Of a DNA stretch of 64,000 bases, positions 1 to 64,000 are shown in pieces. Source of the DNA: an uncultured bacterium (GTDB lineage: Bacteria; Verrucomicrobiota; Lentisphaeria; Victivallales; UBA1829); the NCBI GenBank assembly GCA_949297765.1, contig CASFTV010000002.1, forward strand, positions 1 to 64,000. Reading direction: 5' to 3'. The notes under the pieces are model-generated. The model had not been told where the DNA came from. It was given only the letters and a program-made list of their open reading frames with translations, and did not search any database. How positions within the stretch are numbered: position 1 is the first letter of the stretch; each line of letters starts with the position of its first letter. Position numbers and translations under genes: made by a program.

Positions 1-320
1 GCAAATTTTCAAGTTGATTCCGCGAAATTTGATTCCGAAACTTGCCAATGAGTTCGGAATAGACAGGCAGTCTCGGGTGTTCAGCCCGACGAGTCATGTC
101 CGGCCTCTGATCTTCGAACAGCTGACGCAGATTGGGGCTGAACGACATATGTGATACGCTTCGGAATCATAGCGGTCTGATGCGCAAGATTTGGGATTGC
201 ATTCCGCCGAGACGGAATGATCTGTTCTACGCGAATCGGAACTGTGACGCAGGCATGGCGAAAAAACTCTTCTGGGAAGTCCTTGCTCATTTGAATGAGA
301 TTTGTCCGAACTTCCAAATC
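1..320 (+). pseudogene. decayed IS4-family transposase, N-terminal part
   Basis: Two plus-strand frames read like the start of an IS4-family transposase. Frame 2 (nt 2-133) encodes IFKLIPRNLIPKLANEFG, which resembles the DUF4372 N-terminal domain of these enzymes. A one-base shift near nt 131 moves the reading to the next frame, where LNDICDTLRNH, PPRRNDLFYANRN and AKKLFWEVLAHL match the following conserved block. Coding similarity fades after about nt 310, where the DDE catalytic part should begin. The left end is cut by the window edge, and no terminal inverted repeat is visible. The element is inactive as seen here. Assignment is by remembered family pattern, not by a search. Confidence 0.6.
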
Positions 321-768
321 CAAGACAGGCGATATTGTGTCTTGCCGGGCCGCTAAAAGGTTGATGTTTTTGTAATCTGATAAAATACTTTTCCTGGTCG
401 CTCCATAATACCGGAATACTCTCCCGTAATTCAGACATGGTCAATTCCAGTTCCCCCGTAACGATGTATGCACAATCTTCGGGGAACGCCAAGTCCGCTG
501 AATTATTCCTGTAACGCCACCGGAATCTATACTTGCAGGAAGAATTTTCCTCTGTCTGATTTCGTCGTGTCCATTTTGGCATTCAAGTTCGTTTTACTGC
601 AAAAAATGCTGAAGAAATTCTTGTGAACCGCATGGGAATTCATAAAATTACTCTGAAACAGGAAACCGCGTTTGAAAAAGTCGATTCCGGCGTGTAAACT
701 ATAGAGTTATCAAAATTCTATCTTCGGATGGCCAATATCGTTTGATCGACAGGGAGTCGTTTTCTGGA
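321..768. other. non-coding / decayed stretch before the WbsX-like gene
   Basis: No intact gene is visible. A 45-codon open stretch at nt 560-697 (plus strand, without a start codon, ending in TAA) has coding-like composition and could be the 3' tail of a lost gene. It may belong to the same decayed region as the transposase remnant. No clear promoter was found for the following gene. Confidence 0.3.
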
Positions 769-1872
769 ATGAATACGTTTCGTTTTATTGCTTTTTATCT
801 GCCTCAATATCATCCGACTCCGAACAACAATCGCTGGTATGGAGCTGGATTTACTGAATGGACCAATCTGGGGAAAGCACGAAAATGTTATCCCGGTCAT
901 GATTTCCCCCACGTTCCCGGGGAATTCGGTTATTACGATCTGCGTCTTCCGGAAACTCGGGAGGCTCAGGCAAGTCTGGCTCGGGAGTACGGCATTGAGG
1001 GGTTCTGCTACTACCATTACTGGTTCGGAAATGGAGTTCGCGAGCTGGAACGGCCTTTCCATGAGGTCCTCCATTCCGGTAAGCCGGATTTCCCGTTCTG
1101 CCTGTGTTGGGCGAATCAGACTTGGAAAATGAAAATGTGGAATAAGGATGCGGTTATTGATGCAAAAATCCTCCAGGAACAGCGCTATCCCGGCCCGGAC
1201 GATGAACGGGCTCATTTCGAAGCGTGTCTGCCGGCATTTCGCGATCCCCGCTACATCAGAGTCGATGGAAAACCGCTCTTCATGATCTACCGTCCGCTGG
1301 ATCTCCCGGATCCGTCCGCATTTATTGCGCATTGGCAGAAGCTCGCACGAGAAAACAATCTGGAAGGGATTTTTTTCGTCGGTCAGACTCCCAACGCCAA
1401 GCAGGAACTCATTCCCATTTTGAAAACCGGAGTTGACGGTGTCAACACCTTGCGGATGCATGATTACCGCTGGCGCTGGAATCCGGTGAAATATGCGTTG
1501 AAACGTCTTTGGTGGAATTTATCTCCCTATCCGAAGATCGTCAATTACAAGGATATCTCACGCTTTTTTGTCGCCGAAGAGGATCAATGCGACAATGTTT
1601 TCCCGTCAGTCCTGCCGAACTGGGATCATTCGCCTCGTTCCGGACGCGGCGGCAGCATCATCCACGGTTCATGTCCGCAACTCTTTGAACGGAATGTCCG
1701 GGATGCTTTAACTGCGGTTGCGGCCAAACAACCGCAGCATCGCCTGATTTTCATCAAGTCCTGGAATGAATGGGGCGAGGGAAACTATATGGAGCCTGAT
1801 TTGCGATTCGGACGTGGTTATCTGGAAGCATTGAAACGTGCAACAATGAGTGTGATTTCGATGAAATCATAA
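769..1872 (+). CDS. WbsX-like (GH99-fold) glycan-acting protein
   Basis: The 367-aa product starts with RFIAFYLPQYHPTPNNN, then has WYGAGFTEWTNLGKA, FCYYHYWFGNG, FPFCLCWANQTW and a C-terminal FIKSWNEWGEGNYMEPD. These are hallmark blocks of the WbsX family, which is found in O-antigen and capsule loci and has a GH99-like TIM barrel. The glutamates of the WNEWGEG block are the probable active-site residues. No signal peptide is seen, so it probably acts in the cytoplasm, on surface-polysaccharide synthesis or on imported glycans. I chose ATG 769, preceded by AGGGAG about 12 nt upstream; an in-frame TTG at 742 is the alternative. The gene stands alone next to a decayed transposase, which fits an accessory island. 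The exact reaction is unknown. Confidence 0.8.
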   Translation: MNTFRFIAFYLPQYHPTPNNNRWYGAGFTEWTNLGKARKCYPGHDFPHVPGEFGYYDLRLPETREAQASLAREYGIEGFCYYHYWFGNGVRELERPFHEVLHSGKPDFPFCLCWANQTWKMKMWNKDAVIDAKILQEQRYPGPDDERAHFEACLPAFRDPRYIRVDGKPLFMIYRPLDLPDPSAFIAHWQKLARENNLEGIFFVGQTPNAKQELIPILKTGVDGVNTLRMHDYRWRWNPVKYALKRLWWNLSPYPKIVNYKDISRFFVAEEDQCDNVFPSVLPNWDHSPRSGRGGSIIHGSCPQLFERNVRDALTAVAAKQPQHRLIFIKSWNEWGEGNYMEPDLRFGRGYLEALKRATMSVISMKS

Positions 1873-2661
1873 TTCGATTTCCCCTGTTGCAGCTTTCCCT
1901 TCGCGTGGTCGGGAACTCCGTGTCCTGTGGATTCACCCTTTTGCTTACGCAAATATCATTGCGGTAGAGTAAAACCGGGCAGATACGAAAAATGAATACT
2001 GCGTTTCTATAGATTGCGGCTTCTTTTTCCTCTGCCTTCCGGTTGAAAAAAACGAAAAATGTTTCGGCCTTCTTTGTCCCGGCAAACGGATTTCCTCTCT
2101 GCGCGGGTCGAAAGCAGGGTGCAGGGGGGGGGGCGAGAGCATGCAGCGATGGATTCCGCATCCGGATGGTGCAAATTCTGTTCCATTGCGAAAAATGTCT
2201 TGATTGGAACGGCGTTTTCCCCTGATTCCAGTGTTGACAACCCTTCATCCCCTCCTCGGGGGAGGGTGGACCGGATTCCTCCTGAGACTGGGTCGAATTC
2301 GGGAATCGCCCCTCTTGCGCAGGAACAATGCTCTCGGCTTTGCTTCAATACTGCGACTATGGAGGCTCAATCAGAGGATGGGTGCTGGTGCTTGGTGCTT
2401 TCCCCCGGGAGATCCCTTTCCGTCATTGCGCTAGTTTCGCAGGGGAGTCCGACATCAGCTTGAAGAGCCTCGAAGAGATCGACGAAGCCGGAAAACCGCC
2501 GGTTTATTCGATGATAGAAATCGCAGAACATGCAAAGCGTCTGTCTTTATCCGCATTCCAACCGATCTTGCTCGTTATCCGGAATATGAGAGCTCCCTCA
2601 ATCTTCTGCGCAGAATCAAAATACAACGCCCGAAGCAGGAGGAAATCGGTTTGCGCGTGGC
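1873..2661. other. 790-bp region without a convincing gene
   Basis: Frames are short and change composition repeatedly. It contains a run of ten G at 2124-2133 and a GC stem-loop at 2250-2266 (CCCTCC / GGAGGG). Around 2450-2640 two overlapping plus frames look mildly coding (for example EEIDEAGKPPVYSMIEIAEHA, then after a frame change YPEYESSLNLLRRIK), suggesting a frameshifted gene remnant of unknown identity. Confidence 0.35.
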
Positions 2662-3027
2662 TTATGGCTCGGAAAGCAGTCGGATTACGATAAGACGCGC
2701 ATGCTCGTCAAGTTCGCTGCATTCCGCAACGCGACGAACCAGCTCCGACACGATTTCCGCTCGTGTGGTGACTCCCTCCACGCGGCAGACGGTCATGAGA
2801 TTTTTTCGGGGCGCGGTTTTTTCCCACGGAAGAAAATCCTGAAGAAACGGTGCAAGCTGTATCCAGGTCGATTCGTTCATCAAACTGTTCGCGGAGCTGA
2901 TGTAATTGCTCAGATTCTTCTGCGGAACTCCGCTTAATCGGCTCAATTCACTCTGCGAACCTGCCATGTCAACCGCCCGGGCGATGGCCGTGCGGATTTC
3001 ATTCGAGATTCTGATTCTTCTTCCCAT
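2662..3027 (-). CDS. small helix-turn-helix protein (XRE-like)
   Basis: This 121-aa protein has an N-terminal helix-turn-helix of XRE/Cro type: EIRTAIARAVDMAGSQSELSRLSGVPQKNLSNYI, roughly residues 9-43, where SQSELSRLSGVP forms the first helix and turn and QKNLSNYI the recognition helix. The rest is a helical C-terminal segment (ESTWIQLAPFLQDFLP; AEIVSELVRRVAECSELDEHARLIVIRLL) with no known catalytic motif. It is probably a DNA-binding regulator or the antitoxin-like half of a lost pair; no partner toxin is visible. It is divergent from the metallophosphoesterase gene. The start has only a weak ribosome site. Confidence 0.65.
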   Translation of the reverse strand: MGRRIRISNEIRTAIARAVDMAGSQSELSRLSGVPQKNLSNYISSANSLMNESTWIQLAPFLQDFLPWEKTAPRKNLMTVCRVEGVTTRAEIVSELVRRVAECSELDEHARLIVIRLLSEP

Positions 3028-3118
3028 AAGGCATCGTAACCGATTTCAATTTTCATGACACTGTTTCTTTACCATACGCTCTCTATCCCTTTTTTCCAGA
3101 AAAAATACGATTCTATAC

Positions 3119-3146
3119 TTGATTTAGAATTTAGTATTGATATAGT
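3119..3146 (+). promoter_or_regulatory. sigma70-like promoter for the metallophosphoesterase gene
   Basis: TTGATT (3119-3124) and TATAGT (3141-3146) are separated by 16 nt, about 50 nt ahead of the probable start codon at 3197. The surrounding sequence is strongly AT-rich. Confidence 0.4.
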
Positions 3147-3196
3147 ATATAAATGAGTGGCTTTTATTGGGAATATTTATTGCAGAATTAGAAAAA

Positions 3197-4207
3197 ATGC
3201 TGGATTTTATCAGGCGAAAATCATGGCTTGGCGGCTGGATTCTGGCTGTCGCGGGGGCTGTGTTATGCATCCTCTGCTATGAGTTGCTGCGTCGGTACGA
3301 CGGGCACGCTTCGCCGCTCATGCTGCCGCCGGCAGGACGGTTTTTCCGACCGGGGGAAACCGGAATATGTTTTGCCGTGTTCGGGGATTTCCGCATTCAG
3401 ACAGAACCATTTGAAGCCGTGATGAAATCCATCCGCGGCAGCGGAGCGGATTTTGCCCTCTGCGTCGGGGATATGAGCAGAAAGCGCGAAATCCAGCATT
3501 TCTGCTGGCTTGCTGAACGTATGAAGCACGCTGCAGGGGATCTGGCGGTTTTCTGTACACCGGGAAACAATGACCGGGAATCCAGGGATCCGCGGGAAAA
3601 CGGCCTGCGTGCATATAAGGGGGTGTTCGGGCAGTCCGGCTACTGGTTCGCCTGGGGAGATTCGCTGTTCATATCGCTGGATACTTCCGCGGAGCGTCTT
3701 GCCGCCGGAGAGCTGGAGCGTCTGGAGGAGATTCTGAAAGCGGAAAGAGATCGTTTCCGCAGGCTGGTTGTGTTCACCCATGTTCCGCCACTCGACCTGC
3801 GCAGGGAGGGACGGAAGGAGTGTCTGCCTGCCGGGGAGGTGGATGATCTGGAAGCGCTGCTGCGGGAGTACCGGCTCTCTCTGTTTGTTGCAGGTCATCA
3901 GCATGCGGAAGCCCGCTGGGAATTCGCCGGAGCGCCGCTTCTGGTCACCCCGACCTCGGGACAGCGGGGCGAAGGGAAAGATCCCCGGTACGGTTACTGG
4001 CTGGTGAAACTCCTGTCGGATGGCGGTATTTCCGCGGAATGCCGGAGAGTGGAAGCCGGGGACGGAACCGATATGATGGCGTACTTCCTTTCCAGCCGCA
4101 TGAATCAGACCGGATGGCTTTTCCGTCTGGGAGTTGTGTTGCTCCTGACCGGCTGCGGCATGATCTGTCTCCTTCGACCTCCCGACGGGAAGTCGGATGC
4201 CGCATGA
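3197..4207 (+). CDS. membrane-anchored calcineurin-like metallophosphoesterase
   Basis: The 336-aa protein has an N-terminal transmembrane helix (about residues 11-30), a metallophosphoesterase domain and a second hydrophobic helix near the C-terminus (about 305-325). All the usual metal-binding blocks are visible: FGDFR, VGDMS, PGNND, FTHVPP and AGHQH. The catalytic domain would sit between two membrane anchors, most likely on the periplasmic face. The substrate (phosphodiester or phosphomonoester) cannot be told. ATG 3197 is chosen because the in-frame TTG at 3167 would only add ten non-hydrophobic residues; neither has a strong ribosome site. It appears monocistronic. Confidence 0.8.
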   Translation: MLDFIRRKSWLGGWILAVAGAVLCILCYELLRRYDGHASPLMLPPAGRFFRPGETGICFAVFGDFRIQTEPFEAVMKSIRGSGADFALCVGDMSRKREIQHFCWLAERMKHAAGDLAVFCTPGNNDRESRDPRENGLRAYKGVFGQSGYWFAWGDSLFISLDTSAERLAAGELERLEEILKAERDRFRRLVVFTHVPPLDLRREGRKECLPAGEVDDLEALLREYRLSLFVAGHQHAEARWEFAGAPLLVTPTSGQRGEGKDPRYGYWLVKLLSDGGISAECRRVEAGDGTDMMAYFLSSRMNQTGWLFRLGVVLLLTGCGMICLLRPPDGKSDAA

Positions 4208-4948
4208 TGCCGTTTCCCCGACATGTTCAGGAAAATCAGATCTTTTCCCGCAGGGGATCTTCAGATTCTCTGAGGCCGTTATATTTTTTGAATCCAATCG
4301 AAAAATATTCCCGATATGATTTGACATTCATTCTTTTCAAAGTATATTTTCCAATAGTGTCATTATGTTGTTTTTGTATTGATGCAGTGCTTTTTTGAAA
4401 ATCGTTATATTTCAGCAAATACGCAGGGAAACCAACCAGATAAAAATGATATTTGCTGCCACATCCGCTGAAATGTCTCCGGTAAGATCGTGCTGTCACA
4501 TCTTGCCGGGCGTTTGCTCCATGCGGCAGCAGGCTCCTGATAGAGCCTCCATGCGTATGCTTGGAAATGTTTGAAATGTTCGATCTTTTTTCGGATGTTT
4601 TCAAGCGTGTTGGATTTCACAGCGAAAAATTGGGAAATCGGCAGACAACACAATAGAGGTCAAGGGATGATTGCTGCAACAATGACAGTGCATACGAATA
4701 TCCCGGCATGTTCAGCCGCTGGTGCTGCTGCATTCTCGTATTTCGATCTGACTTCTGCGCAGGCATGTTTGCATGCAGGCACGCCTTGCGCTTTCAATAA
4801 AGACATGCTTCTTCCGGGGTTCTGGAATCTTTTCTGTAAGTTTTCCAGCTCGGCTGTCTATCTTTTCGCCGCGGAATCCATCATCGCTGGAGTATCGCGG
4901 CGTTTTTGTTTTTTTATCGGCAGGGGTTTTTACTGTAATTTTTTGTCG
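4208..4948. other. 740-bp intergenic region with an orphan promoter-like site
   Basis: No convincing coding sequence. TTGACA (4321-4326), a 16-nt gap and TATATT (4343-4348) form a good sigma70-like promoter with no gene start within several hundred bases, so a small RNA is possible. A 6-bp stem (AGGCTC / GAGCCT, 6-nt loop) lies near 4530-4547. No terminator with a T-run was found. Confidence 0.35.
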
Positions 4949-4972
4949 TTTACAGGGCAGTCGCCCTGTAAA
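4949..4972. promoter_or_regulatory. perfect palindrome, probable TetR operator
   Basis: TTTACAGGGC (4949-4958) and its exact reverse complement (4963-4972) flank a 4-nt spacer, ending only 4 nt before the first possible start codon of the TetR-family gene. Size, symmetry and place fit an autorepression operator of a TetR dimer. Confidence 0.6.
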
Positions 4973-4976
4973 TAAA

Positions 4977-5693
4977 ATGGAGAAAATAAGAGTGATGGTA
5001 ACGTGCAGAAACAGAGAAAATAAACGGCAGGCACTGATTGATGCCGCCGGAAAACTTCTCGTGGAAAAGGGGGATGCCCGTGCGGTCGGCACAAGGGCGA
5101 TCGTCGCATCCGCGCGTACCAGCAAATCGGCCATTGACTACCATTTCGGCAATAAGGCGGGACTTCTCAATGCGGTGTTGAACGAACTTCGACAACTTCA
5201 CGGATGTCACTGTATTGCGGATTTTCTGCATAAAAATGGAAAAATGCTGGAAACCAGAGAGGGGCAGATTCAGTTTATCTCCTCGCTTCTGGACGAATTC
5301 CAAAAGTATTTTATGCGCGAGGAAAAAAACACATGGCATATTCTGCTCCGACAGAAAGTGATTCAAAGTTATCACGAAATCGGCAACCGTATTCTTGCCT
5401 CCTTTCTTGAATCGGACGTGGAGGCGTTTTTTACGGTTTTCAAAAAGATAACAGGTCGAGAGGATGTGAATGAGGCGTATGCGTGGTTCATGAATGTCAT
5501 GCTGCCGCTCTCCACGCGCGGATACAGGAAAAATAAACTCAATTTCAACGGAGATTTTGCCCTCTCCCCGGATTTCGATGAGTTTTATCTCGAATTTTGC
5601 AAAAGACAGCTGATGGCAGGCTGGGGGCTGATCTCATTCCCGGACCAACTCGACATATCCCGCGGAGAATGTTGCCGCAGGAGGGGCGCATGA
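4977..5693 (+). CDS. TetR/AcrR-family transcriptional regulator
   Basis: The 238-aa protein carries an N-terminal TetR helix-turn-helix: RQALIDAAGKLLVEKG, then VGTRAIVASARTSKSAIDYHFGNKAGLLNAVL, with the usual Y-H-F-x-N-K-x-x-L signature at the recognition helix. The helical C-terminal half (ligand and dimer domain) shows no clear subfamily mark. ATG 4977 lies directly behind the palindrome. ATG 4995 has a better ribosome site (GGAG and AAGAG upstream) and may be the true start. The perfect inverted repeat ahead of it suggests autoregulation. No efflux pump or enzyme is adjacent, so the ligand is unknown. Confidence 0.85.
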   Translation: MEKIRVMVTCRNRENKRQALIDAAGKLLVEKGDARAVGTRAIVASARTSKSAIDYHFGNKAGLLNAVLNELRQLHGCHCIADFLHKNGKMLETREGQIQFISSLLDEFQKYFMREEKNTWHILLRQKVIQSYHEIGNRILASFLESDVEAFFTVFKKITGREDVNEAYAWFMNVMLPLSTRGYRKNKLNFNGDFALSPDFDEFYLEFCKRQLMAGWGLISFPDQLDISRGECCRRRGA

Positions 5694-5839
5694 AAAAAAA
5701 TTTATTGTCCGAAAATTCTTTTTTGCGGAAGAATTTCCCGGAAAAACTTATAAAAACTGTTTCAGCGCCCCTATATAAGGGTAGAGAGGAACGTGTTTTC
5801 TCCAGGAACTCCGGGATCGAATAGACGAGGCGATATAAC

Positions 5840-6418
5840 ATGTACACAACCAATTCGGAACTTCTTGAAAAAGTCCGCGAGGGTGATGAAGCCGCGTGGC
5901 GGCTGTTCCGTGACACATATCGCCCTTTGATTTACCACTGCGCAAAGCAGTGGGGGCTGACTCCGGACGATTATCCGGAATTGGAGCAAATCGTATTATT
6001 GTCTTTTTTCCGGGTGAATCCGAATTTCGTCTATGATCCCCAGAAAGGAAAATTCCGTTCCTATCTCGGCATCATTATGAAGAACTGCATTTCTTCAATC
6101 TTCCGCCATAAGAAACAGCGGGCGGAGATGAACAAGGCCCTGGAGAATCAGGAGGCGGAATTCGATGATTCCTTTGAAGAAGAATGGAACAGAGAATGGA
6201 AAATTCATCTGTTCTGGCTCTCCATGAAAAATGCCGCCGAGCAAATGCCGGAAAAAGTGTTCCAGGCATTTGAGCTTCTGGAAATGAAAGGCAAGAAAGC
6301 CGCTGAAGTCGCGTCAACGCTTGGGATTTCCATTCCGAGTGTTTACAATTACCGGAAAAAAGTCATTGATTTTCTCCGAGGGAATATCGCGGAGATTTCA
6401 AGCGAGGAGGTGGAGTGA
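5840..6418 (+). CDS. ECF-type RNA polymerase sigma factor
   Basis: The 192-aa product has the sigma70 region 2 pattern (LLEKVREGDEAAWRLFRDTYRPLIYHCAKQWG, then KFRSYLGIIMKNCISSIFRHKK) and a region 4 helix-turn-helix (KAAEVASTLGISIPSVYNYRKKVIDFL). This is the compact two-domain layout of extracytoplasmic-function sigma factors. A ribosome site (GAGG) precedes ATG 5840. It overlaps the next small gene at TGATG, so the two are translationally coupled. As first gene of the Tad locus it probably directs RNA polymerase to this locus. An imperfect inverted repeat CCCT/AGGG surrounds TATATAA at 5769-5781 in its upstream region. Confidence 0.85.
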   Translation: MYTTNSELLEKVREGDEAAWRLFRDTYRPLIYHCAKQWGLTPDDYPELEQIVLLSFFRVNPNFVYDPQKGKFRSYLGIIMKNCISSIFRHKKQRAEMNKALENQEAEFDDSFEEEWNREWKIHLFWLSMKNAAEQMPEKVFQAFELLEMKGKKAAEVASTLGISIPSVYNYRKKVIDFLRGNIAEISSEEVE

Positions 6419-6651
6419 TGAGCCATTTGACAGATGCGACAATCGACCAGTATGTGAAAAAACAACTGCCGGACTTTGAGCGCCTGTCGGTCAAAGTCCA
6501 TACGGTCTTCTGCCGGGAATGCGCGAAAAGAGTCCGTCAATATCATGAAGACGAGGCTTTTATCGGAGCCTATCGCGAAGGGTTCGGCAAAATGAATTCC
6601 TCTTTTTCCGATATTCAGGATTTCCTGAATGAAAAAGAGGTTTTGAAATAA
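6418..6651 (+). CDS. tiny putative zinc-finger anti-sigma factor
   Basis: This 77-aa protein contains VHTVFCREC (H28, C32, C35), the H-x3-C-x2-C zinc motif of ZAS-type anti-sigma factors, preceded by an amphipathic helix pattern (DATIDQYVKKQLPDFERLSVKVH) like that of those proteins. It overlaps the sigma gene, the usual arrangement of sigma/anti-sigma pairs. Unlike typical members it has no transmembrane segment and no sensor domain, so it would be a soluble, minimal inhibitor or a zinc/redox-responsive switch. The motif is seen in the sequence; the function is inferred. Confidence 0.6.
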   Translation: MSHLTDATIDQYVKKQLPDFERLSVKVHTVFCRECAKRVRQYHEDEAFIGAYREGFGKMNSSFSDIQDFLNEKEVLK

Positions 6652-6699
6652 GAAAATGATCTTTGAAACAGCATCCCAACCAACGGAAAGGACAAGAAA

Positions 6700-7002
6700 A
6701 TGAAGACAACAAGAATCAACCGGATGAAGAAAAGCTGGCTCGGACGTCAAGTCTGCAAACTGCTGGGCGAAGAACGCGGCGCGGTGATGATGGAATACGT
6801 CATTGTTGCGGTCCTGATCGCGGCGGCCTGCGTGGTCGCTGTGGCCATGTTCGGCAAAACCATCGTCGGCATGTTCGATGTCGCGGCCAAGGGCGCAAGC
6901 GCGGACCACTCCGGGGCCAAAACGGCGTTGGATGAAACGCAGCAGAAGCAGAACGAGGATGCGACCAAAGCGTCGGAATTCCATGACAGCATGCATAAAT
7001 AA
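6700..7002 (+). CDS. Flp-type pilin (Tad pilus subunit)
   Basis: The 100-aa prepilin has a basic leader ending in ERG, followed by AVMMEYVIVAVLIAAACVVAVAM. Cleavage after the glycine would leave Glu at +5 and Tyr at +6, the signature of Flp/Fap pilins, ahead of a hydrophobic helix. The C-terminal half is polar and probably forms the exposed surface. It is directly followed by the prepilin peptidase gene. Its place right behind the sigma/anti-sigma pair and its low complexity suit the major pilin. Confidence 0.85.
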   Translation: MKTTRINRMKKSWLGRQVCKLLGEERGAVMMEYVIVAVLIAAACVVAVAMFGKTIVGMFDVAAKGASADHSGAKTALDETQQKQNEDATKASEFHDSMHK

Positions 7003-7017
7003 GAGGTCAAACTCAGA

Positions 7018-7566
7018 ATGCATATGACTCCGACAGTGTATATGATTGCAGCGGCGACTCCGTGGGTGATCGTATTGGGAAAATACGATTGGAAAACACG
7101 GACGCTGCCGAATCGTCTCACGCTCGGAGGAAGTGCGGTGATCCTGGTCTGGCAGCTCGGCTGGGGCGGGGTCCCGTATCTGCTGAACGCCCTTCTGGGC
7201 GGATTCGTCGCGGGTGCACTGCTGCTGATTCCCTTTTTCGTAAGGGCGGCGGGGGCTGGCGATCTGAAATATCTCTTTGCGGGCGGATTGCTGGTCGGGT
7301 TCCCGGCCGTGTTCCCGATGCTGCTGCTGACTTCCGTGTTCGGACTCGTGCTGGGAATTGTTATGCAGATTACCGGCCGGGTGGACGCCGCGCGGCTCAA
7401 GCACTTTTTCCGCTGCGTCTGCGACTGGCGGTACGACCGGGCGGAAGGACGGAAAAATCTGCCGGACAAGGAAAGCGAAACGGTCCGCATCCCGTTCGGC
7501 ATCGCCATTTCCGCCGGAATATGGACGACCCTGCTGCTGAGGCTCGTCGGGGAGTACGCCAGATGA
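7018..7566 (+). CDS. tadV: A24 prepilin peptidase (TadV/CpaA type)
   Basis: The 182-aa integral membrane aspartic protease carries the two catalytic aspartates of the A24 family: one in YDWKTRTLPNRLT near residue 23 and one in GAGDLK near residue 80, the usual GxGD motif. Several hydrophobic helices alternate along the chain. It lacks the N-terminal methylase domain of PilD, as is normal for the Tad type. It would cleave the leaders of the Flp and TadE-like prepilins encoded around it. Its end overlaps the next gene by 4 nt. Confidence 0.85.
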   Translation: MHMTPTVYMIAAATPWVIVLGKYDWKTRTLPNRLTLGGSAVILVWQLGWGGVPYLLNALLGGFVAGALLLIPFFVRAAGAGDLKYLFAGGLLVGFPAVFPMLLLTSVFGLVLGIVMQITGRVDAARLKHFFRCVCDWRYDRAEGRKNLPDKESETVRIPFGIAISAGIWTTLLLRLVGEYAR

Positions 7567-8105
7567 AAAAAAATGAACAAGGCTCCATGCTGATGGAAAC
7601 GGTGATTGTCATGCCGCTTCTGGTCGCGCTGATTTTTGGCGCGCTTCAGATGGCGCACATTCATGTGGCCCGGCAGATTGTGAGTTATGCGGCGTATGCC
7701 GCGGCTCGTTCGACCTTGCCGGTCGCGAAGGACAAGGAGGTGGAAGAGGCGAAAAAAGCGGCGCAGAGGATCCTCTGCTGGCTGGTGGCCTCTCCCGATT
7801 CCCTGCACGACGGCGTGATGATGCCCGATCCGGAAGCAAGGAGTGTCAAAGATCGTCTGCTTGCATTCAACGTGAGGAAGAACGGCTGGAACAACGAAGT
7901 GGAACTGAAGTTTGCGTTTCCGCTGGTCATGCCGCTTGCGGCGCAGATTATCGGCTATCACTTCAACCCGGCGGATTACACGAGAGGCGAGGCGGGAAGT
8001 CATATTTCGAAGGAGAAATTCGGCGACGAATTCTCCGGCCCGCATCTGATCTTCCACGAACGGATGAGCATCCCTAAACCTTATATTGTGAAGAAGAAAA
8101 AATGA
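7563..8105 (+). CDS. TadE-like pseudopilin
   Basis: This 180-aa protein begins with a short leader, EQG|SMLMETVIVMPLLVALIFGAL, in which the predicted cleavage after Gly leaves Glu at +5 and a long hydrophobic helix: the TadE pseudopilin pattern. The rest is a globular periplasmic domain (AAYAAARSTLPV, conserved in TadE-like proteins). Start ATG 7563 overlaps the stop of the peptidase gene, and the 3' end overlaps the TadG-like gene, indicating tight coupling. Confidence 0.8.
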   Translation: MKKNEQGSMLMETVIVMPLLVALIFGALQMAHIHVARQIVSYAAYAAARSTLPVAKDKEVEEAKKAAQRILCWLVASPDSLHDGVMMPDPEARSVKDRLLAFNVRKNGWNNEVELKFAFPLVMPLAAQIIGYHFNPADYTRGEAGSHISKEKFGDEFSGPHLIFHERMSIPKPYIVKKKK

Positions 8106-9571
8106 CGGCAATTCTGAAACAGAAAATGATGGAACTCGGGCGTGACGAAAGCGGCGTTGCTTTCGCTTTCACCGTCACGGTTTCGCTGATTATTTTTCTG
8201 TTCGGTTTCGCTGTTTACGCCTGCGGGGAAACCGTGCGGCAGAGGATCGAACTGCAAAACGCCGCCGATGCCGCCGCGTATTCCGGGGCGCTGGTGCAGG
8301 CGGATACGATCAGCCGCATCGCCGTCATCAACAAGGCAATGGCGTGGAATTACGTCATGATGACGCGACGGCAGATGGATCACATTGTTGAAGCCTGGCT
8401 CGGCAAAGTGACGGAGCGCTGGCAGCATGACTGTTCCGTGACCGCTGTCGCCCAGCAGACCTGCGCCTGCTGCTGGCACAAAATCGAAGCGCTCAACTGG
8501 CGGGTCGGTGTCGATCCGGCGGGCGGAGCAAGTGAAGGGATCGCGCATCAGGTCATCCGTCTGAATGAATCGCAAAACGTGGGAATTCCGGAAATTCTCG
8601 CCGGGCGTGCGGCAGGAGCCGCACAGAATCCGGTGTCGCTCCTGAGCACTCTGCGAAAGTGTGTCGCTTCCATGAATCAGGCGGAGAAGGAACTGATTTC
8701 CGGCATGAAAAAACGGATTGAAAATGCGGTGGAATTCGCCGTCAACGCCAATGTCTCCCTGACGGAAAACGACAGAAAAACCCGGGAAAAACGCAAAATC
8801 CAATGGTCGCTTCACGAGTTGAAGGATGCCGGCAGTTATTTTGAAGCGCTCAAATCGAAGGAGGAAAGCCGATTTCTTGGATTCGGAGATTTTTCCGGTT
8901 CGGCCGTGGAGACGCTCGGAACAGGAGCCAATACCTGGCTGACCCTCGCCGATGCCGAAGGATTCCAGCGGAATTACCGGCAGACCGTGAATACTCTGAC
9001 CGCCAGATGGTTCACCTACAATCAAATCTGGTGGCACAGTACGGTGTGTCATTATGCCGGGTTTTCCGCTCACGCGGCGCCGCCTGTCACCGGAGAAGAG
9101 GGACGCGATGCGTATTACACCGGGGAAAAGGCGTCTCCGATGGTGTTGAAATCCAACTTTTTCAAGCCGGACGGCGCGATAGTCGTCGGCGTGTCGCGTC
9201 CTTTGAACAATCCGTTCGCCTTCATTTTCGGCGGAGGGGAACAATCCGGGATCTATTCGGCGTTCAGCGTCGGAGGCGGCAGTCAGACCATGTGGAGCAT
9301 TGCCGGAGCGCGGGCCGGTTATCGTCTTTCCGAATGGGGAAAGGGCGAATACTGCAATACAGGAAGCATCGAGGCGAAAGACAATCTGTGTGTGGCGGAC
9401 TGGGACGCGCTGTTTTTGCCGCTGCGCGACAAGGATTCGACCGCCAAATCAACTCTGCTCGAAGATTTGGCAAAGAAGCTCGGCGCATCGAAGACTTTTG
9501 TCGGGAAAGATCATTTCAGTTCATATTCAACCATAGAATTTTCCGGTGCAAAGTCGCATTTACACCACTAA
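8102..9571 (+). CDS. TadG-like pilus assembly protein
   Basis: The 489-aa protein has a prepilin-like N-terminus (DESGVAFAFTVTVSLIIFLFGFAVYA) without the +5 Glu, followed by RIELQNAADAAAYSGALVQA, the conserved block of the TadE/TadG-like N-terminal domain. Its large C-terminal domain is predicted periplasmic and contains an aromatic-rich middle (residues 300-360). No von Willebrand factor MIDAS motif is evident. It likely forms a minor pilus or envelope component with the TadE-like neighbour, with which it overlaps by 4 nt. Confidence 0.75.
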   Translation: MTAILKQKMMELGRDESGVAFAFTVTVSLIIFLFGFAVYACGETVRQRIELQNAADAAAYSGALVQADTISRIAVINKAMAWNYVMMTRRQMDHIVEAWLGKVTERWQHDCSVTAVAQQTCACCWHKIEALNWRVGVDPAGGASEGIAHQVIRLNESQNVGIPEILAGRAAGAAQNPVSLLSTLRKCVASMNQAEKELISGMKKRIENAVEFAVNANVSLTENDRKTREKRKIQWSLHELKDAGSYFEALKSKEESRFLGFGDFSGSAVETLGTGANTWLTLADAEGFQRNYRQTVNTLTARWFTYNQIWWHSTVCHYAGFSAHAAPPVTGEEGRDAYYTGEKASPMVLKSNFFKPDGAIVVGVSRPLNNPFAFIFGGGEQSGIYSAFSVGGGSQTMWSIAGARAGYRLSEWGKGEYCNTGSIEAKDNLCVADWDALFLPLRDKDSTAKSTLLEDLAKKLGASKTFVGKDHFSSYSTIEFSGAKSHLHH

Positions 9572-9592
9572 AATAGAACAGGAGAAAACAGC

Positions 9593-10585
9593 ATGAAAAC
9601 AACAAAGTTGCTGACAACGGCCGCACTCATCATGGGGTGTGCGGGAAGCATGCAAACGGCATTCGCAGGAAATGCACAAAACACCGTGGGAAATCCGTTT
9701 GAAGGCAATATTTCCGTCATGCGAATTTTTGCCAAAGAGACTCCGGTGAAAACCGTAAAGGACTGGATGAGCAAGGCCGCCGGTGCAAAATGGGAAAAAA
9801 TGATCCGGCCGACTGTCCTGGAAAACGGCAGCGCTCCGCTGCTGAAAAATTTCTTTGCAACGGCTGTCGTTTTCACGGGCAGTCAGAATGAAGACAGCGG
9901 AATCGCGGCATTTTACAACGTATGGCAGGACTCCATCCTCCTGTTTCAAATGGATAATTCCGAGCGTTTCAGTGCTCCGGAAAACTTTATTTTCCTCCCG
10001 GGCGCGGTTTTCCGTGGAGAAAAATTCAATGCGGAAAAACCCGCACAGTCGATTTTCCCGACAACCAAGGCCTTTGATCTGGCGATCATCCAGACCTATC
10101 AGGCAACAAAAAAAGTTTTTGACAGCAAATTTTCAGGAAAGAAGGCAATGGCGGAATTTGCCAAATATCTGAAGAACGACTCGGATGGAATGTTCGCGGA
10201 TGTTACCGTCAATGCTTATCTGAATGCAAAGCTGCTTGCCGTTCTCAAGGATCCCGGCAACACGGCTGCGCTTCAGGAGGCCGACCGTTTCGGGGATCTG
10301 CTTCAATCCGGAAGCCTCGGCGAGTTGGAAAAAGTGTTTTCCGGCAAAAATGTAAAAAGCATGCTTGAGAAATTCACCGCATTTCCCGCTGAAACGAGGA
10401 AGGACATCGTCATTACCGCCTTTCTGAAGGGAAAGAACCAATCGGTCTACGCATACTCTTCGACCCTCTGGCCGGAGCTTGCCATTCTGGTTTCTGTTCC
10501 AAAGGAAAATGGGAAACCAAGTTTTCTCATGCTCTTTTTGAACGATACATTTGCTCAGCAGATCATGAAAATCAAAAGCAAATAA
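9593..10585 (+). CDS. secreted protein of unknown function in the Tad locus
   Basis: The 330-aa product has a clear signal peptide (MKTTKLLTTAALIMGC...QTAFA, cleavage near residue 25). The mature part has no motif I recognise; it contains helical stretches such as YQATKKVFDSKFSGKKAMAEFAKYL and two hydrophobic strands near the end (WPELAILVSVP, PSFLMLFLN). It lies between TadG-like and second-pilin genes with a 21-nt spacer, so it is probably co-transcribed and involved in pilus assembly or as a periplasmic accessory. Function not assigned. Confidence 0.7.
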   Translation: MKTTKLLTTAALIMGCAGSMQTAFAGNAQNTVGNPFEGNISVMRIFAKETPVKTVKDWMSKAAGAKWEKMIRPTVLENGSAPLLKNFFATAVVFTGSQNEDSGIAAFYNVWQDSILLFQMDNSERFSAPENFIFLPGAVFRGEKFNAEKPAQSIFPTTKAFDLAIIQTYQATKKVFDSKFSGKKAMAEFAKYLKNDSDGMFADVTVNAYLNAKLLAVLKDPGNTAALQEADRFGDLLQSGSLGELEKVFSGKNVKSMLEKFTAFPAETRKDIVITAFLKGKNQSVYAYSSTLWPELAILVSVPKENGKPSFLMLFLNDTFAQQIMKIKSK

Positions 10586-10604
10586 ACACCAAGGAGCCAC
10601 GACT

Positions 10605-11141
10605 ATGAAAAACAACAGAACAATCAGATTTTCAATGGCATTTCTGCTGGTCTGTGGATGCGTGTTCCTTTCCACCAGCCTCGGGGCCGCTGAAAAATCC
10701 AAGGCGGCATCGTCAACGGTTCAAAAAAGCGATACAGCGTCAAAGACCAAAGCAACCGAGAATGTCATCTCGTCAGAAGAACTTGAAAAAATCACCACCA
10801 CCGCGATGGAAAAAAGCGGAAATTCCCTGATGCAGGCCGGTGCAAAATGGCTTGGATGGGTCGATAAGATAAAAAAAGTGAATGCTCTGGTCTGGGGTGG
10901 ACTTCAGGCCAGCCTTGCGACAAACGAAGAAGAGTTCCTGAAGGCATGGGAAAACGCGATTGTCGATGTGTTCGGAGAAGGCGTCCGCAAGAACAAATGG
11001 CTGATGGAGCAAATCCGAAAGATCGGAAAAGAGGTTTGGGAATGGCACCTGAAGTCGGACAAGAAGCTCAAGGAAGAGAATAAAAAGGATTATGAAAGAA
11101 GCCAGAAGTTCCTTCAGGGACTCCTCAATCTGGGCAGATAA
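10605..11141 (+). CDS. secreted helical protein of unknown function
   Basis: The 178-aa product has a signal peptide (to about LGAAE, residue 29), then a Ser/Thr/Lys-rich linker (residues 30-60), then a mostly helical, highly charged domain rich in Trp (WLGWVDKIKKVNALVWG, KWLMEQIRKIGKEVWEWHLK). No known domain recognised. It follows the previous secreted protein by 19 nt and precedes the second Flp-like pilin, so it is part of the Tad operon. Confidence 0.65.
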   Translation: MKNNRTIRFSMAFLLVCGCVFLSTSLGAAEKSKAASSTVQKSDTASKTKATENVISSEELEKITTTAMEKSGNSLMQAGAKWLGWVDKIKKVNALVWGGLQASLATNEEEFLKAWENAIVDVFGEGVRKNKWLMEQIRKIGKEVWEWHLKSDKKLKEENKKDYERSQKFLQGLLNLGR

Positions 11142-11166
11142 CAACGGAAACGATCCGGAGAGCACG

Positions 11167-11490
11167 ATGCACATGCAGAAGAAAACAAAACGGTCATGGA
11201 AACGCAAAGCCGGATTTTTCCGTCGTCTCGTTTTCAGCGGTTCCGGGGCCGTTACGATGGAATATGTGCTTCTCTGCGTCCTGATTGCAGGAGGCGCGGT
11301 GATGATGGTTGTAACATTCTCCCGCGCCGTCACAAAACAATTCGCCCTGATGTCCTATGTCATGGCTCCATTGCCGGATGAGGATTTTTCCGCAATTCAG
11401 CAGCGGTTCCGGGACGATACGGACAAGGATGCCAAAGTCGGAAGCCAATATTCCGACTATATCCATGGCGTAAAAGGCGGACAGGAATGA
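11167..11490 (+). CDS. second Flp-like pilin
   Basis: The 107-aa prepilin has a very basic leader (KKTKRSWKRKAGFFRR) and the processing site GSG|AVTMEYVLLCVLIAGGAVM, again with Glu +5 and Tyr +6. The C-terminal half is charged. ATG 11167 has a GGAG site 6 nt upstream; the longer in-frame start at 11092 would sit inside the preceding gene. It forms a pair with the following TadE-like gene, repeating the pilin + TadE arrangement seen at 6700-8105. Confidence 0.8.
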   Translation: MHMQKKTKRSWKRKAGFFRRLVFSGSGAVTMEYVLLCVLIAGGAVMMVVTFSRAVTKQFALMSYVMAPLPDEDFSAIQQRFRDDTDKDAKVGSQYSDYIHGVKGGQE

Positions 11491-12161
11491 TGACCACGCT
11501 GAAAAAAATGATGACGGAACGGGGATCGGTTCTGATGGAAACGATCCTCGTGATTCCGCTGTATATCGCTTTTTTCAGCGGGATCTATCTGCTCGGCGAT
11601 CTGGAGCTCGGACGCAACAGACTGACCGCCGCCGACCGTTTCGCGGTCTGGCTCTCCGGCAGCCGGTACGAACAGAAGGACGATGACGCGGTGAAGAACA
11701 ACGCCTCGAAAACTTTTTTCCCGGACGGAGAATTCGCCGAGGGAACGAAAGTTGAATCGTTTGCATCCCACAAAACGAAGGTGGACTGGTATTCCGTCGT
11801 GCGCGGTGCGGCGAAACTCAAGATGGTCCTTCCGGTCTGGGCCGTGGGATGCCGGAAAGGGGTGATTCAGCTTTTCGCCGACATCGGTACGGCACCGGAT
11901 AAAAAGTTGTGGGACAATCTTTCGTTCAAATCGCGGGAGGTCAAGGAGCCGGACACCCACAGCGTGCTGATGCGCGCAAATTACGATGTCCGAGAGAAAT
12001 CGGGCCGTGAACTCGCACAGGGCGGCCCGTTGTGGTATGTGGAGTACCGCACGGCGTTCATCAACCGTGAGGGAGTCCCCGGCGACAGGCCGGGGACGCT
12101 CTCCGTCTGCAACGGTGCAGAGTATACCCGAAACCCGCAATTCGAGGCATGGAGCAAATGA
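11487..12161 (+). CDS. second TadE-like pseudopilin
   Basis: The 224-aa protein has the leader ERG|SVLMETILVIPLYIAFFSGIY (Glu +5, long hydrophobic helix) followed by a globular domain with LTAADRFAVWLSGSRY, in the position where TadE proteins have their conserved helix. It overlaps both neighbours by 4 nt, indicating translational coupling. It is a paralogue of the protein at 7563-8105 but diverged outside the N-terminus. Confidence 0.75.
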   Translation: MMTTLKKMMTERGSVLMETILVIPLYIAFFSGIYLLGDLELGRNRLTAADRFAVWLSGSRYEQKDDDAVKNNASKTFFPDGEFAEGTKVESFASHKTKVDWYSVVRGAAKLKMVLPVWAVGCRKGVIQLFADIGTAPDKKLWDNLSFKSREVKEPDTHSVLMRANYDVREKSGRELAQGGPLWYVEYRTAFINREGVPGDRPGTLSVCNGAEYTRNPQFEAWSK

Positions 12162-12520
12162 GAATGAAACGGCTTTCGACATTGTTCTGCATGGTTTGTC
12201 TTGCGGGCGCCGCCGTCGCTGCGGAGATCCGGCTTCCGGCGGAAGCGCGGCTTTCCGCCGATGAAGCCGCGGACGGGAAAACATGGCGGCAATACGGAAC
12301 CATGCCGCTTGCCTACACCGCGGCAAAAAGGAATTTTGATCTGGCTTTGCGGAAACAGGGGTGGAAAAAGTTGAAAACGGTCGAGTACGACCGGATTCAA
12401 TGGAAATCTCTCGAACTGTGGAGCAAAGGCAAAGAGCGGATACTGGTGCAATACTGGCGGGAGGATGTGTCGCTCACCGGCTTTGCCTGGGGATCGCTGA
12501 AGGATGAAAAGAAGTCATGA
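12158..12520 (+). CDS. small exported protein, unknown function
   Basis: The 120-aa product has a signal peptide (MRMKRLSTLFCMVCLAG AAVAA, cleavage near residue 21) and a short mature domain with W, Y and K residues (WKKLKTVEYDRIQWKSLELW). Start ATG 12158 overlaps the upstream stop codon; ATG 12164 is an alternative. Its end overlaps the kinase gene by 4 nt. It might be a periplasmic partner of the pilus or of the kinase's outer domain. No family recognised. Confidence 0.6.
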   Translation: MRMKRLSTLFCMVCLAGAAVAAEIRLPAEARLSADEAADGKTWRQYGTMPLAYTAAKRNFDLALRKQGWKKLKTVEYDRIQWKSLELWSKGKERILVQYWREDVSLTGFAWGSLKDEKKS

Positions 12521-15500
12521 ACGAGAACGAAACACGGAAAAAGAACCAGAACCCGTCTTCGGATGCAGTCTCCCCGGCATCGGTGCGTCCGGAGACGGAC
12601 TCCGCCGTTTCGTCGTCGGATAATGAAACAAGGTATCCCACTGAAGTCACCATGGTCGACGCTCCCGGCCGGAAAGCCTCCGCCCCGGACGCCGAATGGG
12701 GCAGGACCGAGCTTACCATGGTCGACGCCCCCGGCCGGAAAGCCTCCGCCCCGGATGCCGGACGGAACAGGACCGAGCTTACCATGGTCAGCGCGCCTGT
12801 CAATCCTCATCAGACCGATGTGACCATGATTCAGGAAAATCCGCCGGAACCGGAGCAGATTTCCAGCGAGGATGATTTGCAGCCGGGCGACCGGATCGAC
12901 CGCTACACCATTGTCAGGAAACTCGGTCAGGGAGGCATGGGCAGCGTCTATCTGGTACGGCATGAAACGCTTGGCGTTTTCCGCGCGGCAAAAGTCCTTT
13001 CCGGCGCTCTTTACAAACGCGGCGGCGAATTCGTCAAACGCTTCATTCAGGAAGCGAGGATGGCGTGTTCGATCAGCCATCCGAACATCGTCAATGTGCT
13101 GGACGTCGGCGACGAATCCGACAGCGGACTCTGCTATATCATTATGGAATATGTGGACGGGGGAACCGTCAGCAATGTGCTGCATACCATTCCGCGCCTC
13201 AGCGAAATCCATGCGGTCATCATAGCCGAAGCGGTGGCGGAAGCGCTGAAAGCCGTCGCCGAACAAAAGATCGTTCATCGCGACATCAAACCGGACAACG
13301 TGATGCTGACCCGGCGCGGCGAAGTCAAACTGGCCGACCTCGGGATCGCCAAAAGCACGGACGAAAATGTTCAGCTGACCAAATCCCACATCATGATGGG
13401 AACTCCGGCGTATCTTGCTCCGGAACAGGCGCAGGACGCCCATTCCGTGGATGTTCGCGCCGATATCTACAGCCTGGGCGCAACATTGTATGAAATGCTT
13501 ACCGGAGAAATTCCGTATCCCGGGAAAAGCACATATGATATTCTGACAAAATTGGTTTCCGATCCGGTTCCCGATCCCCGCGCGCTGGTGGATTCCATCT
13601 CTCCGCAGACCGCGCGCCTGGTCATGAAAATGTTGTCGAAACAGGCGAAACAGCGTCAGCACAGCGCGGCGGAACTGCTGAAGGAAATCCACGCGCTGAA
13701 TATTCTGCCGCCTAATTTCGACTCTCAAAAAAGTATCCGGGAACTTCTGGAACAATCCGGAGCCGGAAATTACAGCACGGCTTCGCTGACTCCGACCACC
13801 GGCAATCCCGTTTCGACCTGGCTGATGCGGCATGTGCTGCTCAAACTGGAAACCTCTCTGCGTAAAATTCCGGTTTGCGCCCGCATGATCGACGCGATGC
13901 ACCGGGATATCCGGATCTTTTATGCAGTCCTTGTTCTGGTGACTCTTTTATTGATCGGTCTGCCGATCACCCTGGTCCTGACTGCACCCCCGGCCATTCC
14001 GGATGCTCCGTTCTCCGCTCAGGCGGTGCAGGATATTCCCGGTGTTCCCGACACTTCCCGCTCCTCGGACGGTTTTGGCCCCGGCACACCGGTTCCCGGG
14101 GAATCGACCTCCGCCACGACCGCTCAACAAGCTCCCAAGGCTCCGGAGACAATGCTCCCGACGGTTCAAAAAGGACAGGAAAAGTCTGCTCCGGCAGGCT
14201 CGGAAACCGCAAAGTCTCCCGCAGATTCTGCTCGATTGGACGAGGAAAAGCGTCAGCGTGAGGAAGAAGAGCGTCAGCTGGAGCGGAAGCGCCGCGAACT
14301 CGAAGCCGAACGCAGACGGGCGGCGCAGCGTCGTTCTGTTGTTGTGCAAACTCCGAAAACACCGGCGTCCGGAGCGAAAAAAATCGCTGTTTTTGCAGAA
14401 ATCACTCCGGTCGGGGCGAACGCTGTTCTGAAAGACGATGCCGGACGGGAACTGCTCTCGCAGCGTGTCCCGATCAGCGGGAAAATTCAGTTCAATGTTC
14501 CGGCGGGGCAATACCGACTTTTCGTATCGGCGCCCGGTTTCAAGTCGATGGAACGGGCGTTCCCGGTTTCGGACAGACGGACGATCACCTGTGTCAAGGT
14601 CGATCTTCCGCATGACGTATGCACCTGCACGGTGCGGGTTTACGGCAGCGCCAAACTGCTGGATTTCCTGAAGGTCAAAGGTGTGGAACTCCGCGTCGAT
14701 AACGGAAAATGGAATAAAGTCACAAAATTCCCGTATGAAATGAAACTGACTCGAATGACTCACACGCTGTCGCTGCAGGGAACGGGAATCCGTCCGACCG
14801 TTCAGACGTTGAAAATTGCTCCGGATCAGGCGGAAAGCACAGCGGAAATTTATCTTACGGAAAAAGATGCTTCCCTGGAAATCTCAACGAAGATCAAGGA
14901 CAAGATCTCCATTAATCTGTTTGGAATATGGGTGCCTCTGAAAAAGAATATCACACTTTCTCCTTTCAAGACGTACACCTTGAAATGGAGGATTTCCGAC
15001 GGAATGGAATCCATCGTTCAGATCCCGGAACTTCAGCCGGAATCCGTATATAAAATTGTTCTGGAACGAAAGCGGCAAGCCGCTGTTCCCGGCGAAGAGG
15101 AATTCGCCGAAGCGGAAAAACTCATAGAAAACGGCGATAACAAAGACGCTGTGGAAAAACTGAAAGCGGCCGCCGAAAAGGGACATCCGGAAGCGATGTT
15201 CCGACTCGGACAGATGAATGAACAGGGAAAAGGCCGCTGGTTCTCCAGCGACTCGGATGCCCTGGCTTGTTATCAGAAAGCGGCGGAACCGCCGTTGAAT
15301 CATGCAAAGGCGCAGTATCAGATGGGCTTGTTTTATGAAAAAGGACGCGGCGGTCTGGACCGGGATATAAGAAAGGCGATGGAATGGTATAAAAAATCCG
15401 CAGATCAAAAAAATCCGGATGCGCTGTTCCGGATCGGGATGGCCTACAAGGACGGCGATGGAGATGAACCGGTGGATTACACGAGAATGATTGAATTTTT

Positions 15501-15678
15501 TACGGAGGCGGCCCTGGCCGGACAGCCCGATGCACAGTATCAGCTGGGATACAGTTATGAAAACGGAATCGGAGTGCCGATCAATGTCGGCAAGGCGAAG
15601 TACTGGTATGAAAAAGCCGCGGAACAGGGAAACAGCAAGGCTCGGCGGCGCGGAAAAGCTCTGGAAGGATTGAAATAA
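12517..15678 (+). CDS. membrane Ser/Thr protein kinase with PEGA-like and Sel1 repeats
   Basis: This 1053-aa protein has a disordered N-terminus with Thr-containing repeats (residues 40-100). A Hanks-type kinase domain follows (about 129-390): GQGGMGSVYLV loop, Lys in RAAKVLS, HRDIKPDN catalytic loop near 254, DLG in place of DFG, and APEQA. A transmembrane helix lies at about 466-487. The outer part contains a Pro/Ser-rich linker, a charged coiled coil (EEKRQREEEERQLERKRREL, about 575-605), a PEGA-like beta domain (about 625-700) and Sel1/TPR-like repeats from about 870 to the end (HPEAMFRLGQMNEQGKG and similar). The kinase would face the cytoplasm and the repeats the periplasm, linking pilus or envelope state to phosphorylation. 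FHA proteins and a PP2C phosphatase follow in the same operon. Confidence 0.9.
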   Translation: MNENETRKKNQNPSSDAVSPASVRPETDSAVSSSDNETRYPTEVTMVDAPGRKASAPDAEWGRTELTMVDAPGRKASAPDAGRNRTELTMVSAPVNPHQTDVTMIQENPPEPEQISSEDDLQPGDRIDRYTIVRKLGQGGMGSVYLVRHETLGVFRAAKVLSGALYKRGGEFVKRFIQEARMACSISHPNIVNVLDVGDESDSGLCYIIMEYVDGGTVSNVLHTIPRLSEIHAVIIAEAVAEALKAVAEQKIVHRDIKPDNVMLTRRGEVKLADLGIAKSTDENVQLTKSHIMMGTPAYLAPEQAQDAHSVDVRADIYSLGATLYEMLTGEIPYPGKSTYDILTKLVSDPVPDPRALVDSISPQTARLVMKMLSKQAKQRQHSAAELLKEIHALNILPPNFDSQKSIRELLEQSGAGNYSTASLTPTTGNPVSTWLMRHVLLKLETSLRKIPVCARMIDAMHRDIRIFYAVLVLVTLLLIGLPITLVLTAPPAIPDAPFSAQAVQDIPGVPDTSRSSDGFGPGTPVPGESTSATTAQQAPKAPETMLPTVQKGQEKSAPAGSETAKSPADSARLDEEKRQREEEERQLERKRRELEAERRRAAQRRSVVVQTPKTPASGAKKIAVFAEITPVGANAVLKDDAGRELLSQRVPISGKIQFNVPAGQYRLFVSAPGFKSMERAFPVSDRRTITCVKVDLPHDVCTCTVRVYGSAKLLDFLKVKGVELRVDNGKWNKVTKFPYEMKLTRMTHTLSLQGTGIRPTVQTLKIAPDQAESTAEIYLTEKDASLEISTKIKDKISINLFGIWVPLKKNITLSPFKTYTLKWRISDGMESIVQIPELQPESVYKIVLERKRQAAVPGEEEFAEAEKLIENGDNKDAVEKLKAAAEKGHPEAMFRLGQMNEQGKGRWFSSDSDALACYQKAAEPPLNHAKAQYQMGLFYEKGRGGLDRDIRKAMEWYKKSADQKNPDALFRIGMAYKDGDGDEPVDYTRMIEFFTEAALAGQPDAQYQLGYSYENGIGVPINVGKAKYWYEKAAEQGNSKARRRGKALEGLK
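12649..12780 (+). repeat. two 66-bp tandem repeats inside the kinase gene
   Basis: Units 12649-12714 and 12715-12780 are nearly identical and in frame, encoding 22-residue repeats that begin TMVDAPGRKASAPDA. A third, partial start (ACCATGGTC) follows at 12781. Each unit carries a Thr followed by Asp at +3, the classic FHA-recognition spacing. Confidence 0.85.
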
Positions 15679-15712
15679 ATATGAAAACCCGAAACATAAG
15701 GAACAACGGAAA

Positions 15713-16414
15713 ATGAAAAATTCCATTCCCCTGATTCTTGCGGTGCTGCTGGGGCTGGCAGCGGTGTTCGCCGTAAGCAAGATCATCTCGACCAACACGG
15801 CCAAGGTCGAGGAAACCGTGAAAATTGTGGCGGCAGGTGATCGCGGAAGGATTCTTCATGCCGAAGGAGGTTCCGGTATCCGCCGTACCGGCACAGGCCA
15901 TTAAATGGAATCGCTCGTCCATGATCGTCGGACAGCGCTTGAAGCAGCCGGTACAGAAAGGCAACTACATTTTCATTCAGGACGTGGGACTCTCCCAGGG
16001 AATGAGCAATGTGGTCGGCGAAGGGGAATGGGCGGTCGCCATTCCATTCTGCAAAGCGGAGACGAAGTGGCGATTGTCGGCACCTTCAAGCTCGACTTCA
16101 AAGGCGGCGCGGGAGTGCCTCCCGGAAAAAAGGATGTGACCATGGTGCTGTTCCCGAAGGTCCGGGTGCTGGAAATCCCGTCCGGCAAGCGGGATCAGAA
16201 TATGGACGGCGTGATTATCGTGCTGCTGCCTCCGCAGCAGGCGCAGGCGCTGATCGCCGCTTCACGGGTCGCAGAGCTGACCCCCGTGCTGCGCCGGACG
16301 AACGACCCGACCGCTCTGAACCGGATGGACGCCGGAATGGTGACGCCGGAAACCTTCAGTTCAATGGTCGATGACCTTGAAGTTGTCAATATTCCCAAAA
16401 CGTCCAAAAAGTAA
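15713..16414 (+). pseudogene. cpaB: CpaB/RcpC-like pilus assembly gene with two compensating frameshifts
   Basis: The product starts as a membrane-anchored CpaB (hydrophobic helix SIPLILAVLLGLAAVFAV, then KVEETVKIVAA). An extra G at about 15836 moves the reading to the next frame (VIAEGFFMPKEVPVSAVP, MIVGQRLKQPVQKGNYIF), which is the SAF-like middle. A missing base near 16045 (probably CCC read as CC) returns it to the first frame (ILQSGDEVAIVGTFKLDF to the stop at 16414). Without the two shifts a 233-aa protein results. As written, the first frame stops at 15902. Both events are homopolymer-length changes, so sequencing error is as likely as real decay. It sits directly before the secretin gene, the normal CpaB-CpaC order. 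Confidence 0.75.
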
Positions 16415-16435
16415 ACGAACCACAAGGAGGTCACC

Positions 16436-17947
16436 ATGTTAAAGAAAATTTTCGCTCTGATCGCAATGGCAGGTGTGGCCGTTGGTGTGATGGCCGCAGA
16501 CAGTGAAAAAGTCTTTGTCCCGCTGAAAGGAATCGTGATTCTGACCCCCGGCTTCCGGGCGACCGACATCAATATCACCGACCGGGGGATCATCTCCGCC
16601 GAACCGATTGCGAATGACCAGATTCGCGTAACCGGCCTGGCCGTCGGAAAATCCGATCTGCACATTACCGCCGGAACGGTTGCAAAACTTTACACCGTGA
16701 CGGTCAACGACAATGTGCGCGAAGTTTTCAATGCTCTGCGGAGAGACCTGGACAGCGTCCCGGAAGTGGAAATCAGCATCAACGGCAACAAAGTCGTATT
16801 GAAAGGCGAGGTTTCCAGTATTGAAGGATGGGAAACTCTGCTGAAGGTCCTTCCCGGATACGGCGGCAATGTCGTCAATCTGACCATCTTCCGTCCCGCG
16901 CCGGAAATTATGCTGTCCCTGAAAAAACTCTTTGAGAAATCCGGATTCCGGATGGTTCAGGACATCACCGATCTTTCCCCCGGCACATTGTCTCTGCAAA
17001 ACGAAAAGGATACGCTGATTCTGCGCGGCTCCGTTTACTGCCAGGAAGATCTGACCACCATCCAGCAGCTGATTTCCACGCAGGACTGGATCTCCTTCGA
17101 CGGAAAAGACAAGAGCAAGCCCGTCAAATTCATCAACAAAGTCGCCATTAAACCGACTCTTCTTGACGTCGGCGTGGTATTCGTCGGAGTCAAAAAGTCC
17201 GAAACCAGCGCGATCGGCGCGAATCTGCTGAAAGGCGGTGTGAACATCGCGCAAGGCTTCAATTTCTCCACCATTTTCAACGGCGGAACCAACCAGAGTT
17301 ACAATCTCGGAGCTGATCTCAGCACCATTCTGAATCTGATGGCGGAAAGCGGCTGCAAGCGTTTTCACCGTGCCGGACACCTGAGCTTCATGAGCAATGA
17401 ATCCAACGAGTTCAAAGTCCTGCATGAAGGCGGCACGCTGAAAGTCCGTGTTTACGGCGGCGCCGGCGGAACCGGAACGCTGAACGATGTCCCCTATGGT
17501 TTTATCATGCGCGTCAAAGGCGGTTTGATCGGCAGCGACCGCGTCAAACTTGACGTCCAGCTTGAAATCAGCACTCCCGCGCTTCAGGAAAACAACGACT
17601 ACGATCTCAAGCAGACCAAGGTTTCCACGACCATCGTCTCCAAACTCGGCGAAACCGTCGCGCTGGGCGGCATGAAGGATATGATTGAAGAAAGTTCCGG
17701 TCCCTCCGGCATTCCGTTCCTCCGCAAAATTCCGGTGCTGAACTGGATCTGCGCCGAACAGACCGACTCCTTCAACGACAATCAGGTTCTTCTGCTGGTC
17801 TATCCTCAGGTTGCAGGCCGGACGCCTCCGCTGAAGATGCCGCCTTCCGCCGAAACCGCGAACACGCTGGATGAATCCGGAAAAAGCAACCAGCAGCGCA
17901 CCCGGGAGGCCGATGAGAAAAAAAGTTTCTGGGAACGCTGGTTCTAA
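16436..17947 (+). CDS. cpaC: Tad/type II-type secretin (RcpA/CpaC)
   Basis: The 503-aa outer-membrane protein has a signal peptide (cleavage after VMAA, about residue 20). An N-terminal pilus-secretin domain follows (KGIVILTPGFRATDINITDRGI, VTGLAVGKSDLHIT) and a BON-like repeat (VREVFNALRRDLDSVPEVEISINGNKVVLKGEV). The C-terminal secretin domain contains the conserved IPFLRKIPVLNW block near residue 425. A strong ribosome site (AAGGAGG) precedes the ATG. It forms the outer-membrane channel for the Tad pilus. A polar, Gln/Arg-rich tail ends in WERWF, an aromatic end typical of outer-membrane proteins. Confidence 0.9.
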   Translation: MLKKIFALIAMAGVAVGVMAADSEKVFVPLKGIVILTPGFRATDINITDRGIISAEPIANDQIRVTGLAVGKSDLHITAGTVAKLYTVTVNDNVREVFNALRRDLDSVPEVEISINGNKVVLKGEVSSIEGWETLLKVLPGYGGNVVNLTIFRPAPEIMLSLKKLFEKSGFRMVQDITDLSPGTLSLQNEKDTLILRGSVYCQEDLTTIQQLISTQDWISFDGKDKSKPVKFINKVAIKPTLLDVGVVFVGVKKSETSAIGANLLKGGVNIAQGFNFSTIFNGGTNQSYNLGADLSTILNLMAESGCKRFHRAGHLSFMSNESNEFKVLHEGGTLKVRVYGGAGGTGTLNDVPYGFIMRVKGGLIGSDRVKLDVQLEISTPALQENNDYDLKQTKVSTTIVSKLGETVALGGMKDMIEESSGPSGIPFLRKIPVLNWICAEQTDSFNDNQVLLLVYPQVAGRTPPLKMPPSAETANTLDESGKSNQQRTREADEKKSFWERWF

Positions 17948-17967
17948 TTAGAAAATGAGGTGAGAGA

Positions 17968-19626
17968 ATGTTTCTGCAAATAACCGAAGCAAACGGAACG
18001 GCCCGCCATATCGACCTCGGCGACAAAGAGGGCGAATGGCTGATCGGACGTTCCGAGAACTGCGATATCTGTCTTCTGGAAAGTTCGGTGTCGAGAAAAC
18101 ACGCGAAACTTTTCGGCGGACCGGAAACATTCTTCATCTCCGATCTCGGCAGCGGAATCGGAACCCGAAATCAAAATGGACGGATCACCTCGGCCGTGGA
18201 ATTCAGTCTGAGTGATTCCATATCCATCGGTCCGTTCCAGCTCCGGCTGGTGAAATCGGCCGTTTCCGCTCCGCCGAGGCCGCCGGCGGACGAGGGGGAG
18301 AAGAGCGTCTCCCGCACGTTTGATTTTGATGACACCAACGTTTTCTACACCGACGAGCTGATGGCTCTCAAAACCCGGATCCACAATTATGTGCTGGGAA
18401 AATTGAATCTTCAGGAAATCGCGACCAAGCAGATCGCAAATGACGAAATGCGCGAAAAACTGCTCGCCGCGCTGGATCTGTCGCTGAAAGAACTGCGTCA
18501 CGAATTGCCGCACACCATTCCGCTGGAAAAACTGCGGGAGTCGCTGCTGGACGAGCTGACCGGATACGGCCCGATTTCCCCCCTGCTGCGTTCCGACAAG
18601 GTGGATGAAATCATGGTCAACGGCCCGGATCTGATTTTTGTGGAAAGTCACGGACGCATTTACGAAACCGGCGCACGATTTTTCAACGATAAACATCTGT
18701 ATACGATTATTCAGCGAATTGTCGAACCGCTGGGACGCCACGTTGACGAAGCCAGTCCCATGGTGGACGCCCGTCTTCCGGACGGTTCCCGTGTCAATGC
18801 GATCATCTCTCCTCTTTCGCTCCGCGGCGCGGCGGTGACGATCCGGAAGTTCGCAAAAAAGAAGTTGACCGCCGAAGACCTGATCGCTTTCGGAAGCATG
18901 ACTCCCGGCATCGACCTGTTCCTGCGGGAAGCGGTGCGCGCCGCTCAGAACATCCTGGTCTCCGGCGGAACCGGATCGGGCAAAACGACGCTGCTCAACG
19001 TGCTTTCGCAATATATCCCGGCGGACGAGCGCGTCATTACCATCGAAGACTCCGCCGAACTGAAACTTTCCCACCGCAATCTGGTATCGCTGGAATCGCG
19101 TCCGGCGAACATTGAAGGGAAGGGGCGAATTCAGATCCGGGATCTGGTCATCAACGCCCTGCGCATGCGTCCCGACCGGATCATCGTCGGGGAGTGCCGC
19201 GGCGCAGAGGCCATGGACATGCTTCAGGCAATGAACACCGGACACGACGGCTCGCTCACCACCTGCCACGCCAATTCGCCGCGGGATGCGATTTCCCGTC
19301 TGGAAAACATGGTGCTGATGTCGGGGATTGAGTTCCCGATCACCGCCATCCGCGAGCAGATCGCCTCCGCCATCAATTTGATTATCCAGCAGAACCGCCT
19401 TCCGGACGGGTCTCGCAAAATCGTGCAGATTTCCGAGATCACCGGACGCGAAAAAGACATTGTGCTGATGCATGATATTTTTGTGTTCAAGCAGACCGGA
19501 TATGATGAAAACGGAAAAATAGTCGGGGAATATTATCCTACGGGAAATATTCCGGCCTTTGTGGAAAGACTTCGCCAGAAAGGCGATCTCAAACTCGACA
19601 TGTCCGTGTTTGTTCCCCGGGCATAA
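17968..19626 (+). CDS. tadA: FHA-domain fused to CpaF/TadA pilus ATPase
   Basis: The 552-aa protein begins with an FHA domain (residues 1-90: LIGRSENCDI, SSVSRKHAKL, DLGSGIGT), followed by a linker and a complete CpaF-type secretion ATPase. Visible blocks are [35 protein letters not shown], Walker A GGTGSGKTTLLN near 333, ITIEDSAEL, RMRPDRIIVGECRG and TGHDGSLTTCHAN (His box). The ATPase powers pilus assembly. The FHA domain is an unusual addition and should bind phosphothreonine peptides, plausibly from the operon's kinase, so ATPase recruitment or activity may be phospho-dependent. Confidence 0.9.
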   Translation: MFLQITEANGTARHIDLGDKEGEWLIGRSENCDICLLESSVSRKHAKLFGGPETFFISDLGSGIGTRNQNGRITSAVEFSLSDSISIGPFQLRLVKSAVSAPPRPPADEGEKSVSRTFDFDDTNVFYTDELMALKTRIHNYVLGKLNLQEIATKQIANDEMREKLLAALDLSLKELRHELPHTIPLEKLRESLLDELTGYGPISPLLRSDKVDEIMVNGPDLIFVESHGRIYETGARFFNDKHLYTIIQRIVEPLGRHVDEASPMVDARLPDGSRVNAIISPLSLRGAAVTIRKFAKKKLTAEDLIAFGSMTPGIDLFLREAVRAAQNILVSGGTGSGKTTLLNVLSQYIPADERVITIEDSAELKLSHRNLVSLESRPANIEGKGRIQIRDLVINALRMRPDRIIVGECRGAEAMDMLQAMNTGHDGSLTTCHANSPRDAISRLENMVLMSGIEFPITAIREQIASAINLIIQQNRLPDGSRKIVQISEITGREKDIVLMHDIFVFKQTGYDENGKIVGEYYPTGNIPAFVERLRQKGDLKLDMSVFVPRA

Positions 19627-19641
19627 GGGAGGAGATAATAT

Positions 19642-20508
19642 ATGCACTGGTTCGTTCTTCTCATGGTGTTCGTCGCGGTGTCCGCCATCTGTTACATTCT
19701 CTGCCGCACGCTGTTTGCCGATCTGGATCACAGCGGCGTGGAGCGTTCCGGCGGCTGGGATGGACGAACACAGCTGGAATATTTTATCTCCAAACCGAAA
19801 CTTCGGAAAATTCAGATCTGTTTTGCAACCGTCGGCGCGCTGATTATGCTTTGTCTGCTGCTGGTGGCGGGAGTCTCCGCGTGGGCGATTCCGATTGTCC
19901 TGTTGATGGCCGCCGGAGGGGCGTATGCGCTGCCGCTGCTGTATTATAAGAACAAGGTGAAAAAGCGCAATCTTGCGTTCAAAAGCAGATTGCTGGATGT
20001 GGTGCTCGGGCTGAACAACGGCATGCGTTCCGGGGTGGCGCTTCCCCAGGCGCTGGAGGTCGTCGGGCGCGACATCGGCGGAGTCATGCAGGAGGAAATC
20101 TCCATGACGCTTTATGAATACCGCCTCGGGATCGATTTGACCGAGGCGCTTGTCCGGCTGGAAAAACGGATGCCGGATGATAATCTGAAACTTTTCGTCA
20201 CGGCGGTCGGCATTTCCCAGCAGACCGGGGGAAGTCTCTCGGACATCCTGGACAAGATCATCGACACGATCCGCCAGCGTTCCATCATGGAGGATAAGAT
20301 CAACACTCTGACCGCGCAGGGCAAGTTTGAATCCATCGTCATGGCCTGTGCTCCTCTCATGGCGTTCGGCATTCTTTATGCGCTTGACCGGCAGTTGATG
20401 CAGCCGCTGATCACCACCGTGCTCGGATGGGCGGCAATCTGCGTGGTGCTGATTCTGGAAACCATCGGATATCTCTTTATTAAAAAAATAGTCACGGTCG
20501 AAATATAG
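19642..20508 (+). CDS. tadB: TadB inner-membrane platform protein
   Basis: The 288-aa protein has N-terminal membrane helices, a central T2SSF-type cytoplasmic domain (LLDVVLGLNNGMRSGVALPQALEVV; FVTAVGISQQTGGSLSDILDKI) and two C-terminal helices. This is the GspF-like fold of TadB. It follows the ATPase by 15 nt with GGGAGGAG as ribosome site. It forms the inner-membrane platform with TadC. Confidence 0.9.
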   Translation: MHWFVLLMVFVAVSAICYILCRTLFADLDHSGVERSGGWDGRTQLEYFISKPKLRKIQICFATVGALIMLCLLLVAGVSAWAIPIVLLMAAGGAYALPLLYYKNKVKKRNLAFKSRLLDVVLGLNNGMRSGVALPQALEVVGRDIGGVMQEEISMTLYEYRLGIDLTEALVRLEKRMPDDNLKLFVTAVGISQQTGGSLSDILDKIIDTIRQRSIMEDKINTLTAQGKFESIVMACAPLMAFGILYALDRQLMQPLITTVLGWAAICVVLILETIGYLFIKKIVTVEI

Positions 20509-20530
20509 AGCTGGAAAGGAGGACGCAATC

Positions 20531-21439
20531 GTGGATGAACAGGTATATATGCTGCTGGCGAGGCTGTTGAGCTTCCTTGCCGCGTTTCTGCTGGTGCTCG
20601 GACTGAAATTTTATGTTTCCGGGAAGACGAAGAGGGGAGGGGGGTATTCCGATCCGCGCCTTCCGTTCACCTTCCGGGAATTCTACAATGAGATCAAGAT
20701 CCTGAAGGATACGCTCGGTTCGGGCATGAAACAGCTCTTTCGAAGCAAGAGTGAAGCCATCGCCAGAGACCTGAAGCTGGCCGCTTTGCCGCTTGATTCG
20801 ACAGATGTTTTCGGCGCTCAGCTCCTTTGGGCCATTCTGTTCGCCGTATGCGGGATCGTCTTTATGCTGCTCCTCGAAATGGAGGTGTCGTATGTTGTCA
20901 CGGCAATCTTTATCGCAGGATTCACCGGCTGGCTGATTCCGATTGTGCAGATTCAAAATCTTGCGCAGGAAAGACAGAATTCCATCCGCCGCGCTCTGCC
21001 GTTCTCCATCGACCTGATTTCCTCCGCCATGACCGCGGGGCTGGATTTCTCCGCCGCCGTCCGCTACTATGTGGAGCATTCGGCAATCTGCCCCCTGACC
21101 CAGGAGTTCGGCATCACGTTGAAGATGCTGGAACTTGGAAACAATCGGAACGACGCGTTGAAAGCCATGGCGGACCGACTCTGCATCGACGAATTCCGAA
21201 GCATGGTCAATGCTGTGATTCAGGGAACTGAAATGGGCGCATCCATCTCCGACACGCTGCGGATCAACGCCGAGGAAATGCGGCGCGTCCGTGTCGCGGC
21301 GGCGGAGCGCAAGGCGCAGCGCGCACCCTCGCTCATGATGATCCCGATGGCGCTGTTTATTATGCCCTCGGTATTTATCATTATTTTTGTCCCGATCTAT
21401 CTTCGAGTTCAATCCTCCGGTATGGTCGGCATGTTTTAA
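20531..21439 (+). CDS. tadC: TadC inner-membrane platform protein
   Basis: The 302-aa protein starts at GTG 20531 behind a GGAGG site. Membrane helices flank a T2SSF domain with ALPFSIDLISSAMTAGLDFSAAVRYY and AVIQGTEMGASISDTLRINAEEMRR, conserved in TadC. The C-terminal helix (IPMALFIMPSVFIIIFVPIYL) matches the family's end. It pairs with TadB in the pilus platform. Confidence 0.9.
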   Translation: MDEQVYMLLARLLSFLAAFLLVLGLKFYVSGKTKRGGGYSDPRLPFTFREFYNEIKILKDTLGSGMKQLFRSKSEAIARDLKLAALPLDSTDVFGAQLLWAILFAVCGIVFMLLLEMEVSYVVTAIFIAGFTGWLIPIVQIQNLAQERQNSIRRALPFSIDLISSAMTAGLDFSAAVRYYVEHSAICPLTQEFGITLKMLELGNNRNDALKAMADRLCIDEFRSMVNAVIQGTEMGASISDTLRINAEEMRRVRVAAAERKAQRAPSLMMIPMALFIMPSVFIIIFVPIYLRVQSSGMVGMF

Positions 21440-21451
21440 GGGAGAAAGGAT

Positions 21452-23038
21452 ATGATCAGATATCTTATATACGTCGATCACGAAAAAACGCAGGAAGGGG
21501 AATTGTCTCCGGGCGAACACATCGCGGGGCGTTCCCATTCCGCCGACATTCATCTTACCGAGCCGGATGTTTCCGGAAAACATCTGAAACTTGATGTGAC
21601 GGCGGAAGGAGTCTTCGCGGAAAACCTGAGTTCTCACGGCACAGTTTTCCAGGGCAGTCCGCTGGACGCCCGAAGAAAAATGAGCGACGGCGATGTGCTT
21701 TGTCTTGGAAAAAAACTGGAAATCCACTTGAGGATTCCGGAGGACAATCCGATTCCCGAAGACGGCGAAATGAAAACCGTCATCCCCGCTGCGCCTCCGT
21801 CCGAGGCGGTTGATGACCCGAACAAAACGGCGATCCCGCCGCAGCAGGTCTCCCGGAACACGGCCGCGGACCGGAGCAGAATGCTCATCCCGGAAAACGA
21901 CAAGGAAAACAAGACCGTTCCGCCGCAACCGGCTCCAACGCCCGAAAAGAATGGGGAGGACGTCCAGAAAACGGATGTGATGCGCACCCGTCTTGCCAGC
22001 TTGGAGGAAATGAATCTCCTGCGCAACGCGGATCGCAAGCGGTCCACGGGAAAATTGTTCCAATATATTCTCGGCGGCATCGGGGCGATTGCCGTTCTGG
22101 TATTGCTGTATTCTTTGAAGTCGTCGCCCAAAGAGGTGAATCTGAGCTGGCCGGTCGGATCGGACGGCTATGAACTCGGAGCTTTCACCGATCCCGGCAA
22201 CGGCGGACACAAGGCCGGAGCATTTTCGCTGGCATATCCAAGTATCAAGGGAAAAACAAAAGTGGAACAGAAAGCGGGACGAATCACCATCTCCACCCGC
22301 TTCGGAAAAGACGCCTCGGTTCCGCTTCGGATTATTTTCATTCAAAAACAATCCGCCGACTTTCTGGTCAAGGAGCGGAAACAAGTGTTTTCCTCCATGC
22401 TGGCCGATTTGCAGAAAGAGAATAAAAGATGGAATCTGGCGCAGATCTCCGATGTGTTTTTCATCGGTTCTGAAAATGGTTTGCCCTGCTTGAGCGTCGA
22501 GTACCGGCGCGAGGCGGACAACGAATCATGGTATGGGGAAATTCTGTTTTTCCGCACCGGAGATCGGGCCTGCATGAGAATGGCGGAAACTCTTGTTTCG
22601 GAACGCGCCCGCGGTCAGAATTTCATTTCCAACACACCGTTTCTGAAATTTTCCGCACAGTATTTGCAGGGGCATTGGGAGGGCAATCCCGATTATAAAG
22701 GCGGAGCCGATCCCGCCGTAATGCTCGATGAAGTGTCAAAACACCTGGCAAAACAGGCTCCGTTTGAATGGGCGAGAACGTATCTTCTGCTTCAGAATAC
22801 CCTGATGGAAAGTGTCAAAACCAGCAATCCGGCCCTGATGCAGAACGCGCTTACGCAGCTGCGGCGTCTTCGTTCCATGCAGACCATCTGGTACAACAGC
22901 CAGAAAATCCAATACTACGAGGCAAGTCTGAAAAATGACCGTCAGCAGGCGAGTGCGGTTCTGGAATTGTGCAAAACCGTTTTCTCCTCTCCCGACGATC
23001 TGCGCTATTTCACACTCAGGAGGAACGTATGGGAGTAA
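21452..23038 (+). CDS. FHA-domain transmembrane protein
   Basis: This 528-aa protein has an N-terminal FHA domain (IAGRSHSADI near 25-34, DVSGKHLKL near 45-53, NLSSHGTVFQ near 64-73). A disordered Pro/Lys/Thr-rich linker (about 105-190) repeats KTVIPAAP, NKTAIPPQ and NKTVPPQP. A transmembrane helix (about 205-222) is followed by a C-terminal domain of unknown fold. The FHA domain would be cytoplasmic and the C-terminal half periplasmic. The linker threonines may themselves be kinase targets. It overlaps the next gene by 10 nt. Confidence 0.8.
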   Translation: MIRYLIYVDHEKTQEGELSPGEHIAGRSHSADIHLTEPDVSGKHLKLDVTAEGVFAENLSSHGTVFQGSPLDARRKMSDGDVLCLGKKLEIHLRIPEDNPIPEDGEMKTVIPAAPPSEAVDDPNKTAIPPQQVSRNTAADRSRMLIPENDKENKTVPPQPAPTPEKNGEDVQKTDVMRTRLASLEEMNLLRNADRKRSTGKLFQYILGGIGAIAVLVLLYSLKSSPKEVNLSWPVGSDGYELGAFTDPGNGGHKAGAFSLAYPSIKGKTKVEQKAGRITISTRFGKDASVPLRIIFIQKQSADFLVKERKQVFSSMLADLQKENKRWNLAQISDVFFIGSENGLPCLSVEYRREADNESWYGEILFFRTGDRACMRMAETLVSERARGQNFISNTPFLKFSAQYLQGHWEGNPDYKGGADPAVMLDEVSKHLAKQAPFEWARTYLLLQNTLMESVKTSNPALMQNALTQLRRLRSMQTIWYNSQKIQYYEASLKNDRQQASAVLELCKTVFSSPDDLRYFTLRRNVWE

Positions 23039-25407
23039 GCAATTCAAAAAGCAGCATATTCAGGCGAATGTTCTCCCGCGAGACGTTCAATCACTTTCAC
23101 AATACCGTGGTGCGCGGTCTTTCCCTGAAGAAGTCGGCTCCGGAACGGCTGAGTCTCCGGCTTGAATTCAATCACAAGGTGTTGTACGAAGTTGCCGATC
23201 TTGCCGCTTCCGATACCATCACCATCGGAAGAAGCGCGGACTGTACATGGGTGATTCCCAAGGACGACAATGTCGCCAGCGGACATCATGCCGTTATTCT
23301 GATGCGCAAGGGGCGCCTGTGCCTGCGGGATACCGGAAGCCGGAATGGGATTTTCTACAAAGCCCGGAAAATTCAGGAAAAAAATCTCGTTCCGGACGAT
23401 CAGTTCGCTATTGGAAACTGTACCCTTTATGTGGAGAAGCTCAAGGCGTCCGCCGCCGCACGGCATGAGCTGGTGTATCTCAACACGGACAACAAAGGAC
23501 AGGCGGTCCGGCTTGACAATCCCCGAATGGTGGTCGGGTCCGCTCCCGGCTGCGATCTCGTGATCGACGAACAACTCGTTTCGCAGCGCCATGCCGAATT
23601 CAACAGCAAGGCGGATGGCTGCTGGCTTCGCGACCTCGGCAGTAAAAACGGTACGTTTGTAAACGGGACCAAACTTTCCGCCACGACGGAGCGGCTGCTG
23701 GTTGATGACGATGTCGTCAGCATTTCCTTTGTCGATTTCAAATTCGTGGATGGGACCATTGAGCATTCCAAAATCAGAATATGGTACAGTCTCGGCATCG
23801 TTGCAGCGACCATTTTCATCGTTCTGGCGTTGAACTGGCTCTGGATGGGAATCAAATCGTCTTCCGACACCTATCTGAATTACGCCAGGCGCGAGGCGGC
23901 CGCCGAGCGGTTCGATCAGGCGCGTGAATCCCTGAAGGAATCGCGTTCGCGGCGCGGTGCGGACGCAAATGAAATTGCTTACAACGAATTGGATCAGTCC
24001 ATCGCCGTGTGGGAAAAGATTTTTGCCAGCTGGGGAAAGGCAAAATCGGCACTGAATTCCGGCAATTGGATCGAATCCTCTCACATTCTCGGCATGATTA
24101 CCGACGCCGATCCCAATGTGTGGGGATGGAACGACACCTCCGCTCCGGAAATGCGGAAAGAAGCGTTCACCGTAAAAAAACTGCTGGATGCGTATCTTCT
24201 GGCGGAGACCTCTATGCGCGATGACCGGAACCAGAAAAATCTCGCCGACTTGAAACAATCTGTCAACATCATCGGCGAAATCGAAAAACGTTTTTCGAAA
24301 AAGCCTCCTGCCTATTTGAAAAAACTGCTGGCGGATTCGGTAACGCTTCGCAAACAGATCCGGGATAACCTGTTGTATTTGGAAAAGCTGGAGGCCATTC
24401 TTGCAAGAATTGAGGAGGAATCGGAGAATCTCGCCCTGGTTTTGAGCGACCTGGATGAGTTGAAACAGCATGCCGAGCCGAATATCCGCATCCGAATCGA
24501 AAGCTGCATGGTCCCGTTGGCGATGCTGCAGCGGAGCGGGAAACAGATCAAGCGCGCCATGGTCGCGGTGCAGCAGCTGGAGTTTGAAAAACTCGACTCC
24601 ATCCGTCTGGATCTTCCGACCTTGGAACAATGCGTCGTCAATGCGAGTATTGCCACGCTCAGGAAACAGCAGGAGCGGCAATTCGATATCATTCTTTCTG
24701 TCGCCGCCAATCTGCGTCCGCTGATCCGCAATTTGAACGAGGCGGGGCTGGACAAGGATACTTCCCTTCCGGAATGTGTCTCAATCTTCCAGAATCAGAA
24801 GGTCATGAAAAAAGTCCTCTCCTGTGATGCGTTTGAGCGGAAAATGCCTTCCCGGCTCCGGACGGAACCGGCGGGGGAATACGACCGTGTTCTCGGAATT
24901 GAAGGATTTTTTGAGTTCATCTATGCGCTTCCGGCCCCCTATGACCAATCCGTGTATTCGGAGTTTCAGTTCCGTCCTGAAATTGTCAAATTCCGAAATC
25001 TGCTCGGCGCGATCCAAACGTTCCGGACATTCGCCGATCAGAAACAGAACGAGTGGCTGCATTCCGGTGCGTTTCAGCGCCTGTATGAAAGTACCGGAGC
25101 TGTGCTTAAATTCCGAAACGAACTGGCAACAAAATATTTCACGGCGAACAGCGAGTCGTTGCGGGAAAGCATCTTAAGCAAAGCCATCGCCATTTTCCTG
25201 ATGAATGGAGAAATCAAGGAGGCGGACGTGGAAGCCTTTACCCGCGACTTCAAGAAGATGCGCATTCCTCTGATTAAACTGGGACGGGATTACAATGCCG
25301 CGTCGGACGAACAGAAAATAGAAATCAGAGATTCCATTCTCCGTCAAGGCATTCCGGGTGATCCCGTGGTGCGCCGGATGTGGGGATTCAAGAAATATCC
25401 AAGGTGA
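23029..25407 (+). CDS. tandem-FHA transmembrane protein with large helical domain
   Basis: The 792-aa protein carries two FHA domains, one at about residues 60-125 (ITIGRSADCTW, NVASGHHAVI, DTGSRNGIFY) and one at about 155-235 (MVVGSAPGCDLVI, LVSQRHAEF, DLGSKNGTFVNG). A single transmembrane helix follows at about 253-275, then a roughly 500-residue, mostly alpha-helical C-terminal domain with no recognised family. ATG 23029 has an excellent ribosome site (AGGAGG). The two FHA domains could bridge two phosphorylated partners at the membrane, making it a scaffold candidate for the Tad machine. Confidence 0.8.
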   Translation: MGVSNSKSSIFRRMFSRETFNHFHNTVVRGLSLKKSAPERLSLRLEFNHKVLYEVADLAASDTITIGRSADCTWVIPKDDNVASGHHAVILMRKGRLCLRDTGSRNGIFYKARKIQEKNLVPDDQFAIGNCTLYVEKLKASAAARHELVYLNTDNKGQAVRLDNPRMVVGSAPGCDLVIDEQLVSQRHAEFNSKADGCWLRDLGSKNGTFVNGTKLSATTERLLVDDDVVSISFVDFKFVDGTIEHSKIRIWYSLGIVAATIFIVLALNWLWMGIKSSSDTYLNYARREAAAERFDQARESLKESRSRRGADANEIAYNELDQSIAVWEKIFASWGKAKSALNSGNWIESSHILGMITDADPNVWGWNDTSAPEMRKEAFTVKKLLDAYLLAETSMRDDRNQKNLADLKQSVNIIGEIEKRFSKKPPAYLKKLLADSVTLRKQIRDNLLYLEKLEAILARIEEESENLALVLSDLDELKQHAEPNIRIRIESCMVPLAMLQRSGKQIKRAMVAVQQLEFEKLDSIRLDLPTLEQCVVNASIATLRKQQERQFDIILSVAANLRPLIRNLNEAGLDKDTSLPECVSIFQNQKVMKKVLSCDAFERKMPSRLRTEPAGEYDRVLGIEGFFEFIYALPAPYDQSVYSEFQFRPEIVKFRNLLGAIQTFRTFADQKQNEWLHSGAFQRLYESTGAVLKFRNELATKYFTANSESLRESILSKAIAIFLMNGEIKEADVEAFTRDFKKMRIPLIKLGRDYNAASDEQKIEIRDSILRQGIPGDPVVRRMWGFKKYPR

Positions 25408-25413
25408 CAACCT

Positions 25414-26238
25414 ATGCCGTTTCTGCTGTTCCAGAAAAAATACTTCACCGCCGGCGCGTATACCGACACCGGTTTGGCACGCAAGGAGAATCAGGATTCC
25501 TACCGTTGTCTGTCTTCCGGCGGCCTGTTCGTCGTTTCCGACGGCATGGGCGGCGGGGACGGCGGCGAACGGGCAAGTGCCATTGTCGTTCAGACTCTCG
25601 CGAAAGCGGTGGTCACTCCCTTGAAGAATCTCTCGGCAATGGTGAAATTTTCCTATCAGGCAAACACCGAAATCCAGAAGTTCGCCGCGGCGAACCATAT
25701 GCGCGGCATGGGCGCCACGATTGTCGGAATCGTTCTCTCTCCGTTTCAGCCGACTTTCGCAATGCTGTTCTCCGCGGGGGACAGCCGCTGTTACCGGCTG
25801 AGGAAAAAAGAGTTGGAGCTGCTCACCACAGATCATTCCATCGCCTCCGCAATGGGTGTGACAGAGGAGAAACTGGCAAAGCATCTGCAGGGCGTCCTGA
25901 CCAACGTCGCCGGGTGCGGCCCGAAGTTTTTTCTCGAAACACAGAATCTGGATCTGATGGACAACGATCTTTATTTGCTCTGTTCGGACGGCGTTTCCCG
26001 TCAGATTCCCGAGTCGGAAATAAAACAGATTTTAAGCTCAAATTCCCTCCCGGAACAGAAAGCGAAAGACTTGATTACCGCATCCTTGAAACACGGCGGA
26101 ATGGATAATGCGACCGCCATTGTAATTGCCTTCGGGAAACTTCCGGAAATCACTCCCGACGTCAGCCGGGAAGAAGCCGAAACTCCGATGACCCCGGACG
26201 GAGAGGAGGAAGATGATGTTACTCCGCCAACTGAATGA
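25414..26238 (+). CDS. PP2C-family Ser/Thr protein phosphatase
   Basis: The 274-aa protein shows the PP2C metal-binding blocks: TDTGLARKENQDSY, VVSDGMGGGDGGERAS, GMGATIVGIVL, SAGDSRCYRLR, LCSDGVSRQI and GGMDNATAIVI. It should dephosphorylate pThr/pSer and so reverse the operon's kinase. The last 30 residues are a Thr- and acid-rich tail (TPMTPDGEEEDDVTPPTE), which might be a phosphorylation or docking site. It overlaps the following kinase-like gene by 26 nt. Confidence 0.9.
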   Translation: MPFLLFQKKYFTAGAYTDTGLARKENQDSYRCLSSGGLFVVSDGMGGGDGGERASAIVVQTLAKAVVTPLKNLSAMVKFSYQANTEIQKFAAANHMRGMGATIVGIVLSPFQPTFAMLFSAGDSRCYRLRKKELELLTTDHSIASAMGVTEEKLAKHLQGVLTNVAGCGPKFFLETQNLDLMDNDLYLLCSDGVSRQIPESEIKQILSSNSLPEQKAKDLITASLKHGGMDNATAIVIAFGKLPEITPDVSREEAETPMTPDGEEEDDVTPPTE

Positions 26239-27103
26239 TATCCTCCCGGCACTTTGCCGGGGATTCGAATCGCCGGAAACCGAATTTGAGCCGTATGCCG
26301 CGCAAATCGGCAGGGAACTTGAATGGCTCCGGACTCATCCCGTGCAGATCGAATTGTCCGGACTTTGCCCGCTGGATTTCTTCCTGCTGTTTCGCCCGGA
26401 TCGGCGGACGGCCGTTCTCAGCGGCGGCGCCGGTCTTTCCGACTGGCGGTGGGCGGCGGCGGTCCGGTTGACGGAATTGCTGACGAATCTTCGTCCGGGT
26501 CTCAGCACCGATGTTTTTGACACCGCGCTTCACAACTGGAAAAGCAGTGTTCTGCTCCGGAAAGGCTCCGGTCTCCCGGAATTCATCCGAAATGTTTTCT
26601 GCGGAATGCCGGTGGAGGAACGGCGATTGTCGGAGCCGGTCGTGATTCACGGAGCAAAACTGAAGCGTTTTCTTGCAAAAGGAAGTACGTCGCAGGTATA
26701 TCTTGCAGATTTCCACGGCCGGGAGAGTGTCGTGAAGATCCCGGTTGGCGGAGGCGAGTCCCGTTTTCGGAACGAGCTTGAATGCCTGCGCCGCATGAAC
26801 CACCCGAATCTGCCGGAAGTGTTCGCCTGCGAGACCGGCGATTCTCCGTACTGCATCATGGAATGGTGTCATACCGGGAAACCGATTGGAAACCGGGGAA
26901 AAACATCCGGTTTTTTCAAGGCGCTGGACTATTTGCATCGACAACTGGTTTTGCATGGCGACATCCGGTGGTCGAATCTCGGACTGCGGAACGATGGTTC
27001 TCCCGTCCTGCTGGATTTCAGTCATGCCAAACGCGCCGGCAGTCGTTTTTCTGCGGAGGAAGCGGATGCTGAAACTCAAAAATTGAAGTGCCTCTTGGCA
27101 TAA
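26213..27103 (+). CDS. atypical protein-kinase-like protein
   Basis: The C-terminal half of this 296-aa protein looks like a small kinase fold: a modified glycine loop (LAKGSTSQVYLADF), a Lys in SVVKIP, an aC-like FRNELECLRRMNHPN, the hinge CIMEWC, a catalytic loop HGDIRWSNLG (Asp and Asn kept, Arg and Lys-Pro altered) and LDFSH in place of DFG. The N-terminal 125 residues are unlike kinases. It may be an active small kinase or a regulatory pseudokinase that partners the phosphatase with which it overlaps. GAGGAGG stands before ATG 26213. Confidence 0.65.
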   Translation: MMLLRQLNDILPALCRGFESPETEFEPYAAQIGRELEWLRTHPVQIELSGLCPLDFFLLFRPDRRTAVLSGGAGLSDWRWAAAVRLTELLTNLRPGLSTDVFDTALHNWKSSVLLRKGSGLPEFIRNVFCGMPVEERRLSEPVVIHGAKLKRFLAKGSTSQVYLADFHGRESVVKIPVGGGESRFRNELECLRRMNHPNLPEVFACETGDSPYCIMEWCHTGKPIGNRGKTSGFFKALDYLHRQLVLHGDIRWSNLGLRNDGSPVLLDFSHAKRAGSRFSAEEADAETQKLKCLLA

Positions 27104-27116
27104 GGAGCAGAGGAAA

Positions 27117-28148
27117 ATGAATGGAATTTCTTACCTGGCCATGTTTCTGGAACCGGTCAAACCCTGGCTTGACGATCCGTCCGTCAGCGAAATTATGATT
27201 AACGGGCCGGAAAATATTTACATTGAAAAAGGCGGCAGGGTTGTTAAAGTCGAATCAAAATTTCCCAGCGAACCGGCGCTTCAAGCCGCGGCGAACAATA
27301 TTGCAAAATCCGTCGGACGGGTGCTGAACGATGAATATCCCCGTCTGGATGCACGGCTTCCGGACGGTTCCCGCGTTCATGTTGTGATTCCGCCGCTTTC
27401 CCGCTGCGGGACGGTTGTTTCCATCCGCAAATTCCGGACCGATTCACTCTCCCCGGAAAGTCTGGTGAAATGGCAGAGCATTTCGCAGGAAATGCTTGAC
27501 TATCTCAAAAACCTGGTTCAAAAGCGAATGAATATTCTGATCTGCGGTGCGACCTCGTCGGGAAAAACATCCATTCTCAATGTTCTGAGCTCGTACATTG
27601 ATCCGGCGGACCGCATTCTGACGATTGAGGATTCCTGCGAACTTCAACTCCGCCAGCCGCATCTCGTGCCGTTTGAAACCCGCCGTCCGGACAAGGACGG
27701 CAAAGGGGAAGTGACCTTTCGCGATTTGCTGCATTCGGCGCTGCGTCTGCGTCCTGACCGCATCATCCTCGGCGAAATTCGGGGCGGCGAGGCTCTGGAT
27801 CTGCTTCAGGCAATGAATACCGGACATTCCGGATCGATGTCCACAATTCACGCAAACAATGCCTACGACAGTCTGCTGCGTCTGGAAACCTGCGTCATGT
27901 ATGCCGGGTTTGATCTCCCGCTCAGTGCGATCCGCAATCAGGTGGTCGCCGCCTTGAATTATATCGTCCATACCGGCCGCCTGGAGGACGGCAGCCGCAA
28001 GGTGCTCGGAATCAGTAAGGTTCTTCCGCTGGAGCACGGGGAATATCACCTTGAAAGCGAATGGGAATGGACGCAGACCGGAACGGACGAGTCCGGAAAA
28101 TTTATCGGAAAATTCAACAAAGTGCAAAAAGAACAACAGGGGAGTTAA
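27117..28148 (+). CDS. second CpaF/VirB11-type secretion ATPase
   Basis: The 343-aa ATPase has [32 protein letters not shown], Walker [13 protein letters not shown] near residue 143, [32 protein letters not shown] and [13 protein letters not shown]. It lacks the FHA domain and the long N-terminal part of the first ATPase and so is of minimal CpaF/TrbB size. Two secretion ATPases in one Tad locus may split extension and retraction, or serve different pilins. It follows the kinase-like gene by 13 nt. Confidence 0.88.
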
Positions 28149-28155
28149 TCCAAAC

Positions 28156-29046
28156 ATGAACAGAAAAATCGTATCGGCGGGAACGGCGGTGTTCGTTTCC
28201 CTTCTTTTCTCCGGATGTGCAAACCATTTGGAAGACATGACCAAGGAAACTCTGGAAAACTCCAGAACCGTCCTCGGCAAGCAGTATATTTTGACGACGG
28301 ACAGGGAAATTCCCGATTCCTCTTCTTTCAAAGTGACCCTGGAACAGATGGAAAATATTAAAGTCGAGGTTTATCAGGTCCGCAAGGTCTCATCTCTCTA
28401 TACCCCCTACGAGGGGTGGCGGGAGTCCTATGAATTCCTGGCCGGCCTGGGACTTTTCCCGTTCGCGATCATGTCCCATGTCGTCAGCGTATTTTCGTTC
28501 GGGATGTTTCCGTTTGAATGGTCCGGCGAGGTTACAAAATATGCGTTTGACGGCATGAATCCCTTTATGAATTTTGAATCGAAAAGCCGTGTCGAGGAAA
28601 TCCCCGCAAAAGTGGAACGGACGCTCGTGGATTCCTATACGGAAAACAACCGGAGACCGCTTGACAACGAATGGCTGGTCGTAAATCCCGGGAGCGACAC
28701 CTTCTGGAGAGTCCGTACCGATCAACTCGGTCAGGCGGAAATCATTCTTCTGTCCATTGATCTGGACAAATCCAGAAGCATTACCGCACGCCACCTCGAT
28801 TTTTATCTGGAAAAGAACAACGTGAAATGCAAAAGCATTCCGATGAGCCGCCGGCTTTTGACACGTCTTGCCACCGCACGGAAATCCATGATGAAATATT
28901 ATTCCGCTCCAAGCGGGACCGAACTGGCGGCCTGCGTCCGGAAACTGGAGGAGCTGTCATTTGAAAATCTTGCGTTTCAACTGGAAGAGAGCGAGCTGAA
29001 AAAACATCCCGAATTCCGTTCGTCATTTGAACAGGCGGTGAAATAA
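28156..29046 (+). CDS. lipoprotein of unknown function
   Basis: The 296-aa product has a lipoprotein signal peptide with lipobox LFSGC (Cys at about residue 21). The mature part has a hydrophobic middle (FLAGLGLFPFAIMSHVVSVFSFGMFPF) and a C-terminal charged helical segment. It could be the outer-membrane pilotin or accessory role normally filled by RcpB/TadD-type lipoproteins, but no sequence motif proves this. A GGGGAG site lies ahead of ATG 28156. It is followed by the third pilin. Confidence 0.7.
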   Translation: MNRKIVSAGTAVFVSLLFSGCANHLEDMTKETLENSRTVLGKQYILTTDREIPDSSSFKVTLEQMENIKVEVYQVRKVSSLYTPYEGWRESYEFLAGLGLFPFAIMSHVVSVFSFGMFPFEWSGEVTKYAFDGMNPFMNFESKSRVEEIPAKVERTLVDSYTENNRRPLDNEWLVVNPGSDTFWRVRTDQLGQAEIILLSIDLDKSRSITARHLDFYLEKNNVKCKSIPMSRRLLTRLATARKSMMKYYSAPSGTELAACVRKLEELSFENLAFQLEESELKKHPEFRSSFEQAVK

Positions 29047-29061
29047 CAGGAGGGAGCCCCC

Positions 29062-29283
29062 ATGTCTGTTTCAAAAGAACAAGGTTCCATGCTGATGGAA
29101 TATGTCATTGTCGTTCTGATTGTCCTGCTGGGGGGATCTCTGGCCATGGGGGAGGCCGGATCCAGTCTGATCGAAATGGCCGGAGTTTCCGTTTCGGAAG
29201 AGAATCATTTCGGATTATTCGGCAATTATGCGGTGGACTGGTTCCGCCGTTTGATGTGGATGCTGGCGCAACCGTTCCCGTGA
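29062..29283 (+). CDS. third, very short Flp-like pilin
   Basis: The 73-aa prepilin has the leader EQG|SMLMEYVIVVLIVLLGGSLAM with Glu +5 and Tyr +6. The C-terminal part is short and ends in WFRRLMWMLAQPFP. The leader matches that of the first TadE-like protein almost exactly (EQGSMLME). It closes the Tad locus and may be a minor or tip pilin. Confidence 0.7.
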   Translation: MSVSKEQGSMLMEYVIVVLIVLLGGSLAMGEAGSSLIEMAGVSVSEENHFGLFGNYAVDWFRRLMWMLAQPFP

Positions 29284-29475
29284 GAAAGAGGCGATCCCTG
29301 AAGAGCCTGAACACCCGGCGGTCCGGGTTCATGCGGTCGGTAAATCGTCTGGCCGGACGACTTGCCGGAGTCAGGACGATATGACCTCAAAATCCGGCGC
29401 CGGTCACTGGATAACGCTTGGGGGAAACGGGAGGAAGAGAGGTGGAAGTCCCGCCCTTTGCACGGCGGTTCCCGT
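29284..29475. other. intergenic region at the end of the Tad locus
   Basis: This convergent spacer holds an imperfect stem (GAACACCCGG / CCGGGTTC, near 29307-29328) without a T-run. It may be a weak or rho-assisted terminator for the Tad operon. Nothing else recognised. Confidence 0.35.
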
Positions 29476-30552
29476 TCAGAGATCCGCCTTGATCCGGAAT
29501 TCCGAAAACGGAATTTTCAGAAGCGAAAAGAACCGGTAGGAATCAAGTGCCAGATAAAAACACTCTTCCTCCGGACAGGCGAACCCATGCGGGTATGTGA
29601 CATTGATCGCACTTTCCTTCGGATCCGCTACTTCGGCAATTCGGAGTTTTTTCTTCCAGGTCCGGCAAAGATCATCTGAAATCCACGCTTCGAGGCGCCG
29701 GCGATGAAACTCGCCGGGAGAGCAGACATTGGTAAAAAGCACCTGCAGACCCTCAAATTTGTGAATCGAGACTTTGGCTCCGGGATTCGGAATCATTTCC
29801 CGGACCGGTTTCGACCAGGTGCGTCCGTAATCGAAGCTGTCGGAGGAAAACAGCGCGCCGCAGCGGTCGCGGCGGAGAAACATGCGGAGGTGACCGTCTT
29901 CCAGCTCCGTGACAGCCGGTTCCCATGCGCTGCTTTTCGGGTCGTCATATTCCACCGCTGTGGAGAGTGTGAAGGAGCGTCCGCCGTCTTCGGACCGGAT
30001 GGCGCCGGAGCAGGCGCGGCCCCAGGAGCGGATCTCCTGCGTGGCGGAGACGCGGCCTTCGGTTTCCGCGGTCGGATGTTCCTCTTCCCAGTAGACGGGA
30101 AAAAGCCAGGAGCCGTCGCTCAGAACCTTTCCTTCGCGGATCGACATGCAGCTCGGCACTCCATGCAGACTTTCCGGAGCGGACCAGGTTTTTCCTCCGT
30201 CGGTCGTGAAACTGCGGAGGGCGTTCAGTTCCATATAGTGCGTTGCCGCATGGAATGTGCTGATTACGGCAAAGGGAACCGGTCCCTCTGTGAAGAGTTC
30301 GCTTCCCCAGACCGCATGGGTGGCGGAATGGAAGAGAAGGGTCGGCGCGGACCATGTTTTCCCGCCGTCGAGACTGCGGACTCCCGCAACAACATTTTCA
30401 TCGGACGGCTCCTTTTCTCCTCCTGTGTAGATCAGGCAGAACAGACTGCCGTCCGGCATGCGGCGCAGAATCGGCTCCCGTCCGAAACGAAAGGTCGAAT
30501 CCGCCTCGAAAATCCGGGAGTAGAAATAGGGACTCTGTATTTTTCCCATCAT
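29476..30552 (-). CDS. BNR/Asp-box sialidase-like glycosidase, no signal peptide
   Basis: The 358-aa protein contains five Asp-box repeats (SLDGGKTW, TTDGGKTW, SEDGGRSF, SFDYGRTW, SDDLCRTW), giving a six-bladed beta-propeller of sialidase type. An N-terminal FGREPILRRMPDGSLFCLIYTGG block matches the FRIP-like region of these enzymes. There is no signal peptide, so it should act on imported oligosaccharides. The true substrate could be a sialic acid or another acidic or neutral sugar, as many Asp-box proteins are not sialidases. The gene overlaps the preceding one by 4 nt and is last in an operon led by a prepilin gene. Confidence 0.75.
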   Translation of the reverse strand: MMGKIQSPYFYSRIFEADSTFRFGREPILRRMPDGSLFCLIYTGGEKEPSDENVVAGVRSLDGGKTWSAPTLLFHSATHAVWGSELFTEGPVPFAVISTFHAATHYMELNALRSFTTDGGKTWSAPESLHGVPSCMSIREGKVLSDGSWLFPVYWEEEHPTAETEGRVSATQEIRSWGRACSGAIRSEDGGRSFTLSTAVEYDDPKSSAWEPAVTELEDGHLRMFLRRDRCGALFSSDSFDYGRTWSKPVREMIPNPGAKVSIHKFEGLQVLFTNVCSPGEFHRRRLEAWISDDLCRTWKKKLRIAEVADPKESAINVTYPHGFACPEEECFYLALDSYRFFSLLKIPFSEFRIKADL

Positions 30553-31073
30553 GGGAGCTCCTTCCTTATGGCGATTTGAACATGCAGAGTCCGGCCTTTT
30601 TCGACCCGGATTCTCTGCGTCCAGTAATTCAGCCGATCGCAGAGAAGCTCATGCTTCTCCGGCGTTTGATGAAATTCCGCTTTCCGGACGGCACTCCATC
30701 CGACAGGTTTTCCGCTGGAGACTTCCGCGAGTGTCCCGTTGCGGAGATCCGCCCCCTCCAGACGGATGTCGGAATAGGCCGCGCGGATCTCTTTTCCATC
30801 TTCCTTTCCTTCAGCGACAAGCTGTATCGTCAGGAAGCCGTCGCGCTTGGGGACAATGGAAAAACGCCAGTTTTTCCTCTCCGGAGAGAGAGGCCCGGAA
30901 ATGACCAGATAGGTATCTTTTTTCTCCTTGAGCCATCCGCCCTGCATGCCGGTCAGCCCCTCGTCGAGATCGACGAACGCAACCCCCTCCGGTGCAATCA
31001 GATTGATGCGGAAATCCGCCAGCGTCACATACGGAAGAACGGAAAGCAGAATCAGAAGAAACACGGATTTCAT
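30549..31073 (-). CDS. exported beta-rich protein of unknown function
   Basis: The 174-aa product has a signal peptide (MKSVFLLILLSVLPYVTLA, about 19 residues). The mature part looks like a beta-sandwich with many Arg and Trp, possibly a carbohydrate-binding module (NWRFSIVPKRDGFLTIQLV, SDIRLEGADLRNG). ATG 31073 has AAGGAG upstream; an in-frame start at 31094 is less likely. It lies between the large secreted glycosidase and the sialidase-like gene, so it is probably an accessory of the same glycan module. Confidence 0.6.
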   Translation of the reverse strand: MKSVFLLILLSVLPYVTLADFRINLIAPEGVAFVDLDEGLTGMQGGWLKEKKDTYLVISGPLSPERKNWRFSIVPKRDGFLTIQLVAEGKEDGKEIRAAYSDIRLEGADLRNGTLAEVSSGKPVGWSAVRKAEFHQTPEKHELLCDRLNYWTQRIRVEKGRTLHVQIAIRKELP

Positions 31074-31083
31074 AAAATGCTCC

Positions 31084-34000
31084 TTATTTGACAAAGTTCA
31101 GATTGAGATATTGAATCTCCAGTTCTCCGGACGCCGCCCGGAGTCCTGCCTGAAGCAGATGGCGGTTCCCGATCTTCCCGACCGGAACGTACGCCTGGAA
31201 ACAGCAGAGTCCGGAATTGCCGGAAAGAGTCTGTTTCCGGCTTCTTCCCCAGTCCCATTCGCCGACGGTCAGCATGATGCCCTGCGGCCAGTAGGCATCC
31301 CGCTTTTTCCCGGTCGGTTTCACATCCCGGTACCGGCCCAGCAGTGTGACGATGCAGCCGACCGCACCGTCCGGAATCTCGAAAGACTGCTGAATCCGGA
31401 GGGCGTTCTGCGGCAGGTTCTCCGGATCCTGAACGGAAATCCGAACGGAGCCCGGCTGAAACACGATCCGGTTTTTCTTCTGGAAGGAGGAGAGAATCCA
31501 GAAATCCGGATCGCCGAAAGAGCCGTTCTGAAAGTCTGCATTCCGGATCGGCGCCGCGTTTTCAATTTGTTTTTTCGCATCCGCATCCGGGCGGAAGAGC
31601 GGATAGTGGAGACGCTGAGCGAAGGCTTGACGGCCTTTCGCTCCGCTCAGGGACTCTTTCGGAAGGGTTTTCCCGGAATCCACATGGGTGATTTCCGCTT
31701 CGATTGCGAGAACGGGGGCGTTGCCGAGCTGAAGTTCCTTCCACGGGATTCTGCCCCGGATCTCATAGCCGTCGCCGGTCCGCTGCGACTGGAAGGTCGC
31801 CTGCGTCCGGAAATCCGGATTGCTCCGGCAGACCGCCCATTGACGGAGATCCCCCGTTCCGGCGGCGGAAAAAACATACTGATAGGCCTTCAGGGGAACC
31901 GTCGCCATAATCCGGTCCCGCGAAAGATTGGAGAGCGGCGCAGGATCAATGAAAATCTCAAGCGCGTCTCCGGAGAAGATCTCCTTTTGAGGCGCCGTCA
32001 CGTTGGCATCCCGGATGACCGCACGGAAACAGAGTCCTTCGGGCGAACTGTGAAACGAGATCTTCTGTCCGTTCCCGAACGGGAGCATGGATTCCCGGGG
32101 CGTCAGCGGATAAAGCGGTGTTTCCGGAAGCATTTTCACCTCGTTTCCGCCGGCGGATTCCGTTCCGATTTTCACCCGGAATTCCCCCGGAAGGCGGGAC
32201 GGATTGCGCAGAACATTCCACGCGTCCTGTTTCGCATCGGGGAACGCGAACTGAACGGACGGCAGATCCTTCTGCTTCGGGAAGTCGATTTCCAGAACGC
32301 CCGCGGATTCCCAGACATTTTCCGCATTCAGATAGATGTCGTTTCCGATTTTCCGTCCATAGACCGCCCCCGCGTTGGCCCGGAGATTCGGATTCCGGAT
32401 GAACTTCTCCACCGTCGCGCTTTTTCCCCGTACATACACGGGATCCAGCGAGAGATCCTGTACGCTTTTCGGCGGAAGAACATTCCCGAACAGATCCATG
32501 ATCTCCACGCCCTCCGGAACGGTGAAAACGGAACCTTTCGGACGCATGTCGTAGAGGAATCCGAGCGCTTCGGCTCCGTCCGCGGAACGGAACACGCCTC
32601 CGCGGACATACGACCCGAGCGGAACGAGCGTCAATGTCTTCATGTTCCGCAGATGCCATGAAAGCGCATTCATCGCAACGCCCGCTTCACTCAGCGCCGG
32701 ATGACGGCTGACTCCGGCCTGGAACTCCTGCAGCGAATCCGGCGCCAGGGTCGGTGCTCCGACCACACCATTCCGCAGTCCGTCCAGAAAATGGCGCTGA
32801 AGGTCGTTTGCATCAAACGCAACGTTGTTCAGATAGAAATCCACCTGCGGGTGCCGGGCACTCTGGATATAATAACACTCGGTGTTCCAGAGCGGTTTCT
32901 GCACTTTCAGTCTCGAACGCAGCTCCTGAATATGGCGGGTGTAGAGATTGTAGATGCCGCCGATGCAGTCCGTGGAGTTCCAGTAGGGATGGAATGCAAC
33001 GCCGTCCATCCAGTTCACATAGTCGGGATTCGCCTGATTCAGCCGGGCGCACCAGGATTTTTCAAATCCGACGTCGCAGGTGTTCCCGTTGCCCAGAAGA
33101 AGAAACGCGGGATTTTCCTTCTTCACCGTTTTCCAGGTGGATTCGAGATACTTCTGGTAATGCGACGCATCCATGATATTCTGATCCGGCTCATTGAAGA
33201 GTTCCCAGATCTGCACGGAATCTCCCCATGTTTTCAGACAGTTGCGCACATGCTTTTCCCACTGGTCGAGCGGCCAGTCCAGATAAAGAATCCCCTTCCG
33301 GTTCGTCTTCGGCTTCAGATACCGGTAGAGAAACGGCGGATAGTCGCTGACAGCCGGATTCGCCCCGGCATCGCGGAAGGTCATCCCGGCGCCTCCGGCC
33401 AGACAGAATACCGGTTCGATCCGGCGTTCCTTCAGCGCATTCAGACAGGGATCCATCTGTGTGCGGTCAAACCAGTTTTCCTCTCTCTGAATCATACGCA
33501 GATATCCCCAGACCCGGCCGAGACGTACGCCGCAGAGCCGCATGATGTCATACTGTTCGAGCATTCCTCCGGAATTGCGCCATCCCACCACCTTTCCGAT
33601 CTCCCGATGCGGGGTGTTGTAGGGGTTCAGATAATGGGTGACGTTGCTTCCCAGACTCCAGCCGGGCGTAAAACGCGGATGATCCAGATCCGGATGCACC
33701 ACTGACCAGCTGCCCAGCGTGTCGATCTTCCGGTTTTTCACTTTCAGATCCGCCTGGAAATAACCGAATTTTTCCGCCGGGAAGGAGAGGGTCCCGGCAT
33801 AGAGCGAGGATCCGTCATCCAGCGTTTTTTTCCGTTCCAGACGCACCGGTTTCAGAATCTTTCTGCTCGGATCCGGACGGCCGGAGATTTCCAGAACGCC
33901 GTCGACAACAGAATCCTTCGAGTTCAAAGTCGCGGAAACGGCAAGACGGACTGGATCGTTTTTCCGGTAGACCGGGCGGGGACGGTCCGGAACGACTGCC

Positions 34001-34632
34001 GCCTCTTCCATCACTTCCTTCTTTCCGCCGACTTTTTCAATTCGGATATTGTCCAGCTCCATTGCGGAGTTGATCGCTTTTCCGTCCGTGCTGGAGATAT
34101 TCAGCGTCAGCAGATAATAGTTGTGCCATTTCACGACGCGGAATCTGCGCCGGAATTCCTTCCATTCTGCGGAATACGGCACCCCGGCACCGGTCAGAAC
34201 CGGATAGTTCGGATGCCGGGGATTGGCAACGGGGGCATTGCGGACCGCACGGTCTCCGAACGCACGGAAATCAACATTGCAGCGGACATTCCCGCGCTTT
34301 TCCGGAGAAACCATCCGGTATTGAAAGGAAATTTCCACCTCTCCGTTCCAGTCGATCAGAAAGTATCGGGACTGCAGTCCGCAGGAGAGGATTCCGGGAT
34401 AGGCGGGAATGCGCATTCCCTGTCCATGGACACCCTGTTCTGTGACAACGGGAAAGTGCATCCGTTTCGGCTCGACCTCTTTCAGCAGGGCTTTCCCCAC
34501 ATACAGACGCCATCCCGGGACCGGATCGCCGACGTTGCCAAGTTCCATTTCTCCGTTGAATTCCAGTCCCGCATGCAGGAAACACGCGGAACTCATCAGC
34601 AGGACAGCAAGCTGATTTCGTATCATTTTCAT
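31084..34632 (-). CDS. large secreted clan-A-like glycoside hydrolase
   Basis: The 1182-aa protein has a signal peptide (about 21 residues), then an N-terminal beta-sandwich/CBM-like region (to about 330). A TIM-barrel catalytic domain follows, with the acid/base glutamate in WELFNEPD (about E480) and a probable nucleophile in LWNTECYY (about E584), a layout like GH39/GH5-type clan A enzymes. The C-terminus contains a CBM9-like sandwich (FSGDALEIFIDPAPL; IRGRIPWKELQLG). It probably cleaves an external polysaccharide; the family and linkage are not certain. The gene follows the prepilin gene on the same strand by 42 nt. Confidence 0.75.
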   Translation of the reverse strand: MKMIRNQLAVLLMSSACFLHAGLEFNGEMELGNVGDPVPGWRLYVGKALLKEVEPKRMHFPVVTEQGVHGQGMRIPAYPGILSCGLQSRYFLIDWNGEVEISFQYRMVSPEKRGNVRCNVDFRAFGDRAVRNAPVANPRHPNYPVLTGAGVPYSAEWKEFRRRFRVVKWHNYYLLTLNISSTDGKAINSAMELDNIRIEKVGGKKEVMEEAAVVPDRPRPVYRKNDPVRLAVSATLNSKDSVVDGVLEISGRPDPSRKILKPVRLERKKTLDDGSSLYAGTLSFPAEKFGYFQADLKVKNRKIDTLGSWSVVHPDLDHPRFTPGWSLGSNVTHYLNPYNTPHREIGKVVGWRNSGGMLEQYDIMRLCGVRLGRVWGYLRMIQREENWFDRTQMDPCLNALKERRIEPVFCLAGGAGMTFRDAGANPAVSDYPPFLYRYLKPKTNRKGILYLDWPLDQWEKHVRNCLKTWGDSVQIWELFNEPDQNIMDASHYQKYLESTWKTVKKENPAFLLLGNGNTCDVGFEKSWCARLNQANPDYVNWMDGVAFHPYWNSTDCIGGIYNLYTRHIQELRSRLKVQKPLWNTECYYIQSARHPQVDFYLNNVAFDANDLQRHFLDGLRNGVVGAPTLAPDSLQEFQAGVSRHPALSEAGVAMNALSWHLRNMKTLTLVPLGSYVRGGVFRSADGAEALGFLYDMRPKGSVFTVPEGVEIMDLFGNVLPPKSVQDLSLDPVYVRGKSATVEKFIRNPNLRANAGAVYGRKIGNDIYLNAENVWESAGVLEIDFPKQKDLPSVQFAFPDAKQDAWNVLRNPSRLPGEFRVKIGTESAGGNEVKMLPETPLYPLTPRESMLPFGNGQKISFHSSPEGLCFRAVIRDANVTAPQKEIFSGDALEIFIDPAPLSNLSRDRIMATVPLKAYQYVFSAAGTGDLRQWAVCRSNPDFRTQATFQSQRTGDGYEIRGRIPWKELQLGNAPVLAIEAEITHVDSGKTLPKESLSGAKGRQAFAQRLHYPLFRPDADAKKQIENAAPIRNADFQNGSFGDPDFWILSSFQKKNRIVFQPGSVRISVQDPENLPQNALRIQQSFEIPDGAVGCIVTLLGRYRDVKPTGKKRDAYWPQGIMLTVGEWDWGRSRKQTLSGNSGLCCFQAYVPVGKIGNRHLLQAGLRAASGELEIQYLNLNFVK

Positions 34633-34674
34633 TCCATTTCCTTTCTTTCTATTGATCTGTGTCCATTTGTTTTT

Positions 34675-35430
34675 TTATTTGAATCCGGCTTTCAGCATCC
34701 GGTTGGGGATGCCGTTGGCGGAAACGGACATCGCCTGCGATTCCCGGATCATGCCGCCGTGTCCATCGGCAAAAACAAAGGATGCTCTGCCGTTGTGACG
34801 CTGATACTGAATCGTTTTTCTTGAGGCGGCCCCGTTCCAGTCCTCGCCGAACAGGTAGACTCGATCACTCCGAATGCCCTCCGAGAAGCTGACGGCGAGC
34901 GAGGGGGAGAAAATCTGATTGCTTTTCCGTCCGGATCCTCCCGGCGTATCTCCCCGGTTGATCGGACCGCCATGCAGGAAAACATTCAGATGCGTATCGG
35001 TCAGGTGTCCGGCCCAGTAGAGCAATTCCGGTTCCGCCGGACAGGAAAACTGTCCTTTGCGCTTCGGCTGGGCGACTCCCGTGATCCCCCAGGTGAGTCC
35101 GTATGGACCGGGTGTATTCCAGGCAAGAACCAGATTCGGAGGATCCTTGTACAGTCCGCAAAGCAGACCGTACCAGTGACGTTCATACCGGTCACCGTCA
35201 TATTCCGCCGGATCCTTCCCGTTCCAGTTCGGGACGAGCCAGTCGTCATTGTCACCGGTGTACTGGGCGCTCCCGAAGCCCACCTGTTTCATGTTGCTCA
35301 GACAGGTCAGCGCATGTGCCTTGTCCCTTGCCGACTTCAATGCGGGCAGAAGCAGAGAGGTCAGAATTCCAATGACTGCAACAACGATCAGAAGCTCTAT
35401 CAAAGAGAAAAAAGAGGGTTGTTTTTTCAT
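34675..35430 (-). CDS. prepilin-type H-X9-DG protein
   Basis: The 251-aa protein has the type IV prepilin N-terminus [25 protein letters not shown] (Glu +5 after the cleavage site, long hydrophobic helix). Later it has RHNGRASFVFADGHG, which is an exact His-x9-Asp-Gly, the mark of the prepilin-associated H-X9-DG family common in Planctomycetes/Lentisphaerae. ATG 35430 is chosen for its AAAGGA site 8-9 nt upstream; ATG 35439 is too close to it. It is the first gene of the operon containing the clan-A glycosidase and may present or bind that module's substrate at the cell surface. Confidence 0.85.
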   Translation of the reverse strand: MKKQPSFFSLIELLIVVAVIGILTSLLLPALKSARDKAHALTCLSNMKQVGFGSAQYTGDNDDWLVPNWNGKDPAEYDGDRYERHWYGLLCGLYKDPPNLVLAWNTPGPYGLTWGITGVAQPKRKGQFSCPAEPELLYWAGHLTDTHLNVFLHGGPINRGDTPGGSGRKSNQIFSPSLAVSFSEGIRSDRVYLFGEDWNGAASRKTIQYQRHNGRASFVFADGHGGMIRESQAMSVSANGIPNRMLKAGFK

Positions 35431-35462
35431 TTGATCCATCCTTTGCTGGTTGTTTTTTATAA

Positions 35463-35491
35463 ATTATAGAATATATTAGCCGGAACGACAA
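35463..35491 (-). promoter_or_regulatory. sigma70-like promoter of the first glycan operon
   Basis: On the minus strand TTGTCG (35486-35491) and TATAAT (35463-35468) are 17 nt apart, placing the transcript start about 25 nt ahead of the prepilin start codon. The divergent AraC gene begins 40 nt away, so its product can bind here. Confidence 0.65.
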
Positions 35492-35532
35492 TAGAAAATA
35501 CCAGTCTTTTTTTTAGAAAATCGACACTTTCG

Positions 35533-36447
35533 ATGAATTCTCACGGAGATGAACGGAAAATTTCTTTGAAAGCGGAACTCTCTCCCGCCGCCGCGGAAGA
35601 GATCGCCCGGGTCTGTCTTGATTTTCCGCTGACGGTCCTGAAAGTGACCTACTGGAACAATTTTCCTCCCTGGGAGGTTCCGGAACGACGGATCAACGAC
35701 AACCTCGGACTGTTTGTGGAATCGGGGGCCTTGCGCTTCCGCACCGGAGGACGGGAGCAGATCCTGAGGCGCGGCGATGTCGTGATCGTACCCGAATATC
35801 AGGCGCACGATTTCGGTCTGGCCCCCGGAGAAGGTCCGGTCGCCTATTACATCTCTCATGCGCTCTACGACAACATCACGGCATGGAATCCGTTTGAAGG
35901 ATTCGACACTCCGTTTCTGCGTCCGGAACATCCGGATTTTTTCCTTGCCGCCCTGCGCCGGATCGCCGCGCTGCGGGAATTTTCGCCGCGCGCATCCTGC
36001 CTTCTGATGGAGGATCTGTTCCGCCAGTTCTTTGTGGAATGCGTCTGCGCGGGAAGATTCCATCCGCGCCTCCGGAAGTTCTCGGATCCGAGAATTCCGG
36101 AACTCCTCGGCTTCATTTACCGGAACATCGCTTCGAATCTGACGGTTCTGGATATTGCGTCCCATATCGGCATCCGGGAGGTCCGGCTCCGGCGGATTTT
36201 CCGGGAAAACATCGGATTCAGTCCTCTGGAATTCATGACGCGCGCCCGCTTGAACCATGCGATGCGGCTGCTGGCCCGTTACGATTATCCGCTTTCCCGA
36301 ATCGCGGAAGAGTCCGGATTCTCCAGCGAAAGCTATTTCTGCGCGGTGTTCCAGAAAAAAATGCGCTGCAGTCCCTCCCGCTGGAGAACCTCATTTGATT
36401 CCGGATCCGAAAAGCTCCATCCAGGTCCGGCTCCCGGAAATTCCTGA
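35533..36447 (+). CDS. AraC-family transcriptional regulator
   Basis: The 304-aa protein has a cupin-like ligand domain (GALRFRTGGREQILRRGDVVIVPEYQAHDF, residues 65-100) and a C-terminal double helix-turn-helix: LTVLDIASHIGIREVRLRRIFRENIGFSPLEFM and YPLSRIAEESGFSSESYFCAVFQKKMRCSPSRWR. It is divergent from the prepilin/glycosidase operon and very likely controls it in response to a sugar. No strong ribosome site precedes ATG 35533. Confidence 0.88.
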   Translation: MNSHGDERKISLKAELSPAAAEEIARVCLDFPLTVLKVTYWNNFPPWEVPERRINDNLGLFVESGALRFRTGGREQILRRGDVVIVPEYQAHDFGLAPGEGPVAYYISHALYDNITAWNPFEGFDTPFLRPEHPDFFLAALRRIAALREFSPRASCLLMEDLFRQFFVECVCAGRFHPRLRKFSDPRIPELLGFIYRNIASNLTVLDIASHIGIREVRLRRIFRENIGFSPLEFMTRARLNHAMRLLARYDYPLSRIAEESGFSSESYFCAVFQKKMRCSPSRWRTSFDSGSEKLHPGPAPGNS

Positions 36448-36519
36448 AGTCCCGAACAGAGATTTTCCCCCTGTCCCGCAAATTTTAAAATAAAAAACAC
36501 TTTTTTTCGTTTTACCCCC

Positions 36520-36580
36520 TTGACAAAAACGCCAGTATCGTCTATAATTAATAGTATCAGATAGTATTGGATAGTATTTG
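36520..36580 (+). promoter_or_regulatory. consensus promoter plus three 10-bp operator repeats
   Basis: TTGACA (36520-36525), exactly 17 nt, TATAAT (36543-36548): a perfect sigma70-like promoter. Three tandem 10-bp units of ATAGTATNNG follow at 36551, 36561 and 36571, overlapping the transcript start. A fourth AGTATC lies between -35 and -10 (36534-36539). The helical-turn spacing suggests a regulator bound on one face of the helix, most simply the GntR-type protein encoded next. Confidence 0.7.
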
Positions 36581-36605
36581 ATAAAGGCGGGAGAGGAGGA
36601 AAAAC

Positions 36606-37703
36606 ATGAATTTGGAATTTAAAAAGGACATTCTGTTTCGAGAACTGAAACAGGATATTCTTTCCGGTGTTTTTCCGCCCGGATACCGTTTCCCGCCGGA
36701 ACTGGTGTTTGCGAAGCAGAAAGGTGTGAGTTTTCAGACGATGCGTTCCGCACTCGGAATGCTCTGCGCCGGCGGACTGATCGCCCGGATTCCGGGGAAG
36801 GGGACCTTTGTCCTCGACGCGGCGGGCCGCGACAGGACGGCGACGGGAGAAAAAAAACTCCTGCTCCTCTTTCCAGAATACGACGGCGAACCGGGACGCA
36901 GTCCCCTGTTCGACCGGGAACTGATGCTCAGCGTGATGAACGAAGCCTATCTCCGCGGATACAAAATGATTCCCGGGGATCAGAGACGGGATGCGGAAAA
37001 CCTTCTGGAACGCTTTCAGAACGGGGAGTTCTGCGGCGTGATCTGGGACCGGCTTCTGCCGGGAAAACGCGATCTGGTGACCGTCCTCCGGGATCACGGT
37101 GTTCCGCAGATTCTGGTCAACCGGAGAATTGAAGGGATTCCTTCCGTCAGCTGCGATTACTCCGCCGCTCTCCGTCAGGCGGGGCGGTTTCTGCGGAGCA
37201 TCGGACATCAGGAGATTCTGCTGATCGACTCTCTGCCGAACCGCGATGTCTTCCGCCAGAGAGAGCAGACGCTGCGCGAAATTTTCCTCTATGACGAGTC
37301 CAGGGATATGAGCGATTGCATTCTTTCCCTGCCTCCGTCGGAGCCGTCCAACTGGTACCGGATCGCAAAGGCCTGGAAGCAGAAGCCGGAGGTGACCGCG
37401 ATGATTGTTGCCAGCTGCCACTATCCGGCGCTCCAGAAATTCGTGGAGGAAATGCAGCTGGCCATTCCCCGGGAGCTGTCCGTTGTGATCTGGGGCGAAA
37501 GCGATCTGTTCAACCGGAAATCACCGCAGTCTTATACCATTCTGACGGAACCCCGCAATGCAGTCGGTGTCAAAGCTGTAGAACAGCTTTTTCATATTCT
37601 CAACGGAGAAAAAGCCGTTGCAGAAGAATCAATTTCGCTCGACGGAGAATTAATTCTGCGCAAGGGATGCGCCCTTCCGCGGACAACAAAGGGAAAGGAT
37701 TGA
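36606..37703 (+). CDS. GntR-family regulator with sugar-binding (LacI-type) domain
   Basis: The 365-aa protein joins an N-terminal GntR winged helix (LFRELKQDILSGVFPPGYRFP, SFQTMRSALGMLCAGGLIARIPGKGTFV) to a periplasmic-binding-protein-like effector domain (residues 85-350), the AraR-like GntR layout used by sugar regulators. It has a GGAGAGGAGG ribosome site and lies 3 nt before the next prepilin gene, so regulator, prepilin and lyase form one operon. The repeat array in its promoter suggests autoregulation released by a glycan breakdown product. Confidence 0.88.
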   Translation: MNLEFKKDILFRELKQDILSGVFPPGYRFPPELVFAKQKGVSFQTMRSALGMLCAGGLIARIPGKGTFVLDAAGRDRTATGEKKLLLLFPEYDGEPGRSPLFDRELMLSVMNEAYLRGYKMIPGDQRRDAENLLERFQNGEFCGVIWDRLLPGKRDLVTVLRDHGVPQILVNRRIEGIPSVSCDYSAALRQAGRFLRSIGHQEILLIDSLPNRDVFRQREQTLREIFLYDESRDMSDCILSLPPSEPSNWYRIAKAWKQKPEVTAMIVASCHYPALQKFVEEMQLAIPRELSVVIWGESDLFNRKSPQSYTILTEPRNAVGVKAVEQLFHILNGEKAVAEESISLDGELILRKGCALPRTTKGKD

Positions 37704-37706
37704 AAA

Positions 37707-38441
37707 ATGAAAAAAAGGGGTTTCACTCTGATAGAGCTCCTCATCGTCGTCGCCATCATCGCCATCCTTGCGGGACTTCTTCTGCCCGCGCTGAACCAGG
37801 CCCGGGACAAGGCCCGCACCATCCACTGCGCCGGAAATCTCCGGGGCATCGGACAGGGACTTTCCCTGTATTCCGCCGACAGCAACGATTACCTCATCAC
37901 AAACAATCGGAATTATTACAAGAAGGAAGGCTCTGATACGATTGAAACTGCCTGGTACTATGCGTATTACGGCTACATGAACAACGGGACAAAGGTTCCC
38001 GCCGTGCCTGCTCCCGGAAAACCGAATCCGGGTCCGCTTCTCTGCTCCGCCAATCCGATCTTCCATTCTCCCAGCGGGACGTGGAACTTTTCCGCCAATT
38101 ACGGCATCAACATGTTCGCCGGGACCGTGTATTCCAACGGCGATGCCGCGGAAAGCGGACGGGCCGGCGGCATCAAGATCTCCCGGATCAAGACCCCCAC
38201 AAAAAAGCTCTATATTGCGGACGGCGGTCCCGATGAAGGCAAAACCACGGTCGCCACATGGAACACCTACGCTTCCTCGAAAGCCGCGGTCAACTATCTG
38301 ATCGCCTTCCCCCATTCCGGATATACCAATATCCTCTGGATCGACGGACATGTCGATGCCAGAAAACTGACCGAGGTCCGTTACAATGCGACCCAGTTCA
38401 CGGGCTCGAGCAGCCAGAACTGGTGGGCTCTTGACAAATAA
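37707..38441 (+). CDS. prepilin-type H-X9-DG protein
   Basis: The 244-aa protein begins [28 protein letters not shown], the canonical G|FTLIE prepilin cleavage site. Near the end it has [16 protein letters not shown], an exact His-x9-Asp-Gly. The middle contains aromatic-rich segments ([11 protein letters not shown]). It follows the GntR gene by 3 nt and precedes a heparinase-like lyase by 12 nt. Confidence 0.88.
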
Positions 38442-38453
38442 GGACCCGGGGAG

Positions 38454-40286
38454 ATGAAAAAAGCAGTTCTTTTCCTCCTTTCCGCCGCGGTGCTCCTCGT
38501 TTCCGCGGCGGATCAGACGGCTCTGCTGAAGGAATCTCTTTCGAAAACCCCCTGGTTTGCCGGAAAGAATCTGACGGAGCGTCAGAAAAAAGAGCTGATC
38601 GCTTCCCCGACTGTCAAAACGGCGATTGCGCGGGCGGATCAGTATCTGACGCAGAGTTTCCCGTTTCCGTTTCCCGATCTGTATCTGGATTTCGGGAAAA
38701 CCGGGAACCGGACCCGGTTTCAGACGGTCGCCGACCAGTATACCCGCGCCGTTGTAATGCTTTCCGCCGCATACTATGCGACAGGAGAAAAAGCCTATCT
38801 GCGGAAGCTGGAGGAACTGCTTCTCAAGTTCTGCAATTTCCCGACGTGGGTGCTGCCCGCGCACGATAAAAAACTGCTGAACTATTCCGGAAAGACGGTC
38901 GATATTGATCTTGCCTCCTCTCTCACCGGATGGCGGCTTGCAACAGTCCTCGCCCTGTTCCGCAGGGACCTTTCCCCGGAGACTGCCGTCCGTCTCGAAC
39001 GGGAGCTGAATCGGAGGATCGTCGATCCCTTCTATCAGATCAGTATCGGAAAACGCGCGCCGTTCTGGTGGATGAAACGGAAAATGAACTGGAATGCGGT
39101 CTGTCTTGCCGGAATCACCGGAACCGTTCTTGCCGTTGAACCGGATTACGGGAAGCGCCTTCGGATGCTGGAAACCGCTCTCGAATACAGCCGCTACTTT
39201 CTCGACAGTTTTCTCCCCGACGGCTACTGCTCCGAAGGCGCCGCCTACTGGAACTACGGCTTCGGACACTATCTCAACATGGCGGCAATGATCTATCTTG
39301 CCACAGACCGCCGTCTGAACCTTCTGGAACAGCCCGCGACCCGGGCGCCCGCGATGTATCCCGACAAAATCGTCATCGCCGGCGGATGGCTTCCCGCGTT
39401 TGCAGACTGCAATTACAAAACCCGCATTGCTCCGCAGTATCTGGATCTGCACGATCTTCTGCTGAAACAGGCGGAGAAGCGTTCCCCTCTGGGATGGTTC
39501 CCCGAACTCTTTCTTCCGGCGGAGCTCAGCCGGGCGGATGCACCGGAAACGCCCCGCAGAGAGAGTCCGGATCTTGTCTCCGTATTTCCGGACGGCGCGG
39601 TCGCCGTGATGCGTCCCGGCTCGTCCGGAAGCCGTCTCGCCGCCGCGGTCAAGGGCGGTCACAACGATGAACTGCACAATCACAATGATGTCGGCAGCTA
39701 CACGATCGTGGTCGATGGAGCCGCCCCTGTCACCGGCGATCCCGGCGCGGAGGTCTACAATGCATGGACTTTCGGGCCAAAACGTTATGAAAGCCAGGTC
39801 ATGAACTCGTTCGGTCATCCGGTACCGCGTCCCGCCGGACAGCTTCAGGTCCCCGGCAAAGACACGGCGGCACTCCTCCTGGAGGAGAAGATGGACCGCG
39901 ATTCCTTCCTCTGGCGTCTCGATCTCCGGAAAGCCTACCGGGTTTCCTCCATGACCCGGCTTGAGCGTTCCTTCCTCTACTCCAGAAAGAACGGTGGATC
40001 GGTCACGGTCACGGATACGGCGGAATTCTCCAAACCGGAGTCTTTTGAGACGGCGCTTGTCGCCTTCGGCGGATGCCGTCAGCTTTCGCCGGGCGTGCTG
40101 GAGCTGGAATTCTCCGGGAAGAAACTGATCGCCTCCATCGACACGGACGGAGAGCCGTTCACGGTGGAGACTGCCGGAATCCAGGGACGGTATCAGGGGG
40201 AACTCAAGCCGCAGCGGATCGCTGTCCGCCTGAACAGAGCTGTTCGGAAAGCAAAGGTCGCCGTCACCTTTACGCCGGGAAAATGA
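38454..40286 (+). CDS. heparinase II/III-like polysaccharide lyase
   Basis: The 610-aa protein has a signal peptide (VLFLLSAAVLLVSAA, about 19 residues), an alpha-barrel N-terminal domain (MLSAAYYATGEKAYLRKLEELL; NWNAVCLAGITG; YCSEGAAYWNYGFGHY) and a C-terminal beta-sandwich starting with AVKGGHNDELHNHNDVGSYTIVVDG. The latter is the heparinase II/III block with conserved His residues. The SEGAAYWNYG block carries the Tyr residues used in catalysis by this fold. It should cleave uronic-acid-containing polysaccharides in the periplasm or outside; the exact substrate (heparan-, alginate- or other type) is not readable. Confidence 0.85.
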   Translation: MKKAVLFLLSAAVLLVSAADQTALLKESLSKTPWFAGKNLTERQKKELIASPTVKTAIARADQYLTQSFPFPFPDLYLDFGKTGNRTRFQTVADQYTRAVVMLSAAYYATGEKAYLRKLEELLLKFCNFPTWVLPAHDKKLLNYSGKTVDIDLASSLTGWRLATVLALFRRDLSPETAVRLERELNRRIVDPFYQISIGKRAPFWWMKRKMNWNAVCLAGITGTVLAVEPDYGKRLRMLETALEYSRYFLDSFLPDGYCSEGAAYWNYGFGHYLNMAAMIYLATDRRLNLLEQPATRAPAMYPDKIVIAGGWLPAFADCNYKTRIAPQYLDLHDLLLKQAEKRSPLGWFPELFLPAELSRADAPETPRRESPDLVSVFPDGAVAVMRPGSSGSRLAAAVKGGHNDELHNHNDVGSYTIVVDGAAPVTGDPGAEVYNAWTFGPKRYESQVMNSFGHPVPRPAGQLQVPGKDTAALLLEEKMDRDSFLWRLDLRKAYRVSSMTRLERSFLYSRKNGGSVTVTDTAEFSKPESFETALVAFGGCRQLSPGVLELEFSGKKLIASIDTDGEPFTVETAGIQGRYQGELKPQRIAVRLNRAVRKAKVAVTFTPGK

Positions 40287-40291
40287 AGGCT

Positions 40292-40325
40292 GCCGGGAGG
40301 TGCGGGAAAGACCGTTTCTCCCGGC
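40292..40325. terminator. stem-loop terminator between convergent genes
   Basis: GCCGGGAG (40292-40299) pairs perfectly with CTCCCGGC (40318-40325); TTT follows on the plus strand. It separates the heparinase-like gene from the convergent GntR gene. Confidence 0.55.
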
Positions 40326-40343
40326 TTTCCCCGTTTCGCGGAA

Positions 40344-41429
40344 TCATGATTTGCGCAGCTCGGGAGGATATACCCGTCTGACCGGATTCTCCGCGCCCGA
40401 CAGAATGTGCATCCCGACCTCGGTCCCGATTCCGCGGAGGCCGATGTCGATCTCGTCCGCTTTCAGCGTGACGTTTTGAAGAAAGTAGGGATTGTTGTCG
40501 CAGGAGACGATGACACATCCATCCGCTCCGCCGGGCAGGTGGTCCAGAACCTGCTGAAGCGGCTGCATGAACGCATCCGCCGCACAGAAAATACCTCTCT
40601 CTCCGGAACGGAGGGCTTCCGCGCAGGGGGTGAGGCGGGTTTTCAGTGCGGTCAGAATCTCCGGGAGATTCATGCGGAAGGAGTCGATTTCAATATGATC
40701 CGCCCGGAACCCTCCGGCTTCCAGTTCTCCGGCGAAGGCGTCGAAACGCTGCCGGAACAATCCGATTGCATGAGAACCGATTCCCGTGAAGGAGCGGCAC
40801 CGTTTCTCCATGAGCCGCTGTGCCGCCAGACGCCCGATCGCCGGATTGTCGCAGGTGAAATGCGAAGAGGGACAATCCGGATCGAAGGTCCCGGAAACGC
40901 GGGTCCAGGAACACCCGTCGAACAGGGGATAAAACCGTTCCGGTTCCCGGATGGGAAAGTTGAGGACCAGGTGACGGTCCGGGCGCTTCAGCCGGCGGAT
41001 GGCATCCGCATCCTCAAGGTTGACCACTTCAAAGGAGAGCGGGATTCCCGCCTTGCCCAGAGTGTCGTGCAGACTCTGGTAAAGCGGAGCCAGATTCGCC
41101 ATGAAATTCGTGTAGGCATCGGGAAGGTTCAACGGGGTCTGGTCTTCGAGATACAAGCCCGCCACGACCACTTCCAGACGTCTGCGGACATAGCAGCCGC
41201 TCCGGGGGCGGATCTCGATATATCCGGCATCGGACAGCATCCGGATTGCATTCTGGACGGTTCCGTGGCAGGAGTCGTACCGGTCTGCCAGTTTCAGAAC
41301 GCCCGGCAGTTTACCGGTCAGTTTTCCGGATTCGATATCGGCGGCGATGCGCAGGAACAGTTCCTGTCTCCGGTCCGGTTTCCGTCCGCGCCGTTCGGAC
41401 TTCTTCCCACTCTGAAAACGATTCGTCAT
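40344..41429 (-). CDS. GntR-family regulator with LacI-type effector domain
   Basis: The 361-aa protein has a basic N-terminus and a GntR winged helix (LFLRIAADIESGKLTGKLPGVLKLADRYDSCHGTVQNAIRMLSDAGYIEIRPRSGCYV), then a periplasmic-binding-protein-like domain. It is divergent from an MFS sugar transporter, with three copies of a 17-bp site in the shared spacer, so it most likely represses both itself and the transporter. Overall layout matches the other GntR/LacI hybrid in this window, but the sequences are far apart. Confidence 0.85.
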   Translation of the reverse strand: MTNRFQSGKKSERRGRKPDRRQELFLRIAADIESGKLTGKLPGVLKLADRYDSCHGTVQNAIRMLSDAGYIEIRPRSGCYVRRRLEVVVAGLYLEDQTPLNLPDAYTNFMANLAPLYQSLHDTLGKAGIPLSFEVVNLEDADAIRRLKRPDRHLVLNFPIREPERFYPLFDGCSWTRVSGTFDPDCPSSHFTCDNPAIGRLAAQRLMEKRCRSFTGIGSHAIGLFRQRFDAFAGELEAGGFRADHIEIDSFRMNLPEILTALKTRLTPCAEALRSGERGIFCAADAFMQPLQQVLDHLPGGADGCVIVSCDNNPYFLQNVTLKADEIDIGLRGIGTEVGMHILSGAENPVRRVYPPELRKS

Positions 41430-41481
41430 ACAACTCCGGGCTGATCCGGAAGCCTTTCGGTGACCTCCGGGGATAACTGTT

Positions 41482-41527
41482 ATTTATGGTTCAGTTTTAA
41501 TATAGCAGAATACCGGGGCCCTGTCAA
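41482..41527 (-). promoter_or_regulatory. promoter of the GntR gene with operator copy 1
   Basis: On the minus strand TTGACA (41522-41527) and TATATT (41499-41504) are 17 nt apart. A 17-bp site AAAACTGAACCATAAAT (minus strand, 41482-41498) begins directly after the -10 and covers the transcript start, a repression position. Confidence 0.7.
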
Positions 41528-41550
41528 ATCAAATTCTCTTTTTTCTTGAT

Positions 41551-41567
41551 AAAACTGTACCATAAAT
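41551..41567 (+). promoter_or_regulatory. operator copy 2
   Basis: AAAACTGTACCATAAAT at 41551-41567 matches copy 1 at 16 of 17 positions and lies between the two divergent promoters. Confidence 0.65.
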
Positions 41568-41593
41568 TTTTTGCATTTTTTTTGAAAAACAGG

Positions 41594-41657
41594 TTGACAA
41601 ATAGAGAGAATGGGTGTAAAATAGCGAATGAGAGAGAATTTAAACTGTACTATAAAT
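41594..41657 (+). promoter_or_regulatory. promoter of the MFS gene with operator copy 3
   Basis: TTGACA (41594-41599), 17 nt, TAAAAT (41617-41622) is a strong promoter. TAAACTGTACTATAAAT (41641-41657) lies downstream within the 5' leader, matching copy 2 except at two positions. A regulator bound here would block the start of transcription or elongation. Confidence 0.7.
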
Positions 41658-41725
41658 AAAACGAGTCCGCATCTCTGTCCGAAGGAGAACATTCAAGCGG
41701 CCTCAAAGAGGGAAGGACGTTATTT

Positions 41726-43105
41726 ATGTATCAGAAAGCCGCTGCTGTGAAAACCCTGCCGCCGAAACCGTATACGATCGGAACTCTTTCCTACACCAAA
41801 AGTGCTCTGATCATGCTTTTTGTCTGGATGCTGTGGGGGGATTTCTGCTTCTGGATGATGGAGGCTCTGACGCCGACCCTGCTTCCTCTGATGCTGAAAA
41901 ACCACAATGCGAACAATTTGACAATCGGACTGCTTGTCGGCAGTCTTCCCTCTCTTCTGAACTTCATCATCAACCCGATTGTGAGCACGTCCAGCGACCG
42001 GACCCGGAGCCGCTGGGGCCGGCGCATTCCCTATCTGATGTTCTCCAGCCCGTTTGTCGTGTTCTTCCTGATCCTTCTCGGCTGGAGCGACAGCATCGGC
42101 GCATGGATTCACCATCTGGCGTTCGGACCGGGGGGAAGTCCGGCAAAAACGATTATTGTGGTGATCGCCATTTTTGCAATTGCGTATCAGGTGTTCAATC
42201 TGTTCATCGCCTCCGTGTTCTACTACCTGTTCGCGGATGTCGTGCCGACGCAGTTCCTCGGCCGGTTCATGGCGCTCTTCCGGGTCGCGGGAACCTGTGC
42301 CGGTTTTGTCTTCAATCTGGCGGTCCTGCCGCATGCGGATACGCATCTGCCGTGGATCTTCACGATCGTCGCACTGGTGTATCTGGTGTCGTTCCTGCTG
42401 ATGTGCTTCCATGTCAAGGAGGGGGAGTATCCGCCGCCGGAGCCGGTCCGGAACCGCAGTCCGTTCGGATTCATCTCGGTCTATGTGAGGGAGTGCTTCA
42501 GCATTCCGTTCTTTCTGGTCTACTTCCTTGTGATGGCGCTGAACAATGCATCGACGGTCTGCCGGAGCATGTTCAACCTGCTGTTCGCAACAAAAGAGCT
42601 GAATATCCCTCTGGACAAATATGGATTTATCATCGCGGTCGGGTCCGGAATCACAATCCCGCTGTTTTATTTCGTCGGGCTTCTTGTGGACAAGATCCAT
42701 CCGATCCGGGTCTACATGATCGGAAGTGTGCTGATTATTGCAATGAACATTTTCGGCTTCTTCTGGGTGCATGATTATACCACCTTCTCCGTGATCGCAA
42801 TTTCTCTTGCGTTTGTCTACATGCTTCAGATCGCCAGCACGCTGCCGCTGAACATGCGGCTCGTCCCGCGCGACAAGTACGGTCAGTTCAGCTCCGCCAT
42901 GGCGATGGTCAGCGCGATCACCCTTGTCCTTGCGAACGCCGGAGGCGGATGGTTCATCGACAAACTGGGATATCAGTACATCTATGTCTGGGATCTCCTG
43001 TTCACGAGCGTCGGACTTGCCCTGCTGGTCTGGGTGTATCTGAAATGGAAAGCGCTCGGCGGCGATAAGAATTACGTTCCGCCGGAGCGTTCCCCGCTTG
43101 CCTGA
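41726..43105 (+). CDS. MFS sugar transporter (SLC45/GPH-like)
   Basis: The 459-aa protein has about 12 hydrophobic helices. The loop SSDRTRSRWGRRIPYL after helix 2-3 is the MFS signature as found in SLC45-like and sugar:cation symporters, and WMLWGDFCFWMMEAL lies in helix 1. It probably imports a mono- or oligosaccharide. It is expressed from its own promoter under the divergent GntR regulator. Downstream of it lies a convergent AraC gene, so it is monocistronic. Confidence 0.85.
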   Translation: MYQKAAAVKTLPPKPYTIGTLSYTKSALIMLFVWMLWGDFCFWMMEALTPTLLPLMLKNHNANNLTIGLLVGSLPSLLNFIINPIVSTSSDRTRSRWGRRIPYLMFSSPFVVFFLILLGWSDSIGAWIHHLAFGPGGSPAKTIIVVIAIFAIAYQVFNLFIASVFYYLFADVVPTQFLGRFMALFRVAGTCAGFVFNLAVLPHADTHLPWIFTIVALVYLVSFLLMCFHVKEGEYPPPEPVRNRSPFGFISVYVRECFSIPFFLVYFLVMALNNASTVCRSMFNLLFATKELNIPLDKYGFIIAVGSGITIPLFYFVGLLVDKIHPIRVYMIGSVLIIAMNIFGFFWVHDYTTFSVIAISLAFVYMLQIASTLPLNMRLVPRDKYGQFSSAMAMVSAITLVLANAGGGWFIDKLGYQYIYVWDLLFTSVGLALLVWVYLKWKALGGDKNYVPPERSPLA

Positions 43106-43169
43106 GATGCGGAAACACCGCCGGCAAAGCGGGGCGGACGCCGGATGCGTGTCTGCTCCTCTGCCGGAG

Positions 43170-44006
43170 TTACTCTTTCCAGCCTTTCCGGTAGGCGGCC
43201 GGTGACATCTGAAAACGTTCCCGGAAGGTCTTGTAAAACTGCGTCCGGTCCGAGATGTTGAGATGGGACATGACCTCGTCGACCGTCATGTCGCTGTGAT
43301 GCAGCAGGCGGGCCGCTTCGTTGAACTTCAGGTTGGAAATATACTCCTTCGGGGAACAGTCGTAGTACCGGCTCCAGAGCCGGTAGAAGTTCCTCCGCGA
43401 GAAGCCGTACTGCCGCAGCAGCGGCGCCAGATCGGTGATTTCCGGAAAATGCAGAAGAAAATAGGAGGCGATCCGTCGGATTTTCTTCTCGGTTTCCGGA
43501 ATCTTCTGCTTGACGTTTTCCCGTTGCAGCAGAAGCTCTTCGATCAGCTGGAACGCCTCGATGTCGATGCGGTCCGCCACGCCGTACATCTGGGAATTCT
43601 GGACCAGGTCGCGCAGTTCGGCGATCCGTCGGGAAATGCGGGGCGTGATGTCGATTTCCCAGCCGGGCGGCTCCAGCGGAAATCCGAGCGCCTCGAACTG
43701 GGAGTACAGATCGCGATGCCAGGTCAGCGACAGCGCTTCGCGCACTCCCCGGATATTGTTGACATGCGTCACCTCCGGCGGCTTGATCAGAAGAAACGGA
43801 AACGGCGACCGGTAGGACACTCCGTCGAAAACATCCTCCGCATACGGTTCCGGCGAGGCGATCCGGATGCAGAATTCCAGATCCACTCCCTTGAGAACCG
43901 GACGCGTCCCGTACCGGATCCCGACAGAATACGAAAACTGGTGCAGCGGATAAGGAAAATGAATCCTCCGCCGGATCTGGTCCATGCGCAGCAGCTCGTG
44001 ATACAT
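43170..44006 (-). CDS. AraC-family transcriptional regulator
   Basis: The 278-aa protein has an N-terminal cupin-like sensor region (PFPFLLIKPPEVTHVNN) and the C-terminal AraC double helix-turn-helix (LAPLLRQYGFSRRNFYRLWSRYYDCSPKEYIS; MTVDEVMSHLNISDRTQFYKTFRERFQMSPAAYRKGW). ATG 44006 is preceded by GGAGG at proper spacing; the longer reading frame from 44081 is not needed. It is divergent from the prepilin/glycosidase operon starting at 44176 and probably regulates it. Confidence 0.88.
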   Translation of the reverse strand: MYHELLRMDQIRRRIHFPYPLHQFSYSVGIRYGTRPVLKGVDLEFCIRIASPEPYAEDVFDGVSYRSPFPFLLIKPPEVTHVNNIRGVREALSLTWHRDLYSQFEALGFPLEPPGWEIDITPRISRRIAELRDLVQNSQMYGVADRIDIEAFQLIEELLLQRENVKQKIPETEKKIRRIASYFLLHFPEITDLAPLLRQYGFSRRNFYRLWSRYYDCSPKEYISNLKFNEAARLLHHSDMTVDEVMSHLNISDRTQFYKTFRERFQMSPAAYRKGWKE

Positions 44007-44111
44007 CGTTTCGCCTCCATCTTCTGTGGACTGTATCACTTTCAGACCTCTTTTGCAAATCCGGAATCCGGAACACGGCACAAATCATTACAAAAAAGGC
44101 GTTATTCAATA

Positions 44112-44139
44112 TTGCGGATTTTCCCGTTCAGGCTATAAT
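44112..44139 (+). promoter_or_regulatory. promoter of the third glycan operon
   Basis: TTGCGG (44112-44117), 16 nt, TATAAT (44134-44139), about 36 nt ahead of the prepilin start codon. The divergent AraC gene starts 106 nt upstream of the -35. Confidence 0.55.
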
Positions 44140-44175
44140 TAAAGAAAAGACATACCATCAACAAGGATGCAGACC

Positions 44176-44898
44176 ATGAAACTATGCCGATTTTCGCCGT
44201 TTTCTCCGATCAGACACTCCGATGGATTCACCCTTATAGAATTGCTGGTGGTGATTGCGATCCTCGCGATCCTTGCCTCTCTTCTTCTTCCCGCGCTGAA
44301 CTCCGCCCGGGCGAAGGCGAAGTCGATTCAGTGTCTCAGCAATCTGAAGCAGATCGGTCTGAAGTTTGCCGGCTACGCCGCGGATCAGGGCGATTTTTAT
44401 CCGGCGAGGGCGGAAGACCCCTGGGGATATGTCAGCACATGGGCATGGAGTTTCCATTCCGGAGAAAATCTCGTGAAACTGATCGAAGCGGGACGCGCCA
44501 ATTTCTATTACTGCCCGTCGAGAGATCTTCCGAAAACCATCTATCTGACCTATGGGAGCAAAAGCTGGGCCTGGCACAAACAGTATGAAACCCTGTATGC
44601 GAAAATCTCCATTCCCTACGAGGGGGTCGGGAACAGCATGTACCTGCTGCTGAAGCAGATACACTCTCCCTCGCGCTATTTCTTCCTCGCCGATTCCATG
44701 CGCAGCGATGTGACGCCTCCGACTCCCTATTACAAAATCGACCGCAACGATCCGCGCTTCGGATTCGGCGCCGTTCATCAGGGAAACGCCAATCTGCTCT
44801 ATGTTGACGGACACGGTACCGCCGTCCGTCATACAACGCTGAAAATGATGGCGGAAAAGGAGAACTTCATCTTCAATGAAAACGGACAGCCCTACTGA
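44176..44898 (+). CDS. prepilin-type H-X9-DG protein
   Basis: The 240-aa protein has an N-terminal [26 protein letters not shown] prepilin motif preceded by a 16-18 residue leader, and [15 protein letters not shown] near the end, an exact His-x9-Asp-Gly. ATG 44176 is preferred over 44167 because of the AAGGA site. It is the first gene of an operon with a large secreted glycosidase, an SGNH esterase and a GH10 enzyme. Confidence 0.88.
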
Positions 44899-44918
44899 TT
44901 TTCCGGTCTCCCGGAAAA
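44899..44918 (+). promoter_or_regulatory. intercistronic stem-loop after the prepilin gene
   Basis: TTTTCCGG and CCGGAAAA form a perfect 8-bp stem with a 4-nt loop beginning immediately after the prepilin stop codon. No long T-run follows, so partial termination or 3'-end protection of the prepilin message is more likely than full termination. Confidence 0.5.
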
Positions 44919-44983
44919 GGGGTTCTATTCTGAACGTTTACGCCGGACAACACCCCGGAAACCTTTGAAAGGAAACGGTCTTT

Positions 44984-47900
44984 ATGTGGAAATTCTGGAG
45001 AATTATCGCTTTAAGTTCTTTTCTGACAAGCTCTTGTGTATTTGGAGGGGAGATTCGGAATCTCTTCCGGAATCCGGCGTTCACAGACAATGCCGCGGGC
45101 TGGGAACGGATCGGGTCCGCCGGGGATTTCCGGCCCGGAAACGGCGGAATCACCATCGACATCAAAGGCGGAAAGGATGCGGGTGCCTGCAAACTGCAGC
45201 AGGTGCAGTCGCTGAAACGCGGCAACACCTACCGTCTCTGCTTCACGCTGGACAGCGAACAGCCGCAGACTCGTTTTCTGGTCTGCTCGTACCGGATGCG
45301 GAAGAAGGCGAAGAATCTGGGGGTGTTCACCCGGTTTCCGGTCCGGAAAGGAACACAGCGCTGTTCATTGGAGTTTGTCCCGGGACTGGCGTCGTCCGAT
45401 CCATCCGACCCGTCCGTGCTGTCGTTCTATCTCGGCGAGCTTAACGGGAAAATCCGGATTTCCGATATCATGCTGGTGGATGCGTCGCAAATCGAGTCCC
45501 TTACGCCGCCGTTCCGCGATCCGTGGACCCTGTTTGCCCGGATTGATCCCTCCTGCACCGGCGGAGCGGAGATCCCCGACCGGATGCGGGGACCTGACGG
45601 AAAACCGGCAAAAAGAATTCTCGTGCGGAGAGCATCGGTGGATTCTCCGGAAGGAGCCTCGATTGACCTGGTCCGGGAGACCGGCGCCGGACGCCGCCGT
45701 TTCCGCCACGCGGCAATGCTCTACAACGAATTCGACAGCCCGAAGGATCAGCTTTTCCCCATCGGCGTTTCCGCCGACTGGTGGATGGAGCTTCGCCTTA
45801 ACGGGAAAATCATCTATTCGACAATGGATGCGGGCAACGGGAAAAAGAGTCAGACCCCCGCGTCGCATCTGGTCTTTCTCCCTTTGAAGAAAGGACGGAA
45901 TGTTTTTTCCGCCAAGGTGCTGGCCGGATCAGAAGGATGGCGGTTTGTCTGGGGGCCGGCCCAGCGTCCGCGGGACCCGGTCCGTTTCCGGGCGGAAGAG
46001 GGATATCTTCCGGTGGATCTTTCCTCGCTGGCGATTGTCAAAGGCAGCGCTCTGGATCTTTCGGCTCTTGTCGACGCGCCCGCCGGAAAGTACGGTCGGG
46101 CAACCTTCGGGCCGCGGGGAACTGTTGTCTTTGAACGCAATCCGGCCCCGCAGAGGTTTTTCGGATTCAGTTCACAGATTCCGGAGAATATCTGGAAAAC
46201 GTGTTCCGACGGGGAGTTCGATTCCAATGTCCGCGAATTCGCCCGGGCGGTCCGTGCGCAGGGCTACAATCTTTTCCGCATGCACGGCATTGATTCCTGG
46301 CTGATGGCATACAGCACCCGGGATAAAACTCCCCTTCCGAAATTTGCCGATCGCTGGGACCGGATCATCGCCGAGTTCAAAAAACAGGGGATCTATGTGC
46401 AGTACAACATCTTTGCCTTCTGGCTTTACTCCTCCGAAAAGGACTGGTTTCATGTCGCGGAGCAGCGGATGGCGCACAAGATCATGTTCATTCTCGGCCG
46501 GAGCTGGGAACGGGAACGGTTTGCCGAAATGGCGCAGCGGATGCTCAATCACGTCAATCCCCATACCGGACTGGCGTGGAAGGACGATCCCTCGTTCCTG
46601 GCGGTTGAATTCTACAACGAACTCGGACTCGGAATTCCCTATGCCCCGAAAATGAAACGGGAATATCCGGACTGCTACTCCTTTTTCATGAAGAAATGGA
46701 GCGCTTTCCTGAAACGGAAATATGGATCCGTCCCGTACAGGAAGCGTCCCGGCGGCGCCTATACGGACGCCATGCTGGAAAATCCGCCGATTCCGGTGGA
46801 GCACGATCGTTCCCCCCTGCGCGTGGATTATGATGAGTTCTGGTATGAACATCTGAAGGAGACCTACCGCTTCTGTGAAACAACGGTCCGCGGAACCGGA
46901 TATTCCGGCCTTCTGGTCCAGTGTCCGATGCCCGCGCTCCGCTGCGCCGCCGTGTCGTGGGAGATGATTCCGGTGCCGGACGGCCACACCTATCACTGCC
47001 ATCCGTACAACGGCGAGCAGCCCGGTTCCAAGGTCGAACAGTACAGTTCCATCGGCACGGCCGCCGAACCGTTCCGCTCCATGTACGGGAAACGCATCTA
47101 CGGACGGCCTTTCTTCTCCAACGAATACAACTATGTGTTCCGCAATCCGTACCAGTTTGAAAGTCCGCTTGCGTATGCGGCGTATGCGGCGCTGAACAAC
47201 TGGAGTTCGCTGGCGATTCATTCCAATGCGGTTGCGCTGAAGATGGCTCCGGAGGAGCGGATCTCCTCGTTCAGCGTGTACAACAATCCGGTTCTGCGCG
47301 CAGGGGAGTTCCTGGCGGCGATGCTGTTTCTGCGCGGAGATGTGACGCCGGCCCGTCATCATCTGGCCGTCGCGGTTCCGCGGGCGCATGTGTTCCGCAT
47401 CGGCAACAGCAACAGGGCGCTTTCGCCCGCCCAGAGCAGACTGGGGCTGCTGACCGATGTCGCACCTTTCTTTCCCGATCTGCCGATCTGCTCCTCCGTC
47501 CCGGAGCCGGAAAAACCGGATATGACCCTTCTGCCGGCGGGATCTTCCGATATCGTCTGGCACGGCTGGTTCGCCCAGGCAAAGGAGAACTCGGCTTCCG
47601 ATCGGGATCTGAACTCGGTTGTTGAACAGATGCGCCGGCAGGGAATTCTGCCTCCCGGAAACAAAACCGACATCGCCGGCGGCGTGTACCAGAGCGAAAC
47701 GGGCGAGCTGACTCTCCGGACAAAGGAGAATCAGATGACTCTTCAGACCTCCCGCTCCGAGGGCGCGGCGCTTGCGGCCGGAAAACGTGCCCGGCTGGAT
47801 GTGCTGGAGATCCGTGAAACGTCGGTCAATGCGCTGACCGCACTGACCTCCGTCGATGGAAAGAGATTGCGGGACTCGGAACGCATGGTGCTGATCTACT

Positions 47901-48175
47901 CCACCCGCGCGGCCAACACGGATATGGAACATGACGCAGAGGGATCGCACCTGCGCATGATCGGAACCGCCCCGATCCGGATGCAGTGCGGAAGATTTTC
48001 CGTCCGGATCCGATCGGACCGCCCGCTCCGCTGTTATGCTCTGCGGATCAACGGGATCCGCACCGAAGAGCTGCCGCTGAAGAGAATCTCCGGCGGATAC
48101 CTGCTGGAGTGCGATACCAGCCGCCTGAAACACGGTCCGACGCCCTTTTTTGAACTGTCCGCCGGAAAGGAGTGA
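44984..48175 (+). CDS. large secreted clan-A-like glycoside hydrolase
   Basis: The 1063-aa protein has a signal peptide (cleavage near VFGG, about residue 20), N-terminal beta-sandwich domains (CBM4/9-like WERIGSAGDFRPGNGGITI start, to about 370), and a TIM barrel. The acid/base glutamate lies in FLAVEFYNELGLG (about E545) and a candidate nucleophile in RPFFSNEYNYVF (about E713). RMHGIDSWLM and YNIFAFW line the barrel as in GH5-like enzymes. The C-terminal region is beta-rich. It probably attacks an extracellular polysaccharide whose acetyl groups and side chains are handled by the next two gene products. Confidence 0.75.
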   Translation: MWKFWRIIALSSFLTSSCVFGGEIRNLFRNPAFTDNAAGWERIGSAGDFRPGNGGITIDIKGGKDAGACKLQQVQSLKRGNTYRLCFTLDSEQPQTRFLVCSYRMRKKAKNLGVFTRFPVRKGTQRCSLEFVPGLASSDPSDPSVLSFYLGELNGKIRISDIMLVDASQIESLTPPFRDPWTLFARIDPSCTGGAEIPDRMRGPDGKPAKRILVRRASVDSPEGASIDLVRETGAGRRRFRHAAMLYNEFDSPKDQLFPIGVSADWWMELRLNGKIIYSTMDAGNGKKSQTPASHLVFLPLKKGRNVFSAKVLAGSEGWRFVWGPAQRPRDPVRFRAEEGYLPVDLSSLAIVKGSALDLSALVDAPAGKYGRATFGPRGTVVFERNPAPQRFFGFSSQIPENIWKTCSDGEFDSNVREFARAVRAQGYNLFRMHGIDSWLMAYSTRDKTPLPKFADRWDRIIAEFKKQGIYVQYNIFAFWLYSSEKDWFHVAEQRMAHKIMFILGRSWERERFAEMAQRMLNHVNPHTGLAWKDDPSFLAVEFYNELGLGIPYAPKMKREYPDCYSFFMKKWSAFLKRKYGSVPYRKRPGGAYTDAMLENPPIPVEHDRSPLRVDYDEFWYEHLKETYRFCETTVRGTGYSGLLVQCPMPALRCAAVSWEMIPVPDGHTYHCHPYNGEQPGSKVEQYSSIGTAAEPFRSMYGKRIYGRPFFSNEYNYVFRNPYQFESPLAYAAYAALNNWSSLAIHSNAVALKMAPEERISSFSVYNNPVLRAGEFLAAMLFLRGDVTPARHHLAVAVPRAHVFRIGNSNRALSPAQSRLGLLTDVAPFFPDLPICSSVPEPEKPDMTLLPAGSSDIVWHGWFAQAKENSASDRDLNSVVEQMRRQGILPPGNKTDIAGGVYQSETGELTLRTKENQMTLQTSRSEGAALAAGKRARLDVLEIRETSVNALTALTSVDGKRLRDSERMVLIYSTRAANTDMEHDAEGSHLRMIGTAPIRMQCGRFSVRIRSDRPLRCYALRINGIRTEELPLKRISGGYLLECDTSRLKHGPTPFFELSAGKE

Positions 48176-48181
48176 ACGGAA

Positions 48182-49219
48182 ATGATTCTGGAAGATCATC
48201 TGGAATTCCACGCGGAGGAACTGCGGCAGACCGTTCTGGGAAAACAGCTTCTGCGTCTGCCGCAGAGTGTCGGAGACCGCCTGAATCCGCGAGCGCGGTT
48301 TGTCGCCCGGGATTCGATCGGGACTGAAATCCGGTTTGTCTGCGAGGCGCCGCGCATCCGGATCTCGCTGGCGGCACTGCGTCCGGAGTTCCTGTGGGAG
48401 AAACTGGAAGTGACCGTGTTCTGCGGAGATTTTGAACTCCGTCCGTTTGAACTGGAGGAAGGACGGGTTGTATCGCTGGTTCTCGACCGTCCGCCGGTCC
48501 TGCGCGAACTCTCCGGAGAGGCGCTCCGTTCCCCGGACGGATCCGGATTCGCCCCGCAGGTCTGGCGGATTGTTTCCGGAACCGGAGGATTGATTTTTTC
48601 CGGACTGGAAACGTTCGGCTTTCCGGTCCGTCCGCCGCGTCCGGAGGAGAAGCCGCGGAGAACGTGTCTGTTTTACGGCTCTTCGCTGACCAACGCTCAT
48701 GCGCACGGATTTGCCGCTGTGGCGGCCCGGCGGCTCGGCGTGCAGATGATCAATCTGGGATTCAGCGGATCGTGCGCCTGCGAAATGGAACTGGCGGAGT
48801 GGATCGGAAGCTCTCAATGGGAGATCGGTGTGCTGGCCCCCGGGACCAATCTGGCCGGCTGGATTCCCGCCGGAGAGTTCCAGTCGAGACTGAATGCTTT
48901 TCTGGAACGGATTGTTCCGTCGCATCCCGGGACGCCGGTTTTCCTCCTGACGATTCCCCCTTCGTTCCGCGAAAACCGTTACCGGGCAGAACCTTCCGCG
49001 GACGGGGAGGAGACGGACCGTTTCAACGACATCATCCGCCGCTGCTGCCGGAACTATGCACAGGACGGAAATGTGCATCTGATCGAAGGAGAGTCGCTGA
49101 TCGACGATTTCCGCTGTCTCAAGGCCGACGGACAGCATCCGGGATTCTTCGGCCACGCCGTGATGGGTCTGAACCTCGCACGACAGATGAAGCCCGTTCT
49201 GGACTCCTGGGAAAAATGA
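48182..49219 (+). CDS. SGNH-fold hydrolase (carbohydrate esterase-like)
   Basis: The 345-aa protein has an N-terminal beta-sandwich (residues 1-145) and an SGNH hydrolase domain: block I FYGSSLTNA (GSS in place of GDS), block II INLGFSGSC, block III LAPGTNLAG and block V ADGQHPGFFGH with the catalytic Asp-x-x-His. The GSS variant and the extra N-terminal domain resemble the Lipase_GDSL_3 type. No signal peptide. It likely removes ester groups from oligosaccharides inside the cell. It lies 6 nt behind the large glycosidase gene. Confidence 0.8.
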   Translation: MILEDHLEFHAEELRQTVLGKQLLRLPQSVGDRLNPRARFVARDSIGTEIRFVCEAPRIRISLAALRPEFLWEKLEVTVFCGDFELRPFELEEGRVVSLVLDRPPVLRELSGEALRSPDGSGFAPQVWRIVSGTGGLIFSGLETFGFPVRPPRPEEKPRRTCLFYGSSLTNAHAHGFAAVAARRLGVQMINLGFSGSCACEMELAEWIGSSQWEIGVLAPGTNLAGWIPAGEFQSRLNAFLERIVPSHPGTPVFLLTIPPSFRENRYRAEPSADGEETDRFNDIIRRCCRNYAQDGNVHLIEGESLIDDFRCLKADGQHPGFFGHAVMGLNLARQMKPVLDSWEK

Positions 49220-49307
49220 ACTGCAACTCTTTGATTTTCAAAAATATGCAACAAAGGAACAGCCTCCTCGGACTCCATCTCCCGGGGAGTTCCGGAAAGA
49301 GAAGAAA

Positions 49308-50681
49308 ATGAGCTATACCCGAGAAGCCCTGGCCGCCTTGAAACCGCTGACCGCTTTTTCTCCCGAAACGGAAGCGCGGATCCGCCACTCCACCGAAATT
49401 GCCCGCAAGGGAGCATTGCGCCTGCATATCATTGCCCCGGACGGGTCGGAGGTGGAGCGCTGTTCGATCCGCTACACCCTGCAGCGCCATGAGTTCAAGT
49501 TCGGCGCCAACGGATTCATGTTCCGCCAGTTCCGCGGCGATCAGGCATGGAAGAACGCGGTATACGAGGAGAAATTCAAGGAGCTGTTCAATCTGGCGGT
49601 TGTTCCGTTCTACTGGAATACCTACGAGCCGGAGCGCGGCCGCTTCCGCTGTTCTCCGGACTGCGAGGTGATCGACCGCCGTCCGCCCGTTGATGAACTG
49701 CTTTCTTTCTGCGAGGAGAATGCGATCACGCCGAAAGGCCATCCGCTGATCTGGCATACGCTGCTTCCGGAATGGCTGCCGCAGGACCGTTCCCGTCTGC
49801 TCGACGAATATGAGCGGCGCATCGCCATGATTGCGGAACGGTACGGCGCCCGGATTCCCATCTTCGATGTCTACAACGAGGGTCTCCAGCTCGACTCTCT
49901 TGATCCGGTATGTTTCCCGAAGGGGAATGTTCCCGCATCGCACATCGAACGGGCGTTCGAACTTGCGGGAAAATATTTCCCCGCATCCACGGAACTGGTT
50001 TACAACGAGGGACCGTGGCAGAGCTGGAACAACTATCACAACTTCTACACTCCGCTCTACCTTCTGGCGCGCCGCCTGCAGAATGCCGGACTGCCGCTGC
50101 GTGGACTCGGTCTGCAGTACCATCTGGCGTTTTTCCGGGATCTGAATCAGCTGGTGGACTGGTCGCGGCAGATGCTGGATCCGGCCCATCTCTATGCGCA
50201 CATGGATCTTTACGGCTCGCTGGGCATTCCGCTGAATATTTCGGAAATCACTCTGCCGGCGATGCCGGCGCTGGGCGACGGAGAGGCGTTTCAGAGTCTG
50301 GTCGCCGAACGTCTCTACCGGATCTGGTTCAGCCATCCGGCGGTCCATGCGATCATCTGGTGGAATCTGGTCGACAAGACCGCGTACCGCGCCGACTCGA
50401 TCAACAACAACGAGGGCGAAAACCGGTTCCTCGGCGGTCTGCTCAACAACGATATGACCGGGAAACTCTCCTGGAAGGTCCTTCACCGGCTGATCCGTAC
50501 GGAATGGCACACCGATGAAACGCTGGAATTCGAATCCGAAGGGAAAAACAAGATCTACGGCTTCTACGGAGATTATCTCCTGAGGATCCGGACCGATTCC
50601 GGATGTTTTGAACTTCCGGTGTCGATTTCGCGCAATGCTCCCGCGGTACGGACTCTGAAGCTGGACGCATCCCCGCGCTGA
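49308..50681 (+). CDS. GH10-type glycoside hydrolase without signal peptide
   Basis: The 457-aa enzyme shows GH10 blocks: FKFGANGFMF, VVPFYWNTYEPERG, ITPKGHPLIWHTLLPEWL, the acid/base glutamate in FDVYNEG (about E190) and the nucleophile in LNISEITLP (about E312), then IIWWNLVDK. It lacks a signal peptide and a CBM, so it would cleave imported xylo-oligosaccharides or related glycans in the cytoplasm. It ends the operon begun by the prepilin gene at 44176. Confidence 0.88.
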   Translation: MSYTREALAALKPLTAFSPETEARIRHSTEIARKGALRLHIIAPDGSEVERCSIRYTLQRHEFKFGANGFMFRQFRGDQAWKNAVYEEKFKELFNLAVVPFYWNTYEPERGRFRCSPDCEVIDRRPPVDELLSFCEENAITPKGHPLIWHTLLPEWLPQDRSRLLDEYERRIAMIAERYGARIPIFDVYNEGLQLDSLDPVCFPKGNVPASHIERAFELAGKYFPASTELVYNEGPWQSWNNYHNFYTPLYLLARRLQNAGLPLRGLGLQYHLAFFRDLNQLVDWSRQMLDPAHLYAHMDLYGSLGIPLNISEITLPAMPALGDGEAFQSLVAERLYRIWFSHPAVHAIIWWNLVDKTAYRADSINNNEGENRFLGGLLNNDMTGKLSWKVLHRLIRTEWHTDETLEFESEGKNKIYGFYGDYLLRIRTDSGCFELPVSISRNAPAVRTLKLDASPR

Positions 50682-50691
50682 GGAGACGCGG

Positions 50692-51684
50692 TCATCCGGC
50701 GGGAACGGGACATTTCGCGGTGCTTTTCCGGATCTTCAGTTTCGTCTGGACCAGACGGTCTGGCGGAGTCCGTTTGGAATCAAGAACTTCCAGCAGAAGA
50801 TCGAGGGCTTCCGCCGCCAGTTTCGGATAGTCCGTAATCACCGTTGTCCGCGGCGGATCCAGATATTCGGAAACGCCGTCATACTCCCAGTCGATAATGG
50901 AGATGTCCTCCGGGATTCGCAGATGCAGCGCGTGCAGTGCGGCGTTGACCTTCAGCGTGTGGACTGCATTGACGCAGATCAGAGCGGTGCATCCCTCCCG
51001 GACCGCATCCCGGATTGCCCGTTCGAGCTGTTTCTGCTCCGTATCCATCTCAAGGCGGAAAAAGATCGCCCGGTTTTCCGGATCCGCGATTCCGGCGGAA
51101 TGCATCGCGGAGAGAAATCCTTTCCATCGGTGAGTCGCTTTCGTTTTTTCGCTGAGGATTCCTTCCAGAGAGACGTACCGGATGTCGCGGTGTCCGTTCC
51201 TCAGCAGATGGCGGACGGCCGCTGCAATCCCGGAGGCACTGTCCGAATTGACGGACCAGATGTGATTCAGATGATTCGAGTCTCCATTGATCTGCACAAT
51301 GGGAACCTGAAATGCGGCAACCAGTTCCGATATCGGCGTGCGGTACAAATCAATGATCCCCCGGAAAGAGCGGATATTTCCTTCCGGAAGTTCCTGCCGC
51401 CAGATCAGTTCCGGATAGAGTCCCCTCCGGAAGATTTCCCGGGTGACTGCGGCAAGAATATTGCCGTAATATCCGCTGATGTCCTTCGGATTGAAGGCAA
51501 CAATGACTCCGATTCCCCATGTGCCGGATGCGGTCCGCATGTCGTATCCGAGTCTGCGTGCGGTTTCCAGCACGCGCAGTCTCGTTTCCCGGCTGATCCG
51601 CGGATCGGATTTGATCACCCGCGAGACCGTTGCCTGCGAGCATCCCGCCGCCTCTGCCACATCTCTTCCGCTGATTCGTCTCAT
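50692..51684 (-). CDS. LacI-family transcriptional regulator
   Basis: The 330-aa protein starts with ISGRDVAEAAGCSQATVSRVIKSDPRISRETRLRVLETARRLGYD, the LacI helix-turn-helix and hinge, followed by a periplasmic-binding-like effector domain. ATG 51684 has GGAGAGA just upstream; the longer frame from 51756 would add a non-family extension. It is divergent from a GH5-like gene and probably represses it through a palindrome on that gene's promoter. Confidence 0.9.
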   Translation of the reverse strand: MRRISGRDVAEAAGCSQATVSRVIKSDPRISRETRLRVLETARRLGYDMRTASGTWGIGVIVAFNPKDISGYYGNILAAVTREIFRRGLYPELIWRQELPEGNIRSFRGIIDLYRTPISELVAAFQVPIVQINGDSNHLNHIWSVNSDSASGIAAAVRHLLRNGHRDIRYVSLEGILSEKTKATHRWKGFLSAMHSAGIADPENRAIFFRLEMDTEQKQLERAIRDAVREGCTALICVNAVHTLKVNAALHALHLRIPEDISIIDWEYDGVSEYLDPPRTTVITDYPKLAAEALDLLLEVLDSKRTPPDRLVQTKLKIRKSTAKCPVPAG

Positions 51685-51786
51685 TCTCTCCGTTTCCCCT
51701 TGGCTGCCACAGAAAAATAGCACGGATTCCCGCTTTTTCAAGTCTGTTTGATGCATAGATTTGCATAAAAATCCCGATTTCCCCTA

Positions 51787-51821
51787 TTGCTGCTTTCCGG
51801 GAAATGGAGTATAATTTATAC
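51787..51821 (+). promoter_or_regulatory. promoter of the fourth glycan operon with palindrome on the -10
   Basis: TTGCTG (51787-51792), 17 nt, TATAAT (51810-51815). GTATAATTTATAC (51809-51821) is a perfect 6+1+6 palindrome covering the -10, a natural site for the divergent LacI-type repressor. On the minus strand TTGAAA and TATTTT (16-nt gap, near 51714-51741) could serve the regulator gene. Confidence 0.55.
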
Positions 51822-51863
51822 CGTTTGATTCATTGAAGAAAAAGGAAAGGAAGTATTTTCAAA

Positions 51864-53228
51864 ATGAAATTTGTCTCTCCCAGTCGGATTCATCCCCGTT
51901 ATTTTGAGAAACAGGATGGATCGACCTACCTCCCGATCGGACTCAACCTCTGTTTTTTCCGGGATTCGGAAAAGAGGCCGGATGCGGAGGTGCTGGAAAC
52001 CTTCCGCTTCTGGATGACGGAGTTCGCCAGGAACGGCGGAAACTTTGTCCGGATCTGGCTCGGCGTTCCGTTTTTCGACATTATGCCGGACCGGCCGGGG
52101 GAATTCAGTGAAAAGAGTCTTTCGCATATCCGTTTTGTCGTGGACCTTGCGGAGAAACTCGGCATCCGGATTAAATTCACGCTGGAACATTTCCGTCATA
52201 TCGGCTGCGGGACGGATGCGGAAATGTTTCCCGGGGCGGCGGATTTCAACAAGCCTCTCTATCTCGGGCTTGCGTCGGACATGCGGGAGTATCTTGCTTC
52301 GCCGGAGTGCCGGAATCTTTACCTGGCAAAGGCGAAACGTCTTGCCGATGCCGGTTTCGGAGATTCGGAAGCGGTGATCGCCTGGGAACTCTGGAATGAG
52401 ATCAACTGCATCGGCGATATGGACGAGATCGGGACGTGGAGCAGGTTTATGATGGCGGAACTTTCACAACTCTTTCCGCATCAGATGATTGTACAGAATC
52501 TTGGCAGTTTTTCGGGTGCGCTCGGATATCGGACCTATGATTCTCTCAGGGATCTGACGGGAAACGGATTTCTTCAGGTTCACCGGTATCTGGATCCGGG
52601 AGCGGAGATGGAGGTCTGCCGCGGTCCGATGGATGTGCTCTGCGCGGATGCGGTCCGGGAGCTCCGCGACCGGGATGCGCATCTTCCGGTTCTCCTTGCG
52701 GAATGCGGCGCTGTGGAGGCGAATCATGCGCGGTATTCGGATCTGTATGCGTCGGACCGGGAGGGAACGCTCCTTCACGATATGCTGTTTGCTCCGTTTT
52801 TCGCCGGAAGCGCCGGTTGCGGACAGGCATGGCACTGGGATCACATTTACATCCAGAAACATCATCTTTACTGGCATTTTCGCCGGTTTGCCAAAGCGGT
52901 GGAGGGGATTGATCCGGTGGAAGAGAAGTTTGTCCCGTATCATACGGAGACGCACCGTCTGCGGATCAGCGGACTGCGCGGGAAAGAGCATACGCTTCTC
53001 TGGTGCCGCGACAAGCGGAACGACTGGAGAAGGGAACTGGTCGAACAGATTTCTCCGGAAGTCCTTCACGGAGAACGGATTCCAGTTGACGGCTGCGGGG
53101 AGTGCTCCTGCTATCTTCCGTGGGAGGACCGGGAAATCTCTGTTCCCGGGAAGGACGGCTGGTGCGAGCTTCCGGATTTCCGCCGGTCCATTGTTGTAAG
53201 AATAACCAGAAAGGAGTTGTTTTTATGA
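51864..53228 (+). CDS. GH5-like glycoside hydrolase without signal peptide
   Basis: The 454-aa enzyme has [29 protein letters not shown], the acid/base glutamate in AWELWNEIN (about E178), QVHRYLDPG, a nucleophile in LLAECGAV (about E279) and a final HWDHIYI: the pattern of a clan-A (GH5-like, mannanase-type) barrel. No signal peptide, so intracellular. It overlaps the prepilin gene by 4 nt and is the first gene after the LacI-controlled promoter. Confidence 0.82.
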
Positions 53229-53950
53229 AAAAGAGTAAAAAGGAGTTCTTCTCTCTGATAGAACTTCTGGTCGTCATCGCGATCATCGCGATCCTTGCCG
53301 GACTTCTGCTGCCGGCTCTGAACTCGGCGAGAGAAAAAGCAACTGCGATCAAATGCGCAGGCAATTTGAAACAAATTGCTCTTGCCGCCCAGAGTTATTT
53401 GAATGATCAACAGGCGATGGTCCGTAATCGCTTGACAGCAACCGGAGTTTTTAACGATGGTGGATGGAATCTGGTTTTGATCGAGTCTGGCTATGTCCCG
53501 CGTCCTCGGCAATACCAATATAAGGCTTCTACTCAGAGCTACGATAATGGATGGACATCCTTTGGGGTTTTTCACTGTCCGGCGGGGAAATGGCACACCG
53601 ACAATACATATCGCGGCCGCTATGGCCTTGTCAAAGGTGATCAAGGGGATTCTTCAAGTGATTCTGGAATCAAATTTGGGCCGGCGGCCTATAAGAATAT
53701 TTTTTCTCCTTCCAATAAAGTTCTGTTTGCTGATTGCGCATACGGATATTGGATCCTTCCGAATCGCTGGGACAGTACTACTGAAATTGCCAGTTCTTCT
53801 GCAATGTTTGCGGTACGCCATCTGCCATACAATGCAAATGTGACATTTGCAGATGGACATTTGAAGCTTCTTCGGCTTCCCAACTCGTCTTTTGAAGATC
53901 CAGGTTCTTTTGAACCCAAAAGTAAAGCAGCTCACAAATATGGCAATTAA
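53225..53950 (+). CDS. prepilin-type protein with variant H-x10-DG
   Basis: The 241-aa protein begins with [25 protein letters not shown] (prepilin leader and helix). The C-terminal motif reads [16 protein letters not shown], which is His-x10-Asp-Gly, one residue longer than in the other three prepilins here. Its first 140 nt are GC-rich like the neighbours, but from about 53350 on the gene is clearly AT-richer, matching the next two genes. ATG 53225 overlaps the GH5-like stop codon. Confidence 0.85.
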
Positions 53951-53968
53951 ATAGAGGAAAAAGAAACA

Positions 53969-56900
53969 ATGATGCGCGATTTCTTATTTGCAGTTTTTGT
54001 GACAATGGCATTCCTTTCTCCGGCAGCTCAGCCGGATCCGAATGGATTTGTCCTGGACTGGCTGACCAGTGGACCATGGCCGAGCTATCAGAAAAATGGT
54101 TTTGGTCAAGCTCTTGATACTGACTTTCTTGGGGGAGAAAGCAAGGCAGCCCCGTATCCCGGATTAAAGATGAAAAGTGTCTTTCTCGCGGATTGGTCCA
54201 AGCTGGTTGCGAATGTGGAAATGACAAATGAATGGGGTTTCCGCAACAACACCGAGTATGATGCAACATGGAAATCTGTAACTTTTTCGTCTCCAATTAT
54301 TTCCCTGGATCGGAAATATCTTCCCATAGACGATCATTTTGCGGTTTATGCGTTTTGTTATATTGTATCACCTTCAGATCAAAAAATCAAAATCCGAGCC
54401 GGCTCAGATGATGATCATAAGATTTTTCTCAACGGAAAGGAAATCGCCCGGCATTATGGGTCACAAGGGGTTGTGCCGAACAACTTTATCTACTCGGCGG
54501 AATTGAAACGCGGATTAAACCGTCTGCTTTTGAAAATTGTGGACCGCACCGGCGGTTTCGGTTTTTGTCTTGCTCTGAGCGACCGGACGGATAAACCTCT
54601 GAAAAATGTGGAAATCCTTACAGACAATCCCGCCAGAAAGTATGGAGCAGATCTTTATGAGAATGGAATAGCGGCTAAAATCACTTTTGAAAAATATCCC
54701 CTTTTCGATGGTTCCAATATCCTGCATTGCGAGATTTTTTCTCCGGATGCAACAGAGCTTTCCTGCTCAGTGGAAGGGAAAATTTTTTCTGGGAAAAAAT
54801 GCTCTGTTCCCATCCGTCTTTCTGCCGGAAATCGTTCTTTCCTGCTTCAGGTGAGAAAAAAGAATCAGCTCATTGCGGAGTTTTCAAAGGAGGAGACTGT
54901 TTATTCAAGAGAAAAACTCCAGACGGAGAATCGACTTCTCAAGGAAAAACTTCAGGTTCTTCAGAAACAGCCTGAAAAATTATACCGGATGCGGGAAAAA
55001 CTTTCTTCCACGCTCAAACAGTTACAAGTAAGATTGAAAAGAGCCTATGCCGATCAGGAAAGACGGTATCAAAAAGAACATGATCTTGCTGCGGCACAGG
55101 CTTCATCCTCAACCGATTTGCCGCTGGGGAAAACCGTAACACAGCGAACAACCCTCTGTCTGAACGGAATTTGGACTGCAACGGGAAAAGATGGGAAATC
55201 CATTCCGCATCTTCTTCCTGCTTTTCGCTCGCCATCTCTATATTTCAAACGCTGGTATTGGCCGTTTCACCTTGCAAAGGACAAATCGGTAAAAGTTAAT
55301 CCCGGATATGAAAAAGATTCATTCCCTGACTTTCTCTGGAGCGAAGAAGTTGTTACATATCAAACAGAATTTCCCGCTTCCGGGCAGGAGGAGTGGATTG
55401 TTTTCCGTTGTGATGAAGTTTTCGGTGATTTAAAGGTCTTCTGCAATGGAAAAGAGTGCGGATCCTACTCCGGAAACATCGGTTGGGTGGAAATTCCTTT
55501 GAAAAATCTGAAAAAAGGGAAAAACATTCTGGCGTTGCAGATAAAATGGAATCGGTATTTTCCCAGCAGAACGACATTTGGAATTTCAGGCGGTCTTTAC
55601 CTGGACTACAGCAACCCTGTTCGAGTGGCCGACATTTATGTAAAAACATCCTGGAGGAAGGCTGAATTAAGTACGGAGACGGAACTTGAGAACAACACTC
55701 CTTCAGACAAGGATATTGAACTTCATCAGTATGTTGTTGAAAATGGACGGATCCGTTTGTCTCTTCCTGCCCAAAAAATCCGGATGAAAGCCGGAGAGAA
55801 GAAACAGATCCAGAACCATTCGCGCTGGGCGAATCCGAAACTGTGGGGCATCGGAGGGAAATATGGGAATCCGGATCTGTATGAACTTGTCAGTGATGTC
55901 TATTGTAACGGAAATTTGGTGGATCGGCATTTCCAGACATTCGGATTCCGTGAATTCTGGATTGCGGCAACCGATTTTTACCTCAATGGGAAGCGAATAT
56001 TCCTTCAGGGGGATACTGGAGCAAGTTCCAGAATTCTCAAAAAGAATGAGATCTTGATTGATCTGCTCCGTCGGGACAACATCAATATTATTCGAACACA
56101 TGATGGTGATTGTGGCGAGGATGCTGTTATTCAGCATGACCGGACAGGAATGCTCAGTTATGTTCAAATGTATCCCTGCATCTACAAGGATGGAAATAAA
56201 AAGGACCGAACTCCTGTAAGTCAATGGGAATCCACCAAGGAACATCAATGGAATCTGGAGAACTGTAAACGATTTTTCAGGATGTTCCGTAACCATCCGT
56301 CTGTTGTGATCTGGTCTACGGATAATGAGATTGTGACACAGGCAAGTGACTCCGCTGAAAAGGCTTCCCTCAATGAACGGAATGAGCGGATTGCAGTAAA
56401 ATACCAGCACTTTTTCCGTTCCCTGGATCCGGATCTGATTGTGACAAGGAATGGCGCAAGAGCCTCATGGAATCGGTTTCAGCGATATGTGGAAACTCCT
56501 CTTCCGCAGGTTGCAAATTATCACTATCCGGAATACAACCGGGATCAGTGGGTGGTAAACTGGCCGAAAGCGTTTGAATATCGTCCGGTTATTTATGGGG
56601 AAACCCTTTACTGTGCTTGGTACGGGGGAAATTCTCCGACTCCCTCCGCCATCGCAAAAAGAGTCAGGACCCTGGAGGAAATTCTGCCCTTGTACAAACA
56701 GGAGGAAATCCCTGCTGTAATTTATATGGGGCTTTCTCACGATGGCTTTATCCGTGCCGACTCCACGGGAACGGGAAATCCATGGGGTGTTACGGCGGAA
56801 CAGAATGAAAAAGCCCGCCGGGATCCCTCTCAAAATCCACCTTCGGTTCCTTTCGGAAACTGGCCCTGGCTTCGGATTCCATGGCCGGCTCTTTCCGGCA

Positions 56901-57295
56901 GAGGATATAAACCGATTGCTCATTACGCGCATCTGACACAGTCTGGAATGCATTCCATCAATTATTTTGATTCCTCGCATCCCAGCCATGTCCGAAATAA
57001 AATAAATGACACATATCAAAAATTCCTTCGCAAACAGGTTCCGTTGCGTTCCGGGAGCGATGCTGAGTGCATCATTCATACCGAACCATTTGCGATTGTC
57101 CGGGCGGATACTTCGGTTGGACGGTCTTGGTCTGTGAAAGCCGATCCGAACGGAAAAGCATGGTTCCATTTGCCATACCCGGGAGAATACACTTTTTCCT
57201 GTGGAGACAAGAAAAAGATAATAAATCTTCCGTCGAGGAGCGGGTTTGCGTTGAAACCGGGCTTTGCGGATATTCCAAACTATAACTTGAACTGA
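53969..57295 (+). CDS. secreted GH2-like glycosidase with internal coiled coil
   Basis: The 1108-aa protein has a signal peptide (about 20 residues), an N-terminal beta domain with PA14-like features (AGSDDDHKIFLNGKEIARHYG), then a coiled coil at about residues 310-375 (ENRLLKEKLQVLQKQ...). After it comes a GH2 core: sugar-binding sandwich (LFLNGIW-like LCLNGIWTATG; FRCDEVFGDLKVFCNGK), immunoglobulin-like domain, and barrel with RNHPSVVIWSTDNEIV (acid/base about E787) and RPVIYGETLYC (nucleophile about E877). The Asp in DNE replaces the more usual Gly/Cys/Ser and the Glu is kept. AT-rich composition sets it apart from most neighbours. Confidence 0.8.
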   Translation: MMRDFLFAVFVTMAFLSPAAQPDPNGFVLDWLTSGPWPSYQKNGFGQALDTDFLGGESKAAPYPGLKMKSVFLADWSKLVANVEMTNEWGFRNNTEYDATWKSVTFSSPIISLDRKYLPIDDHFAVYAFCYIVSPSDQKIKIRAGSDDDHKIFLNGKEIARHYGSQGVVPNNFIYSAELKRGLNRLLLKIVDRTGGFGFCLALSDRTDKPLKNVEILTDNPARKYGADLYENGIAAKITFEKYPLFDGSNILHCEIFSPDATELSCSVEGKIFSGKKCSVPIRLSAGNRSFLLQVRKKNQLIAEFSKEETVYSREKLQTENRLLKEKLQVLQKQPEKLYRMREKLSSTLKQLQVRLKRAYADQERRYQKEHDLAAAQASSSTDLPLGKTVTQRTTLCLNGIWTATGKDGKSIPHLLPAFRSPSLYFKRWYWPFHLAKDKSVKVNPGYEKDSFPDFLWSEEVVTYQTEFPASGQEEWIVFRCDEVFGDLKVFCNGKECGSYSGNIGWVEIPLKNLKKGKNILALQIKWNRYFPSRTTFGISGGLYLDYSNPVRVADIYVKTSWRKAELSTETELENNTPSDKDIELHQYVVENGRIRLSLPAQKIRMKAGEKKQIQNHSRWANPKLWGIGGKYGNPDLYELVSDVYCNGNLVDRHFQTFGFREFWIAATDFYLNGKRIFLQGDTGASSRILKKNEILIDLLRRDNINIIRTHDGDCGEDAVIQHDRTGMLSYVQMYPCIYKDGNKKDRTPVSQWESTKEHQWNLENCKRFFRMFRNHPSVVIWSTDNEIVTQASDSAEKASLNERNERIAVKYQHFFRSLDPDLIVTRNGARASWNRFQRYVETPLPQVANYHYPEYNRDQWVVNWPKAFEYRPVIYGETLYCAWYGGNSPTPSAIAKRVRTLEEILPLYKQEEIPAVIYMGLSHDGFIRADSTGTGNPWGVTAEQNEKARRDPSQNPPSVPFGNWPWLRIPWPALSGRGYKPIAHYAHLTQSGMHSINYFDSSHPSHVRNKINDTYQKFLRKQVPLRSGSDAECIIHTEPFAIVRADTSVGRSWSVKADPNGKAWFHLPYPGEYTFSCGDKKKIINLPSRSGFALKPGFADIPNYNLN

Positions 57296-57308
57296 AAGGA
57301 TTTTTACA

Positions 57309-57914
57309 ATGAAAGCTCTTTGCGCCTCTTTTTTCTCCCTGCTCATGCTGATGTCTTCCGCAGATGAACTGCAGGAAAATATCCAGTTGAAACAAAAGGT
57401 TTCTGAACAGGAAAAAAAGAATATATTGACGAAAAAAGAAAATTCGCTTCTTGAAGAAAAAGTAAAAGTGCTTCAAGAGAAGGCTGATCGGGTGGAAGGA
57501 CGAAAGAGCGGGCTTTCCCCAAAATCAGAATCAATAGAGATAGCCCGACTCTTTGCTGATAAAATTCTGGAAAAAGAAAAAAAAGATCTTGAGAAAGATG
57601 GGTGTTATAAAAGTTGGCGACGGGATGTGAAACGTGGAAAAACATATCGTTTCAGCGTCGAAATAAAGTCTGAAAATGTTATCGGACAGCATCCGAATCC
57701 GATTAAGTTCGGACTGATGCAGCCGCTGGAGGCTGGGGGGGTACAATGGCCTTCCGCTTTTGTTGGAAAAGGATCGTTTGATTGGAAAAAAGTCTCATTT
57801 ACATATGCGGTTCCAATAGATGCGAAAGCCGCATATCTACTGATGCTCGGTATTGAAGGCAAGGCTACAGGAAAAGTTTTCTTCAGGAATTTCCTGATTG
57901 AAGAGATCCAATAA
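57309..57914 (+). CDS. secreted coiled-coil protein with CBM-like domain
   Basis: The 201-aa protein has a signal peptide (about 18 residues), a coiled coil at about residues 19-65 (ENIQLKQKVSEQEKK, ENSLLEEKVKVLQEK) and a C-terminal beta-sandwich (KTYRFSVEIKSENV; FDWKKVSFTYAVPIDAKAAYLLMLGIEG) like carbohydrate-binding modules of the CBM4/9 type. It contains no catalytic motif. Its coil resembles the coil inside the preceding GH2-like enzyme, so it may be a detachable binding subunit. Same AT-rich composition and 13-nt spacing as that gene. Confidence 0.65.
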   Translation: MKALCASFFSLLMLMSSADELQENIQLKQKVSEQEKKNILTKKENSLLEEKVKVLQEKADRVEGRKSGLSPKSESIEIARLFADKILEKEKKDLEKDGCYKSWRRDVKRGKTYRFSVEIKSENVIGQHPNPIKFGLMQPLEAGGVQWPSAFVGKGSFDWKKVSFTYAVPIDAKAAYLLMLGIEGKATGKVFFRNFLIEEIQ

Positions 57915-57925
57915 AAGGAGGGGAA

Positions 57926-59404
57926 ATGAGAGCATTTCAGATTCGGCCGTATTATCTGAAAAAAGAGAATCTCAGGATCCCGTCGCTCGACGGAGGTGAC
58001 AGCGAGATCGGTAAACTCCTCGAAAACGCATACAACGAGGCTCTCCATGTGATGTTCAATGTCAACTGCGTCAACCGGAACGGAAAATCGTTCTTCGTCG
58101 CCGGCGGCGAATACAGCGACGTCTGGACTCGCGACGGATCCTACAACTCCTATGCCGCAGGCAGCTTCCTCGCTCCCGATGTCACGGAAAACACCCTCCG
58201 CGCCCTCCTCGCCGACGGCATGGTCAACGGCAGCATCGCCGGCGGATCGTTCGACGATCTCCAGTTCTGGGATAAACAGCTCTGGATCATCGCCGCATAC
58301 CGTCACTGGCTCGTGACCCGGAACCGCGAATTCCTCAAACTCGCCGCCGGGGTCTCCATCAAAACGCTCGCCTATCAGGAGGAACACTACTTCATCCCGG
58401 AATTCTCCCTCTTCCGCGGACCGGGATTCTTCCTCGACAGCATCGGCGCTCTTCCAATGCCGTATGCAGAGATCGTCGATGGAAAATCCTGCGTCGCCGA
58501 CTATCCCGACGCCGTGAAGGTGATGACTCTCAGCACCAACTCCATCTGCGTCAAAGCCTATCGCGACGCCGCCGCGATCCTCGACGCGCTCGGAGAGAAG
58601 CCTTCTCTTGCCGCGGACTATCGGAACAAAGCCGATTCGCTCGCGGAGACCATCCGGACCCGTTTCTTCCGGAATTCTCCGAACGGCATTCCGGCCTATT
58701 TCATTCACGGATGCGGTCCGCAGAAAGGTCTTCCTGCGTATTTTCAGGAAGGGAGCGGACTCGGATTCTCCCTCCTGTTCGGCATTGCCGATGAATCCCT
58801 CGCCCGGAATGTTTTCGATCAGGTTCATCTGGAACCGAACGGTCTTCCGGTGATCTGGCCGAACCTCAAAAACGACTATCTTGGAAGCGGGAAAACCGGA
58901 TCCACGGACAGCGGATACCACACCCCCCAGAACATCACCATCTGGCCGCAGGTCAACGGAATCTGGATGCTTGCCTGCGCCGCATTCGGCAAAACGGATC
59001 TGCTCGCTTCGGAACTGGAGAATTACTGCCGCCTGATTCAGGAAAACAACGGAATCTGGGAGATCTATCACGCCCGGACCGGAAATCCGAAACTCTGGGG
59101 ACATCCCGCAAAAAAACATCAGAACTGGGGCGCCGCCACTCTTCTTTCCGCAATCCACCACGCCGTTTTCGGCGTGACGTTCACGGAACGGGGAATCAAG
59201 TTTCATCCGAATCTTCCTTCCGGATGGGGCGAACTGCGCCTTTCCGGCGTCCATGCGCATGGAACGGATCTCGAACTCCGCCTGAAGGGAAAAGGAAGCC
59301 GGATTGTCCGCTGTCTTCTCGACGGAGAATCGCATGAACCGGAGATCCCTGCGGGACTCGGCGGTTCCCGCGTCGTCACAATCGAACTGGAGGACAAGGG
59401 CTGA
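57926..59404 (+). CDS. (alpha/alpha)6-barrel glycosidase, no signal peptide
   Basis: The 492-aa protein has FVAGGEYSDVWTRDGSYNSYAAGSFL, GSFDDLQFWDKQLWIIAAYRHWLVT, FQEGSGLGFSLLFGIA, ITIWPQVNGIWMLACAAFG and GNPKLWGHPAKKHQNWGAATLLSAI, followed by a beta domain. This matches six-hairpin glycosidases such as GH78/GH63/GH15-type enzymes. Asp and Glu residues in WTRDG and ENNGIWEIY are candidates for catalysis. No signal peptide, so it acts on imported sugars. GC content returns to the level of the rest of the window here. It closes the LacI-controlled module. Confidence 0.75.
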   Translation: MRAFQIRPYYLKKENLRIPSLDGGDSEIGKLLENAYNEALHVMFNVNCVNRNGKSFFVAGGEYSDVWTRDGSYNSYAAGSFLAPDVTENTLRALLADGMVNGSIAGGSFDDLQFWDKQLWIIAAYRHWLVTRNREFLKLAAGVSIKTLAYQEEHYFIPEFSLFRGPGFFLDSIGALPMPYAEIVDGKSCVADYPDAVKVMTLSTNSICVKAYRDAAAILDALGEKPSLAADYRNKADSLAETIRTRFFRNSPNGIPAYFIHGCGPQKGLPAYFQEGSGLGFSLLFGIADESLARNVFDQVHLEPNGLPVIWPNLKNDYLGSGKTGSTDSGYHTPQNITIWPQVNGIWMLACAAFGKTDLLASELENYCRLIQENNGIWEIYHARTGNPKLWGHPAKKHQNWGAATLLSAIHHAVFGVTFTERGIKFHPNLPSGWGELRLSGVHAHGTDLELRLKGKGSRIVRCLLDGESHEPEIPAGLGGSRVVTIELEDKG

Positions 59405-59533
59405 TTTCTCCCTCCGGACCGGGAAGTCTCTGAACGGAGGATGTTCCGTTGTACGGAAAAACGGCGGATTTGCTGTTTCTCTCTTGCAAAAAGAGAAGGA
59501 CGGGTGTATCTTCCGGAAAACAGCGGAGCCGGT
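59405..59533. other. spacer upstream of the reverse transcriptase
   Basis: It contains two small stem-loops, TTCCGT-TGT-ACGGAA (59444-59458) and a TCTCTT/AAGAGA stem near 59479-59495. No paired long flanking repeats and no clear promoter are seen, so this does not look like a complete msr-msd. The RT may be read from the upstream operon. Confidence 0.4.
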
Positions 59534-60577
59534 ATGTACAGACAGAATGCCGTTTATCGGAAAGAAGTAGTTTCTACCCCCTCTTCCTCCGGAGGCCTCC
59601 TCCGCCGGTTCCTTGCCTTCTGCTCCCTCCTGTTCTGCGGTCGGAAACAGCGGGGAATCCGGAAGGTGCGGAATGCCATTCCGGAGGATCTTCCCGCGTT
59701 TTTCGGGTGCGGAGAGATCCATCTGCGGAAGATTGCCGATTCCACGGCGGAGCATTACCGGAAATTCTTTCTCTGGAAGGACAGGGAGAAGACCCGGAAA
59801 CGCTGGATTGAGGCGCCCGACCGGGAGTTGAAATCCATGCAGCGGCGCATCCTCCGCCTTCTTTACCTCCTGAGTCCTTCGCCGTATGCGCACGGATTTT
59901 CCGTCGGACGGAGCATCGTGAGCAATGCCGCCGTCCATTCAGGACGGAAGTATGTTGTCAAACTGGATCTGAAGGATTTCTTTCCCTCCATAACCGGGAC
60001 GATGATTCTGGCGGAGCTGAATTCATCCGGGATTGTGACGGCGGAGAACCGTTCCCGGATTGAACGTCTCCTGAAGCTCTGTCTGCTGGACGGCCGTCTC
60101 CCGCAGGGCGCTCCGACCAGTCCCGCCATCTCCAATCTTGTCTGCCGCCGGCTGGACTTCATCCTGGCGGATTTCGCCCGCCGCCACCGGATGAACTATT
60201 CCCGGTATGCCGACGACCTGACCTTTTCCTCCGATTCGAGCGTCTGCTTCCGCAGGATCCCGGTCATCCGGCGGATTGTGGAACAGTACGGATTCCGGAT
60301 CAACGACCGGAAGGTCCATGTGCTGAAACGCCATCAGCGCCAGAGTGTTACCGGGCTTGTCGTGAACGGTGCGGGAAAAACCTCCGTTCCGCGGAGAAAA
60401 CGGCTGAAACTCCGCGCGTTTCTCCATCGGATCGTCACCGGGAAAATCCCGCTGACCGCCGAACGGTATGCAAAGCTGAAAGGACACGTTTCCCTGATCT
60501 GCATGGCCGACTCGAAGCAGGGAGAATATTTCCGGAAACAGCTGGAAATTGTTGAAAAAATGCGGAACGGCGCTTGA
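59534..60577 (+). CDS. retron-type reverse transcriptase
   Basis: The 347-aa RT has a typical retron N-terminal part (LRKIADSTAEHYRKF; DRELKSMQRRILRLL). RT domain motifs follow: HGFSVGRSIVSNAAVH with the retron NAxxH (N131-H135), KLDLKDFFPSI (catalytic D145), LPQGAPTSPAISNL, YADDLTFSS (D227, D228), DRKVHV and SVTGLVVN with the retron VTG (272-274). The C-terminal thumb is short and basic. The SQxxxN motif of diversity-generating RTs is absent, as is the maturase/endonuclease part of group II introns. ATG 59534 has a GGAG site; an in-frame ATG at 59441 is spaced too close to its GGAGG. A structured RNA with its own promoter follows at once. No toxin or effector domain is fused to it. Confidence 0.9.
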   Translation: MYRQNAVYRKEVVSTPSSSGGLLRRFLAFCSLLFCGRKQRGIRKVRNAIPEDLPAFFGCGEIHLRKIADSTAEHYRKFFLWKDREKTRKRWIEAPDRELKSMQRRILRLLYLLSPSPYAHGFSVGRSIVSNAAVHSGRKYVVKLDLKDFFPSITGTMILAELNSSGIVTAENRSRIERLLKLCLLDGRLPQGAPTSPAISNLVCRRLDFILADFARRHRMNYSRYADDLTFSSDSSVCFRRIPVIRRIVEQYGFRINDRKVHVLKRHQRQSVTGLVVNGAGKTSVPRRKRLKLRAFLHRIVTGKIPLTAERYAKLKGHVSLICMADSKQGEYFRKQLEIVEKMRNGA

Positions 60578-60602
60578 ATCCGGCCGGAAACAAGGCTATA
60601 CT
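60574..60602 (+). promoter_or_regulatory. sigma70-like promoter at the RT stop codon
   Basis: TTGAAT (60574-60579) overlaps the RT stop codon; after exactly 17 nt comes TATACT (60597-60602). The transcript would begin near 60609, precisely where the a1-like arm of the structured RNA starts. Confidence 0.65.
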
Positions 60603-60609
60603 GCCGATG

Positions 60610-60756
60610 GAAAGGTTTTGATCCTGGCGAAGTATCTTCGCCGCTCAATCGATGGTTGCTGTCGAATTCTGCCGGCTTGACAGGAATCGGAATTCTGCGA
60701 ATCCGCGATTCCTGTCCTCAGTCTGCGACTGACCGCCGCCGGAAAGAAAACCTTTC
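60610..60756 (+). ncRNA. candidate retron msr-msd RNA
   Basis: The 147-nt segment is bounded by GAAAGGTTTT (60610-60619) and its exact reverse complement AAAACCTTTC (60747-60756), as the a1/a2 arms of retron RNAs are. Inside are: GGCGAAG-TAT-CTTCGCC (60626-60642, 7 bp); an imperfect stem near 60647-60669 (AATCGA / TCGAATT); a long hairpin with a 10-bp stem GACAGGAATC / GATTCCTGTC (60679-60716) and partial inner pairing; and TCAGTC-TGC-GACTGA (60718-60732, 6 bp). The first two stems fit an msr and the long one an msd. G60620, directly after a1, is a candidate branching guanosine. Unlike described retrons, where this RNA precedes the RT gene, it follows it. Structure was read by eye. Confidence 0.7.
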
Positions 60757-60759
60757 GCG

Positions 60760-60793
60760 CCTCCCGCTCCGCCGCCGGATCGGGAGGTTTTTT
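60760..60793 (+). terminator. rho-independent terminator of the structured RNA
   Basis: CCTCCCG (60760-60766) pairs perfectly with CGGGAGG (60781-60787) and is followed by TTTTTT (60788-60793). It lies 4 nt beyond the a2-like arm, so the promoter and this terminator would produce an RNA of about 185 nt. Confidence 0.85.
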
Positions 60794-60931
60794 CCGGTTT
60801 TCCGCCGTGCAGGATTTCCGTTGGATTTCCGGTACGGCGAGTTGCAAAAGACGGGGCTTACAGTACAGAATCTCAAAAATACAACAACGCGGGAAAGAAT
60901 CCTGCGGATACGGAACTCAGGGAGGCTTGTC

Positions 60932-62014
60932 ATGTCAACACTGCAGCAGGATCTGGAAAAGATTGAACTGCACAATTTCGCCGGGGCGGAGGAGGCAAAG
61001 GAGTTTCACGGAATCGCCCTTCACCGTTTCCCGGAAAAAATGAGGCATTTTCTCCGGGCGTACAGTCCGATCTGCGGAGAGATCCGTTTTGTCACGGAGG
61101 CGCCGGAGGTCAAAGTGTTTCTGGGATTTCTCAGTCCGAACGTCAAACAGACGCCGATCCGCGTGTTTCAGGGGAATTTCGAACGGGAACTTCCCACGGG
61201 GTTTTCGCTGGACAACGGAAAAGTGACCGTGCTCTCCCTTTCCGCGAAGACGATGCTCAACCGGATGAATTTCGAAGAGATGCACACGCAGACCGTCCTT
61301 ACGTCCATGCGTTCGGATGCACTGCCGAACAAGGGGTTTTCCCCGAACGTCTGGCGGATTCAGTTTGATCAGACGCCGACCGTCTATTTCTGCGGTCTGG
61401 ACACGGGCGGACATCCCTGCCGGAAACCGCTCCCGGAGGAGAAACCGAACTACAAATATCTCAGTCTCAGCGGTTCCGTCGGCCAGTTCGGACTCGACGT
61501 CTACAACGCAACCGCCGCGCGCAGACTCGGACTCGATCTCTGGAACTTCGGCATGGCGGGACGGAACCTCTGGCAGCCCGAATATGCCGACTATGTCGCC
61601 TCCGTCGACAATTTCGACATTGTCACGTTCATGTACGGCATGAATGTGATTCCCCATACGCCCGGCGCCGAGATCCGGCGGCGGATGCGCTACATGCTGA
61701 CCCGTCTGACCGAAAAACGGCCGGAGCGCCCGGTCCTCGGCATCCCGACCTATCCATGCAATCTGGACCGTCTGATTGATCCCGAGGCCGATCCCTATTA
61801 CCGTCCCTATCTGGAACTCAAGGAGATCTTCCGCGAGGTGATGGAGGAATTCAGCGCAAACGCCAATGTGCATCTCATTCCCGGCGAGTCGCTGATGGAC
61901 GATCCCTGCGGAATCTACTGCGACGGACTCCATCTGAGCACCTATGCGCAGGTCCTGTTCGGGATCCGTCTGGCGGAACGGATGCGCCCGTTCCTGCCGG
62001 AAAATCCGGAATGA
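60932..62014 (+). CDS. SGNH-fold hydrolase (carbohydrate esterase-like)
   Basis: The 360-aa protein has an N-terminal beta domain (to about 165) and an SGNH domain: block I LSLSGSVGQFG (GSV in place of GDS), block II NFGMAG, block III MYGMNVIP and block V CDGLHLSTYAQ with Asp-x-x-His. It is a distant paralogue of the protein at 48182-49219 and also lacks a signal peptide. ATG 60932 has a GGGAGG site; the open frame extends far upstream through the RNA region but that part is not coding-like. Likely a cytoplasmic sugar esterase, not an obvious retron effector. Confidence 0.8.
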   Translation: MSTLQQDLEKIELHNFAGAEEAKEFHGIALHRFPEKMRHFLRAYSPICGEIRFVTEAPEVKVFLGFLSPNVKQTPIRVFQGNFERELPTGFSLDNGKVTVLSLSAKTMLNRMNFEEMHTQTVLTSMRSDALPNKGFSPNVWRIQFDQTPTVYFCGLDTGGHPCRKPLPEEKPNYKYLSLSGSVGQFGLDVYNATAARRLGLDLWNFGMAGRNLWQPEYADYVASVDNFDIVTFMYGMNVIPHTPGAEIRRRMRYMLTRLTEKRPERPVLGIPTYPCNLDRLIDPEADPYYRPYLELKEIFREVMEEFSANANVHLIPGESLMDDPCGIYCDGLHLSTYAQVLFGIRLAERMRPFLPENPE

Positions 62015-62068
62015 CGCAGCCCGCGGAAACGATTCTCCGCAGAAGCAATCCTCTTTCGGCGTTTCGGA

Positions 62069-62923
62069 TCAGCGGATCGCGTTCCGCCGGAATCTCGCGG
62101 GGGATTCATGAAAGAAACGGCGGAACATCCGGCTGAAATAATAGATGTTCGGATAACCGGTTTTTTCCGCAATCGCCTTGATCGGCTCGTCCGTTTCCCG
62201 CAGCAGAAGTTCGGCTTTTTTCATCCGGGCGCGCAGAACCAGGTCCTGAAACGAGGCGCCGAGCTGGAGCATGCACAGATGGCTCGCCCGTGATTCGGAA
62301 ATCCCGAGCGCGTGTCCAAGTCCGGAAAGGGAGATCTTTTCGCAGGCGTGCCGGAGAATGTACTCCCGGATCCGTTCCCTCCGGTTCGGCAGGGGATTTT
62401 CCGTCCGGTTCTCCTGAAGCAGACGGGCATGGAAGCCCAGTCCGAGAAGCTGCGTTTCGAGAATCAGATTCTCCTGTTTTTCCCGCGGGAAGAGGGGGAG
62501 GTTTTCCCACTCGGAGCGGAACTCCTCCGGCGGTTCGGATCCCCGGAACGGACCCAGATAGAAGATCAGTTCCGGCGTCCCTTCCCACAGAAACGGAACG
62601 ATCAGTTCCGTGACCCCTTTCCAGCAGTTGTGGAGAAACGGTTCTCCGGTCCGGAGGCTCTCCTGTTCCACTTCAACGGCGCAGTCGCGCATGCAGGCCC
62701 GGTTGTATTTCGGATTCGCGTAGCGTTTCCGTTCGCAGAACTTCGCATGATGGGCGATCCAGCGGGAGAAGAGGTATCCGCCGTTCCGCGAATACCAGCG
62801 GCTGTTCATGGCGTGAACCGTCAGCTTCAGGCCGTGGCGATGTTCGAAGAGACGGATGGCCTGTTCGAAAAAATCCATGATGCCGGACTGCGTTGTTTTG
62901 TCGAAATATTGAAATTTCAGCAT
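62069..62923 (-). CDS. AraC-family regulator with PocR-like sensor domain
   Basis: The 284-aa protein has an N-terminal sensor region with spaced Cys residues (FCERKRYANPKYNRACMRDC...HNCWKG) followed by LIVPFLWEGTPELIFYLGPF, resembling the PocR ligand-binding domain. The C-terminal AraC helix-turn-helix pair is ISLSGLGHALGISESRASHLCMLQLGASFQDLV and EPIKAIAEKTGYPNIYYFSRMFRRFFHESPARFR. It is divergent from the FAD-dependent oxidoreductase and probably controls it. Confidence 0.85.
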   Translation of the reverse strand: MLKFQYFDKTTQSGIMDFFEQAIRLFEHRHGLKLTVHAMNSRWYSRNGGYLFSRWIAHHAKFCERKRYANPKYNRACMRDCAVEVEQESLRTGEPFLHNCWKGVTELIVPFLWEGTPELIFYLGPFRGSEPPEEFRSEWENLPLFPREKQENLILETQLLGLGFHARLLQENRTENPLPNRRERIREYILRHACEKISLSGLGHALGISESRASHLCMLQLGASFQDLVLRARMKKAELLLRETDEPIKAIAEKTGYPNIYYFSRMFRRFFHESPARFRRNAIR

Positions 62924-62953
62924 GATTCGATCAATATACAGCGTTTTTCTGCA

Positions 62954-62982
62954 TTGTCAAATCCGTTTTTCCGCAGTATAAT
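62954..62982 (+). promoter_or_regulatory. promoter of the oxidoreductase gene
   Basis: TTGTCA (62954-62959), 17 nt, TATAAT (62977-62982), 29 nt before the start codon and 31 nt from the divergent AraC start codon. Confidence 0.6.
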
Positions 62983-63010
62983 GAAAGAAAATCTCAGAGG
63001 AGGTGTTTGG

Positions 63011-64000
63011 ATGAAACAGACAGTCAGACAGGTTCTGGATATTCCGGTTCGCAACGCGTGCGATGTTCTCGTGGTGGGCGCCGGACCCGCGGGAATGGGA
63101 GCGGCAATTTCAGCGGCGCGCAAGGGCGCCAGAGTCACGCTGGTGGAATACGGCGGAAAACTCGGCGGCATGTGGACGCTCGGGCTGCTTTCCCCGTTTT
63201 TCGACAATAAAAAAGAGGGACTGAATCGGGAATTCCGGGAAAAACTCATGGAACGCAGCGCCTGGGGCGGACTCTGGAACATCTCTTTTGATCCGACCGA
63301 GATGGCGCTGCTGATGAACCGGTACGTCATGGAACTTGGAATCGACGTTCTGCTCTGCACCGTCGCCTGCGAACCGTGGATGGAGGACCGGACTGTGCGC
63401 GGAGTGTTTGTTCAGAACAAGTCGGGCCGTCAGCTCATTCTTGCCAAAGTCGTGATCGACTGTACCGGCGACGGCGATATCGCCGCGCGCGCCGGCTGTC
63501 CGTATGTGATCGGCCGCCCCGGCGACGGCGCATTCCAGCCGATGACGATGATGTTCCGGATCGGCGGCGTCCGCACCGAATACCCCTCCGACCGCATTCT
63601 GGACTGGTATACCCTCCTCGAACGGCGTGTCAGGAGCCGGGAGGAGTTCGTCCGGGACGTTCCGTTTACAAATCCCGCCTTGATCAAACTGCCGCGCGAC
63701 GGCGAAGCTCTGGTCCAGTGGACTCACATCCGCCGGAGAAACGGATGCGACGGTGACGACCTCTCCCGCGCGACTCAGGAAGGATTCCGGCAGGTCGAGA
63801 ACGCAATGCGCTATTTCCCCCTGATCCGCGATCTCCTGGGCGATGTTTATCTGATGGAGCTGCCCTCCGTGATCGGCGTCCGCGAGACCCGCCGCATCTC
63901 CGGCGAATACACCGTTTCCGACGACGATGTGAAAAACGGACATCGCCACTCCGATTCCGTCTGCACCGTGTATTTCGGCGTGGATATCCACGAACCGGAT
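63011..64000 (+). CDS. FAD-dependent oxidoreductase, 3' end cut by the window
   Basis: The first 330 codons are present and open to the window edge. The N-terminal Rossmann motif VLVVGAGPAGMGAAISAARKGARVTLVE binds FAD. GGMWTLGLLSPFFD and VIDCTGDGDIAARAGCPY are typical of the FAD-dependent oxidoreductase group (FAD_oxidored, PF12831-like) often found beside glycan-use genes. No signal peptide. The ribosome site GAGGAGG lies about 10 nt before ATG 63011. The substrate is unknown; the divergent AraC regulator suggests a catabolic role. Confidence 0.85.
   Translation, partial: MKQTVRQVLDIPVRNACDVLVVGAGPAGMGAAISAARKGARVTLVEYGGKLGGMWTLGLLSPFFDNKKEGLNREFREKLMERSAWGGLWNISFDPTEMALLMNRYVMELGIDVLLCTVACEPWMEDRTVRGVFVQNKSGRQLILAKVVIDCTGDGDIAARAGCPYVIGRPGDGAFQPMTMMFRIGGVRTEYPSDRILDWYTLLERRVRSREEFVRDVPFTNPALIKLPRDGEALVQWTHIRRRNGCDGDDLSRATQEGFRQVENAMRYFPLIRDLLGDVYLMELPSVIGVRETRRISGEYTVSDDDVKNGHRHSDSVCTVYFGVDIHEPD

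Follow-up and report, generated by a model that had tools for sequence, protein, structure and literature searches.

Tad pili extend and retract through CpaF, which is described as a single bifunctional motor. The locus described here raises the question of whether such a pilus may be controlled by threonine phosphorylation, using a kinase, a phosphatase and FHA readers encoded in its own operon. We addressed this question in a window of 64,000 nucleotides from an uncultured Lentisphaeria bacterium, which is the whole stretch of DNA analyzed, and in related genomes.

Gene content of the Tad operon

ORF calls and Pfam searches indicated that the Tad operon is one contiguous run of genes on the + strand, from about 6700 to 29046. 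The sequence-only reading had placed the operon at 12517-27103; it was right in proposing a single operon, but that segment, which holds all the signalling genes, is only the inner part of it. In the upstream half (6700-12520), where adjacent genes overlap or have gaps of no more than about 22 bp, the run encodes a Flp pilin (6700-7002; Flp_Fap, 9e-5, a weak match under the curated cut-off), a prepilin peptidase (7018-7566; Peptidase_A24, 1.5e-15), a TadE-like protein (7545-8105; TadE, 4e-10) and a TadG-like protein (8102-9571; Tad, 1e-5), followed by five genes known from ORF calls, namely two without assigned function (9593-10585 and 10605-11141), a second Flp-like gene (11092-11490), a TadE/F-like gene (11487-12161) and another without assigned function (12149-12520). 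The last of these is overlapped by the start of the gene for a membrane Ser/Thr kinase, the putative writer (12517-15678; Pkinase, 3.3e-49, with Sel1). Then come a disrupted cpaB/rcpC (15713-16414; RcpC, weak, 1.4e-5), the outer-membrane secretin CpaC/RcpA (16436-17947; Secretin, 1.9e-15), the pilus motor ATPase FHA-CpaF (17968-19626; T2SSE, 1.2e-65; FHA, 3e-11), the inner-membrane platform proteins TadB (19642-20508; T2SSF, 2.9e-16) and TadC (20531-21439; T2SSF, 4.2e-15), FHA1 with one FHA domain (21452-23038; FHA, 1.1e-9), FHA2x with two (23029-25407; FHA, 2.2e-32, in two stretches), a PP2C phosphatase as the putative eraser (25414-26238; PP2C_2, 1.7e-10) and KinB, a second, divergent short kinase (26213-27103; Pkinase, 6.2e-9). 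The run continues with a second CpaF-type ATPase without FHA (27117-28148; T2SSE, 1.1e-55), which is conserved together with the locus in relatives, and ends with a probable lipoprotein gene (an ORF at about 28156-29046, its start inferred from the lipobox-like LLFSGC), homologues of which are also present in relatives.

Pfam thus agrees with the earlier description of a writer, an eraser, a second kinase-like protein and three proteins with four FHA domains between them, interleaved with pilus ATPase, platform and secretin genes (the RcpC/CpaB remnant, the secretin, CpaF and the two T2SSF proteins). By Pfam, the Tad set at the locus comprises the Flp pilin, prepilin peptidase, TadE/TadG, CpaF, TadB/TadC and the secretin, with the T2SSE, T2SSF and Secretin matches of the last three above the cut-off. 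No MinD-like ATPase domain of TadZ/CpaE was found among the operon proteins scanned with Pfam, and TadZ/CpaE is not known from every Tad-type system, Kil being an example. No Tss core gene of a type VI secretion system (T6SS) was found at the locus, the operon genes being Tad genes by Pfam. Alignment with the relative L034 indicated that cpaB is disrupted in this assembly by 23-bp and 25-bp deletions that shift the frame; the ORF is intact in relatives (249 aa).

The membrane kinase is composed of a disordered Thr-rich tail, a cytoplasmic kinase domain with HRDIKPDN, a transmembrane segment and a C-terminal region with three Sel1 repeats. KinB, with the motifs HGD/DFS, keeps K, HGD, N and D in 12/12 aligned homologues and is, therefore, regarded as a divergent rather than a dead kinase; its treatment as a pseudokinase by default was rejected. 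The metal-binding Asp motifs of the PP2C were intact in a motif alignment.

Conservation of the linkage in related genomes

In its 4.23 Mb, the genome carries 14 Pkinase genes and only 2 PP2C_2 genes. Given these low numbers and the conservation of the arrangement among relatives, it is far beyond chance, and chance co-location was rejected. Gene order is conserved in relatives, where alternative placements of the kinase and PP2C genes inside the Tad locus also occur. The survey of related genomes found the signalling genes linked to Tad genes, as the sequence-only reading had anticipated, rather than never so linked. Specifically, 34 close relatives of the PP2C were identified in 137 genomes of the order, of which 22 lie within 20 kb of an FHA-CpaF gene, 5 more adjoin other Tad genes and 4 more are beside typical tail genes at contig ends; generic PP2Cs were never closer than about 35 kb to FHA-CpaF. 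The kinase/PP2C/FHA Tad set was found outside the order too. In a comparison of 80 diverse CpaF loci, a kinase or PP2C gene was nearby in 9/34 of those with FHA versus 1/46 of those without (p = 0.0015). For the description of individual features below, kinase-type loci are designated types A-C, type C having a kinase and no PP2C, and a second Tad locus without a kinase nearby is designated type D; counts refer to copies and not to independent lineages, as the same contig appears under two ids in the pairs L052/L175, L054/L180, L040/L053 and L043/L055.

These data bear on the explanation that the co-location is coincidental or due to hitch-hiking, such that general signalling is the task of the kinases and PP2C, which merely share the operon. 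Cross-talk is possible, as the genome has 12 further kinases and one further PP2C, but the linkage persists in different genera and families and outside the order, including loci with a changed internal gene order. The Tad PP2C also belongs to a high-scoring group of its own, apart from the generic PP2C that these genomes carry as well, which leaves this explanation highly improbable. The conserved block suggests that the pilus is switched by phosphorylation. As judged from sequence, the locus is probably a Tad/Flp pilus operon carrying its own Thr-phosphorylation switch.

Reader residues and candidate phosphorylation sites

In FHA-CpaF, an N-terminal FHA domain (18037-18231) that keeps G-R, S and H is followed by a linker and the CpaF core. 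FHA1 consists of an FHA domain (21524-21709), a disordered Thr-rich linker, a transmembrane segment, a C-terminal domain with a PsbP/DcrB-like fold according to Foldseek and a helical tail; its AlphaFold model had a mean pLDDT of 70, with linker residues 99-181 disordered. FHA2x consists of two FHA domains, a transmembrane segment and a C-terminal helical solenoid, and its model (pLDDT 80) gave the FHA domains of GarA/OdhI/DgcB as the best Foldseek matches. The first FHA domain of FHA2x (23218-23415) is canonical; in the second (23530-23724), G-S replaces G-R, and the phosphate-contacting Arg is missing from 19/19 Lentisphaeria copies checked. Thus, the four FHA domains are indeed present, but at most three of them are canonical readers. 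The term "complete", which had been applied to the circuit, is likewise too strong with one FHA domain lacking the reader Arg and cpaB broken in the assembly, although the tie of writer, eraser and reader genes to a Tad locus holds.

Every type A and type B locus keeps the Arg, Ser and His of FHA-CpaF, FHA1 and the first FHA domain of FHA2x, and mutation of the equivalent residues in T6SS Fha abolishes phosphothreonine (pThr) binding (PMC3953482). Weighing against a phosphorylation switch, types A-C lack the backbone-contacting Asn in the FHA domains of both CpaF and FHA1, type C loci have no PP2C and show an altered S or H in some FHA domains, and cpaB is broken in the present copy. In type D, the Arg was kept in 0/7 FHA-CpaF proteins and in 4/5 FHA1 proteins, there being no kinase nearby; a rule that the FHA Arg occurs only where a kinase is present, therefore, holds for FHA-CpaF and fails for type D FHA1.

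The FHA domains could alternatively be mainly phosphate-independent inner-membrane scaffolds, as in T3SS YscD and T7SSb EssC, with the kinase and phosphatase marginal or separate. This is suggested by Yop-YscD_cpl matches in Pfam and YscD matches in Foldseek for the FHA proteins, by the Arg-less second domain of FHA2x, by the function of the T7SSb EssC FHA without phosphate (PMC11217815) and by class III CpaF proteins sampled from beta- and gammaproteobacteria, in which G-K or G-S mostly stands in place of G-R and Ser is replaced, leaving the FHA largely degenerate, and a kinase is rarely nearby. We nevertheless consider it rather unlikely: type A/B loci fully retain Arg, Ser and His in three of the FHA domains, the FHA-CpaF Arg is lost in the second Tad locus, the kinase/PP2C linkage is conserved and there is a Thr-specific motif bias, as follows.

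The kinase tail contains four T[ED][VL]TM[VI] repeats at 12640-12831 (TEVTMV, TELTMV, TELTMV and TDVTMI), and these TxxT repeats are candidate autophosphorylation or FHA docking sites. The pattern, which was picked after the data had been seen, was found in 17/27 long Tad kinases, at 15.2 per 10k aa versus 0.04 in unannotated ORFs. Only type A kinases carry it, together with their copies in the form of FHA-kinases or extra kinases; its absence from type B and C kinases rules it out as a universal mark of Tad kinases. In FHA1, the juxtamembrane motif TRLASLEE (21986-22009; Thr179) is a candidate phospho-site. The corresponding TRxA[ST]xxE was present in 27/27 kinase-type loci and 0/4 type D loci, as well as in 5/7 further loci, these counts coming from motif patterns partly chosen post hoc and from relatives that are not independent. 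The FHA1 linker also carries the Thr motifs KTxIP (as repeats), TSVTKF and TRxA[ST], with up to about 8 near-identical copies in L039. In the linkers, an aliphatic residue occurred at Thr+2 at a frequency of 0.33 versus 0.16 expected (z = 8.3), and no comparable +2 bias was found for Ser in the same linkers. The conserved Thr motifs, as read from their sequences, show a bias resembling known FHA ligands, in that the GarA/OdhI/DgcB self-peptides are disordered-tail Thr sites with hydrophobic residues at +2/+3 that are read by FHA (PMC6733907). Those proteins are soluble enzymes or regulators, whereas the candidate sites here are in membrane proteins and often in tandem repeats.

A proposed switch and its relation to known systems

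The following scheme is built on the gene content, on the conservation of the linkage and of the Thr motifs, and on catalytic and reader residues that are intact; from these we infer the phosphorylation, the binding partners, the signal and what the switch does to the pilus. The membrane kinase would sense an envelope or surface signal via its C-terminal Sel1-repeat region and phosphorylate Thr residues of the TxxT repeats in its own disordered tail and those of the FHA1 cytoplasmic linker, both in its KTxIP repeats and at the TRLAS site next to the membrane. The FHA domains, chiefly the one on the CpaF motor and the first one of FHA2x, would bind the phosphorylated sites, gathering the motor at a membrane assembly of TadB/TadC, FHA1 and FHA2x. 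As a CpaF hexamer would present six FHA domains to several sites, binding could act as a cooperative on-switch, and the PP2C would strip the phosphate marks and release the motor. It is a tentative possibility that the locus encodes a multivalent phospho-docking switch, in which tandemly amplifiable Thr motifs (TxxT; KTxIP, TSVTKF and TRxA[ST]) serve, once phosphorylated, as a tunable platform to which the hexamer is recruited through its six FHA domains until PP2C releases it, and in which the second, FHA-less CpaF may be a partner motor.

Earlier publications describe motors of the FHA-CpaF type, Kil as a system rich in FHA, and the kinase/phosphatase/FHA circuits of T6SS and T7SSe. The motor has the same domain architecture as class III CpaF (FHA-IDR-CpaF), described mostly from betaproteobacteria (PMC12019362). 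A parallel with T6SS had been drawn at the outset, and it is sound in that a membrane kinase, a PP2C and an FHA reader relying on Arg and Ser are encoded with the machine (PpkA/PppA/Fha, TssL Thr14; PMC3953482); here, however, the machine differs, FHA is found on the motor and two transmembrane proteins, and there are several candidate sites instead of one. Kil and T7SSe are nearer. In T7SSe/T7SSc-f, one locus encodes the TsxD kinase, a PPM phosphatase and an FHA on the TsxC ATPase, with a separate FHA protein, but it is a Gram-positive T7SS with an FtsK-type ATPase and no pilus (PMC11217815). The Kil system of Myxococcus xanthus shares with the present locus a Tad-type ATPase with an N-terminal FHA (KilF) and several further FHA proteins in clusters, and its authors already proposed a T6SS-like phosphorylation cascade; it differs in having no reported kinase or phosphatase, one ATPase, two separate clusters, a short secretin and contact killing (PMC8460266), whereas the operon here includes two kinases, PP2C and two ATPases. 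A literature search for Tad, PP2C and FHA together found no paper, most subscription journals being outside its coverage.

The likeness to Kil raises another explanation, in which the locus encodes not an adhesion pilus but a machine for killing or attachment that is triggered by contact, phosphorylation serving to relay the contact with another cell. In Bdellovibrio, the FHA protein Bd0474 of a Tad operon with no reported kinase is required after prey attachment (PMC6561027). Myxococcota and Bdellovibrionales-type loci carry FHA and double-FHA genes, and the related Bdellovibrionota loci surveyed also had a diverged PP2C-like protein and no kinase nearby. Against this explanation, which we hold to be improbable, are the two ATPases here versus the single one reported for Kil, the presence of Flp pilins and TadE/G, and the C-terminal domains of FHA1 and FHA2x, whose homology to those of Bdellovibrionota or Myxococcota was unsupported by hhalign; the common architecture of two FHA domains and a helical or TPR tail may represent convergence. 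Lentisphaeria are, in addition, not known as predators, which also counts against it.

Returning to the phosphorylation switch, if the motor FHA reads pThr from the kinase of the same operon, motor recruitment would be directly testable via defined residues, namely the Arg of the FHA, the Thr of TRLAS and the tail with its TxxT repeats. This would give a testable form to the cascade that was proposed, but not identified, in Kil and, if true, would mean that the kinase/phosphatase/FHA principle of T6SS and T7SS also applies to type IV pilus-like machines.

Content and extent of the Tad operon

Pfam scans confirmed the presence of all the signaling and FHA elements that the sequence-only reading had placed in a Tad pilus operon, these being, on the + strand, a membrane Ser/Thr kinase (12517–15678), a PP2C (25414–26238), a short second kinase (KinB, 26213–27103), and FHA domains on the CpaF motor (FHA-CpaF, 17968–19626), on a one-FHA transmembrane protein (FHA1, 21452–23038), and on a double-FHA transmembrane protein (FHA2x, 23029–25407). 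The secretin and platform genes were interspersed among them, as had been read, but the operon was found to extend beyond the 12517–27103 first assigned to it, because the run, all on the + strand with neighbors overlapping or tightly packed, starts with a Flp pilin gene from 6700 and closes with a lipoprotein gene ending at 29046. The genome carrying it is 4.2 Mb in 92 contigs, and its neighbors with names are Victivallales/Lentisphaeria MAGs. Within the run, cpaB/rcpC (15713–16414) has deletions of 23 and 25 bp relative to the related locus L034, by which the frame is lost mid-gene and, with the two combined, restored at the 3' end; the gene is full-length (249 aa) and unbroken in all near relatives, and the deletions may be genuine or may have arisen in assembly.

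Tad systems have been described with one bifunctional motor, whereas this operon also holds CpaF2 (27117–28148), an FHA-less CpaF-type ATPase kept in locus types A and C (defined below) and in loci outside the order. Immediately upstream of the operon lies an ECF-like protein with Sigma-70 regions 2/4 (5840–6418), homologues of which are also close to two other Tad loci (L038 and L149). Adjoining the operon on the - strand, 29476–30552 contains Asp-box-like repeats (DGGKTWSAP), and its sequence suggests a sialidase/BNR-type product.

Linkage of the kinase and PP2C genes to Tad loci

The gene-neighborhood survey bore out the linkage of kinase, PP2C, and FHA genes to Tad loci. A search with the window PP2C in 137 genomes of the order gave 34 relatives at 105 bits or more, and for 22 of these a window-type FHA-CpaF was no more than 20 kb away. 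Among the remaining 12, five adjoin other Tad genes, and four are next to the usual tail genes where contigs end; the contig of one was not long enough to show its setting, and the last two are elsewhere. None of the generic, lower-scoring PP2Cs among the matches listed, compared by hand, was within 20 kb of an FHA-CpaF, the nearest being at about 35 kb. The C-terminal domain of FHA2x marks the system outside the order as well, and PP2C, CpaF2, and a kinase were again together in the outside-order loci L177/L185, L178/L186, and L175/L187. In 80 diverse CpaF loci, a kinase or PP2C was nearby in 9/34 with FHA compared with 1/46 without (p=0.0015). These included Myxococcota (L071), Planctomycetota (L081), and Bdellovibrionota-type (L094, L106, L110, and L118) loci carrying FHA and double-FHA genes plus a diverged PP2C-like one, in which homology of the C-terminal domains to the window-type ones was undetectable.

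Four arrangements were defined in Lentisphaeria from 20-kb neighborhoods. Type A, that of the window, runs membrane kinase-cpaB-secretin-FHA-CpaF-TadB-TadC-FHA1-FHA2x-PP2C-(KinB), followed by CpaF2 or additional kinases; in type B, PP2C and kinase lie downstream of pilin and TadG; type C has a short kinase adjoining CpaF2 and lacks PP2C; and type D is a second Tad locus with an Arg-less FHA-CpaF, where kinase and PP2C were not found. The window's own genome has one type A and one type D locus. Its second Tad locus (L046, contig C1:216000–235999), in which the phosphate-binding Arg of FHA-CpaF is lost (G-S) and neither kinase nor PP2C is nearby, represents a natural internal comparison for the window locus.

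Catalytic residues, reader domains, and candidate phosphorylation sites

The membrane kinase has HRDIKPDN, the metal-site motifs of the PP2C are intact, and the K, HGD, N, and D of KinB are conserved in 12/12 aligned homologues. Four FHA readers had been proposed; the FHA domains of CpaF and FHA1 and the first of FHA2x keep Arg, Ser, and His in every type A and B locus, but the second of FHA2x lacked the Arg in 19/19 copies examined. In the T6SS Fha protein, the corresponding Arg and Ser are jointly required for phospho-Thr binding and secretion (PMC3953482). That the FHA domains act as a scaffold independent of phosphate is the main rival to the phospho-Thr switch, which we consider most likely.

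Residues 99–181 of FHA1, between the FHA domain and a long transmembrane helix, are predicted by AlphaFold to be disordered. This linker is barely alignable, yet it ends in the candidate phospho-Thr motif TRxA[ST]xxE in 27/27 type A–C copies and 0/4 type D copies, counts made on related copies with patterns partly derived from the same data; the sole partly independent check, in 7 further loci, found it in 5, with variant forms in L181 and L182. A related TSVTKFAS or TAATRF motif is in tandem repeat in some genomes (L039, L041, L136, and L137), and L039:6196–8415 has about eight near-identical copies of EEGEMTSVTKFASE in the FHA1 linker, a strongly amplified candidate docking array. In type A/B linkers, an aliphatic residue was at Thr+2 at a frequency of 0.33 compared with 0.16 in shuffles (z=8.3, duplicates removed), with no such bias for Ser (0.11) or in type D linkers. 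Type A kinase tails had T[AED][VILM]T[MIV] at 15.2 per 10k aa compared with 0.04 in unannotated ORFs. These figures, too, come from related copies and from patterns partly derived from the same data. The best fold matches of FHA2x were the FHA domains of GarA, OdhI, and DgcB, the self-ligands of which are hydrophobic at +2 and +3 (PMC6733907). The C-terminal part of FHA1 (22051–23035) matched a PsbP/DcrB/SciW-type fold (Foldseek, E ~1e-5, target-normalised TM ~0.6).

Relation to known systems and proposed working

The FHA-CpaF architecture of the window motor is already known as class III CpaF (PMC12019362), and an FHA-fused motor with additional FHA proteins is likewise found in the Kil system of Myxococcus, for which a T6SS-like cascade was suggested with the kinase unnamed (PMC8460266). 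A Bdellovibrio FHA protein from a Tad operon is required for predation post-attachment (PMC6561027). A writer, an eraser, and a reader at the machine locus, as proposed here, are known from T6SS (PMC3953482) and T7SSe (PMC11217815); no paper on the combination of Tad, PP2C, and FHA was found in the literature searched. The set of genes, their linkage, and the conservation of their residues are demonstrated here. The locus most likely encodes a phospho-Thr switch for the FHA-bearing motor, for which we infer the phosphorylation, the binding partners, the effect on the pilus, and a signal: the kinase would phosphorylate Thr sites, the FHA-bearing motor would be gathered at a membrane complex in response to these marks, and PP2C would erase them.
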